Assembly: GCA_036874045.1 (NCBI GenBank)
Contig: JAZBRI010000008.1
Span: 7,951,001-8,015,000, forward strand
Length of the DNA stretch: 64,000 bases
Source: Cymodocea nodosa
Lineage: Eukaryota > Streptophyta > Magnoliopsida > Alismatales > Cymodoceaceae
Reading direction: 5' to 3'
In this document: positions 1 to 64,000 of the stretch, piece after piece
How the letters are laid out: each line of letters opens with the position of its first letter
How positions within the stretch are numbered: position 1 is the first letter of the stretch
The notes under the pieces: model-generated
Database searches by the model: none
The model's input: only the letters and a program-made list of their open reading frames with translations
Told to the model about the DNA's origin: nothing
Program-made: the position numbers and the translations under genes

Positions 1-301
1 TAGGTCTTTTATAATCTATATTTGAAATTTCATCAATTCATCCTACCATCTTATCAGACATAAAGTAGGATCATCATATTCATTATACCACATTCCTAAT
101 TGAATTTTATCATATTCTGTAGATGGTGGTTTAGCTATATCACTCGGTACAGGCAATATTTCTATAAAGTCATCATCATAACTATCTATGCTTACTATGT
201 ATAAATCAGATCTAAATGCAACTGATATATCTGACACTAAATATATATATCCATCAAGTATTACATGTATGTTGTTAATTAATGCTTTCTGTCCTAGATA
301 T
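1..301 (-). pseudogene. F-box-associated (FBA)-like domain remnant
   Basis: Read on the minus strand, one open frame runs from about 301 leftward. It has the flow of a plant F-box-associated domain: an ILDGYIYLVS-like strand, then SIDSYDDDFIEILPVP (the usual 'state of mind, formula, IPLP' strand), then a WYNEYDDPTLCL strand. A TAG interrupts it at the position where the second copy (40168-40659) has a Trp codon, and a second stop follows. The two copies are clearly homologous; this one keeps about 60 residues more at its N side, and the other keeps the C-terminal half. There is no F-box in view. The fragment ends abruptly at the edge of element A. The family assignment rests on strand pattern by eye, not on a search. 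An unknown retroelement 3' ORF is the alternative. Confidence 0.5.
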
Positions 302-3300
302 TGAAAGGATCGAATGGCACACTAGAGGGGGGTGAATAGTGTCCTAATAAAGTTTATTTTGCTTTTAAAAAATCGGAAGATGTTGACACTAATGAACCCT
401 GATTAATTGATTTTAGAATTAAAACTAGTAATGCAAAACGTAAAGAACACAAAGAGATTTATAGTGGTTCCCCAAACTAGGTAGTCCACTCCTCAAGGCC
501 ACAACCTCTAGAATTCCACTAAGTGCTTTTAAGGCTAAGCACAAACCTTAAACAAGTTTCTTTTGTAGGCTAAGCAACAATCTTACAGATGTTTTTAAAG
601 GCTAAACAAAAATCTCACACAAAGCACCAACTTTGTGTACTCATGACCCCAATCTTGAGCAAATGAAGTATCACACTTCACTCTCTTCACCAAGGCCCCA
701 ACCTTGTGAAGGTATACTTACAACACCCTTGTGAGTTAATGTTTTAACACAAAAGAGACAACAGCTTAAAACCAGGAGTCATAGACTCAAAATGAACACG
801 ACACACAAGACTAGATCTACTCTAATGAAGAGTTGACACAGAAGCTCTAAGGAGAATTCTTGATTGATCTGTAGCTGTTGATCTTCTAGACTTTGTTGCA
901 AACGAATCTTCAAAGTGTTTGTAGAATTACTAAGAAAATAATTTCTCCTTTCGAGTGTTGAAAAATTCTGTGTGTATATTTCAGTTTTTTGCAAAATCCT
1001 TTTCATTTTTCCTTCGAGATTTGCATAAGTGGAAAGAATTCTGAAATGGTCAAATGCCTTATGTAGGAATTCATTTTCGACAACCTTCAATCATAATAAA
1101 GTTGAGATTTGTGTTGAGGTTTTTTTTTTCCCCAAAATAATATCTTAAAACTCACAAAGGGACTAAAATGATAAAACATTAAACTCAAAACTCATTTTAA
1201 AATAACCGCAAGCGCATGGTGCAATTGTAATATACTCCAACGAGTACGGGTCGAATCCACAAGGATTTGGCTTTTACAAAATATTTCTAAGGTGCAAAAA
1301 TAATAATAATTACAGGTGATTCAAAATTTATCAAAAATTCACTCAATAGAGTATAAATTCCTCATTTCCATTCATAAAACACTAAATCACTACAGCACAG
1401 AATCTCAAAATTTAGTCAATTTCACACATGTCCTCCTCTCAGTATCTCAATGGTAAAATACAGTAAAAATATCATACTGAGTACTCATTGGATTAACTTT
1501 ACAACCCCACTAATTTCGTTACAAAATATGAAATAGGCAAGTGTCAGCAATGCTTTTCCTACAGGCGCATAGACTAGCAACTAACATCCCTGAATTGCGC
1601 ATAGTTGCTAAAAATGGTATAAGATTTTCAAATCTTCATGAAAGTCTACAAAATTAGCGTGCTTCGAAACTTAACTCGTTCCTCTAATATAGAAAATTTA
1701 CAAAGGTCGATTTCGTGTTGTAGATAAAAAGAATTCGAGTTCGGCACAGAAGCAAAAATTGGGCGAAAAATGCCAAGATGCGCCAAAAGCGACATCAACG
1801 AAATAAATTTGAAAACCTATACAAATTGATTGAAAAAATTCTAAAAACTATACAGGAGTAAAGTACACTCGGAGCTATACAAAATAGAATCAAAAACTAA
1901 AGCAAAACATCACTAAATCAGTGAGTTATGACTTAAACAAAATCGTCAAATTTACAGGATTCTACACCGACGATAAACAGTCACAAGTTAGCTTTGTTAG
2001 CATACAAATATTTACATATGTACAAGATTCAACCCAAATTTTCTTTCATTCATTCAAAAAAAATATAATATGCTACTGAAATTAAAGTTCTATGATTAAA
2101 CTATAGTGTAACGTTACAACTAAACCTAAAACTACCATTACCCTACTGAAATTACAAAGAACACAACTTAAAACAAGGAAATGAAAACCTAAAGAGCTAA
2201 ACCAATACAACCCTTTTTACCTTGAAGTGTAAACTTGTTTTAGAGAAAAATGGTGCATGAGATGTACTCTTAGCCATTCTCCTAGCCAAGAAATTCGTGG
2301 CTATCACCACACGAGTTCTCTTCTAGAAGCGGGAGGTCTTCAAACACCACCAAACACCAAGAAACAAGTAGTCGTCCACCTCAAGTCCACAACCCTTGCC
2401 TTTCTTCTACTAGGAATGATCCATGGAAGAAGGGAGACAGTTGCACGGATGGAAGTGTGCTCCAAACAGCACCCACAAGGTCTGGAAAGAGTGCCCTAGC
2501 CGTCCTCCTACTAGCAACCACCAAGAGAGGAGAAGAAGAGGTCGGCCAAACCTTGCAAACCTCCTCCTTGGAGCTTCACGAGAGGGGGGAGGACACCAAC
2601 ATCCACGAGGGCTTGAGGGAGGGTATGCAGCTAATGACTTCATGGGATTGAGAGGGCTGCCCAATGAGAGAGAGGACTAGAATGTTGGCCTTGCCTCTCC
2701 TTTTATAGAGGCTCCAAGTGGTGGAGCTTGATTTCCATCTTTGATCTTCAATCCAAGGGCCAAGATTTCTCCTATCTTGATTTGCTTTATTTTTCTTATT
2801 TTTCAACCTATAAAAATCAAGCAAATACATCAAAACACTAAAGAAATAAGATAAGATATATTCCTAAACATGGATACTTCAAAAGGGCCAAAAATCATAT
2901 TTTTCATTGAATTCTAGAAATACCCATGTACTTATTTAAATAATTAATCCTAAGTGCTAAAGTAAATTTAATCTACTTAATAAAATGCAATTGTATTGCC
3001 ACCAAGATGCAAATGTGTTTTCTTGAAATGCAAAATAACAAATAGAGTCTCATTTATGCATTACTTTCTTCATTTAAGCCCATAACTACATTATTTGCCT
3101 AAGATGCATTATAACTTAAATCTTCATTAAGCACTTATGAGTATATGACTTTAAGCACAAAAAATGAATCAATTAACTATATAAAATATGCATAAATTAT
3201 GACTCTACAATTTGCAATCAAAAGATATCTTGCCACAAAGATTAGTTAATTAATGATAGTTGCAGTTTCTGTAAAAGTAAAATCTTCGGAGACTTTTAGA

Positions 3301-4134
3301 AAATTGGAGACTTAGAAAGATAACCCGTCGAAACTCAAAAACATTTCGGATAGATAGAACTAACATTCCAAAAGACCACTTAAGTCATGTATTAAAATTG
3401 AAACACGTGTACTTCTGAAACTACGTTATAAAATATTAAAAATAAACTATCCGATAGAGTGGGCATGTTTCAGATACTTATAAAAGATAACTCTCCAATC
3501 CTTAAGTCATTTCGGATAGTTACATAGGTAACCTTTCGAAAAGTTACTTAAGTCAGAAATAATAGAAAACTCAACCATCCGAAGCTTAAAAACTGTTTTC
3601 GGATACTTACTGAAGATAACTCTCCGATTCTTAAGAGTTTTCGGATAGTTACATCGTAACCTTCTGAAAAGTCACTTAAGTCAAGCGATGAGAGACTGAC
3701 ATGTGTCCTTCAAAAGAAAGTAATCGAAAATATATTAAATCAAAGAAACAGCTAACTCTCCAAAATAAAAACCTTAACTATCTGAAACCGAAGGGATTTC
3801 GGAGACTTACCATAAAAATTATATCTAGACATAAAAATACTTAACTCATCGAAGATAAATACTTTTCGAATAGTTACTGATATAACTGTCTGAAATACTA
3901 AGAGGGAGAGGCTTAACCATCCGATTTGTCCTATTTTGTTCGGTGACTTATAAAATAACTCTCCAATCAATACACTGTAGACAAGATAACCTACCGAATC
4001 TAATTTAAAAGACTTTGAGAATAAAGCAGTTAGCCAAGATTCATGTAAATAAAAAGACATCTAAAATATGGTAGAAATAATGAAACCACACGTTTTTCAT
4101 CATCAAAATTAACTGATAAATAATTAAACTAACA
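302..4134 (-). repeat. 3' LTR of element A, split by a solo LTR
   Basis: Positions 302-1111 and 3215-4134 together match 12874-14606. The interruption at 1112-3209 is a separate insertion with a 5-bp duplication. The distal half (3270-4060) is dense in TTCGGATAGTTA and TAACTCTCCGA-type words in both orientations, so the strand can fold on itself. Confidence 0.92.
1112..3209 (-). mobile_element. Solo LTR (about 2.1 kb) inserted in A's 3' LTR
   Basis: The insert begins TGTTGAGG and ends CTCTACA (TG...CA) and is flanked by ATTTG at 1107-1111 and 3210-3214. The uninterrupted LTR copy at 13680-13690 reads through with only two transitions. No gag or pol is present. Near its left end (1205-1265) is a GCAAGCGCATGG...ACGGGTCGAATCCACA stretch of the kind found, in reverse, near the 3' end of Athila/Tat LTRs (compare 33913-33970), hence the minus orientation and the guess of a gypsy origin. 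A less AT-rich block at 2240-2720 gives overlapping short ORFs on both strands, which I do not believe are genes. Confidence 0.8.
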
Positions 4135-4148
4135 ATCTCCCCCTTTTT
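4135..4148 (-). other. Polypurine tract of element A
   Basis: On the minus strand AAAAAGGGGGAGAT abuts the TGTTAG start of the 3' LTR, where plus-strand DNA synthesis is primed. A second purine tract, AAAAAGGGGGAGAAT-like, lies about 30 bases further inside (about 4173-4186). Confidence 0.85.
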
Positions 4149-4326
4149 GATGATGACAAAATTGTAAACATATATATTCTCCCCCTTTTTCAGAATTAAA
4201 AAGTGGAGACAAATGATTGAAGGATACTTAGAGATAAATAAAATGTAATTTCATTGATTGAAGAGTAAGAACAATAGGGATACATAAAAAAATGAAAATT
4301 ACATCAAAGGAAAAAAAAAAAACAAT

Positions 4327-6472
4327 CTAAGGTGTAGTTGACTTTTTCTGTAACAGATTTTGAATTAAGTTATCCCTCTCCCTCAAAAGTTATTCTAAAT
4401 GAGCCACTTGATCCAACAACATTTGATTATGTTGAAGTAGAAGCTCATTTTGTTTTAGGAGGGTCGCAGAACTATCAACTGCTGTAAATGAAGCTGCTGG
4501 AGCTAGAGGAGGTGTTGTAGGAGGTGGAGTTTCTACAGAAGGAGGTATAGTAGGAGGTGGATTTTCTATAGAAGGAGAAGCTAAATTTTGAGTTGCAGAT
4601 GGTTGAAAATGAGGGGCAACTCAACTGGATCAGAAGATGACATTCTCTAAAGATCCTTAAGTTGCAGTACTCTTCTTTTAATAGATTTCAGAGGTTTGCC
4701 TGAAAAATCAATGTATTTGGCCATCAGATGATAAATAAAATCTCTATAGTACAGAAAACTTTGTAGATGAGAAATCTGAGCAATAATAACTTTTGCCTAG
4801 TTAACCTTGATACTAGCCATCACAGCATAAGTGGCTTGGTAAACTTTCCTTTCCAATTCATTTGCATGACCAATCTTCTAAAATACAGAGGTAGATAGAA
4901 TTGTGGCAATCATCCGAGTCAAACCATTAAGATCTACAGTCTTAACTAACTTGAATTTTTTTTCAGGAGTTTTTCCAATCAATTTATTCATTTCAGATTC
5001 CTACCACTCCAACTTTGATGGAGAAAGAGCAATATTGATACTAGTAGATGGTATTCCAAAAAGGTTCTCCATCAATCCTTATTGTTTGATTTTGTAGGTG
5101 CAAGAGTAAAAAATGTGGAAAAATCTCAAGGTTTGAGTAGAAAAGGGGAATTAGGTCTTCAAAAACAGATAACCCTAAGGGAGAAGAAATGAGACCTAAA
5201 AGCCCTTGATGAATAAGCAGACTATTAATTGAATCCATTCCTTTAAAATTTACTAGTCTGCTATAGATGATCTTCATGCCTTGATATTTATTGAAATAGA
5301 GATCCCTAGCTGTAGAAGATCTGAAATAATATACATCTTTAGGGATGTTTGAAGAAAAATTGAATTCAACCTCTAGATCTTCATCTACTAGAGGGTTTTC
5401 AAAAAGTGGAAGAGATTGAGGAGTAGAGACAAAACCTGAATCTTCATACAATCCTTGTATCACTATTTGAGTGTGAGGAGAAGGAATTGGATGAGATTCT
5501 ACATTAGATGAAGGAGGAGGTGTGAATTCTTCTCTATGTACAAGCAAGGATTGGGCAAAACTCGGATGAGAAGAAAGAGTAAGTGAATGAAGTGGATGGA
5601 AGGGGAGAGGAGACAACTGTATGCAAAATTGGACTAGCTGAGGAGATCAAATGAGAAGGACTAAGAACAAGTTGGTGTAGAGTTCCCATACATAACTTAG
5701 GAATTGGAGGATATGATCGGCCAGCCACATGCCTAAAATCAATTCCTTTCTAGGGAAAAAAGAATTCAAGTTTAGCCACTGATTTCTTCTTATTTGCCAT
5801 ATTAGAAAAATCATGAAAACAAGCAGGCTCTATAGGCTCTTGAATTTTAATTCCTGATTGCTCACTGAGTTAATGCAATAATGCATGATTTTTCCTCCTA
5901 ACTAGAGTATCTTGTAAATGTAGGGCCATATGCAATGCTCGTTTCTCAGATGACCTAGTATCCTCAGAAGTATTCAAAAATTGGCTAACATAAGCCTCAT
6001 AAACAGATTTAAATTGAGGTTCTAAGGAGTTCACTTTGACAATAAATATGTCTTCATCATCTGAAGAAGAATCCTTAGAAACCCTAGTATCAACACAATC
6101 TTTTTTACTACTCTGTGAAGCACGAGTAGAAGTGGTCTTCAGTTTCTTATGACCAGTAGAGGTTTTGGTGGATTTTCTCTTGAAAGTTCTCTGTTTGGAT
6201 TTTAGATGCTTTTGATGCTGAAAAGGAGTACTAACGGGACAAAATTTTCGAAGAAGAGACAGTTGCTTTTCCAAACATAGGAAACGTGTAACTATTTTTG
6301 AAGTGCCATAAATTGACTCAATATCGACAACTTCTTCTCCGATAGAAACAATTTGTTGAACTTTTCCAGGAGATAGGTCTACCATACCTTATTGGAGTTC
6401 TTGTTCCAATACAAGAATTTGTTGTTCTTGCTCTTGTTGAGAAAGACCAGAAAAATGTCCAGATGAAGCCAT
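4327..6472 (-). pseudogene. Element A 3' ORF ('env-like' position), degenerate
   Basis: This long reading region lies between pol and the 3' LTR, where Sireviruses carry an extra ORF. ATG at 6472 opens MASSGHFSGLSQQEQ; a TAA cuts it after about 28 codons. Next come a Lys/Ser-rich basic segment (frame 6385-5870), a Pro/Ser-rich stretch, a frameshift near 5610-5650, and a conserved globular block (5616-5041) with YSRLVNFKG, a QGLLGL helix and LFYSNLEI. The tail near 4330-4460 is Pro-rich, then a Leu/Gln coiled coil (LLKQNELLLQHNQMLLDQ), ending in TAG at 4327-4329. The block matches the 3' ORFs of B1, B2, B0 and D. I see no signal peptide or membrane span, so 'envelope' describes position only. 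Confidence 0.7.
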
Positions 6473-8002
6473 GAAGGAGAAGGTGTGAAAAAGGGATGAA
6501 GTAGACAAAGGATTTGAGAATCGGAAGGTTGAGACAAAGTGAGAAGATAACCCTCCGAAAGCATATAAAAATCGAAAAGTTCTAGAGATCGATGAGTTAG
6601 AGGCCTAACTTACCAAAAGAAAAGAATTTTTGGATAGTTACAGGATAACTGTCTGAAAAAGAGGTACAAAGGCCAAAAGATAGTAACTTGCCGAAACACA
6701 GGAATTTTCAAATAGTTACTGACTGAACTGTCCGAAAACCTACAAAAACAATATGCTAACTCTTCGAAAACTTCCAGCACCTATCTAGGTAAAGAAAAAA
6801 ATAACTCCTAAAAATATGCTGACTAAGAAAGGAAGAGATCTTAAAATTGAGAAAATTAGACATATGAAAAAGAATAAACTCCCCCTGAATTTTTGAATAA
6901 AAGAAATCAACAAAAAAAAAATTTGTTATGGTATTTGTATTTTTATAATGTTATTATTATTTTTTTATTTTTTTATTTTTTTAATTGTGTGAGAATTACT
7001 TAAATATTCAAGACTCCACAGTAAGATAAAGAACATATTTCACTTAGTATAAGAACTTGATCCTTTGGTTCACCTTATTAACCTTAAAAAAAAAAACAAT
7101 TTTCATAAACTTCAATGCTATAACTTAATGGTTTTAGAATAGAAAAATTTAGAATTATTTAATATGTTCTCTCCGATCAGTTTGAAATTTCCATGAAGCA
7201 ACCCCAAGGTATATTTTCCCTTAACAATGTCTGTTATGTAATTAACTAAGAAGAAAAGAAGATCTTTGAGAATTATGAAATGGTCAGTACTGCATAGCCA
7301 TAATCAAAGGTTTTTTTTTTTTTTTTAAGATTGGTTTTGGTTGCTCTTTGCAACAAACATTTCATTTTTTTTTTTTTTTTAACAATGGCAATCACTTTGA
7401 CAGTACTGAAAAATGAGAAAGTGTAGAAAGTTAAAAACATTTGGAAAAGGTCAGGTTAAATATCTTGAGTCTTATTGCTTCCAACCACTTTTCCTTGTTT
7501 TTCACCCTCACATATTAAATATCTCTAAATTTTCTAATCATGAAACATTCAATCTAGCAAATAGGAATACAATCACTGAATTAATTAAGGTAACTTGGCT
7601 ATTTTTCGGATTTAGATCTCCATTCTAAGTGTCATGTGGACATTATTCTATTTGTGGAGCAGAAACCTTCAATAATGTTGTGAGTTATTCTAAGTTGATT
7701 TTAATATAGATGTATGAAATCATTGTAATTTATAAACTCAGTAGAAAATCCCATGAAGAGTGTTTGTTGTTTTATTTTTGTTTTAAAGTTTGAAGAATAA
7801 TAATTTGTAAATATTCTCAAGAAATAACTCAAAATAAGAATTAGATAGAAATAGATTATCAAAATAACTTAATATAATCAAAACAGATAATAGAAAATGA
7901 GATGGTGAAGTAAATATAAAAGAAATAGAAGATAAAAGATAGTAGGTAAAGCTAAAAATCATTTAGGCAGCATATTCCTAAATCTCTTCTTAATTTGATA
8001 AA
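6473..8002. other. Spacer between A pol and 3' ORF
   Basis: No gene is visible in about 1.5 kb. Positions 6545-6790 carry several GGATAGTTAC and ACTGTCCGAAA-type words, the same family of motifs as A's own LTR. A pyrimidine run CTCCCCCT near 6870 is a purine tract on the sense strand. Long T runs lie at 7310-7325 and 7365-7380. Confidence 0.7.
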
Positions 8003-10990
8003 CTATTTTTCTTCAAGAGGCTTTGTAAAAATATCTGCCAATTGCTCATGAGTAGAAACAAAATTCAGCTTAATGTTATCCTTCATAACATTATCTCTTA
8101 AAAAATGGTGTCTTATCTCAATATGTTTTGCCCGAGAGTGCAACACAAGGTTCTTTGACAAACTTATTGCACTATTACTGTCACAATTAATAGGAGTTTT
8201 TCCATATGTGATTCCATAATCTTTCATAGTTTGTTTCATCCAAAGAATTTGTGCACAACATAAGGCAGCAGCAGCATATTCAGCTTTAGTAGTTGATAGG
8301 GCAACACAATTCTGCTTCTTACTGAACCAAGAAATTAATGAATTGCCAAACAATTGGCAAGTTCCACTAGTACTCTTTCTATCAGATTTGCATCCAACAT
8401 AATCAGCATCATTGTATCCAATTAGATCCAAACTGCTATCTTTGAAATACATTAAACCAAAATTTGAAGTTCCTTGTAAGTATTTCATTATCCTTTTAAC
8501 TGTAGATAGATGAGATTCTTTTGGTTGAGCTTGAAAACAAGCACAGACACAAACACTGAACATGATATTTGGTCTAGAAGTAGTTAAATAAAGAAGAGAA
8601 CCTATCATTCCTCTATATTTAGTAATATCAACAGTTGGTCTAGATTCATCTTTATCCAATTTAATTGATGAACTCATAGGAGTGCTTGAGGACTTGTTGT
8701 TACTCATTCCAAATTTTTCTAAAAGTTGCTTTGTATATTTCTCTTGATATACAAAAATTCCTTTTTCAACTTGTTTAATCTGTAATCTCAGAAAGAATGT
8801 CAACTCACCCATTAGACTCATCTCAAACTGATTTTTCATCTAATTTGCAAACTTATTACTTAAATTCTCATTAGTTGCTCCAAAAATGATACCATCTACA
8901 TAAATCTGAACAACTAACAAACCTAGATGATTTTTCTTAAAGAATAAGGTATTGTCAACCTTACCAATAGAAAAACCATTATCTAGTAGAAAGGATTTCA
9001 ACCTATCATACTAATCTCTCGGAGCTTGTTTCAAACCATACAAGGCCTTCTTCAGTTTGAAAACATGCTCTGGAAAATCAGCATCAGCAAAACCAGGTGG
9101 TTGCCTAACATAAACTTCTTCTTTAATGAAACCATTTAAAAATGCACTTTTAACATCCATTTGATAAAGTTTAAAATTCATATGAGCAGCAAAAGCTAGA
9201 AATATTCTAATTGATTCTAATCTAGCTACATGAGCAAAGGTTTCTTCAAAATCTATTCCCTCCTGCTGGTTATACCCTTGGGCTACAAGTCTAGCCTTAT
9301 TTCTAATTACATGCCCTGATTCATCAGATTTATTCTTAAATATCCATTTAGTGCCAATAATTGAATGACCTTAAGGTTTAGGAACTAAGTCCCAAACTTC
9401 ATTTCTTCTAAACTGATTAAGTTCTTCCTGCATGGCACTAATCCAAAATTCATCATTTAATGCCTCATCAATGTTTTTAGGTTCTATTACAGATAGAAAT
9501 GCATAACACCTAGAAACATTAATCTTAGATCTTGTTTGCACACCTATAGAAATATCACCAATAATAAACTCCTTAGCGTGTTGAGGCAAAAATTTATGAG
9601 TCAAAGGATTATCATTTCTTTCTTGACCCATGGTACTAGATTCTCCAATATTTGATTCATCACATTCATAATCTGAAGTATCAACAATTTCTTTTGAAGC
9701 ATTACTTGGCTCTTCATCAAAATTTACATGCATAGATTCTTCAACAACCAAAGAAATTTTGTTATAAATTCTATATGCTTTACTTCTTGAAGAATATCCT
9801 AAAAATATACCTTCATCAGATTTTGCTTCAAATTTATCTTTATTCTCTTTTGTATTCAGAATAAAACATTTAGATCCAAAAGCTTTAAAATAATGTACTT
9901 TAGGAATTCTTCCCATCCATAGCTCAAAAGGAGTCTTATTCATGTCTCTTCTTAGGGTTACTCTATTTAAAATATAACATGCAGTACTAACTACCTCAAC
10001 CTAAAAATAATAAGCAACCTTGTTTTCATTCAACATAATTCTAGCCATTTCTTGAAGAAATCTATTCTTTCTTTCTACAACTCCATTCTCAGAAGGGGCT
10101 TTAGGAAAGGCAAATCTATGCTCTATTCTTAGATCTTGGCAAAGTTTTTCTATATTTTCATTTTCAAATTCCCCTCCATGATCACTCTTAATTTTCTAAA
10201 CTTTCAATTGCTTTTCATTTTGAATCATATTCAGAAAAATTTTAAATTCCTCAAATACTTCACTCTTATGTCTTAGAAATATTACCCAAGTATATCTTGA
10301 AAAATCAACTAGAACAAATACATATATCTTACCACCTAAACTTTCTATTCTAGTAGGGCCAAATAAATTCATGTGAATTAATTCCAAAATTCTTCTAGAT
10401 ATAATTTGCTTTCCTGATTTAAAAGAACTCTTCTTCTATTTTCCCAATTCACATGCATCACAAATTTTATTCTTTTTAAATTTCAAATTGGGTAAACCAT
10501 CTACTAGGTTCTTCTTAGGTAACTTATCTAGCTGCTTCATATGAATATGACCTAGTCTACGATGCCATAACCATGCATTGTCTAAATTATTTGCAAACAA
10601 ACAGGAATCAATTGAAGAAACATCATCTGGTAAATTTAGAAAACATACATCATTTCTTCTATGAGCAGTAAATTTAACTTCATTAGAGTTTTCATCAATA
10701 ACAAAGCATTTCTTAGATTTAAACAAAACCATATAACCTTTATCTTCTAACTGAGTAATACTAATTAAATTATGCTCTAAATTTTCAACTAGTAAGACAT
10801 TATCTATAACCATTTTATCATTTACATAGACAGATTTGATACCAATAATCTTACCTTTTTGATCATTGCCAAATCTGACATTTCCTCCATCGATCTTCTT
10901 CAGGTCTTTTAGGACATATTTATCTCTAGTCATATGCTTTGAAGCACCACTATCCATCACCCATCGAGATCTTTTAGTTTTGACCTGCAA
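8003..10990 (-). pseudogene. Element A pol (PR-INT-RT-RNase H), catalytically dead
   Basis: All four pieces lie in a single frame broken by about six stops, most of them TAG. In order: protease with MDSGASKHM; GAG-pre-integrase with LWHRRLGHIHM and CDAC; integrase core; RT with [13 protein letters not shown] and LYGLKQAP; RNase H with NDADYVGCKSDRKS and HIEIRHHFLRD; end at ADIFTKPLEEK. Two active-site residues are lost. The first integrase Asp is Asn (MNLFGP instead of MDLFGP, codon 10367-10369), and the RT YVDD box reads YVDG (codon 8891-8893). Integrase D2 and E are present (SDHGGEF, NGVVERKNR). The pol frame overlaps the gag end by 17 bases in a different frame. Confidence 0.92.
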
Positions 10991-12821
10991 GGACAGTCAT
11001 AATCACATCCTTTGGTACCCATATTTTCTTAGGTCCATTTTTGTCAGTGGAGAATATTTGAAATCTATTTTGTTTTGAAATCCATGTGTTATTTCGATTA
11101 ACAGAATTTCTTTTTAACACATAGATAACTTTCTCTTTATTAATTGTTTTCAAATATCCATTTCCATAGTCCATTTTATAGCTGTTTGAAAAATTAACAG
11201 AAGCATATGTTTTTGATGGTTCATAGTTAAAACCTATACTAGTTCTATCACCAAAGACTTTATAACTATTAATAATATTTGTTAGTTTCTTATCTGCTTT
11301 AGTAAAAGGTCCTAGTTTAAATTTTAATCTACCAATTTCTTGTTCTAATTTTTCTATATCAGTATTAGAACTAGAATTTTCTACACAATGATTTTTAAGT
11401 TTTTCATTCAATTTTTTAGTTTCATCTTGTAGCCTTTTGTTTTCTAAAAATTTATCCTTCAGTTCTTTAATAAGTTTTGAATTATATTTTTCAAGTTTAG
11501 AAATTTTATCATGCATATCAGAATTATAAGCAACAAATTTATTCTTCTTTAATGTAGAATTTTCAATTTTTAATGTAGTAATTTCCTTTTCTAACTTACC
11601 AACAGTTTTATTACTATTTGATAATTTTCTTTCTAACATAGAATTTTCTAGACTAACATTTTTCAGTTCTTCCAATAATTCATTATAATCATCTTGATTT
11701 ATATCAGATACATCAGAATCATTATCAAAAATAATTTCCTCAGCTATATTAGAATCAGAATGTACCTCATTAGTGTTAGCCATAAAACAGACATTGGCTA
11801 GCTCTTCAGACTCGGACTTAGTTTGTGTACCATCAGTACTAGTACCCTCAGATACTTCAGATTCTGTAGAATCATCCCAAGTAACTTGGAATGCTTTCTT
11901 CTTTCCTTGATTAAATCTTTTCTGATGAAACTTCTGTTTTCCATGAGATTTCTTCTTGTCAAAATTCTTTCTTTCATCCTTCTTTTGATATGTGCATTGG
12001 CTCTGAAAATGCCCATATCTATTGTAGTTGAAGCATTTTGTAGCAGATTGCTTCCCTTTATCATGACTTTTTCCTTTCTTCTAGAATTTTCTAATAATAT
12101 ATGCCAATTCTTCTGGAAACTCATTAACAGGCTCCTCAGATGGTTGTTGAGCCTTCAGTGCAAGCTTCTTTTTCTTTTCAATCTTCCTTGAGGTTTCTCC
12201 TTCCTCTTCTTTCTAGTCTTTTAGTTGAGTCTCATAGGCTAACAGATTGCTAGTGAGATCTTCCAAAGTGAAAGTCCTCATATCCTTTGAATCTTGTAGG
12301 GAGATAGCCTTAGTTTTCCAATCTTTGTTTAGGCTTCTCAAGACTTTGATAATCTATTCTTTCATGGGAAATTCTTTCCCGAGATTCTTCAGTCCATTTA
12401 TGATCTCATTGAAATGAGATATGAGATCAGTGATACTCTCATTCTCTTTCATTTTGAAAATCTCATACTTTCTTAGTAGGATATTGATTTTTGTATACTT
12501 CACTTCATTTGTTCCCTCATAAGTAATTTCTAATGCATGCCAAGCTTCATGTGCAATAGAACAAGCTGAAATCTTGTTGTATATATCAGCAATGATTGCA
12601 CAAGTTAGTGCATTCATTCCTCTTGCGTCCATTTAAATTTTCTTCTCATCTTCATTATTCCACATGTCTTCAGGAACATCTAGAAGTTGTATTCCACAAA
12701 CCACTACTCTCTATACCTTCACATCCATAGATTTTAAAAAATTAGTCATTTTATTTTTCCAAAAGCCATAATTATTTCCATCAAAGAGTGGAGGTCGGTG
12801 TACATGCTAACCCTTTGCCAT
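10974..12821 (-). pseudogene. Element A gag, degenerate
   Basis: ATG at 12821 lies about 50 bases inside the PBS and opens a Copia gag: RPPLFDGNNYGFWKNKM, then HEAWHALEITYEGTNEVK (12632-12354), typical of the UBN2-type capsid domain. Several in-frame stops follow, the first at codon 5. The zinc knuckle near 12000-12035 reads CFNYNRYGHFQSQC: the second Cys is Tyr (codon 12024-12026), so zinc binding should fail. The C-terminal 269 residues (11783-10974) are a long Lys/Glu/Leu coiled coil and end in GPKKIWVPK, the usual Sirevirus gag C-terminus just before pol. Confidence 0.88.
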
Positions 12822-12856
12822 TGATCTCAGATTGATTAAATCTATTACAGAGATAA

Positions 12857-12871
12857 CCTGCTCTGATACCA
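12857..12871 (-). other. PBS of element A (initiator Met tRNA)
   Basis: The minus strand reads TGGTATCAGAGCAGG, two bases inside the 5' LTR. TGGTATCAGAGC is the classic plant copia PBS complementary to the 3' end of tRNA-iMet. Confidence 0.93.
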
Positions 12872-12873
12872 CT

Positions 12874-14606
12874 TGAAAGGATCGAATGGCACACTAGAGG
12901 GGGGGTGAATAGTATCCTAATAAAGTTTATTTTGCTTTTAAAAAATCAAAAGTTGTTGACACTAATGAACCTTGATTAATTGATTTTAGAATTAAAACTA
13001 GTAATGCAAAAAGTAAAGAACACAAAGAGATTTATAGTGGTTCCCCAAACTAGGTAGTCCACTCCTCAAGGCCACAACCTCGAGAATTCCACTAAGTGCT
13101 TTTAAGGCTAAGCACAAACCTTAAACAAGTTACTTTTGCAGGCTAAGAAACAACCTTACAGATGTTTTTAAAGGCTAAACAAAAACCTCACACAAAGCAC
13201 CAACTTCGTGTACTCAAGACCCCAATCTTGAGCAAATGAAGTATCACACTTCACTCTCTTCACCAAGGCCCCAACCTTGTGAAGGTATAGTCACAACACC
13301 CTTGTGAGTTAAGGTTTTAACACAAAAGAGACAACAATTTAAAAACAAGAGTCACAGACTCAAAATGAACACGACACACAAGACCAGATCAACTCCAATG
13401 AAGAGTTGACACAGAAGCTCTGAGGAGAATTCTTGATTGATCTGCAACTGTTGATATTCTAGACTTTGTTGCAAACGAATCTTCAAAGTGTTTGCAGAAT
13501 TACTGAGCAGACAATTTCTCCTTTCGAGTGTTGAAAAATTCTATGTGTGTATATTTCAATTTTCTGCAAAATCCTTTTTATTTTTCCTTCGAGATTTGCA
13601 CAGATGGAAAGAATTCTGAAATGGTCAGATGCCTTATGCAAGAATTCATTTTCGGCAACCTTCAATCATAATAAAGTTGAGATCTACAATCAAAAGATAT
13701 CTTGCCACAAAGATTAGTCAATGAATGATAGTTGCAATTTCTGTAAAAGTAAAATATTCGGAGGCTTTTAGAAAATTGGAGACTTAAAAAGATAACCTAC
13801 CGAAACTCAAAAACATTTCGGATAGATAGAACTAACATTCCAAAATACCACTTAAGTCATGTATTAAAATTGAAACACGTGTACTTCTGAAACTGTGTTA
13901 TAAAATATTAAAATAAACTATCCGATAAAGTGGGCATGTTTTGAATACTTATAAAAGATAACTCTCCGATCCTTAAGTCATTTCGGATAGTTACACAGGT
14001 AACCTTCTGAAAAGTTACTTAAGTCAGAAATAATAGAAAACTCAACCATCCGAAGCTTAAAAACTGTTTTCGGATACTTACTAAAGATAACTCTCTAATT
14101 CTTAAGAGTTTTTAGATAGTTACATCGTAACCTTCCGAAAAGTCACTTAAGTCAAGCGATGAGAGACTAACGCGTGTCCTTCAAAAGAAAGTAACCGAAA
14201 ATATATTAAATCAGAGAAACAGCTAACTCTCCGGAATAAAAACCTTAACTATCCGAAACCGAAGGGATTTCGGAGACTTACCATAAAAATCATATCCAGA
14301 CATAAAAATACTTAACTCACCGAAGATAAATACTTTTCAGATAATTACTGATATAACTATCTGAAAAGCTAGGAGAGAGAGGCCTAACCATCCGATTTGT
14401 CCTGTTTTGTTCGATGACTTATGAAATAACTCTCCGATCAATACATTGTAGACAAGATAACCTGACGAAATCTAATTTAGAAGACTTTGAGAACAAAGCA
14501 ATTAGCCAAGATTCATGTGAATAAAAAGACATCTAAAATATGGCAGAAATAATGAAACCACACATTTTTCATCATCAAAATTAACTGATAAATAATTGAA
14601 CTAACA
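12874..14606 (-). repeat. 5' LTR of element A
   Basis: 1733 bp, TGAAAGG...CTAACA on the plus strand, uninterrupted. It serves as the reference for the solo-LTR insertion in the other copy. The half at 13740-14480 is full of TTCGGATAGTTA / TAACTATCCGAAA words in both orientations. Confidence 0.93.
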
Positions 14607-15582
14607 ACCACCATAGATAGAAGTAGAAGCAAAAATGTAGGAATCTCTAGAGCATTTTCAACCAATTCAAGTTCAGCACATGGAAGAGGAAATTCAAGAA
14701 CAAACCCCTCTAGAGCAACAAATTCAAATTCCTAACCCGATTGAAGTAACAGTTTTGAATGAAGTACACTTTTGGAGTTAGAAAGTATATAATAAATATC
14801 AAGAGATTAGGGGTTATGATATCATTTACAGTAGACCAGTAAACTAGGACGATATGCAAGAAATTAAGGATTTATTTATGTTCCAAGGTCTACTACAATT
14901 TATTTCTCAACAGAGAGGGCATGCAATATATGAGAATCTAGTGCCTTGCTTCTATGCAAATTTAAGAGAAAGAGAAAGTGGATTAATTTCCAACGTAGAG
15001 CAAGTTGATGTATAGATAACACTAGAGCTTCTCCATAACATTTTAGGATTGAAGAATGAAGGAATAGAAATTCTGGAAAGCACAACTGTAGTCAAGTGGA
15101 CAGAATAGATAATAAAGGATTGTTTAACTATCAATCCTGGTGTGCCATTATTAAATAGACTAAAGCACTTAAATGGTAAAGCACACATGATAGCTAACAT
15201 TTTGATTAAGAATATCTACCAACGACAAGGCCACAATATTGAACTGAGTCAATTTGTCAAATGTACCACATATGCAGTTGTGAATAGAATTCAGATTAAT
15301 TAGTCTGCAATGTTTATCTCCAAGTTGAGAGCATTAAAGAATAAACTATTTTATGGAGATCTAATTCCACTACTGATGGTGGACGGTATTGATTTCATGA
15401 AATGGGCATCCAAAAGGATAAGATCAAGAACCATTTCAATGAAAGAATACAGAAATTATGTTGATGTTGAGATTACTAGACCTTCTAGAGGCATTACAAG
15501 AGCTGTAGAGAGGATAAATCAATTAGAGCAACAATTAGAAAAACTCTAGAAGGAAGTAGATGAAATTAGGAAGAAAGATTAA
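14607..15582 (+). pseudogene. Element D 3' ORF fragment
   Basis: Plus-strand reading region of the same family as the A and B 3' ORFs, broken by several TAG codons. It runs from an acidic/Gln leader (EEIQEQTPLEQQIQIPNP), through YNKYQEIRGYDIIYSRPVN, EIKDLFMFQGLLQF and LVPCFYANLRE, to LHNILGLKNEGIEI, AHMIANILIKNIYQRQGHNI and a terminal coiled coil (RINQLEQQLEKL, then KEVDEIRKKD and TAA at 15580-15582). It is a different lineage from B: the block order is the same but the sequence is diverged. No pol or LTR of D is in the window. The left edge is cut exactly by A's LTR. Confidence 0.7.
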
Positions 15583-15832
15583 ATTGTATTGTTCATCTAC
15601 TAGTACTTATATTTGTATGAAAAATATCTAATTGATTGTAATGTAAAATATTCATATAAATGAATGTATGTTTTTAGATGTTTTTGCATTCATGTTTGAG
15701 AATGACATAATAGATTAACTATCTGGAATATTATATAACTGTTTGAAACAATGTGCAAGACTGTTTAAAAGATTTACAAATTTTCTGAATGATAGGATTA
15801 AATGCATGATAATTGGTTAATGCCTAGATATA
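15583..15832 (+). other. D downstream untranslated region
   Basis: AT-rich, no ORF. It begins ATTAAATTGTATTGTTC after the D stop. It matches G1 at about 39525-39770, so this D tail also lives inside a gypsy element. It stops at the B0 LTR. Confidence 0.6.
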
Positions 15833-16886
15833 TAGTTGAGTATTTTGTTTTGATGATGTGTGCTGAATCAAAGTAATCATATTTGCTCAATTACTATTGC
15901 TTGTGAAAAGAAATTAAAAAAATCAATTAATACAGAAAACGCTTACTGATATAAATATTTGTCTGTATTGGATCTGAAATTATACTAAGTTAATAACTAG
16001 TCGTCTCATTGCATTAAATTCTCATTTAACTAAACATTAAGTTAACGTGTGTAAAAGAAGAGACGAACTCGTTAAGTTAGTGTTGTACACGTGGTGAAAT
16101 TATAAGTTACGAATGTTATATTGTATCACGTGAGGTGCACATGTTTAACTCGTTAAGTTAACATAACTAAACGCGTTGAGTTGCTATATTGAACACTAAG
16201 GCAATGCGTTAGGTTAGCGTTATAAAAACTTAAGTTGTTATTTTTACACATGGTAAAATTCTTATTATAAAAAACATTTGTTTATTACTGGTTCGTTGAG
16301 TTATCTATAACACAACAGAGATGGTTCGTTGAGTTAGCATAACACCACGGACTTAGTTCCTTGAGTTAGCTACAGTACTTGTCACGTGAGTTGGCACATG
16401 AGGAACTTGTTAAGTTAGAAACGTTAAGTTATATATCTACTTGTGTTACTCATTTAATTAACATTAAAGTAACGACTTCTTATTACACTTGATGAAAGAT
16501 TTTGGACGAGAAAGTTTATTTTGCAGGAAATTTTTCAGAGATCTAGGATTGATGATTAAAGAAAATTCAAAATGTAAACGTGGGTTAGAACGTGTGTATT
16601 TCGATGAAGGAAAAGGAAAAGATGTGAAGAAGTGGAAGACTGATAGTGATTAAACGTAGAGGATATGCATGAAATGAAGATACAATATAAAAGACATAGA
16701 ATTCTCGTTGATCAGTTATCCTAGCACACCAAACGAAAAAAAATTTCAGAGATCAAAAACACTTTTCGAGGAAAAGCTCTTAGATGGAAGAAAATTCAGT
16801 GAAGTAGAAAAGGTCAGATTTATGTCACTAAAGATTTCAAGTATCAGAAGAAAGCAAATTCGGTGAAGTAGAGAAAGACTAGATAT
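15833..16886 (+). repeat. B0 5' LTR, truncated
   Basis: It begins TAGTTGAGTATTTTG, against TGTTGAGTATTTTTG in intact B LTRs, so the terminal TG is damaged. It follows the reverse complement of the B1 LTR for about 1050 bp and includes an ATATAAAAG TATA-like box near 16687. It then jumps directly into mid-gag at about 16886. The last roughly 360 bp of LTR, the PBS and the gag N-terminus are deleted. Confidence 0.8.
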
Positions 16887-16888
16887 TT

Positions 16889-17764
16889 AACAGCTTAAAA
16901 TTTAATTAAATGAATCATTGAGTCACAACAAACTAAAAATGAAGAAAGAAATAGCCTTCAAAATTAATTTAGATTCTGATATATCTACTGATTTTGACGA
17001 GGATTTGATTTTGCTGACTAGGAAATTCAAGAAAGCATGGAAAGCTAGGAAACAGAAAAGGAACAAAAATGATAAACCCTCAACGTCAAAATCACTGAAT
17101 GACAAGAATTCTTCATCTAGAAAGTATATATGTTACAATTGTAAGAAACCTAGACATCTTTCTGTAGATTGTCCTATAAGGAAAAATGAAAAGCATAGTA
17201 GGACAAATCAGAAGAAGACGGCTCAGAAAACTCAGAAAAAGTTTTACAAGAAAAAGGTTTTGAAGGTCACTTGGGATAACACACTAGAAGAGTCTGAATC
17301 TAAGGAATCATCATCAAAATCTTCACATTCAGAAGAAAAATAAGAGTTAGAAGACATTGCTCATGTGTGCTTCATGGCAGATGAGTCTAAGGTAATATCT
17401 AATCTTGAAAGTCATTCAGATTTTAACTTTGATGAATTATTATGTGTTTATCATGCATTTTTACAAAAACTTAAAGTTTGTAAACTAGAAAATAAGAATA
17501 TCAGAAACTCTTTATCCATTGTGGAAGAAGAAAATAGTTTCCTATCTACTACTTTAGAAAAGTTTAAATGTGATAATGAAAATCATGCTAGAGATTTGCA
17601 TAAATTTAGATTTAATGAATATGTCTTGCATGAACAAATACAAAATACAAATGCTGAAAAATTAAAGATAGAATCTGAAAAAGAAATGTTGAGAAACAAT
17701 ATAAATGATCTTGAGGTAGAGATTGATAAATTAAAAATGAGAGAGCTAGATTTAAATTCTACCA
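16889..17764 (+). pseudogene. B0 gag fragment with intact zinc knuckle
   Basis: Begins in the middle of gag (NESLSHNKLKMKKEIAF homologue), has one frame break near 16890-16917, then 141 open codons. It carries the only intact B-family knuckle in the window: CYNCKKPRHLSVDC (CX2CX4HX4C, about 17149-17190), between basic Lys-rich segments. After a TAA at 17341 a Leu/Glu/Lys coiled coil continues (17365-17764). The match to B stops at ATTCTACCA, where element C begins. Confidence 0.82.
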
Positions 17765-18132
17765 AACATTAGCAAATACTTGCACAAGTCAAGCACAAAA
17801 CCACAATCACAAAATGCCCAAAATTCGATAATCAAAGAGTCACTCGTCTAGAAAACTACTATGCCCTAGCCAAATGCCTCCTATTGTATCTCTCTAAATA
17901 GGAAACTTCTGACCACGAAATTTTAAAGGAAGGAAGCTCAGGAAGCTTACAACACGTCCTCAAAATTTGAGATGCAACGGAGTACGGATGAGGAAGGCGC
18001 ATGAGTTGGCGTCGGAGTGTGCAGACTAGCACCAGCGACGACGGCAATTGCGGAAATGGCTTGAACCTTGATGAAACTCTTTGAAACTTCAGATGCAAAC
18101 CCAGAGATGTCCAACCTTGCTCTGATACCAGT
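17765..18132 (-). other. Element C leader remnant
   Basis: About 370 bp of less AT-rich sequence between the B0 gag break and the C PBS, read on the minus strand as the start of C's internal region. A 98-codon frame (17859-18155) runs into the PBS and LTR and resembles nothing I know; I treat it as chance. The rest of C and its 3' LTR are gone. Confidence 0.55.
18115..18130 (-). other. PBS of element C (initiator Met tRNA)
   Basis: The minus strand reads TGGTATCAGAGCAAGG, two bases inside an LTR that starts TGTTGTGCAG at 18133. It is the only evidence that C is a separate copia element. Confidence 0.85.
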
Positions 18133-18161
18133 TGTTGTGCAGAAAGATCAAACAAACGTAG

Positions 18162-19774
18162 TGTAGGATCGTATGGCTACACAAGAGGGGGGTGAATTGT
18201 GTATTTTTAATATTTTCTAAAATATAATTGAAACTTTAAAACTCAAAAACAAGTCAAGACATTGTTTTCATAAAATCATTTTTATTCAAGGTTTCAATTA
18301 CAATATACAATTCAATTCTCCTCAGAAATTGTAGACGCAATTATATTTCGATACCATGTATCATCTAAACAATTTCATAACTACAAACAGAGAAAACTAA
18401 TTTGCGGAATTTAAAACTTTTCTCCCTATTTGAGATCTTTCTTCATCTTCTTTTTCTTCTTCATCAATTCTTCAGTGACGAATATCTTGTCTTTTCATGC
18501 TTCACCGAATTTACTTTCTTCTGATACTTCAAATCTTTAGTGACGAAAATCTTACCTTTTTATGCTTCATTGAACTTTCTTTCACTTGAGAGATTTTCCC
18601 CGAGAAGGTGTTTTTCATCCCTGAAAAAGATTTTTCTTTTGGTGTGCAGGGATGGTTTGATCCTCGAAAAGATTTTTCTTTTTGTGTGCAAGGATAAATT
18701 GATCAACGAGAATTCTATGCCTATTATATTGTATCTTCATTTCATGCATATCCTTCACGTTTAACCACCACCAGTTTTCCACTTCTCCACGTCTTTTCTT
18801 TTTCCTTCATCGAAACACACACGTTCTAACCCACGTTTATATTTCAAATTTTCTTTAATCATCAGTCCTGGATCTCTGAAAAATTTCCTGCAAAATAAAC
18901 TTTCTCGTCCAAAAGTTTTTCATCAGTGTAATAAGAAGTCGTTACTTTAATGTTAACTAAACGAGTAACACAAGTATATATATAACTTAACGTTTCTAAC
19001 TTAACGAGTTCCTCATGTGCCATTTCACGTGACAAGTACTGTAGCTAACTCAACGAACTAAGTCTGTGGTGTTATGCTATTTCAACGAACCATCTCCGTT
19101 GTGTTATGATAACTCAACGAACCATCTCCGTTGTTTTATGATAACTAAACGAACCAGTAATAAACAAATGTTTTTATAATAAGAATTTTACCACGTGCAA
19201 AAATAACAACTTAAGTTTATAACGCTAACCTAACACGTTGCCTTAGTGTTCAATATAGCAACTCAACGCGTTTAGTTATGTTAACTTAACGAGTTAAACA
19301 TGTGCACCTCACGTGATACAATACAACATTCGTAACTCATAATTTCACCACGTGTATAACACTAACTTAACGAGTTCGTCTCTTCTTTTACTCACTAACT
19401 TAACGAGTTATCACGTGACCTATTTTAACCTTTAAGCCTCTAACTTAACGAGTTCTCACGTGACCTCTATACAAACAAAACTCTAACTTAACGAGTTGTC
19501 TAAACGTGTACTGTTCATGATACAGAAGATATAACATTAAAACATATCATGTTTTTCAATAAAAACACATGTTATCTTAACGTTTAGCTAAATGAAAAAT
19601 TAATGCAACGAAATGACTAGTTATTAACTTCAGATCCAATACAGACAAGTATTTATATTAGTAAGCTTTTTCTGTATTAATTGATGATTTTAATTTCTTT
19701 TCACAAGCAATAGTAATTGAGCAAATATGATTATTTTCATTCAGCACACATCATCAAAACAAAAATACTCAACA
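18162..19774 (-). repeat. 3' LTR of B1
   Basis: 1613 bp. Rich in TAACTTAACGAGTT / AACTCAACGAACC words and in CACGTG (G-box) cores, for example TCACGTGACC and CCACGTGCAA. Confidence 0.95.
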
Positions 19775-20294
19775 ATCTCCCCCTTTTTGATGATGACAAA
19801 ACCATATTAAATCAATTATGAAATATGTATAACTCAACAAAGCACCTTCGTTGGGTTAACTTTTAATTCAACAAACTTGTTTGTTGACTTAAGTTCACTT
19901 AAGCTTATTTCTATTGTTTGTGTAAATTTTACCTCTTAGAACTAAAAACTCTCAAATGTCAATAACTATATAAGTATCAGTTTTCTAATTATCATCTGTC
20001 AGATTACAATAACCATTCAAAATAGCATCTCCTTTTAATAATATATATATGCAATTAATCATCTTTTTATAATATTTCTCCCCCTTTTTGTCATTAATCA
20101 AAAAGATAAGTAAGAATTGTAAAAGATAATTAACATTTCTCCCTTTTTTTTTTAATTAAGAGATATATTTACAACAACTCTTTCTGTAAACAATAATAAG
20201 AATTGTAAACATTTACAGAAACCAATGTATTGTTCAAAGAATCAAACAAGTAATACAAACATTACATTTTGTATTCAGAAATAAACAAAAATAG
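19775..20294 (-). other. B1 3' tail and purine tracts
   Basis: The tract abutting the LTR (19775-19788) reads AAAAAGGGGGAGAT on the minus strand. A second, CAAAAAGGGGGAGAA-like, lies at about 20077-20092 and a weaker one at about 20136. Repeated purine tracts upstream of the 3' LTR are a described Sirevirus trait. No ORF is present. Confidence 0.85.
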
Positions 20295-22646
20295 TTAGCG
20301 ATCCCTCCTAAGTATATCACTTATAGCATTACATATTTTATCTCCTAGATGCCTAATATCATTTCTGATGTCGTTAAGCACTGCATCTAAGTCAGGAGGT
20401 AGGTGGGTTTGCTATTCTGCTTGAACTGAATAACTTTGTTGTTGTTGTTGTTGTATATGGTCTATATCAGGTTGTTGTTGTTGTTGTCGTTGAGGTTTAT
20501 GCATAGCCTGGAATTTTTGCAAATCTTTGACACTAAATGCTCTTATGCCTTTAGTTTCAAAAGGCTAGTTGGATAAATTCAATTGGCTTGCAATGAGTCT
20601 ACATACAGCATCACCATAAAATAACTTTGAACTCATATGCTGTAGTTGAGAAGTGAAAACATCAAACCAATTGATTTGAATTCTATTCAGCAAGCTATAA
20701 GTTGCATATAAACAACTTCTGCTGACTTCCATATTGTGTCCAACTCTCTGAAATAAATTTGCATGCAATATATTTGCAATAAACCTTGCCTCTGCATTCA
20801 GATTTTCCATTAATCTCATTTCAGAATATACATCTGGAATTTTTGATAAAGACTGAATGTTCCATTCCAGTTGTCTTATCATGTCAAATCTATTTGTAAC
20901 AACAACACCTTCATTCTTTAATCCCAAAACTTCAAAAATTAACTCAAGAGACAATATAAACTCCTGTTCATTTATTTGAGTTTTCAGAAAATTTCCATTC
21001 TTGTCCAGATTGCTATAAAAAGCTACAATAAGCTCTGTGTATTGCTTCCATTTCGTTCCTACTGGCAAGAATTTAATGAGGCCTTGAAACTCAAACAGAT
21101 CTCTTATTTCCATCAAATTTCTGAATTTTATTGGACAAGCATGCAGAATCTGACATGTAATCAGATTATTGTATTTCTACAATGCTTCTTCAAATCTAAA
21201 ATGAATTGCATTACCTTGAATTTTTAATATTGTACACAAAGAAGGTGATACCTGAAGCCGTGATTCAGAGTTTAATTCATCTTCAGGAACCTCTTCTTCA
21301 AAATGAATGTCATGTTGTTCCTCTTCCAAAATATTATCTTGAAGCTACTCAGGTAAGCTTGATTCTTCAGCTTCAACAATGTTAGGAACATTGTCAATAT
21401 GCTCAACATTCATCTATTCAGTCTCTATAGAATGTTCAGAGTATAATTTTTCTACAAATTCTACAGCCGGTGTATCTGTCTGTAATTGTTCATTTTGTTC
21501 AACAGATATTTCCATTGATTCATGCTATGAATTCTCAGACTCTGCTTCTATAGATTCAGTAAAAGGCTGGTTAACTTTTAGCTCTTCTAGAGTCTTAACA
21601 ATTTCAATATCTGCTACTCCAAACAATTCAGCCTTTGAACTAGTTACTGCCTCAACATTGTCAATTATATTTGCAATAACTTGTTCAATGTCAGGTGCCT
21701 GATGCTCTGATTTGTCAATTTCTGCATCATCAGGACTTGTACTAATAGAAAAACTTGAGCTCATATTTGACTTGTATTTCTTCTCAGGCTTTCTAGCAAG
21801 GGAAAATAAAGTCTCATTATCTTCATCAGTTTTAGTGTGTTCGGAACTGATGAGTTTATCAGATGCACAAAAAGGTACAATGTCTAGACATACATTGTCC
21901 TTTGAAAATAAATTTTCATCTGATTTTCCTTTTTCAATAGACTTTGCACAAAAAGGTACAATGTCTAGACATACATTGTCCTTTGAAAATAAATTTTCAT
22001 CTAATTTTCCTTTTTCAATAGACTTTGTTTCCTTAGACATAATTTTTCTGATTTTCCTTCTACTATAACATTTCTGTTTCTCCTCTTCAAGTATTGCTGT
22101 TTTCTTTTCAAATTGCTCCATAAAAGTTTTCTGCTTTAATTCTTCTAAGGCACTTTCTATTGCAACGGCCTTTCGAAGACTATCAACTTTTGTTTTGTCT
22201 ATAGCAATATCTGATTCTACTTGTTTTGAATATAAAGGAGTAGGGATAGCTGATTCATGCTCTTCCTCAAATGCATGTAGTCTTGTACCGTTTATAGGAG
22301 TTTGAGGAGTTCTATTTGATGAACCTACACCTTTTTCCAAATATTTTGCATATTGTTCCAAAAATGCAATCTTAGCACATTTCATTCTGTATTCTTTATC
22401 ATATTTACTTTGAATACCCATGTATGTAATACTTGCATCAGTATGTTGAAGTTCTTGTCTAACTTCATCTAATATATCCTGAGAAAAGAAGTAATCTCTA
22501 TAAAGTTCTTCTAACCTTTTGTCCACTCGAAATATTTTCTTGAACCAAGTACGTGGAACTTCATCATTCTCTATTTCTTTTCCTTTTGCATCTCTTCTGC
22601 TTTTGCCTTTTCCTCTGCCACGACCTTTGTAGAACTTGGAGACCAT
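20295..22646 (-). pseudogene. B1 3' ORF ('env-like' position), nearly continuous
   Basis: ATG at 22646 opens MVSKFYKGRGRGKGKSRRD, a basic N-terminus with no signal peptide. A Glu/Lys coiled-coil region follows (EEHESAIPTP..., EELKQKTFMEQFEKK), then an acidic linker. Next comes a conserved block in frame 21116-20565: ITCQILHACPIKFRN, FEFQGLIKFLPVG, AFYSNLDKNGN, FEVLGLKNEGVVV, FIANILHANLFQRVGHNM. A Gln-rich run and a short amphipathic C-terminus ending LRRDR then TAA (20295-20297) close it. Four or five nonsense codons interrupt about 780 codons, including a TAG that B0 shows was CAG (54120 region). An 81-bp direct duplication (21865-22026) repeats 27 residues. Function unknown. The block resembles the 'putative plant transposon protein' regions seen in plant elements; that is recall, not a search. 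Confidence 0.75.
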
Positions 22647-24234
22647 CGTCGCAGGTTGTAACAGCAACAAGCGGGAAAGATTTTCTTGACAAAGTTTACA
22701 AATAACCTAAGTCCCCATGTTATAAGTGTTTAAATAGGGTTTTTAGGCGTATAACTCAACGTGAAGATAAGTCGAGTTTAGAAATAAAATAAATATTGAA
22801 TAAAGCTTATTCAATCAAAGTACCCGAAATATTCAAGTATAACTCGTTGAGTTAACTAATCTAACGAGTAAAACGCTGTCTAGAGGCAGTTTTACACGTT
22901 TCCTTATCTAACATAACGTCTAGTTAGTACACTTAAACATGTTTCAGATGCTTCCAACTAAAACGTTCCGAAAACAACACACATGCTAAACTTAACATTA
23001 TCTTGAAAACATTGTAAACTATTTGAACATTTTGTCCTTTGAATCTAAAATAGTTTATTTCTCTTTTTAAATTATTTCATCAAGATTTTAAGAGGACATT
23101 AATTCAGATTAACTAAAATTTGTATTTTAAATTATATTAATCTGTTTTTGACATTGTTAATGCTCCCCCTACAAATATACTTCAAATATATTCAATCAAA
23201 ATACAAAATATACTTGTAGTGACAATAGATGTTAAGTATAACTATACTTTTACATTTTCTTTTCAAAGACTTCCGTTATCCTGACATCATCAAAAATGAT
23301 TTCCAGAATCAATTCCTACGGTATATGAATCAAAACACAACTTTGAACTCAATTCGATTAATTCAAGGAGAATAAAAGAATGTATCTCAAATAAATGTTT
23401 TCAAAAGTACTAATGTTGATTCAATAAATCAGTAGTCATATTGGTATAAACTATATGCAATTCAAAGATATATGTAATTAATGAAACAACTTTTTCTTTT
23501 CAACACAGTAAATGTTGATAATTTTCTTTAAAAGTTAGTTTGAAAAGCTTGAATCATACAAGAGCTTTCTAATGTACCCGTGTAATGAGCTTTCAGTCAA
23601 CAATCCCAAATCTGATCAGGACCTTAGGTTGCCAGATTTAAAGAATCCTTTTTCAAGACAACAATCCTTACATACCTACCTGCTCAAGTACAAAAAGCTC
23701 GTGATCAAACTGATCAATAAACTCTCAAAGATTTTCACTTTGTAAGCACTTTTCATTTTAAGTACAGTATATATGTATTCCATTAATACAGATGCAATAA
23801 AACACAAATCTCATACAATTTTTACTTCTATGATTGTACTGAGAATATGAATTAGTTTCAATAAGCTTATACTTTTGATTAATAGTTTAAGATGAGTTAC
23901 ATATAACTTATTCTACAAGTTTAATCAATTAAGTCAAATTTTTTGCATGATCATATGCATTTTCCTTGATTCAAAGAAAACATTTAATCAAAATTTCAGA
24001 ATGTCAGAAGTATTTAATGTTTTTCATTTACACTTCCACTTAAAATTGTAAAAACCATTAAAATTTATAAACTACTTAAAATCAATAAGATACTACTATG
24101 ATTTTACAATAAATACATAGTATCTTAAGCAGCCGTTTAGATATTACTTTAGATATTTATAATAAGTATATAATATCTATGAGGTGAACAACATCATCAA
24201 TAATATTTATCTTTTTATGTGGAGTTTAAGCATT
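22647..24234. other. B1 spacer between pol and 3' ORF
   Basis: 1.6 kb without a gene. 22735-22930, just upstream of the 3' ORF ATG, holds LTR-type words (TATAACTCAACG, TATAACTCGTTGAGTTAAC, ATCTAACGAGT). At 23161-23173 a sense-strand purine tract reads TAGGGGGAGCA. About 23310-23947 is homologous to G1 41484-42140, a gypsy element, in the same sense orientation. Confidence 0.85.
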
Positions 24235-27200
24235 TTACACATCACATAGCCTACAAATACCTAAATTCAATCTAATGTTGCAGAATATATTTTCGTCTAG
24301 AGGTTTTGTAAATATATCAGCTAATTGATTTTTACTAGAGACAAATTCTAATTTAATTTTTCCTTTAATTACGTTATCTCTTAGAAAATGATGTCTAACC
24401 TCTATATGCTTTGCTCTTGAATGTAATACAGGATTTTTGGAAAGATTTATTGCAGAACTACTATCACAATAAATCTCAGTTGTATCATAAGATAATCCAA
24501 AATCTTCTAAAGTTTGCCTTATCCACAGAATCTGAGTGCAACACAGTGCAGCAGCAACATATTCAGCTTCTGTAGTAGAAAGTGTTATATAGTTTTGCTT
24601 TTTACTAAACCATGACACCAAATTATTTCCCAACAATTGACATGTGCCATTGGTACTCTTTCTATCAGATTTAGATCCTACATAATCAGCATCAGTATAT
24701 CCTATAAGTTCTATTGAACTATCCTTAGAATAATACAGTCTGAAATTTTTAGTTCCTTGTATATATCTAAATATTCTTTTAACTGCAATTAAGTGTGATT
24801 CTTTAGGATTAGATTGAAATCTAGCACAAACACACACAGCAAACATAATATCAGGTCTACTAGCTGTCAAATAAAGTAAAGAACCAATCATACTTCTGTA
24901 TTTTCTTTGATCTATAAATTTTCCTATGTCATCAATATCTAACTTTAAAGTAGTACTCAAAGGAGTTCCTCGAATCCTTGTATCATTAAAATTAAATTTC
25001 TTAAGCATTTCAACTGCATATTTTTCCTGATTTAAAAATATACCTTTATCCATTTGCTTAATTTGAAGTCCTAGAAAATATGAAAGTTCTCCTATCATAC
25101 TCATTTCAAACTGATCAGTCATCTCTTCAGAGAATATTTCTATCAACTTATTAGAGGTTGCTCCAAAGATTATATCATCCACGTATATTTGAACAACAAT
25201 CTGATCTTTACCATCTCTCTTAATAAATAGAGTATGATCCACTTTTCCCATGATATAGCCTTTTTCTATTAAAAAAGTAGACAATCTTTCATACCATGAT
25301 CTAGGTGCTTGCTTCAAACCATATAAGGTTTTCTTCAATTTATACACAAAGTTAGGATTTTTAATATCTTCAAATCCAGGTGGTTGTTTTACATAGACTT
25401 CTTCATTAATTAAACCATTTAGAAATGCACTCTTTACATCCATTTGATATAATTTAAAATCCATATAACAAGCATAGGCCAATAATATTCTAATACTTTC
25501 TAACCTAGCCACAGGAGCAAATGTTTCATCATAATCTAATCCTTCTTCCTGTGTATACCATTGTGCAACTAATCTAGCTTTATTCCTTATAATTTGACCA
25601 GTTTCGTTAGTTTTGTTTCTAAAGATCCACTTTGTACCTATTATGGACTGATTTTCTGGTGGAGAGACTAATTCTCATACATCATTTCTGATGAATTGAT
25701 TTAGTTCTTCTTGCATTGCCACTATCCAATTTTCATTAGATAATGTTTCTTATATATTCCTTAGTTCCACCATAGAAACAAACATGCACATACTATTTAA
25801 ATATACTGAAGCTCTAGTTTTAACTCCCTCATTAATATTACCAATGACTTGAGTAATGGGATGTGATGAAGAATAACGCCAATTTCTCTGATTTTCCTCA
25901 ATATTCTCATCAACATCTGAAAGTCCATCACTTTCATCATTAGTTTGATCATTTAAGTTCATATTTTTGATGTTCTCAGATAAATCATCAATCTCTCTAT
26001 TGATCTCTAACTCATTTGGAAAATTGATCAAGTCATCATTATCAGCTTTAGATTGAGATTCTCTAAGAGAATTTTCATTGAAGCTTACATGGAGGGTTTC
26101 TTCAATAGTCCAAGAAGTCTTGTTATATACTCTATAGGCTTTACTTCTAATAGAGTAACCTACAAAAATTCCTTCATCCGATTTGGCTTGAAATTTATCC
26201 ATTTTATCCTTAGTATTAAGAATAAAACACTTGCAGCCAAATGGTTTCATATAGGAAATTTTTGGAACCCTATTAAACATAATTTCAAAAGGAGTTTTAT
26301 TAGCATGAGGTCTTAAATGACTTCTGTTAATAACATAACAAGCTGTATTTACTGCTTCAGCCCAAAGATTTTGAGGTAACTTATGTTCATTCAACATAGT
26401 TCTAGCCATTTCTTGAAGTGATCTATTCTTTCTCTCAACAACACCATTTTGACACGGTGCTCTTGGAAAAGAAAATCTGTGATCAATGCCATGCTCATTA
26501 CAATAGTTATCCATTTGATCATTATCAAATTCAGTTCCATGATCACTCTTAAGTTTTTGAATAGAGACACTTTGCTCATTTTGAACAAAATTGCTAAACA
26601 TTTTAAATTTTTCAAAAACTTCTGTCTTAGATGCTAGAAGATATACCCAAGTGTATCTAGAGAAGTCATCTACTAAAACAAATACATACCGTTTACCACC
26701 AAGACTCATGATTCTTGTGGGTCCAAATAGATCCATATGTATAAGTTCTAAGACTCTCTTGCTTGAAATAGATCCACATGCATCACACATAAAGTTCTTT
26801 GAGTATTTAATCTTTGGTAAACCTCTCACTAAATGTTTTCTAGATAGTTTATATAACAGTCTCATATTTATATGCCCAATCCTTCTATACCATAAATATG
26901 CATCACTAGTTTCAACTAGCAAACATGAATTTAAATCAACTGCACTAGAAGGTAAAGATAAAATACATACAGAACCTTTTCTTTTAGCAATAAACTTAAT
27001 TTCATCTGTATTTTTATCAATTATTTTGCATACATTATCTTCAAATACTACATAATATCCATTTTCAATTAATTTTATGACACTCAGCAAATTAAATCCT
27101 AGGTTTTCTACATATAGTACATTCGAAATAACACAAGTAGGAGTTATTTGAACATTGCCCATACCTATGATTTTATCTTTGCTTTTGTTTCCAAATGTTA

Positions 27201-27312
27201 CACTTCCTTTCATGGTATTTGTAAAATTTTGTAATAGACCTTTTTGTCTGGTCATGTGACTTGACGCTCCACTATCCAAGATCCATTTTGATGTTGTTTT
27301 TTCCTGCAACAC
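24235..27312 (-). pseudogene. B1 pol (PR-INT-RT-RNase H), two nonsense codons
   Basis: One frame over about 1025 codons with stops only at 25750 (TAA) and 25675 (TGA where Trp is expected). Protease has ILDSGASSHMT near residue 13. In GAG-pre-integrase, LWYRRIGH has Tyr for the first zinc His (B0 keeps LWHR), and CDAC follows. Integrase keeps all three acidic residues: MDLFGP (about 26731), SDHGTEFDN (about 26541) and NGVVERKNR (about 26440), with the D-35-E spacing. About 15 residues between the zinc site and the core are missing compared with A. RT keeps YVDDIIFG (25176-25187), and RNase H keeps TDADYVGSKSDRKS. It is the most intact polymerase in the window. Confidence 0.93.
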
Positions 27313-27315
27313 AAA

Positions 27316-29372
27316 TTAAGAAAAACTTTTTCTTGGTACCCAATGTTGTTGAGGACCAAGTTCATTAAACGCATATTTCTTCTTTTTGTTTAAAAATAGT
27401 TTAACATTATCATTTATATTCTTATTAGTTGTAAGTACTATTGATTTATCATTAGCTTCATACTCACATATAGCATTATTGCTTTTGCAATCATTCTTTT
27501 TGTTTTCAGATGTAGTATAATCAAGACCAAACATATTTTTATCAGATGTTAATTTATTTTGGTCATGCTTATACATTTCTGTAAGTTCATACCAAGATTT
27601 TGTACTTGTATTAACACTTTCCGTACATACAAAATCTTTTTCTACACAAGAATTTTTTGTTTTATCACATGCAGAATGAGTAATTGGTCTAATACCAGTG
27701 TATTGAATTACATGCTCAGGTTTCTGAATTTTCAGTTAACTACAATTGTCTGAAATTTTAGAAACATTAGAAACTGAATTTCCAGAACAAGAAACAAGAT
27801 TTTTAGAAACATTTATAGTCATGCTAGAAGTACAATTTGACAAATCACATTGATTTATATTATTACTGCATGATTCATCCCTTGAAGTATCTACTTCTAC
27901 ATATTTATTACCTTGTTTCATAATAAAAGGAATTTTAGTCTTAGATTTACTTGAACTACTACTAATAAATCCTTTATTGGCTTGAGATTCAGGATATTTA
28001 GGATAATCAAATCCTAAGCCAAATTTATAAAACACCGCAGGGGTACTAGTTAGTTTGTCTAACTTAGTTTGACTTAAATTCCATTTCTTAAAGGTAGAAT
28101 TTAAATCTTGCTCTCTCAGTTTTAATTTATCTATCTCTAATTCAAGTTCATTTATATTGTTTCTCAACATTTCATTTTCAGATTCTATCTTTAATTTTTC
28201 AGCATTTATATTATGCATTTGTTCATGCAAGATACATTCATTAATCTAAATTTTTGCAAATCTCTAGCATGATTTTCATTATCACATTTAAACTTTTCTA
28301 AAGTAGTAGACAAGAAACAATTTTATTCTTCCATAATGGATGAAGATTTTCTAATATTCTTATTTTCCAGTTTACAAACTTTAAGTTTTTGTAATAATGC
28401 ATGATAAGCACATAATAATTCATCAAAGTTGAAATCTGAATGACTTTCAGGATCAGATATTACCTCAGACTCATCTGCCATGAGGCACACATGAGCAACG
28501 CCTTCTAACTCTTGTTCTCCATCTGAATGTGAAGAATTTGATGCTGATTCCTTAGATTCAGACTCTTCAGACGTATCATCCCAAGTGACCTTCAAAGCCT
28601 TTTTCTTGTAAAACTTTTTCTGAGTTTTCTAAGCCGTCTTCTTCTAATTTGTCCTACTTTGCTTTTCATTTTTCCTCATAGGACAATCTAGAGAAAGATG
28701 TCTAGGTTTCTTCATTTTTAGTTTGTTGTGACTTAGTGATTCATTTAATTGAACTTCAAAAGCTGTTAAATTTCCTATAAGTTCATTCATAGAATAAACA
28801 TTTAAATCTCGTGATTCCTCAATTGATGTTACTTTCTGAGACCTTTTAGAACTTAGGGATCTGAGAATTTTCCTCACCAAATCCTTCTATTCAAAATTCT
28901 TTCCTAAACATTTTAAGGAGTTTATGATATCAAGAAATCTAGAAAACATCTTAGAAATATTTTCGTCTTCATGCATCTTAAAGAGTTCATATTTATGAAT
29001 CAACATGTTTATTTTTGTCTCTTTAACTTAAGAAGTACCTTCATGTGATACTTCTAATGCATGCCACACCTCATAAGCAGATTTATATGCCGACACTTTA
29101 CTGAACTGTTCATAACTCAATACACAAAATAAAATATTTAAGCCCTTAGCATTTACAGTTTCATTTTCTTTTTCAGTAATTGTCCAAGTATTATAAGGAG
29201 TAGTTAACGGAGTATATGGTTTAGAAATCATGAACCACAACTTATGATCTATACTTTGAAGAAAAACAGTCATCCTATATTTCCAATATTCAAAATGTAT
29301 TCCATCAAATAAAGGAGGACGATTAAGATTTTGGCCTTCATATAAAGAAAAATTACCATTTCCAGTAGGCAT
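27316..29372 (-). pseudogene. B1 gag, with zinc knuckle deletion
   Basis: ATG at 29372 opens MPTGNGNFSLYEGQNLNRPP, about 185 bases inside the PBS, leading into the UBN2-like capsid domain (FEYWKYRMTVFLQSIDHK, YEVWHALEVSHEGTS). A TAA at about 29028 is CAA in B2. At about 28710 about 73 residues present in B0 are missing, joining KLKMK to KPRHLSLDC, so the first two knuckle Cys are lost. Coiled-coil sequence follows. The end, LGPQQHWVPRKSFS, is closed by TAA (27316-27318), and pol continues in the same frame directly after it. Confidence 0.9.
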
Positions 29373-29556
29373 TTTACCTTAGATTTTTCAACCTATTTGA
29401 TTTTAAACAGTCTAAAAGGTTTAAAACAACTTGATCCTTAAATCAATTGAGTTAAACGTATGCTCAGATATTAATTTCTGTTTAAAAACAAGGAAGGTAG
29501 AATAAGCAATGATATTGAATAAGTTGGTATCGATTTTATATCAAAGATTATTAACA

Positions 29557-29570
29557 AAGCTCTGATACCA
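29557..29570 (-). other. PBS of B1 (initiator Met tRNA)
   Basis: The minus strand reads TGGTATCAGAGCTT, two bases inside the 5' LTR (29573). Confidence 0.92.
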
Positions 29571-29572
29571 CT

Positions 29573-31185
29573 TGTAGGATCGTATGGCTACACAAGAGGG
29601 GGGTAAATTGTGTATTTTTAATATTTTCTGAAATATAATTGAAACTTTAAAACTCAAAAACAAGTCAAGACATTGTTTTCATAAAATCATTTTTATTCAA
29701 GGTTTCAATTACAATATACATTTCAATTCTCCTCAAAAATTGTAGATGCAATTATATTTCGATACCATGTATCATCTAAACAATTTCAAAACTACAAACA
29801 GAGAAAACTAATTTGCGGAATTTAAAACTTTTCTCCCTATTTGAGATCTTTCTTCTTCTTCTTTTTCTTCTTCAGCAATTCTTCAGTGACGAATATCTTG
29901 TCTTTTCATGCTTCACCGAATTTGCTTTCTTCTGATACTTCAAATCTTCAGTGACGAAAATCTTACCTTTTTATGCTTCACTGAACTTTCTTCCACTTGA
30001 GAGATTTTCCCCGAGAAGGTGTTTTTTATCCCTGAAAAAGATTTTTCTTTTGGTGTGCAGGGATGGTTTGATCCTCGAAAAGATTTTTCTTTTTGTGTGC
30101 AAGGATAAATTGATCAACGAGAATTCTATGCCTTTTATACTGTATATTCATTTCATGCATATCCTTCACGTTTAACCACCACCAATTTTCCACTTCTCCA
30201 CGTCTTTTCTTTTTCCTTCATCGAAACACACACGTTCTAACCCAAGTTTATATTTCGAATTTTCTTTAATCATCATTCCTAGATCTCTGAAAAATTTCCT
30301 GCAAAATAAACTTTCTCGTTCAAAAGTTTTTCATCAGTGTAATAAGAAGTCGTTACTTTAATGTTAACTAAACGAGTAACACAAGTATATATATAACTTA
30401 ACGTTTCTAACTTAACGAGTTCCTCATGTGCCATTTCACGTGACAAGTACTGTAGCTAACTCAACGAACTAAGTCTGTGGTGTTATGCTAATTCAACGAA
30501 CCATCTCCGTTGTGTTATGATAACTCAACGAACCATCTCCGTTGTTTTATGATAACTCAACGAACCAGTAATAAACAAATGTTTTTATAATAAGAATTTT
30601 ACCACGTGCAAAAATAACAACTTAAGTTTATAACGCTAACCTAACGCGTTGCCTTAGTGTTCAATATAGCAACTCAACGCGTTTAGTTATGTTAACTTAA
30701 CGAGTTAAACATGTGCACCTCACGTGATACAATACAACATTCGTAACTTATAATTTCACAACGTGTATAACACTAACTTAACGAGTTCGTCTCTTCTTTT
30801 ACTCACTAACTTAACGAATTATCACGTGACCTATTTTAACCTTTAAGCCTCTAACTTAACGAGTTCTCACGTGACCTCTATACAAACAAAACTCTAACTT
30901 AACGAGTTGTCTAAACGTGCACTGTTCATGATACAGAAGATATGACATTAAAACATATCATGCTTTTCAATAAAAACACACGTTAACTTAAAGTTTAGCT
31001 AAATGAGAAATTAATGCAACGAAACGACTAGTTATTAACTTCAGATCCAATACAAACAAGTATTTATATCAGTAAGCTTTTTCTGTATTAATTGATGATT
31101 TTAATTTCTTTTCACAAGCAATAGTAATTGAGCAAATATGATTATTTTCATTCAGCACACATCATCAAAACAAAAATACTCAACA
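29573..31185 (-). repeat. 5' LTR of B1
   Basis: 1613 bp, the same length as the 3' LTR. It contains 30634-30729, the block shared with gypsy G LTRs, and repeated AACTCAACGAACC(A) ATCTCCGTTG units at 30490-30570. Confidence 0.95.
30128..30139 (-). promoter_or_regulatory. Probable TATA box of the B LTR
   Basis: The minus strand reads GTATAAAAGGCATAG here. The box is conserved in B2 (about 52180) and as ATATAAAAG in B0 (about 16687), consistent with a Pol II core promoter in the LTR. Confidence 0.6.
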
Positions 31186-31406
31186 CGTAGAGCATCTAGG
31201 GGTGGCGTGGAGAAGAGATCAACGTGGATGAGAGGAATGCGAGTGGAGAATTCGAAAGAACAACAAATTTACGTGATTCCCTAACACGGGTACGTCCACG
31301 AGTGATCAATCTATCGTAATTCATTGCTGTATGGTTGCTGGTACAAAGAAGGGGGAGAACGAAATCTAGGGATTTGGCTTGTTGGCCTTCCCTTGGACGA
31401 AGATGA

Positions 31407-31419
31407 CCCCTTATATAGG
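31407..31419 (-). promoter_or_regulatory. Probable TATA box of the C LTR
   Basis: The minus strand reads CCCTATATAAGGGG within the C LTR, in the sense direction of C. Confidence 0.55.
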
Positions 31420-31809
31420 GACAACAATGGGTGATACCCAAAAGACAAGTTTGCCCCTATACAAATTACCGAAGAAATACAATCATATACAATGACATAT
31501 ACATATACTTGATGGAAGACACACGCATCACACACATGACAACTTAAAACATTAAAAACACATGTGCAGATAACTTAACTATATGAGTTTTTAATATAAA
31601 GTATTTGACAAAAATGAAACGTTAACTATCTGAAAGTTTAACTATTGCAAATCTAACTCTTCGGAAATCTTTAATTTATTCGACATAAAAATGAAACTTT
31701 CTGGTAATCAATTAACTAGTATACTTAGAAAAATATACTTAGAGAATATTATGTAGACTTATTTAAAAATGTTAATAAAGCATATATCATCAAAATTAAA
31801 TACCTAACA

Positions 31810-32000
31810 AATACAGATGAGCTTAAGTTTATTGCTAAAAGAAAAGGTTATGTATGTATTTTATCTTTACCCTCTAGTGTAGTTGATTTAAATTCATGTT
31901 TGCTAACTGAAACTAGTGCTGCATATCTGTGGCATAGAATGATCAGGCATATAAATATGAAATTGTTACATAAATTGTCTAGAAAACATTTAGTGAGAGG
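31810..32000 (+). pseudogene. B0 pol fragment (GAG-pre-integrase)
   Basis: Plus-strand coding sequence in one open frame: NTDELKFIAKRKGYV, LPSSVVDLNSCLL, AAYLWHRMIRHINM, LSRKHLVRG. It aligns to B1 pol at about 26820-27010 and keeps the zinc-site His that B1 has lost. Element C bounds it on the left and the G1 LTR on the right, so it marks G1's insertion point inside B0. Confidence 0.85.
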
Positions 32001-32412
32001 TGTTTAGAATGAAAAAGTGCATATTGTTAACGGTTAAATGATGGTTAATTGCATAATATTTAGCTTATCATATGAGAATTAAGCCATTATGTTATAATTG
32101 CACTATTATATGCTTTAATTGAAGAATCTACTTAATTTTGGGAAATTAATGTTAATTTAGTACATTTATGAACTGTCGGTAAGTTGCAGGCTGTGAAATT
32201 CTTAAGTATCCGAATTTTCTGATATTTCGGACAATTATGTTTAACATACTGAACAAATTCGGACAGTTATGTTTAACAGACCGAATATGTATCCGATAAT
32301 TATGTTTAAATTGCCGAACAGTTATGTTTAGAGAGAATATTTTATTATTTCCAGATATACACGTGTCGAAACCAGAATGAATGTCTTAAGTGAATTTTCG
32401 ATGAGTTAGCTG

Positions 32413-32449
32413 TAACTATCCGAAAATGCATCTGAGCATCGGATAGTTA
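32413..32449 (+). promoter_or_regulatory. Conserved stem-loop in G LTRs
   Basis: TAACTATCCGA pairs perfectly with TCGGATAGTTA across a 15-base loop containing ATGCAT. The same pair is in the other three G LTRs: 42830-42866, 55332-55367 and 60282-60317. The role is unknown. Confidence 0.7.
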
Positions 32450-33802
32450 TACCTGTAACTCTCTGAAATGTTATTTTATGTTTAAACTACTGCTGACACA
32501 TGTCGAGAGCTGGTAGATTTACTTAAGTTATAACTCGTTAAGTTAGCATATCTGTACGCGTTGAGTTACATGAATATACACTAAGGTAACACGTTATGTT
32601 AGCGGCTTATTTCTTTATTGCATGTATTTTATGCACGTGTTGAATTTAAATGCTTTAGAATATCATGTGAGATGCACATGTTTAACTCGTTAAGTTAGCA
32701 TAACTGCACGCGTTGAGTTACATGAATATACACTAAGGTAACGCGTTAGGTTAGCGGCTTATTTCTTTATTGCATGTATTTTATAGTTATTTTCTAAAAT
32801 GCCACTGTAGCGGTTGCAGGAACAGACAGTTGGAAGAAAAAACCACGTTTGCACGTATCACGTAGGAATTCAATCGCGCATGGAGAAGGAAGCATCGCCA
32901 TTGATCTGAAGGAAAGAAATTCAAACGATCATTCAAGCAGAAGTAGTTACTACTGAAGAAATATAAAAGAAAAGAAGAAAAAAAAAAAAGAAAGTGTGAT
33001 CGATGGACGACCAGTATATACAGAGGAGGAGCACCAAGCTTTCTCCAGACAATATTGGCGATTCTCCAAAGTATCACACCAACTATCGTTATCACCACCA
33101 TAATCACCAATCATCAGAGGTCTGTGAGGATACTTGCTTGATGTAGGGTCGATTTCGAGCCAAACACAGTGCTTGACAACCACTATGAGGAGTGATCGCG
33201 TTATGGGAAGGGAAGACATTTTCACCAAACGCCGACTCATATTTCAGGAGATCGTAAAACTTTTAGCCTTGGCTTCGGGTTGATGCCTGTATGCTGAAGA
33301 GGAGATCATCTTGCAATTCTGGACTCGCGATTCTATAGGGAGAGGAGATAGAATTGTAAGTGGTTTAATTTTCAGTGGTGTAATCGCGTTGCAAGTAGTG
33401 TCGGAAGTATTTACTGTCAAGTGAGATTACTTTACATTTCACCTTTCGCCCATTTCCATGTTCACATCAAAACAAAAATACCAAAAATAATTTATCTTTG
33501 TTTGTATGTTGTATTTGAGTGTTGTATTGTTTGTGTTGTATCGTGATTAATGTTATCTGTACCAGTTTTATGATTGTTTTATGTTAGTTTTAATTTTATA
33601 GTTTACTAAAATTGGTTCGTACAAAAAACTAAAAGATTTTAATAGTGACTGTTTGAATCATCTGAATGTTAGTATTGCTTAATGATAAATCCAATGTTAA
33701 CTAGCATTAAAAAGCTTAATTGATGTTATTTACAATCTGTGGAATCACCCAATGGTTGGCCGAATTCCCTTGTAAATAGTAGTATTATAAAGAAGAGACA
33801 GA

Positions 33803-33862
33803 CTCGTGGAGTTAACTTAAGTCCACGAGGATAGTCCGTTGAGTTAACTGTAACTCAACGGA
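33803..33862 (+). promoter_or_regulatory. Two adjacent hairpins in the G1 LTR
   Basis: CTCGTGGA/TCCACGAG (33803-33829) is followed by TCCGTTGAGTTA-ACTG-TAACTCAACGGA (33835-33862, 12 perfect pairs, 4-base loop). Related hairpins lie at 39432-39459, 55584-55612 and 61497-61524. Confidence 0.7.
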
Positions 33863-34142
33863 GTGCTTATTGAATATAAATTTGAATTGTTCACAATCAA
33901 ACATTTCTTAAATTCGTCAGCAATTCCCTATGGGATCGACCTATACTTGCACATTGATATAATAGACACTATGCACTTGCAGTTAAAGTACAAATTGGAA
34001 TTAATATCTAAATTGTATTAAAGGTTGTTTGTTTACTTCTAAAAGAAAGAATAGGCATAAAGATAAATTAACTAAGTAAAAAATAGAAGTAACAAATCCA
34101 AGTTTTTCTAGTGTAGTGCTGGGAAAACCCAAACAAGTTTTA

Positions 34143-34160
34143 TGGCGCTGTTGCCGAGGA
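34143..34160 (+). other. PBS of G1 (tRNA-Asp type)
   Basis: TGGCGCTGTTGCCGAGGA, seven bases after the LTR end. It differs at two sites from TGGCGCCGTTGCCGGGGA, the Athila PBS complementary to plant tRNA-Asp. Confidence 0.85.
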
Positions 34161-34269
34161 ATTGAATTGAATTGAGTCGAAGTGAATTGAATTGAATTAA
34201 TATAAGTAACTATTAGAGCTGTTTCGTTTTAATAGCTAGAGTTGTGTGTTTTCTTTTGTAACTGAGAAT

Positions 34270-35220
34270 ATAGCATATGCTTATGCTCAAAGATTTCTGA
34301 AACCTTTAATTAGCATATGTGAATTCTGCAATTCTGAAGGACACGACATTTCTAGTTGTTTGAAATTGAGACATTTACAGATTGTTAGATCCCATGAACA
34401 ACAAATGAATTATCCTCAATATAATAAAGCCGAGTATGAGAATCCTATAGTTTACCCAACTGATGGTCAGTATAGAATGTGTAATATGATGAGAGACACT
34501 GAAGTTTGGGATAGCTATGACAGACTGGAGCATAGTATAGAGCAAAATCTGGACAAATTGGAATACTTTGTGTTTCAACAACAAGAAGTCAACTGGTTAA
34601 ACTATAAGGAGGCATATTCAGAACCTAAACAGGATATAATTTACGAAACTGAAAAAGCCATAAAGAAAATTGATCAAAAATTGAATGCAATGAAATTAGA
34701 TGATCTGGAAACAAAATTAAAAGCATTAGACAAAAATGCAATGAAAATACAAGTTTTCCAATAGAACAATGAAAATTATAATGTTATAAACCTGCACAAC
34801 TTGCAAAATATACAACAAACAGAAAACACTAATGTAAGAGAATTTAAAGAATGCACTTTAAAACTAAAAATAATTGAAGATCATAATCACGAAAATGATA
34901 TACAAAAACATCATGAAAGTAACAAAAATCTAGAAGATGTATGTGTAACATTAAGATCTGGAACTGATATACCACCAAGAACTCAAAATGAAAATGATAT
35001 GAAGGTGGACAAGAGTAAAAATCAAAATGATAATGAAAATGTAATAGTTGAAAATCTAGAAATCATTGAAGAACAATCTGAATCTGCAATTGAAGCTAAA
35101 AATGATCAAACAAATCAACTGAAAGAAAAAGAGTCTTTGAAATCAAAATATTTAGCGCCCTATCCTGAAAGACTACAACAAACAATTCCTGAAAAATAAG
35201 AAAAAATCAGAGAAATTTTT
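34270..35220 (+). pseudogene. G1 gag reduced to nucleocapsid
   Basis: The frame starts at 34270 with ATA where G2 has ATG (57115), only about 110 bases after the PBS. After about 16 residues comes a zinc knuckle, CEFCNSEGHDISSC (CX2CX4HX4C), then a Gln/Glu/Lys coiled-coil and acidic stretch leading to LAPYPERLQQTIPEK, the usual Athila pre-protease sequence. The capsid domain that precedes the knuckle in Athila gags is absent in both copies. Stops: TAG at 34762 (CAG in G2) and TAA at 35197 (CAA in G2). Gag and pol share this frame without a break signal. Confidence 0.82.
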
Positions 35221-36168
35221 GAAAAAGTACAAGTTAACATTCCTTTGTTAGATCTATTGCAGAATATGCCACCTTGTGCTAAATTTCTGAATGATTGGTG
35301 TACTAAGAAAAGAGAGCGAAAAGTTCTTAGAAAGGTCTTTTTAGCTGAGCAAAGTAGTTCCCTATTTCTGCCTCAAATTCCTAAAAAGTTATCTGATCCT
35401 GGAATCCCTATTATATCATGCACCATAGGAAATACCATTCTAGAAAGAACCTTAATAGACTTAGGTGCAGGTATAAATGTTATGCCAAGTGATATATTTG
35501 CATCCTTAGGATTAGAAGGCTTAACTCCTACTAGTACAGTTATTCAATTAGTTGATAGAAGTATAAGATACCCTAGAGGAAAAATAGAGGATGTCTTAAT
35601 TAAAATCAAGAATTTTATATATCTTATTGATATTGTAATTTTGGATTCCCAACAAATTAAGCATAAAAATAGTGATACATCTTTAATTTTGGGAAGGCCA
35701 TTTTTAGCAACATCAGGGGCTGTTATAAATTGTAAAATTGGAGTAATGAAGTTAGCATATGGTAATGAGGATACTCAATTAAATATTTTCAAACTAGAAA
35801 GGTTTGAGGAGTTAGAAATGTCCTTACATACCATAGACTTTTTAGAGGATGAAGGAGATATGTTAGATGATGTGATTCAAGAAGAATTAAATAGGTAAAT
35901 CAATTCTGAAACTTTAGAAGAAAGTGAAAGCATAAATATAGAAGGAGATCAGGAAGAAATTAATTTAAAAAATGATGATGTTCAATTAGGAGCTCTAGCT
36001 TCTAATGGGCAACATTTAGAATTAAAACCTTTACCTCTTGAATTAACCTATATATTTCTGGAAGATAAACGGACCTGTCCAATCATTATTGCTTCAGATT
36101 TAAAAGAGGATCAAATAGCTAAATTAAAAGATGTAGTAAAAAGTTATAAAGAAGCAATAGGATGGACT
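35221..36168 (+). pseudogene. G1 protease region
   Basis: Same frame as gag. VNIPLLDLLQNMPPCAKFLNDW leads into the aspartic protease: LIDLGAGINVMPSDIF (active-site DLGA; Athila usually has DLGAS, so Gly replaces Ser), VDRSIRYPRGKIEDVLIK and LILGRPFLATS. TAA at 35896 is CAA in G2. Downstream is an acidic linker (ELTYIFLEDKRTCP) ahead of RT. Confidence 0.85.
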
Positions 36169-37583
36169 ATGACTGATATAAAAGGGTTAAGTTCAACTTT
36201 ATGCTGTCACCACATATATTTAGAAGAGAATGCTAAACCTGTTAGAATTCTTGAGAGGAGATTAAATCCAAACATTAAGGAAGTAGTTAGGAAGGAAATA
36301 GTTAAATGGTTAGATAATGATATAATTTATCTAATTTCTGATAGCTCGTGGGTTAGTTCAATCCATGTAGTTCCCAAGAAATCAGGATTAACAGTTATTA
36401 GGAATGAAAGTCAAGACTTGATACCTACTAGAATTCAATCAAGCTAGAGAGTATGTATAGACTATAGAAAGCTGAAAGTTGTGACTAGGAAAGATTATTT
36501 TCCCTTACCTTTTATAGATCAAATGCTGGAAAGATTAGCAGGGCAAGAATATTTTTGTTTCCTAGACGGGTATTCAGGGTATAATCAAATTCTAGTAGCA
36601 TTAGTGGATTAAGAGAAAACAACTTTCACCTGTCCTAATGGAACTTATGCTTTTAAAAGAATGCCATTCGAATTATGCAATGCGCTAGCTACCTTTCAAA
36701 GGTGTGTGTAGGGCATATTTACTAGAATGACTGAAGAATTTTAGAAATATTTATGGATGATTTTACTGTATATGGCAACTCATATGAAGTGTGTTTAAGC
36801 AATTTAGACCAAATATTAAAACGATGTGTGGAAAAAAATCTAGTTTTAAATTGGGAAAAATGTCACTTCATGGTTAAACAAGGAATAGTCTTAGGGCATG
36901 TTGTTTCTAAAAAAGGGTTGGAAGTAGATAAAGCTAAAATAGAAGTAATTTCTAATCTACCAAAACCTAAATCAGTAAAAGATATTAGATCATTTCTAAG
37001 ACATGCTGGTTTTTATAGAAGATTTATTAAAGACTTTAGCAAGATAGGTAGACCTTTAACTAATCTATTAAAAGATGTTCCATTTAACTTTGATAAAAAT
37101 TGCAAGGAAGCATTTTTCAGACTTAAGACTAGCTTAATTTCAACTCCTATAATTCAAGCACCTCATTGGAACCATCCATTTGAATTAATGTGCGATGCTT
37201 CTGATTTTGCTATAGGAGCAGGACAGAAGATAGAAAAATCTCCTAGAGTGATTCATTATGCAAGCAAAACCTTAAATGATGCTCATGTTAATTACACAAC
37301 TACTAAAAAAGAATTATTAGCTGTTGTGTTTGCTTTAGAAAAGTTTAGATCATATCTGATTGGAGCTAAAGTAATAGTATATACGGATCATTCAGCTCTA
37401 AAACATCTAATAAAGAAAAAAGAAACTAAACCTAGATTGATCCGATGGATATTATTATTGCAAGAATTTGATTTAGAAATTAAAGATAAAAAAGGTAGTG
37501 AGAATGTAATAGCAAATCATTTATCAAGATTACAAATAGAAAAATCAAATATTGAAATTGAGGATAATTTTCCTAATGAATAA
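36169..37583 (+). pseudogene. G1 reverse transcriptase and RNase H
   Basis: RT fingers: WVSSIHVVPKKSG, then VCIDYRKLKVVTRKDYFPLP and YFCFLDGYSGYNQI (first catalytic Asp). TAG at 36445 replaces Trp (also TAG in G2), there is another TAG near 36610, and a single-base loss in a T run at about 36738 shifts the frame just before FMDDFTVYG, the catalytic YMDD equivalent, which is intact. The connection and RNase H ([36 protein letters not shown]) keep the acidic residues; two residues (VL) are missing after AIGA. It ends FPNE-TAA, where Q is expected. Confidence 0.9.
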
Positions 37584-37586
37584 TTA

Positions 37587-38909
37587 ATGACCATCAACAC
37601 AATGCCTTGGTATGTAGACATAGTTAATTACTTAGTTACTGGTTTAACACCTAAGGATTGGAATAGACAGGATAAGAAATTATTTTTCTCAAGAGTAAAA
37701 TATTACTATTGGGAAGACCTTTACTTATTTAAGAAATGTCCTGATCTGGTTTTAAGGAGGTGTGCTCCAGAAATTGAATATTCGAGCATATTATCTTTCT
37801 ATCATGACCAAGCTTGTGGAGGACATTTTGGTTCAGGGAAAACTGTTGCAAAAATTCTACAATGTGGGTTTTATTGGCCAACACTATTCAAAGATACTCA
37901 TAAATATTGCTTAAGTTGTTTAAGATGTCAACAAATAGGAAGAATATCAAAGAGGAATATGATGTCTCTTAATCCTATTGTTGAGTTTGAAATCTTTAAT
38001 GTGTGGGGAATAGATTTTATGGGTCCATTTCCTATGTCTAATCAATTTAATTACATATTATTGGGGGTGGATTATGTATCTAAATGGATAGAAGCTATTC
38101 CTACAAAAACTAATGATAACAAAGTGGTAATACAATTTATAAGAACAAATATATTTGCCAGATTTGGAATACCTAAAGCTATTATCAGTGATAGAGGAAC
38201 TCATTTCTGTAATAGAAGTTTTGAAGCCTTAATGAAGAAATATGGAGTAAACCACAAAATTGCAACATCATATCATCCGCAAACAAGTGGACAAGTAGAA
38301 AGTGCAAGCAAACAAATTAAATTAATCTTGGAAAAAGTAGTAAATCCTACTAGAACAGATTGGGCTAATAGAATGATAGATGCACTTTGGGCTTATAGAA
38401 CTGCTTATAAAACGAGCTTAGGTATGTTACCTTTTAGGCTAGTATATGGAAAAAGTTATCATTTACCTGTTGAAATAGAACATAAAGCTTATTGGGCATT
38501 AAAAACTCTGAACACTAATTTAAATCAAGCTGCTGAAAATAGGAAAATGCAACTAATTGAATTAGAAGAATTTAGAAATGAAGCTTATTCGAAGACTGTA
38601 AGAGAAAAAGAGAAAATTAAATTCTGGCATGATAGAAAAATTATTCCTAAAAGCTTTGAAATAAGACAAGAAGTATATCTTTATATGGCTAAACTCCATA
38701 ACCATCCAGAAAAATTAAGATCTAGATGGGCAGGACCTTACATAGTTCGAAATGTTTATCCTTATGGAGCTATTGAAATTGAAAATCCTAAAAATCAGAA
38801 TATATTTAAAGTAAATGGACAAAGACTTAAACCTATTCTGAAAACACCAAAAAGCTCCTTTGGAATTATAGAAGAAGTAAGAGTAGAGGACTACTCGAGC
38901 TTTACTTAG
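37587..38909 (+). CDS. G1 integrase, complete 440-codon frame
   Basis: Open from ATG 37587 to TAG after SFT, in frame with RNase H and parted from it by one stop; the ATG is therefore internal to the original polyprotein. HHCC zinc domain: [15 protein letters not shown], then [14 protein letters not shown] core: [32 protein letters not shown], all three acids present. C-terminal GPY-like module: [22 protein letters not shown]. It is the only uninterrupted enzyme domain of the G family in the window. Expression without the upstream polyprotein is doubtful. Confidence 0.88.
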
Positions 38910-39350
38910 TAAGAAATCAGTTTTTATGTTTATATATATATGTTTAAAAAAAAAATTAAAAAAAACATTAAAAATATATATAAAACATAAAAATAATTGC
39001 GGTTCAACCGACTAGATCCATCAGTATGACTGGAACATTAAAAAAAAATTATATATTAATTTTTAGAAAAAAAAATATTGGTTTTACCGAAACATAGTAT
39101 CGGTCCAACCGAAAGAAAAATAAAAAAAATATTTATATCTAACCGAAGCATAGTATCGGTTAAACCAGCAAAAAAATTGTATATTAATTTTCAGAAAAAA
39201 ATATTGGTTTTACCGAAACATAGTATCGGTTCAACCGAAAGAAAAATAATAAAAAATAAAAAATATTTAATTCTGACCGAAGCATAGTATCGGTTAAACC
39301 GGTAAAAAAACATAAAAACTATTCTCTGTAATATTTTTATTATTATATTT
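38910..39350 (+). repeat. G1 126-bp tandem repeat with ACCGA hairpins
   Basis: After pol, an A/T-rich stretch repeats TTGGTTTTACCGAAACATAG from 39078 and again from 39204 (period 126). Each unit has two ACCGA...CATAGTATCGGT inverted pairs. CGGTTCAACCG palindromes occur at about 39000. A related array is in G2 (63680-63890). Confidence 0.8.
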
Positions 39351-39359
39351 GCTTGTACG

Positions 39360-39465
39360 GGGAGTCCATTGAGTTATGCTTAACTCAATGAGCATACTCC
39401 GTTAAGTCTTGAGTTAGTCAACGAGCTTATTCCGTTGAGTTAACTGTAACTCAACGGAGTACTGT
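39360..39465 (+). promoter_or_regulatory. G1 hairpin cluster after pol
   Basis: GAGTTATGCTTAACTC, then TCCGTTGAGTTA-ACTG-TAACTCAACGGA (39432-39459), the same hairpin as in the G LTR. G2 has the counterpart at about 63930-64000. Confidence 0.7.
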
Positions 39466-39474
39466 AGCTAAGAC

Positions 39475-39770
39475 CTAAAATTAGAAAAACTCCAGAAGGA
39501 AGTAGATGAATTTAGGCATAGAGATTAAATTGTATTGTTCGTCTACTTGTGTAAAATTGTATGAAATTGTATGGTGTACTTGTAATGTAATTGATTCATA
39601 TTAATAAATATAATTTTTTAGATGCAATTTTCATACGTATTTGGATGTGAAATGAATGGAATTTATTGAATATTATGTAATTTGTGGAACTTTATGAATA
39701 TGTAACAGATTTACAATCTGCTGAATGACAGGATAACTGCTTAAAAATTTCTGCATGTTATAAGGTAAAA
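39475..39770 (+). pseudogene. Copia D-type 3' ORF tail inside G1
   Basis: LEKLQKEVDEFRHRD and a stop at 39526-39528, followed by about 240 bp of tail, match the end of the D 3' ORF and its downstream region (15530-15800) in sense orientation. This is a copia-type terminal coiled coil sitting in a gypsy 3' region. Confidence 0.72.
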
Positions 39771-39957
39771 TGTAAATTCTGTATAACGTAAAATGACCTA
39801 CAAGTTAAATCTTTATATAATGTTTAGATTTAAATGTATTTTAATCAAAATAAGGCATTAATGACATAGATTTAACTTTATTACAGTTAGTAGAATGAAA
39901 AACAAAGAAAAAAAACAGAATAGAAAACTTACGAGAGTGAAACTTAGAATTTGCCTA

Positions 39958-40155
39958 GTGTTAACTCAACGAAGTAAGTCCGTTGAGTTAACCGTAACTC
40001 CACGAGGTCAGTAATATAATATAAGGTCACTCCGTTGAGTTATCTGTAACTCAACGAAGTTAGTCCATGGAGTTAGCAACAGTAACCGACTGTGTTCTGT
40101 TGAGTAATCTGTAACTCAACGAGGTTAGTTCGTGGATTAAGCAGAACGGTTATTC
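39958..40155 (+). promoter_or_regulatory. Array of CCGTTGAGTTA words before the FBA-like ORF
   Basis: At least four imperfect pairs of TCCGTTGAGTTA and TAACTCAACGAAG within 200 bp, just upstream of ATG 40168. They are of the same motif class as the G LTR hairpins. Confidence 0.6.
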
Positions 40156-40167
40156 TTTTAACCACAA

Positions 40168-40659
40168 ATGAAACTTCGTCGATTTAGCGGTTACCAAAAT
40201 TTGCCTATATATAATTATATAGAAATTTTACCTGTACCGAGTGAAATAGCTAAACCACCATCTGCAGAATTTAATGAAATTCAAATAGGAATGTGGTATA
40301 ATGAAGAAGATGATCCTACTTTATGTCTGATAACATGGTGGGATGAACTGATGAAATTTCAAATATGGATTATGGAAGACATGAATGAATGGAAGTGGGA
40401 AGAGGAGTATATTGAAATAGATGTAGAAATAAAAACTGCTACATTACCTTAGAACCAAAAAGGATCCCTTTCTACATTACATATCATTAATGGTAATACA
40501 CTCGTATTTGGAATTTATAATATATTGCATGTTTACAAATTAAAAAGGAACAAGAACTACATTAAAACAGAATTAATAGCAAGAAGAACTATACCTAAAA
40601 AGTTTGCTTGGACTGATACATTTATTCCATTTGTTTCTACTTTTCAATCATGTTCTTAA
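40168..40659 (+). pseudogene. F-box-associated-like remnant in the G1 3' region
   Basis: ATG 40168 opens MKLRRFSGYQNLP and runs into YIEILPVPSEIAKPP, MWYNEEDDPTLCL, KFQIWIMEDMNEWKWEEE, then a TAG at 40450, and in the same frame TLHIINGNTLVFGIYN, LHVYKLKRNK and FIPFVSTFQSC before TAA. The order 'formula-IxLP, DPTLCL, xIWxM.....W, G..L...Y....L, FVxSxxS' matches plant F-box-associated domains; no F-box is present. It is homologous to 1-301. Such genes are not part of gypsy elements, so capture from the host is inferred. Relation to a known retroelement ORF is not excluded. Confidence 0.5.
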
Positions 40660-41483
40660 GCTGTGATTTTGTGTGTTTAACGTGTGTATTCTGCATTTAT
40701 TTTTTTTTTAAAAAAAAGGAATTTTGAAGTTTTTCATGTTCATTTTATAAAAACAAAAAAAAAACAAAAAAAACAAAATATCAATCCAATTTGTTGGTAT
40801 CTGTTCTGGGAAACCAACTGGCTTGCTTGTGAGCGACCAAAGGCATAGGAGCCTGGGTTCCACATAAGACACTGATTTATTAATATCTGTTAAATGTTAT
40901 TTTGTTTTATATTCTGTATTTATCTGGGAATGAAAAGTTTTTCAGAATCAAAAATCAGAATATGCAGAAAGAGATACAAATGGAACAAGGTATGTAACCA
41001 ATTACTTATCCTAAATTTTAAATCAAACAAAACTTTATTCATGCCTGCTACAATTACTGTACTTATTGTCAAATCTTTTACATTGAGGACAATACAAAAT
41101 GTAGGTATGGGGGGGAGGTAATTAAAGTAACAGCCATGTAAGTTTGTTAATTAAAGGAATTAAAATGGTACTACAAAGTTTTGAGGAAATTGAAAATTTT
41201 TATGAACTTGCTTTAACTATCCGATAATTGAGACTGTAAAATTTTTATAAACTGCTTGAATGTTATATTTAGAAGGCTATAGAAGATGCTATAGAATTTA
41301 TTATTTATGTAAATCTAGATATAATATCTTATGATTTTTCTGAATTTCATGAGTTTAACAGTTTCACGATTTTAAAATGAAATCAGAATATTTAATGCTT
41401 AATTAGAAAATTATCTGAAGTCTTGAAGGAGTTGAGATGTGAATTCTAGATTAAATGAAACACATATGATGAAAGATACATTT
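40660..41483 (+). other. G1 3' region with internal purine tract
   Basis: No convincing gene. ACATTGAGGACAATA and then TAGGTATGGGGGGGAGG (41102-41118) form the usual Athila end-of-element signal, yet the LTR is 1.3 kb further on. A-rich and T-rich runs lie around 40700-40790. Confidence 0.7.
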
Positions 41484-42140
41484 AATTTGACTGATTGAAC
41501 TTGTAGAATGATTTATGTGTAGATCTTATTAAACTACAGATAAAGTATGAGCTTATTGTTATGGATTCATATTTTTAGTAAATGATAGAAGCAGGATTAT
41601 ATGAGATTGGTGTTTTACTGCATCTGTATTAATGAAATACGTGCATATACAGTATGTGATTAATGCTTTGTTTTGTGTGTGCATTTATTTTTAGAAAAAA
41701 AAAAAAAAACTTTGAAAGTTTATTGACTTGTTTGATCACGAGCCTTTTGTACTTGAGTAGATAGGTATGTAAGGATTGTTGACCTGAAAAAGGACTCTGA
41801 AAATCTGGCAACCTAAGATCCTGATCAAATCTGGGATTGCTGACTGAAAGCTCGTTACATGGGTACATTAGAAAGCTCTTGTATGATTCAAGCTTGTCAA
41901 ATTAACTTTTAAAGTACACAAAAAAAAAAAAAAAATATACTGTTCTGAAAAGATACAAGTGTTTTGTGAAATACAGATATCTTATGAATCGAGTATATTT
42001 TCTGTTATCTAGAATTGCTGAAATATGAATCTGGAATTGACTTTTGAAGTTGTTTAATGGAAATACAATTCTTTATTCTACTTGTCTTAATCGGATTGAA
42101 TTGAATTGTACTTTGATTCGTATGTTGTTGAAATTTCTTC
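41484..42140 (+). repeat. Module shared by gypsy G1 and copia B elements
   Basis: This stretch aligns along its length to the reverse complement of B1 23310-23947 and B2 about 47255-47820: for example TTGAACTTGTAGAATGA, GTTTTACTGCATCTGTATTA, GAAAGCTCTTGTATGATTC and TACTTTGATTCGTATG with small gaps. The module lies in sense orientation in both element types and has no ORF. Confidence 0.85.
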
Positions 42141-42402
42141 TAGAAAACTTATTCGAAAATTTAGGATTACAGATGATGAAAAGAAGAACAAACGATAATA
42201 TAATTAACACCTATATGAAGATGATATACTTTGTATGTAATTTACATATATTCTAAATATCTTTGCAGGTTGATTACTAAAGCATACAGAATATATGTTT
42301 ATGCTAAACAGAAGAAAAAAAACAAAAGGGGAAGAATTAATTTTAGCACTTTTTGAAAGACCAATTAATTAGATCTTAGTTTGCTAAGGGACTAGCAAAA
42401 TT
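42141..42402 (+). other. End of G1 internal region
   Basis: AT-rich, no gene seen. A short hairpin, TTTGCTAAGGGACTAGCAAA (42380-42399), stands just before the purine tract. Confidence 0.6.
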
Positions 42403-42417
42403 TAGGTATGGGGGAAG
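42403..42417 (+). other. Polypurine tract of G1
   Basis: TAGGTATGGGGGAAG abuts the TGTTTAG start of the 3' LTR. It repeats the internal tract at 41102 almost exactly. Confidence 0.85.
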
Positions 42418-44182
42418 TGTTTAGAATGAAAAAGTGCATATTATTAATGGTTAAATGATGGTTAATTGCATAATATTTTGCTTATCATATGAGAATTAAG
42501 CCATTATGTTATAATTGCACTGTTATATGCTTTAATTGAAGAATCTACTTAATTTTGGGGAATTAATGTTAATTTAGTATATTTATGAACTGTCGGTAAG
42601 TTGCAGGCTATGAAATTCTTAAGTATCCGAATTTTCTGATATTTCGGACAGTTATGTTTAACATACCGAACAAATTTGGACAGTTATGTTTAACAAACCG
42701 AATATGTATCCAATAGTTATGTTTAAATTGCCGAACAGTTATGTTTAGAGAGAATATTTTATTATTTCCAGATATACACGTGTCAAAACCAGAATGAATG
42801 TCTTAAGTGAATTTTCGGTGAGTTAGCTGTAACTATCCGAAAATGCATCTGAGCATCGGATAGTTATACTTGTAATTCTCCGAAATGTTATTTTATGTTT
42901 AAACTGCTGCTGACACGTGTCGAGAGCTGGTAGATTTACTTAAGTTATAACTCGTTAAGTTAGCATAACTGTACACATTGAGTTACAGGAATATACACTA
43001 AGGTAACGCATTATGTTAGCGGCTTATTTCTTTATTGCATGTATTTTATGCACGTGTTGAATTTAAATGCTTTAGAATATCACGTGAGATGCACATGTTT
43101 AACTCGTTAAGTTAGCATAACTACACGTGTTGAGTTACATGAATATACACTAAGGTAACGTGTTAGGTTAGCGGCTTATTTCTTTATTGCATATATTTTA
43201 TAGTTATTTTCTAAAATGCCAGTGTAGCGGTTGCAGGAACAGATAGTTGGAAGGAAAAACCACGTTTGCATGTATCACACAGGAATTCAATCGTGCATGG
43301 AGAAGGAAGCATCGTCGTCGATCTAAAGGAAGGAAATCCAACTGATCATTCAAGCAGAAGCAGTTACTACTGAAAAAATATAAAAGAAAAGAAGAAAAAA
43401 AGAAGAAAGTGTGATCGATGGACGGCCAGTGTATACAGAGGAGGAGCACCAAGCTTTCTACAGATAGTATCAGCGATTCTCTGAAGTATCACACCAACCA
43501 TCATTATCACCACCATAATCACCAATCATCGGAGGTCTATGAGGATACTTGCTAGATGTCAGGTCGATTCCGAGCCAAACACAGTGCCTGACAACCACTG
43601 TGAGGAGTGATCACGTCGCGGGAAGGGAAGACATTTTCACCAAGCGCCGACTCATATTTCAAGAGATCGTAAAGCTTTTAGCCTTGGCTTCGGGTTGATG
43701 TCTGTATGCTGAAGTGGAGATCATCTTGCAATTCTAGACTCGCGATTCTATAGGGAGAGGAGACAGAATTGTAAGTGGTTTAATTTTCAGTGGCGTAATC
43801 GCATTGCAAGTATTGTCGGAAGTATTTACTATCAAGTGAAATTACTTTACATTTCACCTTTCGCCCATTTCCATGTTCACATCAAAACAAAAATACCAAA
43901 AATAATTTATCTTTGTTTGTATGTTGTATTTGAGTGTTGTATTGTTTGTGTTGTATCGTGATTAATGTTATCTGTATCAGTTTTATGATTGTTTTATATT
44001 AGTTTTAATTTTACAATTTACTGAAATTGGTTCGTACAAAAAACTTAAAGATTTTAATGGTGACTGTTTGAATCATCTGAATGTTAGTATTGCTTAATGA
44101 TAAATCCAATGTTAACTAGCATTAAAAAGCTTAATTGATGTTATTTACAATCTGTGGAATCGCCCAATGGTTGGCCAAATTT
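42418..44182 (+). repeat. 3' LTR of G1, right end deleted
   Basis: Matches the 5' LTR from its first base to about 33774, then breaks at GGCCAAAT against B2 sequence. It keeps both 152-bp-spaced units (42952 and 43102) and the 11-bp hairpin. Confidence 0.92.
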
Positions 44183-44294
44183 CTGTAAACAAGAATAATA
44201 ATTGAACACATTTACAGAAAAATGTATTGTTCAATAAATCAAACAAGTAATACAAACATTACATTTTGTATTCAGAAACAAACAAAAACAGTTA

Positions 44295-46557
44295 TCAACC
44301 CCTCCTAAGTATATCACTTATAGCATTACATATTTTATCTCCTAGATGCCTAATATCATTTCTGATGTCGTTAAACACTACATCTAAGTCAGGAGGTAGC
44401 TGGGTTTGCTATTCTGCTTGAACTGAATAACTTTGTTGTTGTTCTTGTATATGGTCTATATCATGTTGTTGTTGTTGTTGTCGTTGAGGTTTATGCATGG
44501 CCTGGAATTTTTGCAAATCTTTGACACTAAATGCTCTCATGCCTTTAGTTTCAGAGGGCCAGTCGGATAAAGTCAATTGGCTTACAAGGATTCTACATAC
44601 AACATCACCATAAAATAACTTTGAACTCATATGCTGTAGTTGAGACATAAAAACATCAAATCAATTTATTTGAATTCTATTCAGCAAACCATAAGTTGCA
44701 TATAAACAACTTCTGCAGACTTCCAAATTGTGTCCAACTCTCTGAAATAAATTTGAATGCAATATATTTGCAATAAACACTGCTTTGCATTCAGATTTTC
44801 CATTAATCTCATTTCAGAATATACATCTGGAATTTTTGATAAAGACTGAATGTTCCATTCCAGTTGTCTTATCATGTCAAATTTGTTGGTAACAACAACA
44901 CCTTCATTCTTTAATCCTAAAACTTCAAAAATTAACTCAAGAGATAATATAAACTCCTGTTCATTTATTTGAGTTTTCAGAAAATTTCCAATCTTGACTA
45001 GATTGCTATAAAAAGCTGCAATAAGCTCTATGTATTGCTTCCATTTCGTTCCTCCTAGCAAGAATTTAATGAGGCCTTGAAACTCAAACAGATCTCTTAT
45101 TTCCATCAAATTTTTGAATTTTATTGGACGAGCATGCAAAATCTGACATGTAATCAGATTATTGTATTTCTGCAATACTTCTTCAGATCTAAAATGAATT
45201 GCATTACCTTGAATTTTTAATATTGTATACAAAGTAGGTGATACCGGAAGCCGTGATTCAGAGTTTAATTCATCTTCAGGAACCTCTTCTTCAAAATAAA
45301 TGTCATGTTGTTCCTCTTCCAAAATATTATCTTGAAGCTGCTCAGGTAAGCTTGATTCTTCAGCTTCAACAGTGTTAGGAACATTGTCAATATGCTCAAC
45401 ATTCATCTGTTCAGTCTCTATAGAATGTTCAGAGTTCAATTTTTCCACAAATTCTACAGCCGGTGTATCTGTCTATAATTGTTCATTTTGTTCAACAGAT
45501 AATTCCATTGATTCATGTTGTGAATTCTCAAACTCTGCTTCTATAGATTCTGTAGAAGGCTGGTTAACTTTTAGCTCTTTTAGAGTCTTAACATTTTCAA
45601 TATCTGCTACTCTAGAGAATTTAGCTTGTGAACTAGTTATGCTTCAACATTGTCAATTATATATACAATAACTTGTTCAATGTCAAGTGCCTGATGCTCT
45701 GATTTGTCAATTTCTACATCATCAGGACTTGTACTAATAGAAAAACTTGAGCTCATATTTGACTTATATTTCTTCTCAAGCTTTCTAGCAAGGGAAAATA
45801 AAGTCTCATTATCTTCATCAATTTCAGTGTGTTCGGAACTAATGAGTTTATCAGATGCACAATAAGGTACAATGTCTAGACATACATTATCCTTTGGAAA
45901 TAAATTTTCATCTGATTTTCCTTTTTCAATAGACTTTGTTTCCTTAGACATAATTTTTCTGACTTTCCTTCTTCTATAACATTTCTGTTTCTCCTTTCCA
46001 AGTATTGCTGCTTTCTTTACAAATTGCTCCATAAAAGTTTTCTGCTTTAATTCTTCTAAGGCACTTTCTATTGCAACGGCCTTTCGAAGACTGTCAACTT
46101 TTGTTTTGTCTACAGCAATATCTGATTCTACTTGTTTTGAATATAAAGGAGTAGGGATAGTTGATTCATGCTCTTCCTCAAATGCATGTAGTCTTATACC
46201 ATTTATAGGAGTTTGAAGAGTTCTATTTGATGAACCTATACCTTTTTCCAGATATTTTGTATACTGTTCCAAAAATGCAATCTCAGCACGTTTCATTCTG
46301 TATTCTCTTTCAAATTTACTACGAATACCCATGTATGTAATATTTGCATCAGTATGTTGAAGTTCTTGTCTAACTTCATTCAGTATACCTTCAGGAAAGA
46401 AATATTCACTATAAATTTCTGCTAACCTTTTGTCCACTTGAAATATTTTCCTGAACCAAGTACGTGGAACTTCATCATTCTATATTTCTTTTCCTTTTGC
46501 ATCTCTTCTGCTTTTGCCTTTTCCTTTGTCATGACCTTTGTAGAACTTGGAGACCAT
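44295..46557 (-). pseudogene. B2 3' ORF
   Basis: ATG at 46557 (MVSKFYKG start as in B1); TGA at 44295-44297 ends it one codon earlier than in B1. Two long frames, 46437-45637 and 45448-44681, cover the coiled-coil half and the FEFQGLIKFLLGG / AFYSNLVKIGN block, with frameshifts near 45640 and 44790 and a third piece at 44648-44409. It lacks the 81-bp duplication of B1 and so shows the ancestral length. Confidence 0.75.
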
Positions 46558-48105
46558 CGTCGTAGGTTGTAAAAGCAACAAGCGGGAAAGATTTTCTTGA
46601 CACAGTTTACAAATAACCTAAGTGCCTATGTAATAAGTGTTTAAATAGGGTTTTTAGGCATATAACTCAACGTGAAGAGAAGTCGGGTTTAGAAATTAAA
46701 TAAATATTGAATAAAGTTTATTCAATCAAGGTACCCGAAATATTCAAGTATAACTCGTTGAGTTAACTAACCTAGAGAGTAAAACACTGTCTAGAGGCAA
46801 TTTTACACGTTACCTTATCTAACATAACGTCTAGTTAGTACATTAAATAATTTTCGAATGCTTCCAACTGAAACGTTCTGAAAACAACACACATGCTAAA
46901 CTTAACATTATCTTGAGAACATTGTAAACTATTTGAACATTTTGTCCTTTGAATCTAAAATAGTTTATTTCTCTTTTTAAATTATTTCATCAAGATTTTA
47001 AGAGGACATTAATTCAGATTAACTAAGATTTGTATTCTAAATTATATTAATCTGTTTTCGACATTGTTAATCCTCCCCCTACAAATATACTTCAAATATA
47101 TTCAATCAAAATACAAAATATACTTGTAGTGACAATAGATGTTAAGTATAACTATACTTTTAAATTTTCTTTTCAGAGACTTCCGTTATCCTGACATCAT
47201 CAAAAATGATTTCCAGAATCAATTCCTACTGTATATGAATCAAAACACAACTTTGAACTCAATGTGATTAATTCAAGGAGAATAAAAGAATGTATCTCAA
47301 ATAAACGTTTTCAAAAGTAATAATGTTGATTCAATAAATCAGTAGTCATATTGGTAGAAACTATATGCGATTCAAAGATATCTGTAATTAATGAAACAAC
47401 TTTTTCTTTTCAAAACAATAAATATTGATAATTTTCTTTAAAAGTTAGTTTGAAAAGCTTGAATCATACAAGAGCTTTCTAATGTACCCGTGTAATGAGC
47501 TTTCAGTCAACAATCCCAGATCTGATCAAGGCCTTAGGTTGCTAGATTTAAAGAATCCTTTTTTAGGACAACAATCCTTACATACCTATCTACTCAAGTA
47601 CAAAAGGCTCATGATCAAACTGATCAATAAACTCTCAAAGATTTTCACTTTGTAAGAATACAGATGCAATAAAACACAAATCTCATACAATTTTTACTTC
47701 TATGATTGTACTGAGAATATGAATCAGTTTCAATAAGCTTATACTTTTGATTAATAGTTTAAGATGAGTTACATATAACTTATTCTACAAGTTTAATCAA
47801 TTAAGTCAAATTTATGCATGATCATATGCATTTTCCTTGATTCAAAGAAAACATTTAATCAAAATTTCAGAATGTCAGAAGTATTTAATGTTTTTCATTT
47901 ACACTTCCACTTAAAATCGTAAAAACCATTAAAATTGATAAACTACTTAAAATCAATAAGATACTACTATGATTTTACAATAAATGCATAGTATCTTAAG
48001 CAGTAGTTTAGATATTACTTTAGATATTTATAATAAGTATATAATATCTATGAGGTGAACAACATCATCAATAATATTTATCTTTTTATGTGGAGTTTAA
48101 GCATT
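46558..48105. other. B2 spacer between pol and 3' ORF
   Basis: 1.5 kb, no gene. Like B1 it has AACTCAACG / AACTCGTTGAGTTAAC words at 46660-46850, a sense purine tract at about 47071 and the gypsy-shared module at about 47255-47820. About 40 bp are deleted at 47655 relative to B1. Confidence 0.8.
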
Positions 48106-49160
48106 TTACACATCACATAGCCTACAAATACCTAAATTCAATCTAATGTTGCAGAATATATTTTCATCTAGAGGTTTTGTAAATATATCAGCTAATTGAT
48201 TTTTACTAAACACAAATTCTAATTTAATTTTTCCTTTAATTACGTTATCTCTTAGAAAATGATGTCTAACCTCTATATGCTTTGCTCTTGAATGTAATAC
48301 AAGATTTTTGGAAAGATTTATTGCAAAACTACTGTCACAATAAATCTTAGTTGTATCATAAGATAATTCAAAATCTTCTAAAGTTTGCCTTATCCACAAA
48401 ATCTGAGTGCAACACAGTGCAGCAGCAACATATTCAGCTTCTGTAGTAGAAAGTGCTACACAGTTTTACTTTTTACTAAACTATGACACCAAATTATTTT
48501 CCAATAATTGACATGTGCCACTGGTACTCTTTCTATCAGATTTAGATCCTACATAATCAACATCAGTATATCCTATAAGATCTATTGAACTATTCTTAGA
48601 ATAATACAGTCTGAAATTTTTAGTTCCTTGTATATATCTAAATATTCTTTTAACTGCAATTAAGTGTGATTCTTTAGGATTAGATTGAAATCTAGCACAA
48701 ACACACATAGCAAACATAATATTAGGTCTACTAGCAGTCAAATAAAGTAAAGAACCAATCATACTTCTATATTTTCTTTGATCTATAGATTTTCCTATGT
48801 CATCAATATCTAACTTTAAAGTAGTACTCATAGGAGTTCCTCGAATCTTTGTATCATTAAAATTAAATTTCTTAAGCATTTCATCTACATATTTTTCATG
48901 ATTTTAAAATATACCTTTATCTTTTATGACACTTAGCAAATTAAATCCTAGGTTTTCTACATATAGTACATTTGAAATAACACAAGTAGGAGTTATTTGA
49001 ACATTGCCCATACCTATGATTTTATCTTTGCTTTTGTTTCCAAATGTTACACTTCCTTTCATTGTATTTGTAAAATTTTGTAATAGACTTTTTTGTTCGG
49101 TCATATGACTTGATGCTCCACTGTCCAAGATCCATTTTGATGTTGTTTCCTCCTACAACA
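48106..49160 (-). pseudogene. B2 pol with a 2-kb internal deletion
   Basis: The protease start (LDSGASSHMTEQ) runs to FNLLSVIK and then jumps at about 48921 to DKGIF of the RT C-terminus, removing GAG-pre-integrase, all of integrase and the RT core (about 27079-25056 in B1). RNase H follows in two frames, with a TAA around 48474 breaking the SWFSKKQN region, and ends at the same CRLCDV as B1. It makes no integrase and no YVDD. Confidence 0.9.
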
Positions 49161-49164
49161 CAAA

Positions 49165-51422
49165 TTAAGAAAAACTTTTTCTTGGTACCCAATGTTGTTG
49201 AGGACCAAGTTCATTAAATGCATAATTCTTCTTTTCGTTTAAAAATAGTTTAACATTATCATTTATATTCTTATTAGTTGTAAGTACTATTGATTTATCA
49301 TTAGCTTCATACTCACATATAGCATTATTGCTTTTACAATCATTCTTTTTGTTTTCAGATGTAGTATAATCAAGACTAAACAGATTTTTATCAGATGTTA
49401 ATTTATTTTGCTCATGCTCATACATTTCAGTAAGTTCATACCAAGATTTTGTACTTGTATTAACATTTTCCGTACATACAAAATCTTTTCTACATAAGAA
49501 TTTTTAGTTTTATCACATGTAGAATGAGTAATTGGTCTAATACTAGGGTATTGAATTACATGCTCAGGTTTCTGAATTTTCAGTTTACTACAATTGTTTG
49601 AAATTTTAGAAACATTAGAAACTGAATTTCCAGAACAAGAAACAAGATTTTTAGAAACATTTATAGTCATGTTAGAAGTACAATTTGACAAATCACATTG
49701 ATTTATATTATTACTACATGATTCTTCCCTTGAAGTACCTACTTCTACATATTTATTACCTTGTTTCATAATAAAAGGAATTTTAGTTTTAGATTTACTT
49801 GAACTACAACTAATAAATCCTTTATTGGCTTGAGATTCAGGATATTTAGGATAATCAAATCCTAAGCCAAATTTATAAGACACCGCAGGGGTACTAGTTA
49901 GTTTGTCTAACTTAGTTTGACTTAAATTCCATTTCTCAATGGTAGAATTTAAATCTTGCTCTCTCAGTTTTAATTTATCTATCTCTAATTCAAGTTCATT
50001 TATATTGTTTCTCAACATTTCATTTTCAGATTCTATCTTTAATTTCTCAGCATTTATATTCTGTATTTGTTCATGCAAGATACATTCATTAAATCTAAAT
50101 TTTTGCAAATCTCTAGCATGATTTTCATTATCACATTTAAACTTTTCTAAAGTAGTAGACAGGAAACAATTTTCTTCTTCCATAATGGATGAAGATTTTC
50201 TAATATTCTTATTTTCTAGTTTACAAACTTTAAGTTTTTGTAATAATGCATGATAAGCACATAATAATTCATCAAAGTTGAAATCTGAATGACTTTCAAG
50301 ATCAGATATTACCTCAGACTCATCTGCCATGAAGCACACATGAGCAACATCTTCTAACTCTTGTTCTCCTTCTGAATATGAAGATTTTGATGCTGATTCC
50401 TCAGATTCAGACTCTTTAGACGTGTCATCCCTAGTGACCTTCAAAGCCTTTTTCTTGTAAAACTTTTTCTGAGTTTTCTGAGCCGTCTTCTTCTGATTTG
50501 TCCTACTTTGCTTTTCATTTTTCCTCATGGGACAATCTGGAGAAAGATGTCCAGGTTTCTTATAGTTGTAACATGCATACTTTCTGGATGAAGAATTCTT
50601 GTCATTTAGTGATTTTGACGTTGAGGGTTTATCATTTTTGTTCCTTTGCTATTTCCTAGCTTTCCATGCTTTCTTGAATTTCCTAGTCAGCAAAATCAAA
50701 TCCTCATCAGAATCAATAGATATATCAGAATTTGAATTAATTTTGAAGGCTATTTCTTTCTTCATTTTTAGTTTGTTGTGACTTAGTGATTCATTTAATT
50801 GAACTTCATAAGCTGTTAAATTTCATATAAGTTAATTCATAGTATAAACATTTAAATCTCATGATTCCTCAATTGATGTTACTTTCTGAGACCATTTAGA
50901 ACTTAGAGATCTAAGAATTTTCCTCACCAAATCCTTTTGTTCAAAATTCTTTCCTAAACATTTTAAAGAGTTTATGATATCAAGAAATCTGGAAAACATC
51001 TCAGAAACATTTTCATCTTCATGCATCTTAAAGAGTTCATACTTATGAATCAACATGTTTATTTTAGTCTCTTTAACTTGAGAAGTACCTTCATGTGAAA
51101 CTTCTAATGCATGCCACACCTCATAAGCAGATTTATATGCCGACACTTTACTGAACTGTTCATAACTCAATGCACAAAATAAAATATTTAAGCCCTTAGC
51201 ATTCGGAGTTTCATTTTCTTTTTCAGTAATTGTCCAAGTATTATAAGGAGTAGTTAACGAAGTATATGGTTTAGAAATCATGAACCACAACTTATGATCT
51301 ATACTTTGAAGAAAAATAGTCATCCTATATTTCCAATATTCAAAATGTATTTCATCAAATAAAGGAGGACGATTAAGATTTTGGCCTTCATATAAAGAAA
51401 AATTACCATTTCCAGTAGCCAT
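49165..51422 (-). pseudogene. B2 gag
   Basis: ATG 51422 (MATGNGNFSLYEGQNLNRPP) gives 187 open codons of capsid, reading through the position where B1 has a stop. After frame breaks at about 50830-50858 the knuckle at about 50525-50575 reads CYNYKKPGHLSPDC: the second Cys is Tyr (codon 50562-50564). A 376-codon frame (50528-49398) then gives the coiled coil, and a last frame ends HWVPRKSFS with TAA (49165-49167), in frame with pol as in B1. Confidence 0.9.
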
Positions 51423-51622
51423 CTTACCTTAGATTTTTCAACCTATTTGATTTTAAACAGTCTAAAAGCTTTAAAACAACTTGAACCTTAAATCAAGAAA
51501 GTTAAACGTATGCTCAGATATTAATTTCTGTTTAAAAACAAGGAAGGTAGAATAAACAATGACATTAAATAAGTTGGTATAGATTTTATATCAAAGATTA
51601 TTAACAAAACTCCCATACCACT

Positions 51623-53391
51623 TGTAGGATCGTATGGCTACACAAGAGGGGGTGAATTGTGTATTTTTAATATTTTCTGAAATATAATTGAAACTTTAAA
51701 ACTCAAAAACAAGTCAAGACATTGTTTTCATAAAATCATTTTTATTCAAGGTTTCAATTACAATATACAATTTAATTCTCCTTAGAAATTGTAGATGCAA
51801 TTATAACTCCATACCATGTATTATCTAAACAATTTCATAACTATAAACAGAGAAAAGTAATTTACGGAATTTAAAACTTTTCTCCCTGTTTGAGATCTTT
51901 CTTCTTCTTCTTTTTCTTCTTCAGCAATTCTTCAGTGACAAATATCTTGTCTTTCTATGCTTCACCGAATTTGCTTTCTTCTGATACTTCAAATCTTCAG
52001 CGACATAAATTTAACCTTTTCTACTTCACTGAATTTTCTTCCACTTGAGAGATTTTGCTCGAAGAGGTGTTTTTGATCCCTGAAAAAGATTTTTCTTTTG
52101 GTGTGTAGGAATGGTTTGATCCTTGAAAAGATTTTTCGTTTTGTGTGCAAGGATGGTTTGATCAACGAGAATTCTATGCCTTTTATACTGTATCTTCATT
52201 TCATGCATATCCTTCACGTTTAACCACTACTAGTTTTCCACTTCTCCACGTCTTTTCTTTTTCCTTCATCGAAACACACATTCTAACCCATGTTTATATT
52301 TCGAATTTTCTTTAATCATCAGTCTTGGATCTCTAAAAAATTTCCTACAAAATAAACTTTCTCGTCCAAAAATTTTTCATTAGTGTAATAAGAAGTCGTT
52401 ACTTTAATGTTAACTAAACGAGTAACACAAGTATATATATATAACTTAACGTTTCTAACTTAACGAGTTCCTCATGTGCCATTTCACGTGACAAGTATTG
52501 TAGCTAACTCAACGAACTAAGTCCGTGGTGTTATGCTAACTCAACGAACCAGCTTAACCTTTCTTTCGGAAGGTTAAACGATAACTCACCAAAAATAGTT
52601 TAAGTTTCGGATAGTTATGGATGTAAGTCACCGAAAAACTCTTTATATTATAAAACTAGTGAGACACGTGTCAAGACCTGAAAACATGACTTAAGTTACC
52701 TTTCAGATAGTTATGACTGTAAGTCTTCGAAAAAACTTTAACTCACTGATTCAGAAATAAACAAATGTTTTTATAATAAGAATTTTACCACGTGCAAAAA
52801 TAACAACTTAAGTTTATAACACTAACCTAACGCGTTGCCTTAGTGTTCAATATAGCAACTCAACGCGTTTAGTTATGTTAACTTAACGAGTTGAACATGT
52901 GCACCTCATGTAATACAATACAACATTCGTAACTTATAATTTCACCATGTGTATAACACTAACTTAACGAGTTCGTCTATTCTTTTACTCACTAACTTAA
53001 CGAATTATCACGTGACCTATTTTAACCTTTAAGCCTCTAACTTAACGAGTTCTCACGTGACCTCTATACAAACAAAACTCTAACTTAACGATACAGAAGA
53101 TATAACTTTAAAACTCTATCACGTGCACTATTCATGATACAGAAGATATAACTTTAAAACATATCATGCTTTTCAATAAAAACACACGTTAACTTAACGT
53201 TTAACTAAATGAGAAATTAATGCAACGAAATGACTAGTTATTAACTTCAGATCCAATACAGACAAGTATTTATATCAGTAAGCTTTTTCTGTATTAATTG
53301 ATGATTTTAATTTCTTTTCACAAGCAATAGTAATTGAGCAAATATGATTATTTTCATTCAGCACACATCATCAAAACCAAAATACTCAACA
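51623..53391 (-). repeat. 5' LTR of B2, with a replaced segment
   Basis: 1769 bp against 1613 in B1. At about 52551-52752 the AACGAACCATCTCCGTTG units of B1 are replaced by about 200 bp of TTTCGGATAGTTATG / AAGTCACCGAAAA words, the motif style of A and G LTRs. The PBS next to it is decayed (TGGTATGGGAG instead of TGGTATCAGAG, 51611-51620). Confidence 0.9.
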
Positions 53392-54254
53392 ACATGTCAG
53401 ATTCTACATGCTCGACCAATAAAATTCAGAAATTTGATTGATATAAGAGATCTATTTGAGTATCAAGGCCTCATTCAATTCTTGCTAGTTGGAACGAAAT
53501 GGAAGCAATACAAAGAGCTTATTGCAACTTTTTATTGCAATTTGGTCAAGAATGAAAATATACTGAAAACTCAAATAAATAAACAAGAGTTCATATTGTC
53601 TCCTAAATTAATTTTTGAAGTTTTGGGATTAAAGAATGAAGGTGTGTTGTTACAAATAGATTTGACATGGTTAGACAACTGGAATGGGACGTTCAGTCTT
53701 TATCATAGATTCCAGGTGTATATCTAGAAATGAGACTCATGGAAAATCTGAATGCAGAAGCAAGGTTTATTGCAAATATATTGCATGCCAATTTATTTCA
53801 GAGAGTCGGACACAATATGGAAGTCAACAAAAGTTGTTTATATGCAACTTATGGTCTATTGAATAGAATTCAAATCAATTGATATGATGTTTTCATTTAT
53901 CAACTACAGCATATGAGTTCAAAGTTATTTTTTGGTGATGTTGTATGTAGACTCCTTGCAAGCCAATTGAATTTATCCGACTGGCCCTCTGAAACTAAAG
54001 GCATGAGAGCTTTTACTGTAAAAGATTTGCAAAAATTCCAAGCCTTGCATCAACCTCAACAACAACAACTACTACCAATAGAATGTACAAAATAGATTCA
54101 ACCACAACAACCAAGTTATTCAATTCAAGCAGAACAGCAACCCCAACTACCTCCTGACCTAAATGATGTGCTTAATGACATCAGAAATGATATTAGGCAT
54201 CTAGGAGATAAAATATGTAATGCTATAAGTGATATACTTAGGAAGAATAGATAA
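53392..54254 (+). pseudogene. B0 3' ORF, C-terminal half
   Basis: Plus-strand copy of the B 3' ORF: ILHARPIKFRNLIDIRD, FEYQGLIQFLLVG, ATFYCNLVKNEN, FEVLGLKNEGV, a frameshift near 53650, then ANILHANLFQRVGHNM, a Gln-rich run and LGDKICNAISDILRKNR with TAA (54252-54254). It has CAG where B1 and B2 have TAG near the C-terminus. The N-terminal half is missing, lost with the B2 insertion and the joint deletion. Confidence 0.8.
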
Positions 54255-54372
54255 TTGTCTGATTGCTTGTATCTGAATACAAAATGTAATGTTTGTATTT
54301 ATTGTTTGATTCATTGAACAATACATTTTTCTATAAATGGTTCAATTCTTATTTATGTTTACAGAAAGTTTC

Positions 54373-54976
54373 TGTAGGATTGTATGGCTACACAAGAGAG
54401 GGGTGAATTGTATTTTTCATCATATTCAATTATAATTGAAACTTTAAAACTCAAAAACAAGTCGAAACACTATTTTCATAAAATCATTTTTATTCAAGGT
54501 TTCAATTACAATATACAATTCAATTCTCCTCAGAAATTGTAGATGCAATTATATATCGGTACCATGTTTCATCTATACAATTTCATAACTACAAATAGAG
54601 AAAACTAATTTGCAGAATTTAAAACATTTCTCCCTATTTGAGATCTTTCTTATTCTTCTTCTTCTTCTCTTTCTTCTTCAGTAATTCTTCAGTGAAGAAT
54701 ATCTATTCTTTCTCTACTTCACCGAATTTGATTTCTTCTGATACTTTAAATCTTCAGTGACATAAATCTGACCTTTTCTACTTCATTGAATTTTCTTCCA
54801 TCTAATACTTCAAATCTTTAGTGACATATATCTTACCTTTTTCTGCTTCACTAAATTTTCTTCCACTTGAGAGCTTTTCCCTAAAGAGGTGTTTTTGATC
54901 CTTGAAAAGATTTTTCATTTGGTGTGCAGGGATAACTGATCAACAAGAATTCTATGCCTTTTATACTATATCTTCA
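54373..54976 (-). repeat. B3 LTR fragment
   Basis: TGTAGGATTGTATGGCTACAC and about 600 bp of B LTR in minus orientation, with no PBS on its left, so probably the outer edge of a 3' or solo LTR. It has three copies of a 65-bp-scale CTTCAGTGACRWA unit where B1 has two. The G2 LTR cuts it at ATATCTTCA. Confidence 0.8.
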
Positions 54977-57007
54977 TGTTTAGAATGAAAATGTGCATAA
55001 TATTAATGATTAAATGATGGTTAACTACATAATTTTTAGCTTATCATATGAAAATTAAGCCATTATGTTATAATTGCACTATTATATGCTTTAATGAAAG
55101 AATCTGCATAATTCCAGGAAATTAGCGTTAATTTAGTACATTTATTAACTGTCGATAAATTATAGGCTGTGAAACTCTTTAGTATTTGAATTTTCTGTTA
55201 TTTTGGAGAGTTATGTTTAATGTACCGGACAGTTATGTTTTAAATGCTTAAAGAATATTTTATTATTTCCTGGATTACACGTGTTGAAACTACAATGCAT
55301 GACTTAAATGGATTTTCGGTAAGTTATCTGTTAACTATCCGAAATGCATCTGAGCATCGGATAGTTAAGTTCGTAAGTGTCCAAAATATTTGAACTTGTT
55401 AATTTAGAATTATGCACGTGTTGAATTTAACTGCTTTAGTATATCACGTGAGATGCACATGTATAACTCGTTAAGTTAGCAGAACTGTACGCGTTGAGTT
55501 ACATGAATACATACTAAGGTAACGCGTTAGGTTAGCAGCTTATTTCTTTAGTGCACATGTTTTATAGTTAAATCAACGAAGTAAGTCCGTTGAGTTATCT
55601 GTAACTCCACGGACCATTTATTTTCTAAAATGCCACTATAGCGGTTACAGAAACAGGACATTCGAAGGAAAACCACGATTGCACCTATCACGCAGGAAAT
55701 CACTCGTGGAAGGAAGAAGAAATCACCATCGTTGATATGAACAAAGGAAATCCAACCAATCATCGAAGCAAAAGCAGTTACTACTAAGAAATATAAAAGA
55801 AAAGGAGAAAAAACGAAGAGGGGTGTGACTAGTGTGTGTGTAGAGGAGGAGGAGGGTCGTGCTAACTGCAGGCAGTGATGGAAGTTCCCTAAAGTTCCAC
55901 ACTACCATCACCACCATGACCATAATCACCAACCATCGAAGGTCTATGAGGATACTTTCCTGATGTCAGGTCGATTCTGAGCCAAACATAGTGCTTGACA
56001 ACCACTGTAAGGAGTGATTGCGTCGCAGGAAGGGAAGTCATTTTCACCAAGCACCGACTCATATCTCAAGAGATTGTAAAGCTTCTAGCCTTGGTTTCGG
56101 GTTGATGCTAGTATGTTGAAGAGGAGATCAACTTGCAATTTTGGACTCGCGATTCTATAGGGAGAGGAGACAAAATTGTAAGTGGTTAAATTTTCAGTAG
56201 TGTAATTGGGTCGCATGTAGTGACGGAAGTATTTACTCTCGATAGAGATTACTTTTACATTTCACCTTTTGCCCATTTTCATGATCATATCAAAACAAAA
56301 ATACCAAAAACAACTTATCTATGTTTATAGTTAGTATTTGAGTGTTGTATTATTTGTTTTGTATTGTGATTAATGTTATCATTATTAGTGTTTTGAATGT
56401 TTCATGTTTGTTTAATTTAGAAAATAGTTTTACAATTTACTAAAATTGAATCGTTCCTGATACGTAAAGATTTTAATGGTTACTGTTTGAAATATCTGAA
56501 TGTTAGTGTCGTTGAATGATAAATCTAATATTAACTAGCATTAAAGAGCTTAATTGATGTTATTTACAATTTGTGGAACCACCCAATGGTTGGCCAAATT
56601 CCTTTGTAAATAGCAGTATTAAATTAGATAGATAGCTTCATTGAGTTAATTCAATTCCACGAGGTTAGTTCGTTGAGTTAGCTATAACTCAATGGAGTGC
56701 TTACTGAATATATAAATTTCATTATTAAAAAAGGAACAGTACACAATTCATGCTCAATTCTCTATGGGATCGACCTATACTTGCACACAAATACAATATA
56801 CACTATGCACTTGCAGGTAAAAAATAAATTGGAATTAATATCTAATTTGTGTGAAAGATTATTTGTTGACTTCTAAAAAGGAATTACTTATAAGCATAAA
56901 GATAAATTAACTAAGTTACAAACAGAAGTTAACAAGACAAACAAGTTTTCTAGTGCCGTTGTCGGGGAACTAAACAAGTTCTCTAGTGCCGCCTAAAAAC
57001 CCAAACA
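54977..57007 (+). repeat. 5' LTR of G2
   Basis: 2031 bp, TGTTTAGAATG...ACCCAAACA. One copy only of the AACTCGTTAAGTTAGCA unit (55465), the conserved stem-loop (55332-55367), and a relic PBS-like TAGTGCCGTTGTCGGGGA (56951-56968) inside its 3' end. Confidence 0.9.
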
Positions 57008-57015
57008 AGTTTTCT

Positions 57016-57033
57016 AGCACCGTTGCTAAGGAA
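57016..57033 (+). other. PBS of G2 (tRNA-Asp type, decayed)
   Basis: TAGCACCGTTGCTAAGGA, in the position of the G1 PBS. It departs from the Athila consensus only by transitions. Confidence 0.65.
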
Positions 57034-57114
57034 TTGAGTATCTAAGCAACTATAAGTGTTGTTTCATTTTAATAGCAAGAGGGGTATTGTGTGTTTTCTT
57101 CTATAATCGAGAAT

Positions 57115-58130
57115 ATGGCATATGCTTATGTTCAAAGATTTTTGAAACCTGAAGTTAGCATATGTGAATTCTGCATATTGGAAGGCCATGGCATCTTTGA
57201 TTGTTTGAAACTAAGACGGTTGCAGATGGTTAGAGCACATGAACAATAGATGAATTATATTCAATATAATAGAGCTAAGTATGAGAATCCTATAGTTTAC
57301 CCAACTGATGATCAGCTTAGAATGTGTAATATGTTGAGAGACAATGAAGTTTAGCATAGGTATGACAGACTAGAGCGTAGTTTAGAACAAAACATGGACA
57401 AACTGGAACAATATATGTGTCAGCAACAAGAAGTCAACCAATTAAACTATAAGGAAGCATATTTAGAACCTAAAATTGATATTATATACGAAATTGAAAA
57501 AACTATAATGAAAATCAATCAAAAATTGAATGTAATGAGATTAGATGATCTGGAAAGAAAACTAAAAGTAGTGGAGGAGTTTACAATGAAATTACAAGTT
57601 ATGCAACAGGACAATACAAATGAAAACTTTAATGTTATAGATTTGCATAATTTGCAAGACGTACAAACAACAGAGAATACCAATGCAATAGAATTTAAAG
57701 AATGCAATTTTAAACTAAAAACAGTTGAAGATCATAATCATGAAAATGAAATACAAGAACATCAAGAAAGTAACGAAAATCTGAAAGATGTATGTATAAC
57801 ACTAAGATCTAGAACTGATATACCATCAAAAATTCAAAAAGAAAGTAATATAAAGATGGGTAAGAACACAAATCAAAATGATAATGAAAATATAATATCT
57901 GAAAATATAGAAATCAATGAAGAAAAGTCTAAATCAAAAAATGAGACTAAAAATGATCAAACAAATCAAATGAAAGAAAAAGAATCTTCTAAATCACAAT
58001 CATTAGCACCCTATCCTAAAAGATTACAACAAACATTTCCTGAAAAACAAGAAAAAATTAGAGAAATTTTTGAAAAAGTACAAGTTAGCATTCCTTTGTT
58101 AGACTTATTATAGACAATGCCACCTTGTGC
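57115..58130 (+). pseudogene. G2 gag reduced to nucleocapsid
   Basis: ATG at 57115 (MAYAYVQRFLKP), then CEFCILEGHGIFDC at residues 17-30. As in G1 there is no capsid domain between the PBS and the knuckle. TAG at 57247 and 57352 interrupt, then 239 open codons (57394-58113) give the coiled-coil/acidic part up to the APYPKRLQQTFPEKQ pre-protease segment. TAG at 58111 is CAG in G1. Confidence 0.82.
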
Positions 58131-59928
58131 TAAATTTCTTAAGGATTGGTGTACTGAGAAAAGAGAGCGAAAAGTTTTAAGGAAAGTCTTTTATCTGAGC
58201 AAAGTAGTTCCCTATTTCTGTCACAAATTCCTAAAAAGTTATCTAATCTTGGAATCCCTATTATATCATGCACCATAGGAAATACCATTCTAGAAAGAAC
58301 CTTAATAGACCTAGGTGCAGGTATAAATGTTATGTCAAGTGATATATTTGCATCCTTAGGATTAGAAGACTTAATCACTACTAGGACTGTTACTCAATTA
58401 GTTGATAGAAGTATAAGATACCCTAGAGGAAAAATAAAGGATGTCTTAATTAAAATCAAAAACTTCATATATCCTATTGATATTGTAATTTTGGATTCCC
58501 AACAAATTAAGCATAAAAATAGTGATATATCTTTAATTTTGGGAAGACCAATTTTAGCAACATCAAGGGCTATTATAAATTGTAAAATTGGAATTATGAA
58601 GTTAGCATATGGTAATGAGGATACTCAATTAAACCTTTTCAAACCAGAAAAGTTTGAAGAGTTAGAAATGTCCTTATATACTATAGACTTTTTAGAGGAT
58701 AAAGGAGATATGCTAGATGATGTGATTCAAGAAGAATTAAATAGGCAACTTAATTTTGAGATTTTAGAAGAAAGTGAAAGCATAAATGTAGAAGGAGGTC
58801 GAGAAGAAATTAATTTAGAAAATGAGGATGTCCAATTGGGAGCTCTAGCTTCTAATGGGCAACAGTTAGAATTAAAACCTTTACTTCCTGAATTAACCTA
58901 TATATTTTTGGAAGAAAAACAAACATGTCCAATCATTATTGCTTCAGATTTAAAAGAGGATCAAATTGCTAAATTAAAAGATGTAGTAAAACATATAAAG
59001 AAGCCATAGGATGGACTATGACTGATATAAAAGGGTTAAGTGCAACTTTATGCTGTCACCACATATATTTAGAAGAGAATGCTAAACCAGTTAGAATTCC
59101 TGAGAGGAGATTAAATCCAAACCTTAAAGAAGTAGTCAGGAAGGAAATAGTGAAATGGTTAGATAATGACATAATTTATTCGATTTTTGATAGCTCAAGG
59201 ATTAGTCCAATCCATGTAGTTCCCAAGAAATCAGGATTAACAGTAATTTAGAATGAAAGTCAGGACTTGATACCTACTAGAATTCAATCAGGCTAGAGAG
59301 TATGTATAGACTATAGAAAGCTGAATGTTGTAACTAAGAAACATCATTTTCCCTTACCTTTTATAGATCAAATGCTAGAGAAATTAGCAGGGCAAGAATA
59401 TTTTTGTTTCCTAGACGGGTATTCATGATATAACCAAGTTCTAGTAGCATTAGAGGATCAAGAGAAAACAACTTTCACCTGTCCTAATGGAACTTATGCT
59501 TTTAAGAGAATGTCATTCGGATTATGCAATGCACCAACCACCTTTCAAAGGTTTATGCAGGGCATATTCACTAGATTGACTAAAGATTTTTTAGAAATAT
59601 TTATGGATGATTTTACTGTTTATGGAACTTCATATGAAGTGTATTTAAACAATTTAGACCAAGTATTAAAACAATGTGTGGAAAAAAATCTGGTTCTAAA
59701 TTGGGAAAAATGTCACTTCATGGTTAATCAAAGAATCGTCTTGGGTCATGTTGTTTCAAAGAAGGGGTTGGAAGTAGATAAAGCTAAAATAGAAGTAATT
59801 TCTAATCTACCAGAACCTAAATCAGTAAAAGATATTAGATCATTTCTAGGACATGCTGGATTTTATAGAAGATTTACTAAAGATTTTAGCAAAATAGCTA
59901 AACCTTTAACTAATCTATTAAAATATGT
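58131..59928 (+). pseudogene. G2 protease and reverse transcriptase
   Basis: Protease: a frameshift near 58190, then DLGAGINVM, VDRSIRYPRGKIKDVLIK and LILGRPILATS. Another shift comes near 59000. In RT, VCIDYRKLNVV, YFCFLDGYS followed by a stop, MSFGLCNAPTTFQRFM and [11 protein letters not shown] (intact catalytic pair) run in frame through [17 protein letters not shown] to PLTNLLK, where the solo LTR interrupts. This copy keeps the base that G1 lost before FMDD. Confidence 0.88.
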
Positions 59929-61827
59929 TGTTTAGTATGAAAAAGTGCATAATATTAATGGTTAAATGATGGTTAATTGTATAATATTTAGCTTATCATA
60001 TGAGAATTAAGCCATTATGTTATAATTGCATTATTATATGCTTTAATGAAAGAATCTGTATAATTCTAGGGAATTAATGTTAATTTAGTACATTTCTGAA
60101 CTGTCGGTAAATTGCAGGCTATGAAATTCTTAAATATTCGAATTTTCTGTTATTTCGGAGAGTTATGTTTAATGTACCAGACAGTTATGTTTTAATGCTT
60201 AAAGAATATTTTATTATTTCCTGGATTACACATGTTGAAACTACAATGCATGACTTAAGTGGATTTTTGGAAGGTTATCTATAACTATCCGAACTGCATC
60301 TGAGCATCGGATAGTTAGGTACGTAAGTGTTTGAAATATTTGAACTTGTTAAGTTAGAATTATGCACGTGTTTTATAGTTAAATCAACAAAGTAAGTCTG
60401 TTGAGTTATCTATGACTCCATGGACCATTTATTTTCTAATATGCCACTGTAGCGGTTACAGAAACAGGACATTCGAAGGAAAACTACAATTGCACGTATC
60501 ACGCAGGAATTCACTCATGGAAGGGAGAAGAAATCACCATCGTTGATATGAATGAAGGAAATCCAACTGATCATCTAAGCAGAAGCAGTTACTACTAAAG
60601 AAATATAAAAGAAAAGGAGAAAAGACGAAGCGGTGTGTGTGTGTAGAGGTGGAGAACTACGCTAACTGCAGGCAGCGTTGGAAGTTCCCTAAAGTTCCAC
60701 ACCACCACCATAATCACCAACCATCGGAGGTCTGTGAGGATACTTTCCTGATGTCGGGTCGATTCCAAGCCAAACACGGTGCTTGACAACCACTATGAGG
60801 AGTGATCGTGTCACGGGAAGGAAAGCCATTTTCACCAAGCACCGACTCATATCTCAAGAGATCGTAAAGCTTCTAGCCTTGGTTTCAGGTTGATGCCAAT
60901 ATGTTGAAGAGGAGATCATCTTGCAATTCTAGACTCGCGATTCTATAGGGAGAGGAGGCAGAATTGTAAGTGGTTAAATTTTCAATGGTGTAATCGCATC
61001 GCATGTAGTGACGGAAGTATTTACTATCGATAGAGATTACTTTTACATTTCACCTTTCGCCCATTTTCATGATCATATCAAAACAAAAATACCAAAAACA
61101 ACTTATCTGTGTTTATAGTTAGTATTTGAGTGTTGTATTGTTTGTTTTGTATAGTGATTAAAGTTATCATTGTCAGTATTGTGAATGTTTCATGTTTGTT
61201 TAATTCAAAAAATAGATAATAGTTTTATAGTTTACTGAAATTGATTTGTTCCAAATACTTAAAGATTTTAATGGTTATTGTTTGAAATATTTGAATGTTA
61301 GTATTGCCTAATGATAAATCCATTATTCACTAACATTAAAGAGCTTAATTGATGTTATTTACAATCTGTGGAACCGCCCAATGGTTGGCTGAATTCCTCT
61401 ATAAATAGCAGTATTAAACTGAAAAGATAGGCTCATGGAGTTAACTTAAGTCCACGAGATTAGTCCGTTGAGTTAGCCATAACTCCACGAACTAAGTCCG
61501 TTGTGTTAACTGTAACTCAACGGAGTGCTTAACTGAACACATAAACTCCAATATAAAAATTGGAGCAGTACACAATTCTTACTCAATCTCTATGGGATCG
61601 ACCTGTACTTGCACACAAATACAATATACACTATGCACTTGTAGTTAAAATACAAATTGGAATTAATATCTAATTTGTGTGAAAGGTTGTTTGTCTACTT
61701 CTAAAAAGAAATTATTGATATAAGCATAAAGATAAATTAACCAAGTTAAAAACAGAAGTTAACAAATATAAGTTTTCTAGGGATGTTACCTGGGAACTAA
61801 ACAAGTTCTCTAGTGCAGCCTAAAGCA
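59929..61827 (+). mobile_element. Solo LTR of the G family inside G2 pol
   Basis: 1899 bp, TGTTTAGTATG...CTAAAGCA, flanked by TATGT (59924-59928) and GATGC (61828-61832). Uninterrupted G1 reads GATGT at the site, so each flank carries one change. It keeps the stem-loop (60282-60317) and the TGGGATCGACC stretch but lacks the roughly 100-bp block shared with copia B. Confidence 0.88.
61400..61410 (+). promoter_or_regulatory. Probable TATA box of the G LTR
   Basis: CTATAAATAGCAG in the solo LTR. The 5' LTRs of G1 and G2 have the decayed form TGTAAATAG at the same place (about 33771 and 56603). Confidence 0.55.
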
Positions 61828-63644
61828 GATGCCCCATTCAACTTTGATAAAAATTGCAAAGAAGCATTTTTCAAGCTTAAAACTAGCTTAATTTCAACTC
61901 CTATAATACAAGTACCTAATTGGAGCCATTCATTTGAACTAATATGCGATACATCTAATTTTGTTGTAGGAGTAGTGCTAGGACAGAAGATAGAAAAATC
62001 TCCTAAAGTGATTCATTATGCAAGCAAAACCTTAAATGATGCTCAAGTTAATTACATAACTACTGAAAAGGAGCTATTAACTATTGTGTTTGCCTTAGAA
62101 AAGTTTAGATCATATAAAGTGATAGTATACATGGATCATTCAGCTTTAAAACACCTAATAGCAAAGAATGAGACTAAACCTAGATTGATCTAATGAATTT
62201 GATCTAGAAATTAAAGATAAAAAAGGTTGTGAGAATGTAGTAGTAGATCATTTATCAAGATTACAAATAGAAAAATCAAATATTGAAATTAAGGATAATT
62301 TTCCTGATAAATAGTTAATGACCATCAATACAATGCCTTGGTATGCAGACATAGTTAATTACTTAGTTACTGGTTTAACACCTAAGGATTGGAATAGACA
62401 GGATAAGAAATTGTTCTTTTCAAGAGTGAGATATTACTATTGGGAAGACCCATACTTATTTAAGAAATGTCCTAATCTGGTTTTAAGGTAGTGTATTCTA
62501 GAAATTGAATATCAAAACATATTGTCTTTCTACCATGACCAAGCATGTGGAGGGCATTTTGGATCAGGGAAAACTGCTGCAAAAATTTTGCAATGTGGAT
62601 TTTATTGGCCAACACTATTCAAAGATGCTCATAAATACTGTTTAAGTTGTTTAAAGTGTCAACAAATTGGAAGAATATCAAAAAGGAATATACTACCTCT
62701 TAATCCTATTGTTGAGGTTGAAATCTTTGATGTGTGGGGAATAGATTTTATGGGTCCATTTCCTATGTCTAATCAATTTAATTATATATTGTTGGGGGTC
62801 GATTATGTATCTAAATGGATAGAAGTTATTCCTGCAAAAACTAATGACAACAAAGTGGTAATACATTTTATAAGAACTAATATAATTGCTAGATATGGAA
62901 TACCTAAAGCTATTATCAATGATAGAGGAACTCATTTCTGTAATAGAAGTTTTGAAGCCTTAATGAAGAAATATGGAGTATACCACAAAATTGCAACATC
63001 ATATCATCTACAAACCAGTGGACAAGTAGAAAGTGCAAACAAACAAATTAAGTTAATCTTAGAAAAAGTAGTAAATCCTACTAGAACAGATTGGGCTAAT
63101 AAATTGATAGATGCACTTTGGGCTTATAGAACTGCTTACAAGACAAGCTTAGGTACGTCACCTTTTAGGCTAGTATATGGAAAAGTTGTCATTTACCAGT
63201 TGAAATTGAACATAAAGCTTATTGGGCATTAAAAACTCTGAACACTAATTTAAATTAAATCAAGTTGCTGAAAATAGGAAATTACAATTGATTGAATTAG
63301 AAGAATTTAGGAATGAAGCTTATTTGGAAACTATAAGAGAAAAAGAGAAAATGAAGTTCTGGCATGATAAGAAAATTATTCCAAAAACCTTTGAAGTAGG
63401 ACAAGAAGTATATCTTTATATGACTAGACTCCATAACCATTCAGGAAAATTAAGATCTAGATGGGCAAGAACTTACATAGTTAGAAATATTTATCCCTAT
63501 GGTGCTATTGAAATTGAAAATCCTAAAAATCATAACATATTTAAAGTAAATGGACAAAGACTTAAACTTATTTTGAAGATACCAAAAAGTTCTTTTGGAA
63601 TTGTAGAAGAAGTAAGAGTAGAGGACTACTCAAGCTTTACTTAG
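61828..63644 (+). pseudogene. G2 RNase H and integrase
   Basis: Resumes at [13 protein letters not shown], exactly where G1 continues. RNase H has DTSNF for DASDF and YMDHSAL for YTDHSAL, keeping the Asp residues; a stop (62191) and a gap follow RPRLI. In integrase, a TAG at about 62490 is followed by 236 open codons with the HHCC site, [17 protein letters not shown] and SGQVESANK (all three acids present). A frameshift at about 63183 separates the C-terminal GPY-like module (63288-63644), which ends at the same SFT-TAG as G1. Confidence 0.88.
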
Positions 63645-64000
63645 TAAGAAAGTTTCTAGTTAAAAAAACTTATTTAAAAATTTGTCACGGTTCAACCGAA
63701 AGAAATTGTCACGGTTCAATTGGAAGAAATTGTCGGTTTTACTGAAACATGTTTTAAAAAGAAAAAAAATTATTGCGGTTCAACCGACAAGATCCATCGA
63801 TCTGACCGAAATGCAAAAACATAAAATATATATTATATTTAGTTAAGTGTCGGTGTTACCGAAGTATAATATCGGTTCAACCGATAAAAGAAAAAAAAAT
63901 ATTATTATATGTATTCTTATTAGATATAACTTTACGGAAAGTCTGTTGAGTTACACTTAACTCAAAAAACTTACTCTATTGAGTCTAGGAGAAGTCAATG
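63645..64000 (+). other. G2 3' region, start
   Basis: CGGTTCAACCG palindromes, an ACCGAAGTATAATATCGGTT hairpin unit, and CTGTTGAGTTACACTTAACTC at the edge, matching G1 38930-39420. The window ends before any downstream ORF. Confidence 0.8.

Follow-up and report, generated by a model that had tools for sequence, protein, structure and literature searches.

Retrotransposons of the copia and gypsy types are regarded as lineages that replicate separately, and the locus described here raises the question of how a gypsy element and copia elements come to hold the same stretch of noncoding DNA. This study analyzed a 64,000-nucleotide stretch of DNA (the window), within which gypsy elements (G) and copia elements (B and C) were nested in one another. 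A first-pass annotation had proposed that the gypsy copy G1 carries a copia-derived module framed by two identical purine tracts. We compared G1 with the copia copies B1 and B2 of the window and with further copies at loci elsewhere in the genome (numbered L); the coordinates of the features are collected in Table 1.

Table 1. Positions of the features of G1, B1, and B2 in the window.
Feature	Position	Strand	Basis or remark
G1 5' LTR	32001..34140	+	starts TGTTTAG; right end approximate, set from other G copies
G1 coding part	34240..38909	+	weak protease match, RT, RNase H, integrase; several frames broken
G1 F-box ORF, 3' remnant	40211..40659	+	open frames
PPT1, first purine tract, TAGGTATGGGGGGGAGG	41102..41118	+	sequence read directly
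Block common to G1 and copia B, sense orientation	41227..42290	+	blastn; edges from sliding identity profile
Moderately conserved part of block	41461..41635	+	77% between G and B
Constrained core in G1, 205 nt	41710..41914	+	rod-like predicted sense fold; 90% G1-B1
PPT2, second purine tract, TAGGTATGGGGGAAG	42403..42417	+	abuts 3' LTR (TGTTTAG... from 42418)
G1 3' LTR	42418..44189	+	starts TGTTTAG; ends early where B2 sequence begins
B1 U3 piece with counterpart inside some G LTRs	19142..19296	-	LTR comparison
B1 3' ORF	21525..22706	-	downstream of block; no Pfam match at E<=0.001
Block in copia B1	23085..24180	-	55 nt past pol stop to beyond internal purine tract; lower edge from G3 match
B1 internal purine tract GTAGGGGGAG	23163..23172	-	near 3' end of B1 block
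Core in B1	23526..23730	-	sequence match
B1 pol	24235..27312	-	integrase before RT
Block in copia B2	46964..48033	-	blastn match
Core in B2	47436..47640	-	sequence match

The class of each element was read from the order of its Pfam domains. In G1, RT_RNaseH (36753-37583; 6.9e-33), with an RNase H of the gypsy type, lay upstream of rve (37587-38909; 1.8e-15), so that RT precedes integrase as in Ty3/gypsy; H2C2 was matched at 1.6e-12, and the Asp_protease_2 match (0.002) was below the cut-off. In B1, on the minus strand, rve (25750-27312; 2.4e-14) lay upstream of RVT_2 (24235-25512; 2e-52), as in Ty1/copia. The premise of the first-pass annotation, that members of two superfamilies share noncoding sequence, was sound. 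The LTR pair of G1 (31997-33776 and 42414-44189) matched at 94%. The N-terminal gag and the start of the F-box were missing from G1 and present in other G copies retrieved, which had approximately 2.5 kb of extra sequence there, and the F-box matched Pfam at 9e-11 in the G copy L013. Gag-like frames and the F-box ORF were located at L009:4570-7181 (minus) and L013:946-2646; nearly all of this region has been lost from G1, between window positions 40203 and 40211, and in G2 (L017) it lies downstream of pol. We take these frames to be gag by their look, Pfam giving no match, and presume from the look of gag and protease that G is an Athila-like lineage. B carries an extra 3' ORF, the PBS TGGTATCAGAGC, and the PPT GGGGGAGAT before TGTT, which are marks of the SIRE/Maximus lineage, to which B may belong. 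The LTRs of copia C were found at 301-4135 (with an insert) and 12873-14607, and this element appears to be nested in a minus-strand G element (window 301-14607). By eye, a palindrome-like motif around AACTCAACG/CGTTGAGTT recurs in the LTRs and spacers of G and B (window 39350-40130, 42950-43150, and the B LTRs).

When G1 (31998-44180) was searched against B1 (18162-31185) by using blastn (E<=1e-4), only one block and pieces of the LTR regions matched, all of them in sense orientation. The block aligned G1 41227-42280 with B1 24180-23157, sense to sense, at 70% over 1078 columns (E 3e-148), and the G1 block matched B2 at 68% over 1077 columns. The annotated sense alignment of 41484-42140 to the copia B spacer is therefore real, and the similarity extends further than had been claimed. 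In a sliding profile, the identity of G1 and B1 exceeded the background from approximately 41245-41267 and dropped off by approximately 42290-42320. The first-pass annotation had let its claim depend on a comparison with shuffled sequence; the local score of G1 against B1 was 360, whereas the maximum of 300 dinucleotide shuffles was 28, the antisense control scored 23, and two control spacers scored 20 and 15. Chance is excluded as the source of the match. The block occupies the spacer between pol and the 3' ORF in B and lies between the two purine tracts upstream of the 3' LTR in G. The 2.6 kb that L009, another G copy, has in addition yielded two short matches (45 and 32 nt), both in antisense.

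The purine tracts of G1 stand where they had been annotated (41102 and 42403), but they are not identical as claimed, since PPT1 and PPT2 have TAGGTATGGGGG in common (12 nt common to both tracts) and then diverge. PPT1 was present in 22 of the 24 other G loci examined, the exceptions being L072, in which PPT1 was joined to the LTR, and L074, which matched PPT2 only. The word spanning the junction of PPT2 and the LTR had 3899 genome copies at up to 3 mismatches and none when reversed. A tract like the GTAGGGGGAG of B1 was retained in the old G copy L075.

We then surveyed the block in both families. A 33-base core word allowed up to 3 mismatches had 6921 copies in 374.6 Mb, and its reversed form had none. 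Among the first 30 exact matches to this word on contig C1, 11 stood in G context, 19 in B context, and none alone; diverged families could be missed in this sample because it was picked by exact core match. A G LTR lay beside the block in all 11 G-context loci, and the 3' end of the F-box was present in 10 (L026 had gag-region sequence instead). The 19 B-context loci all contained B pol, and 17 contained the B 3' ORF (not L035 and L044). In the B copy at L044:1992-3031, the block end is fused to the B LTR from LTR position ~400, and the locus gave no 3' ORF match. The first-pass annotation expected a family trait to be present in most G copies. We found the block at 20 of 20 sampled G 3'-LTR junctions, which were the first exact PPT2-LTR junctions on C1 without a listed exact core nearby and excluded copies already scored; the best 40 of 3870 first-look candidates for the 1316-base query running from tract to tract all spanned at least rows 1-1312, at 93-100%. 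These results establish the block as a common trait of both families. One of the 20 junctions, L062 (C1:7676540-7677390), belongs to a G copy from which 41402-41945, including the core, has been deleted.

A pattern search for G elements without the block gave 6 matches, one of which was L050 and the other five L072-L076. L074 carried the block, L075 and L076 carried its 3' part beside nested LTR sequence, and L073 was not judgeable. In L072 (C1:17171200-17172600), the F-box end is followed by PPT1 and then directly by the LTR, with no block; because the tracts share 12 nt, this copy may represent either a deletion between the tracts or an older form that precedes the block. Neither blastn (best E 0.34) nor nhmmer run unfiltered found the block in the one copy of copia C, in the left part of the window; C matched B at 66-72% in pol and over 26 nt at the purine tract. 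B therefore has the block in common with a gypsy element but not with C, its copia relative.

The strongest feature of the locus, absent from the first reading, is a constrained core within the block. We determined identities in 21 G and 19 B blocks, leaving out the incomplete L026, L040, and L049. The values within G, within B, and between the families were 0.935, 0.952, and 0.893 at 41705-41914, compared with 0.917, 0.925, and 0.589 at 41267-41460, 0.934, 0.948, and 0.772 at 41461-41635, and 0.925, 0.931, and 0.667 at 41935-42290; net divergence of G and B was approximately 5% in the core and 17-33% outside. In the core, 4 of 206 columns carried a fixed difference between the families, compared with 99 of 756 outside it (Fisher 3e-7), and this scarcity indicates that the core is constrained. 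Columns variable within a family were only somewhat fewer in the core (G 62 and B 58 of 206) than outside (G 283 and B 255 of 756). Because this within-family variation is probably for the most part decay after insertion, the contrast of fixed with variable columns serves as a McDonald-Kreitman-style test; it gave 7.6e-5, or 1.2e-4 without the 33-base search word, for copies that are not independent of each other. A core kept nearly unchanged in both families suggests that what was traded may have been a working control element.

We investigated whether the core could form a structured RNA. For the sense strand, the predicted MFE was -60.5 kcal/mol in G1 41700-41930 (z -5.0; none of 200 shuffles as low) and -61.2 in B1 23515-23740 (z -3.5; 1 of 200 as low), and both folds were much the same rod, with the outer stem at the core edges. 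Sense and antisense energies were -58.3 and -42.1 for G1, -58.4 and -33.3 for B1, and -54.9 and -34.9 for B2; a joint fold of 15 cores, a set too alike for covariation, gave -42.8 for sense versus -26.7 for antisense. When the 21 G1/B1 substitutions were placed at random, an equally low sense energy was reached in 14 of 400 and 6 of 400 trials, and the antisense control gave 192 of 400 and 22 of 400. Among 37 cores, 3 pairs had changed on both sides versus 1.8 in shuffles (137 of 500 as high), and the covariation score was equalled in 230 of 500 shuffles. A 200-nt window of B1 holding all but 15 nt of the core had a z of -1.1, and the like window of G1 had a z of -3.4; the cores of G2 and G3 folded more weakly when taken singly, with partly different shapes. 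At predicted pairs whose most frequent form is G-C or C-G, 48 G-U and 13 A-C variants were counted, a ratio that leans toward a sense RNA, in related copies and with RNAalifold itself favoring G-U. A search of Rfam yielded no match at E<=1 in 41000-42500. On these predictions, we regard it as an even question whether the core acts as RNA on the sense transcript. The position in G and the z values of -5.0 and -3.5 fit a discrete structured RNA near the 3' LTR, a trait of the retroviral elements CTE and RTE, and covariation was no higher than in shuffles. That the core might serve as a packaging signal, or do the work of a retroviral RNA transport element, is a guess, and a rather doubtful one.

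To place the block in time, we built a tree from 37 blocks, comprising 18 of the earlier 40 and 19 of the 20 new ones (L062 was left out). In this unrooted tree, B stood on one side with 100/100 support, and the old G copy L050 (in L070) branched off between B and the remaining G copies, with L064, G2, G3, and L067 next in order. This position does not bear out the label of copia-derived; being unrooted, the tree accommodates transfer from B to G, transfer from G to B, and a lost third source. The block is older than the spread of the sampled copies.

A younger exchange was found in the LTRs. The G LTR of L022 contained two pieces of B U3, one of 151 nt at up to 95.4% and one of 154 nt at up to 98.7% to the B LTRs of the window, flanked on both sides by G LTR sequence. 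A mosaic G LTR with two B U3 pieces lies at L070:666-2928 (= L022:2063-3033). A smaller U3 piece of 105 nt was found at 92-95% in L011, L026, and L032 and at approximately 87% in L009, L012, and L015, and G1 itself carried 137 nt at 77-79%. Because the copies of the U3 piece in B differ from B1 by 1-5%, the transfer seen in L022 probably took place within the life of the B family and from B into G. This young exchange makes recombination between G and B credible. A coding module is likewise common to B and an old G copy, L071, at 45% over 56 residues (E 2e-16); its ORF in B matched Transposase_32 at 3.6e-4, below the Pfam cut-off, and the L071 piece matched no family.

On balance, we consider it somewhat more likely than not that copia and gypsy elements exchanged sequence repeatedly, probably through template switching, and that a functional cis element was kept. 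An old exchange would have put a block of approximately 1.05 kb into the 3' part of both families: in copia B it separates pol from the 3' ORF, and in gypsy G it lies between the two purine tracts upstream of the 3' LTR. In a younger exchange, some G LTRs would have acquired sequence from B U3. In the likeliest route, a plausible one, reverse transcriptase would have switched templates among B and G RNAs that were co-packaged; the orientation would then stay in sense, and a second purine tract could be left behind. Both families may have retained the block because its 205-nt core works in cis. The same exchange could have occurred at the DNA level, with nested B and G copies undergoing unequal recombination or gene conversion, as the common nesting of B, G, and C elements in the window, the tandem G elements that seem to share one LTR (L019 and L070), and a B LTR nested in the G copy L075 would allow. 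We rate that route as rather unlikely: the pieces common to G1 and B1 are all in sense orientation and the U3 piece lies within U3 in both, which template switching that keeps register predicts more directly, neither point being decisive. The likeness of the core might also stem from continued copying between B and G (concerted evolution) and not from selection. Young U3 exchange exists in these families, and region-specific recombination is reported as the main cause of shared noncoding sequence in plant pararetroviruses (PMC5491270). However, a tree of the core alone, built from 37 of the 59 distinct full cores (11 from B, 26 from G), set B apart across a branch supported at 100/99, and 5 columns of the alignment A2 were fixed between B and G. 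Because the core alone separates the families, no sampled copy has recently been homogenized, and we hold continued copying to be improbable.

Two further readings concern the core itself. It could be a captured host exon or an extra ORF antisense to the element, of the Retand type: in G1, B1, and B2, an antisense frame runs open through most of the core and gives similar peptides, 11 of the 21 G1/B1 differences fall at third codon positions of that frame, and plants are known to have extra ORFs in antisense between pol and the 3' LTR (PMC7264820). We rejected an antisense coding exon or ORF, since the frame contains stops in 5 of 15 distinct copies (L010, L012, L013, G2, and G3) and matches no family (nothing in Pfam at E<=5, and no protein homolog at E<=1); this origin appears very improbable. 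The first-pass annotation named as a refuting alternative a separate transposon inserted into both families, for example a foldback MITE, and the core does fold back on itself with imperfect inverted repeats as its ends. That alternative is disfavored to the point of being scarcely credible, since no core stood alone among the 30 sampled copies, picked by exact 33-base match, and since the sequence outside the core is also homologous, so that a single transposon insertion would have to predate the sharing.

Returning to repeated exchange with a retained cis element, we offer as a tentative and fairly unlikely extension that a cis-acting RNA element crossed the divide between copia and gypsy and was held by selection in both. 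If this were true, and if the element were a packaging or export signal, the RNAs of both superfamilies would travel one route; a single RNA route would explain the continued exchange of sequence seen in the U3 mosaics and how G copies without pol could be mobilized. A constrained common module together with later U3 exchange implies that in this plant-like genome the two life cycles overlap more than sequence classification suggests. The analysis names one 205-nt sequence for a direct test of the function of 3' noncoding DNA in plant retrotransposons. In the literature searched, which left most subscription journals outside, we found no report of a shared copia-gypsy module of this kind; it includes a report on template-switch chimeras in plant LTR elements (PMC1950507).

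Retand-type gypsy elements likewise have a long extra region between pol and the 3' LTR (PMC11963269); their antisense ORFs differ from the G/B antisense frame, which is broken in 5 of 15 distinct copies. Bdelloid retroelements resemble G and B in that modules are common to very different retroelements, but theirs are coding ORFs (PMC5408684), whereas the G/B block is noncoding. Endogenous pararetrovirus partners of different species in one plant genome share regulatory noncoding sequence (PMC5491270); theirs was reported to be homogenized by region-specific recombination, whereas the G/B core separates B from G. The CTE of simian type D viruses (173 nt) and the RTE of mouse IAP (226 nt) are structured RNAs of a size similar to the core and are active when set downstream of the last gene and upstream of the 3' LTR (PMC1363727), whereas the G/B core, for which Rfam gave no match, belongs to a plant-like host and would be a putative export element at most. 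A like layout is found in the macaque retrovirus SERV-K/MER11, in which recombination with another retroelement added an HML-8-derived noncoding segment, several hundred bp long, to the space separating the last ORF from the 3' LTR, and a run of purines adjoining it may represent a second PPT (PMC11379458). Both parents there are endogenous retroviruses of the HERV-K type, and the segment was tested for export and shown to act as a transport element, whereas the parents of the G/B block belong to different LTR superfamilies and its function is putative. For SERV-K/MER11, the authors propose co-packaging followed by a template switch (PMC11379458), the route that we consider likeliest for G and B.
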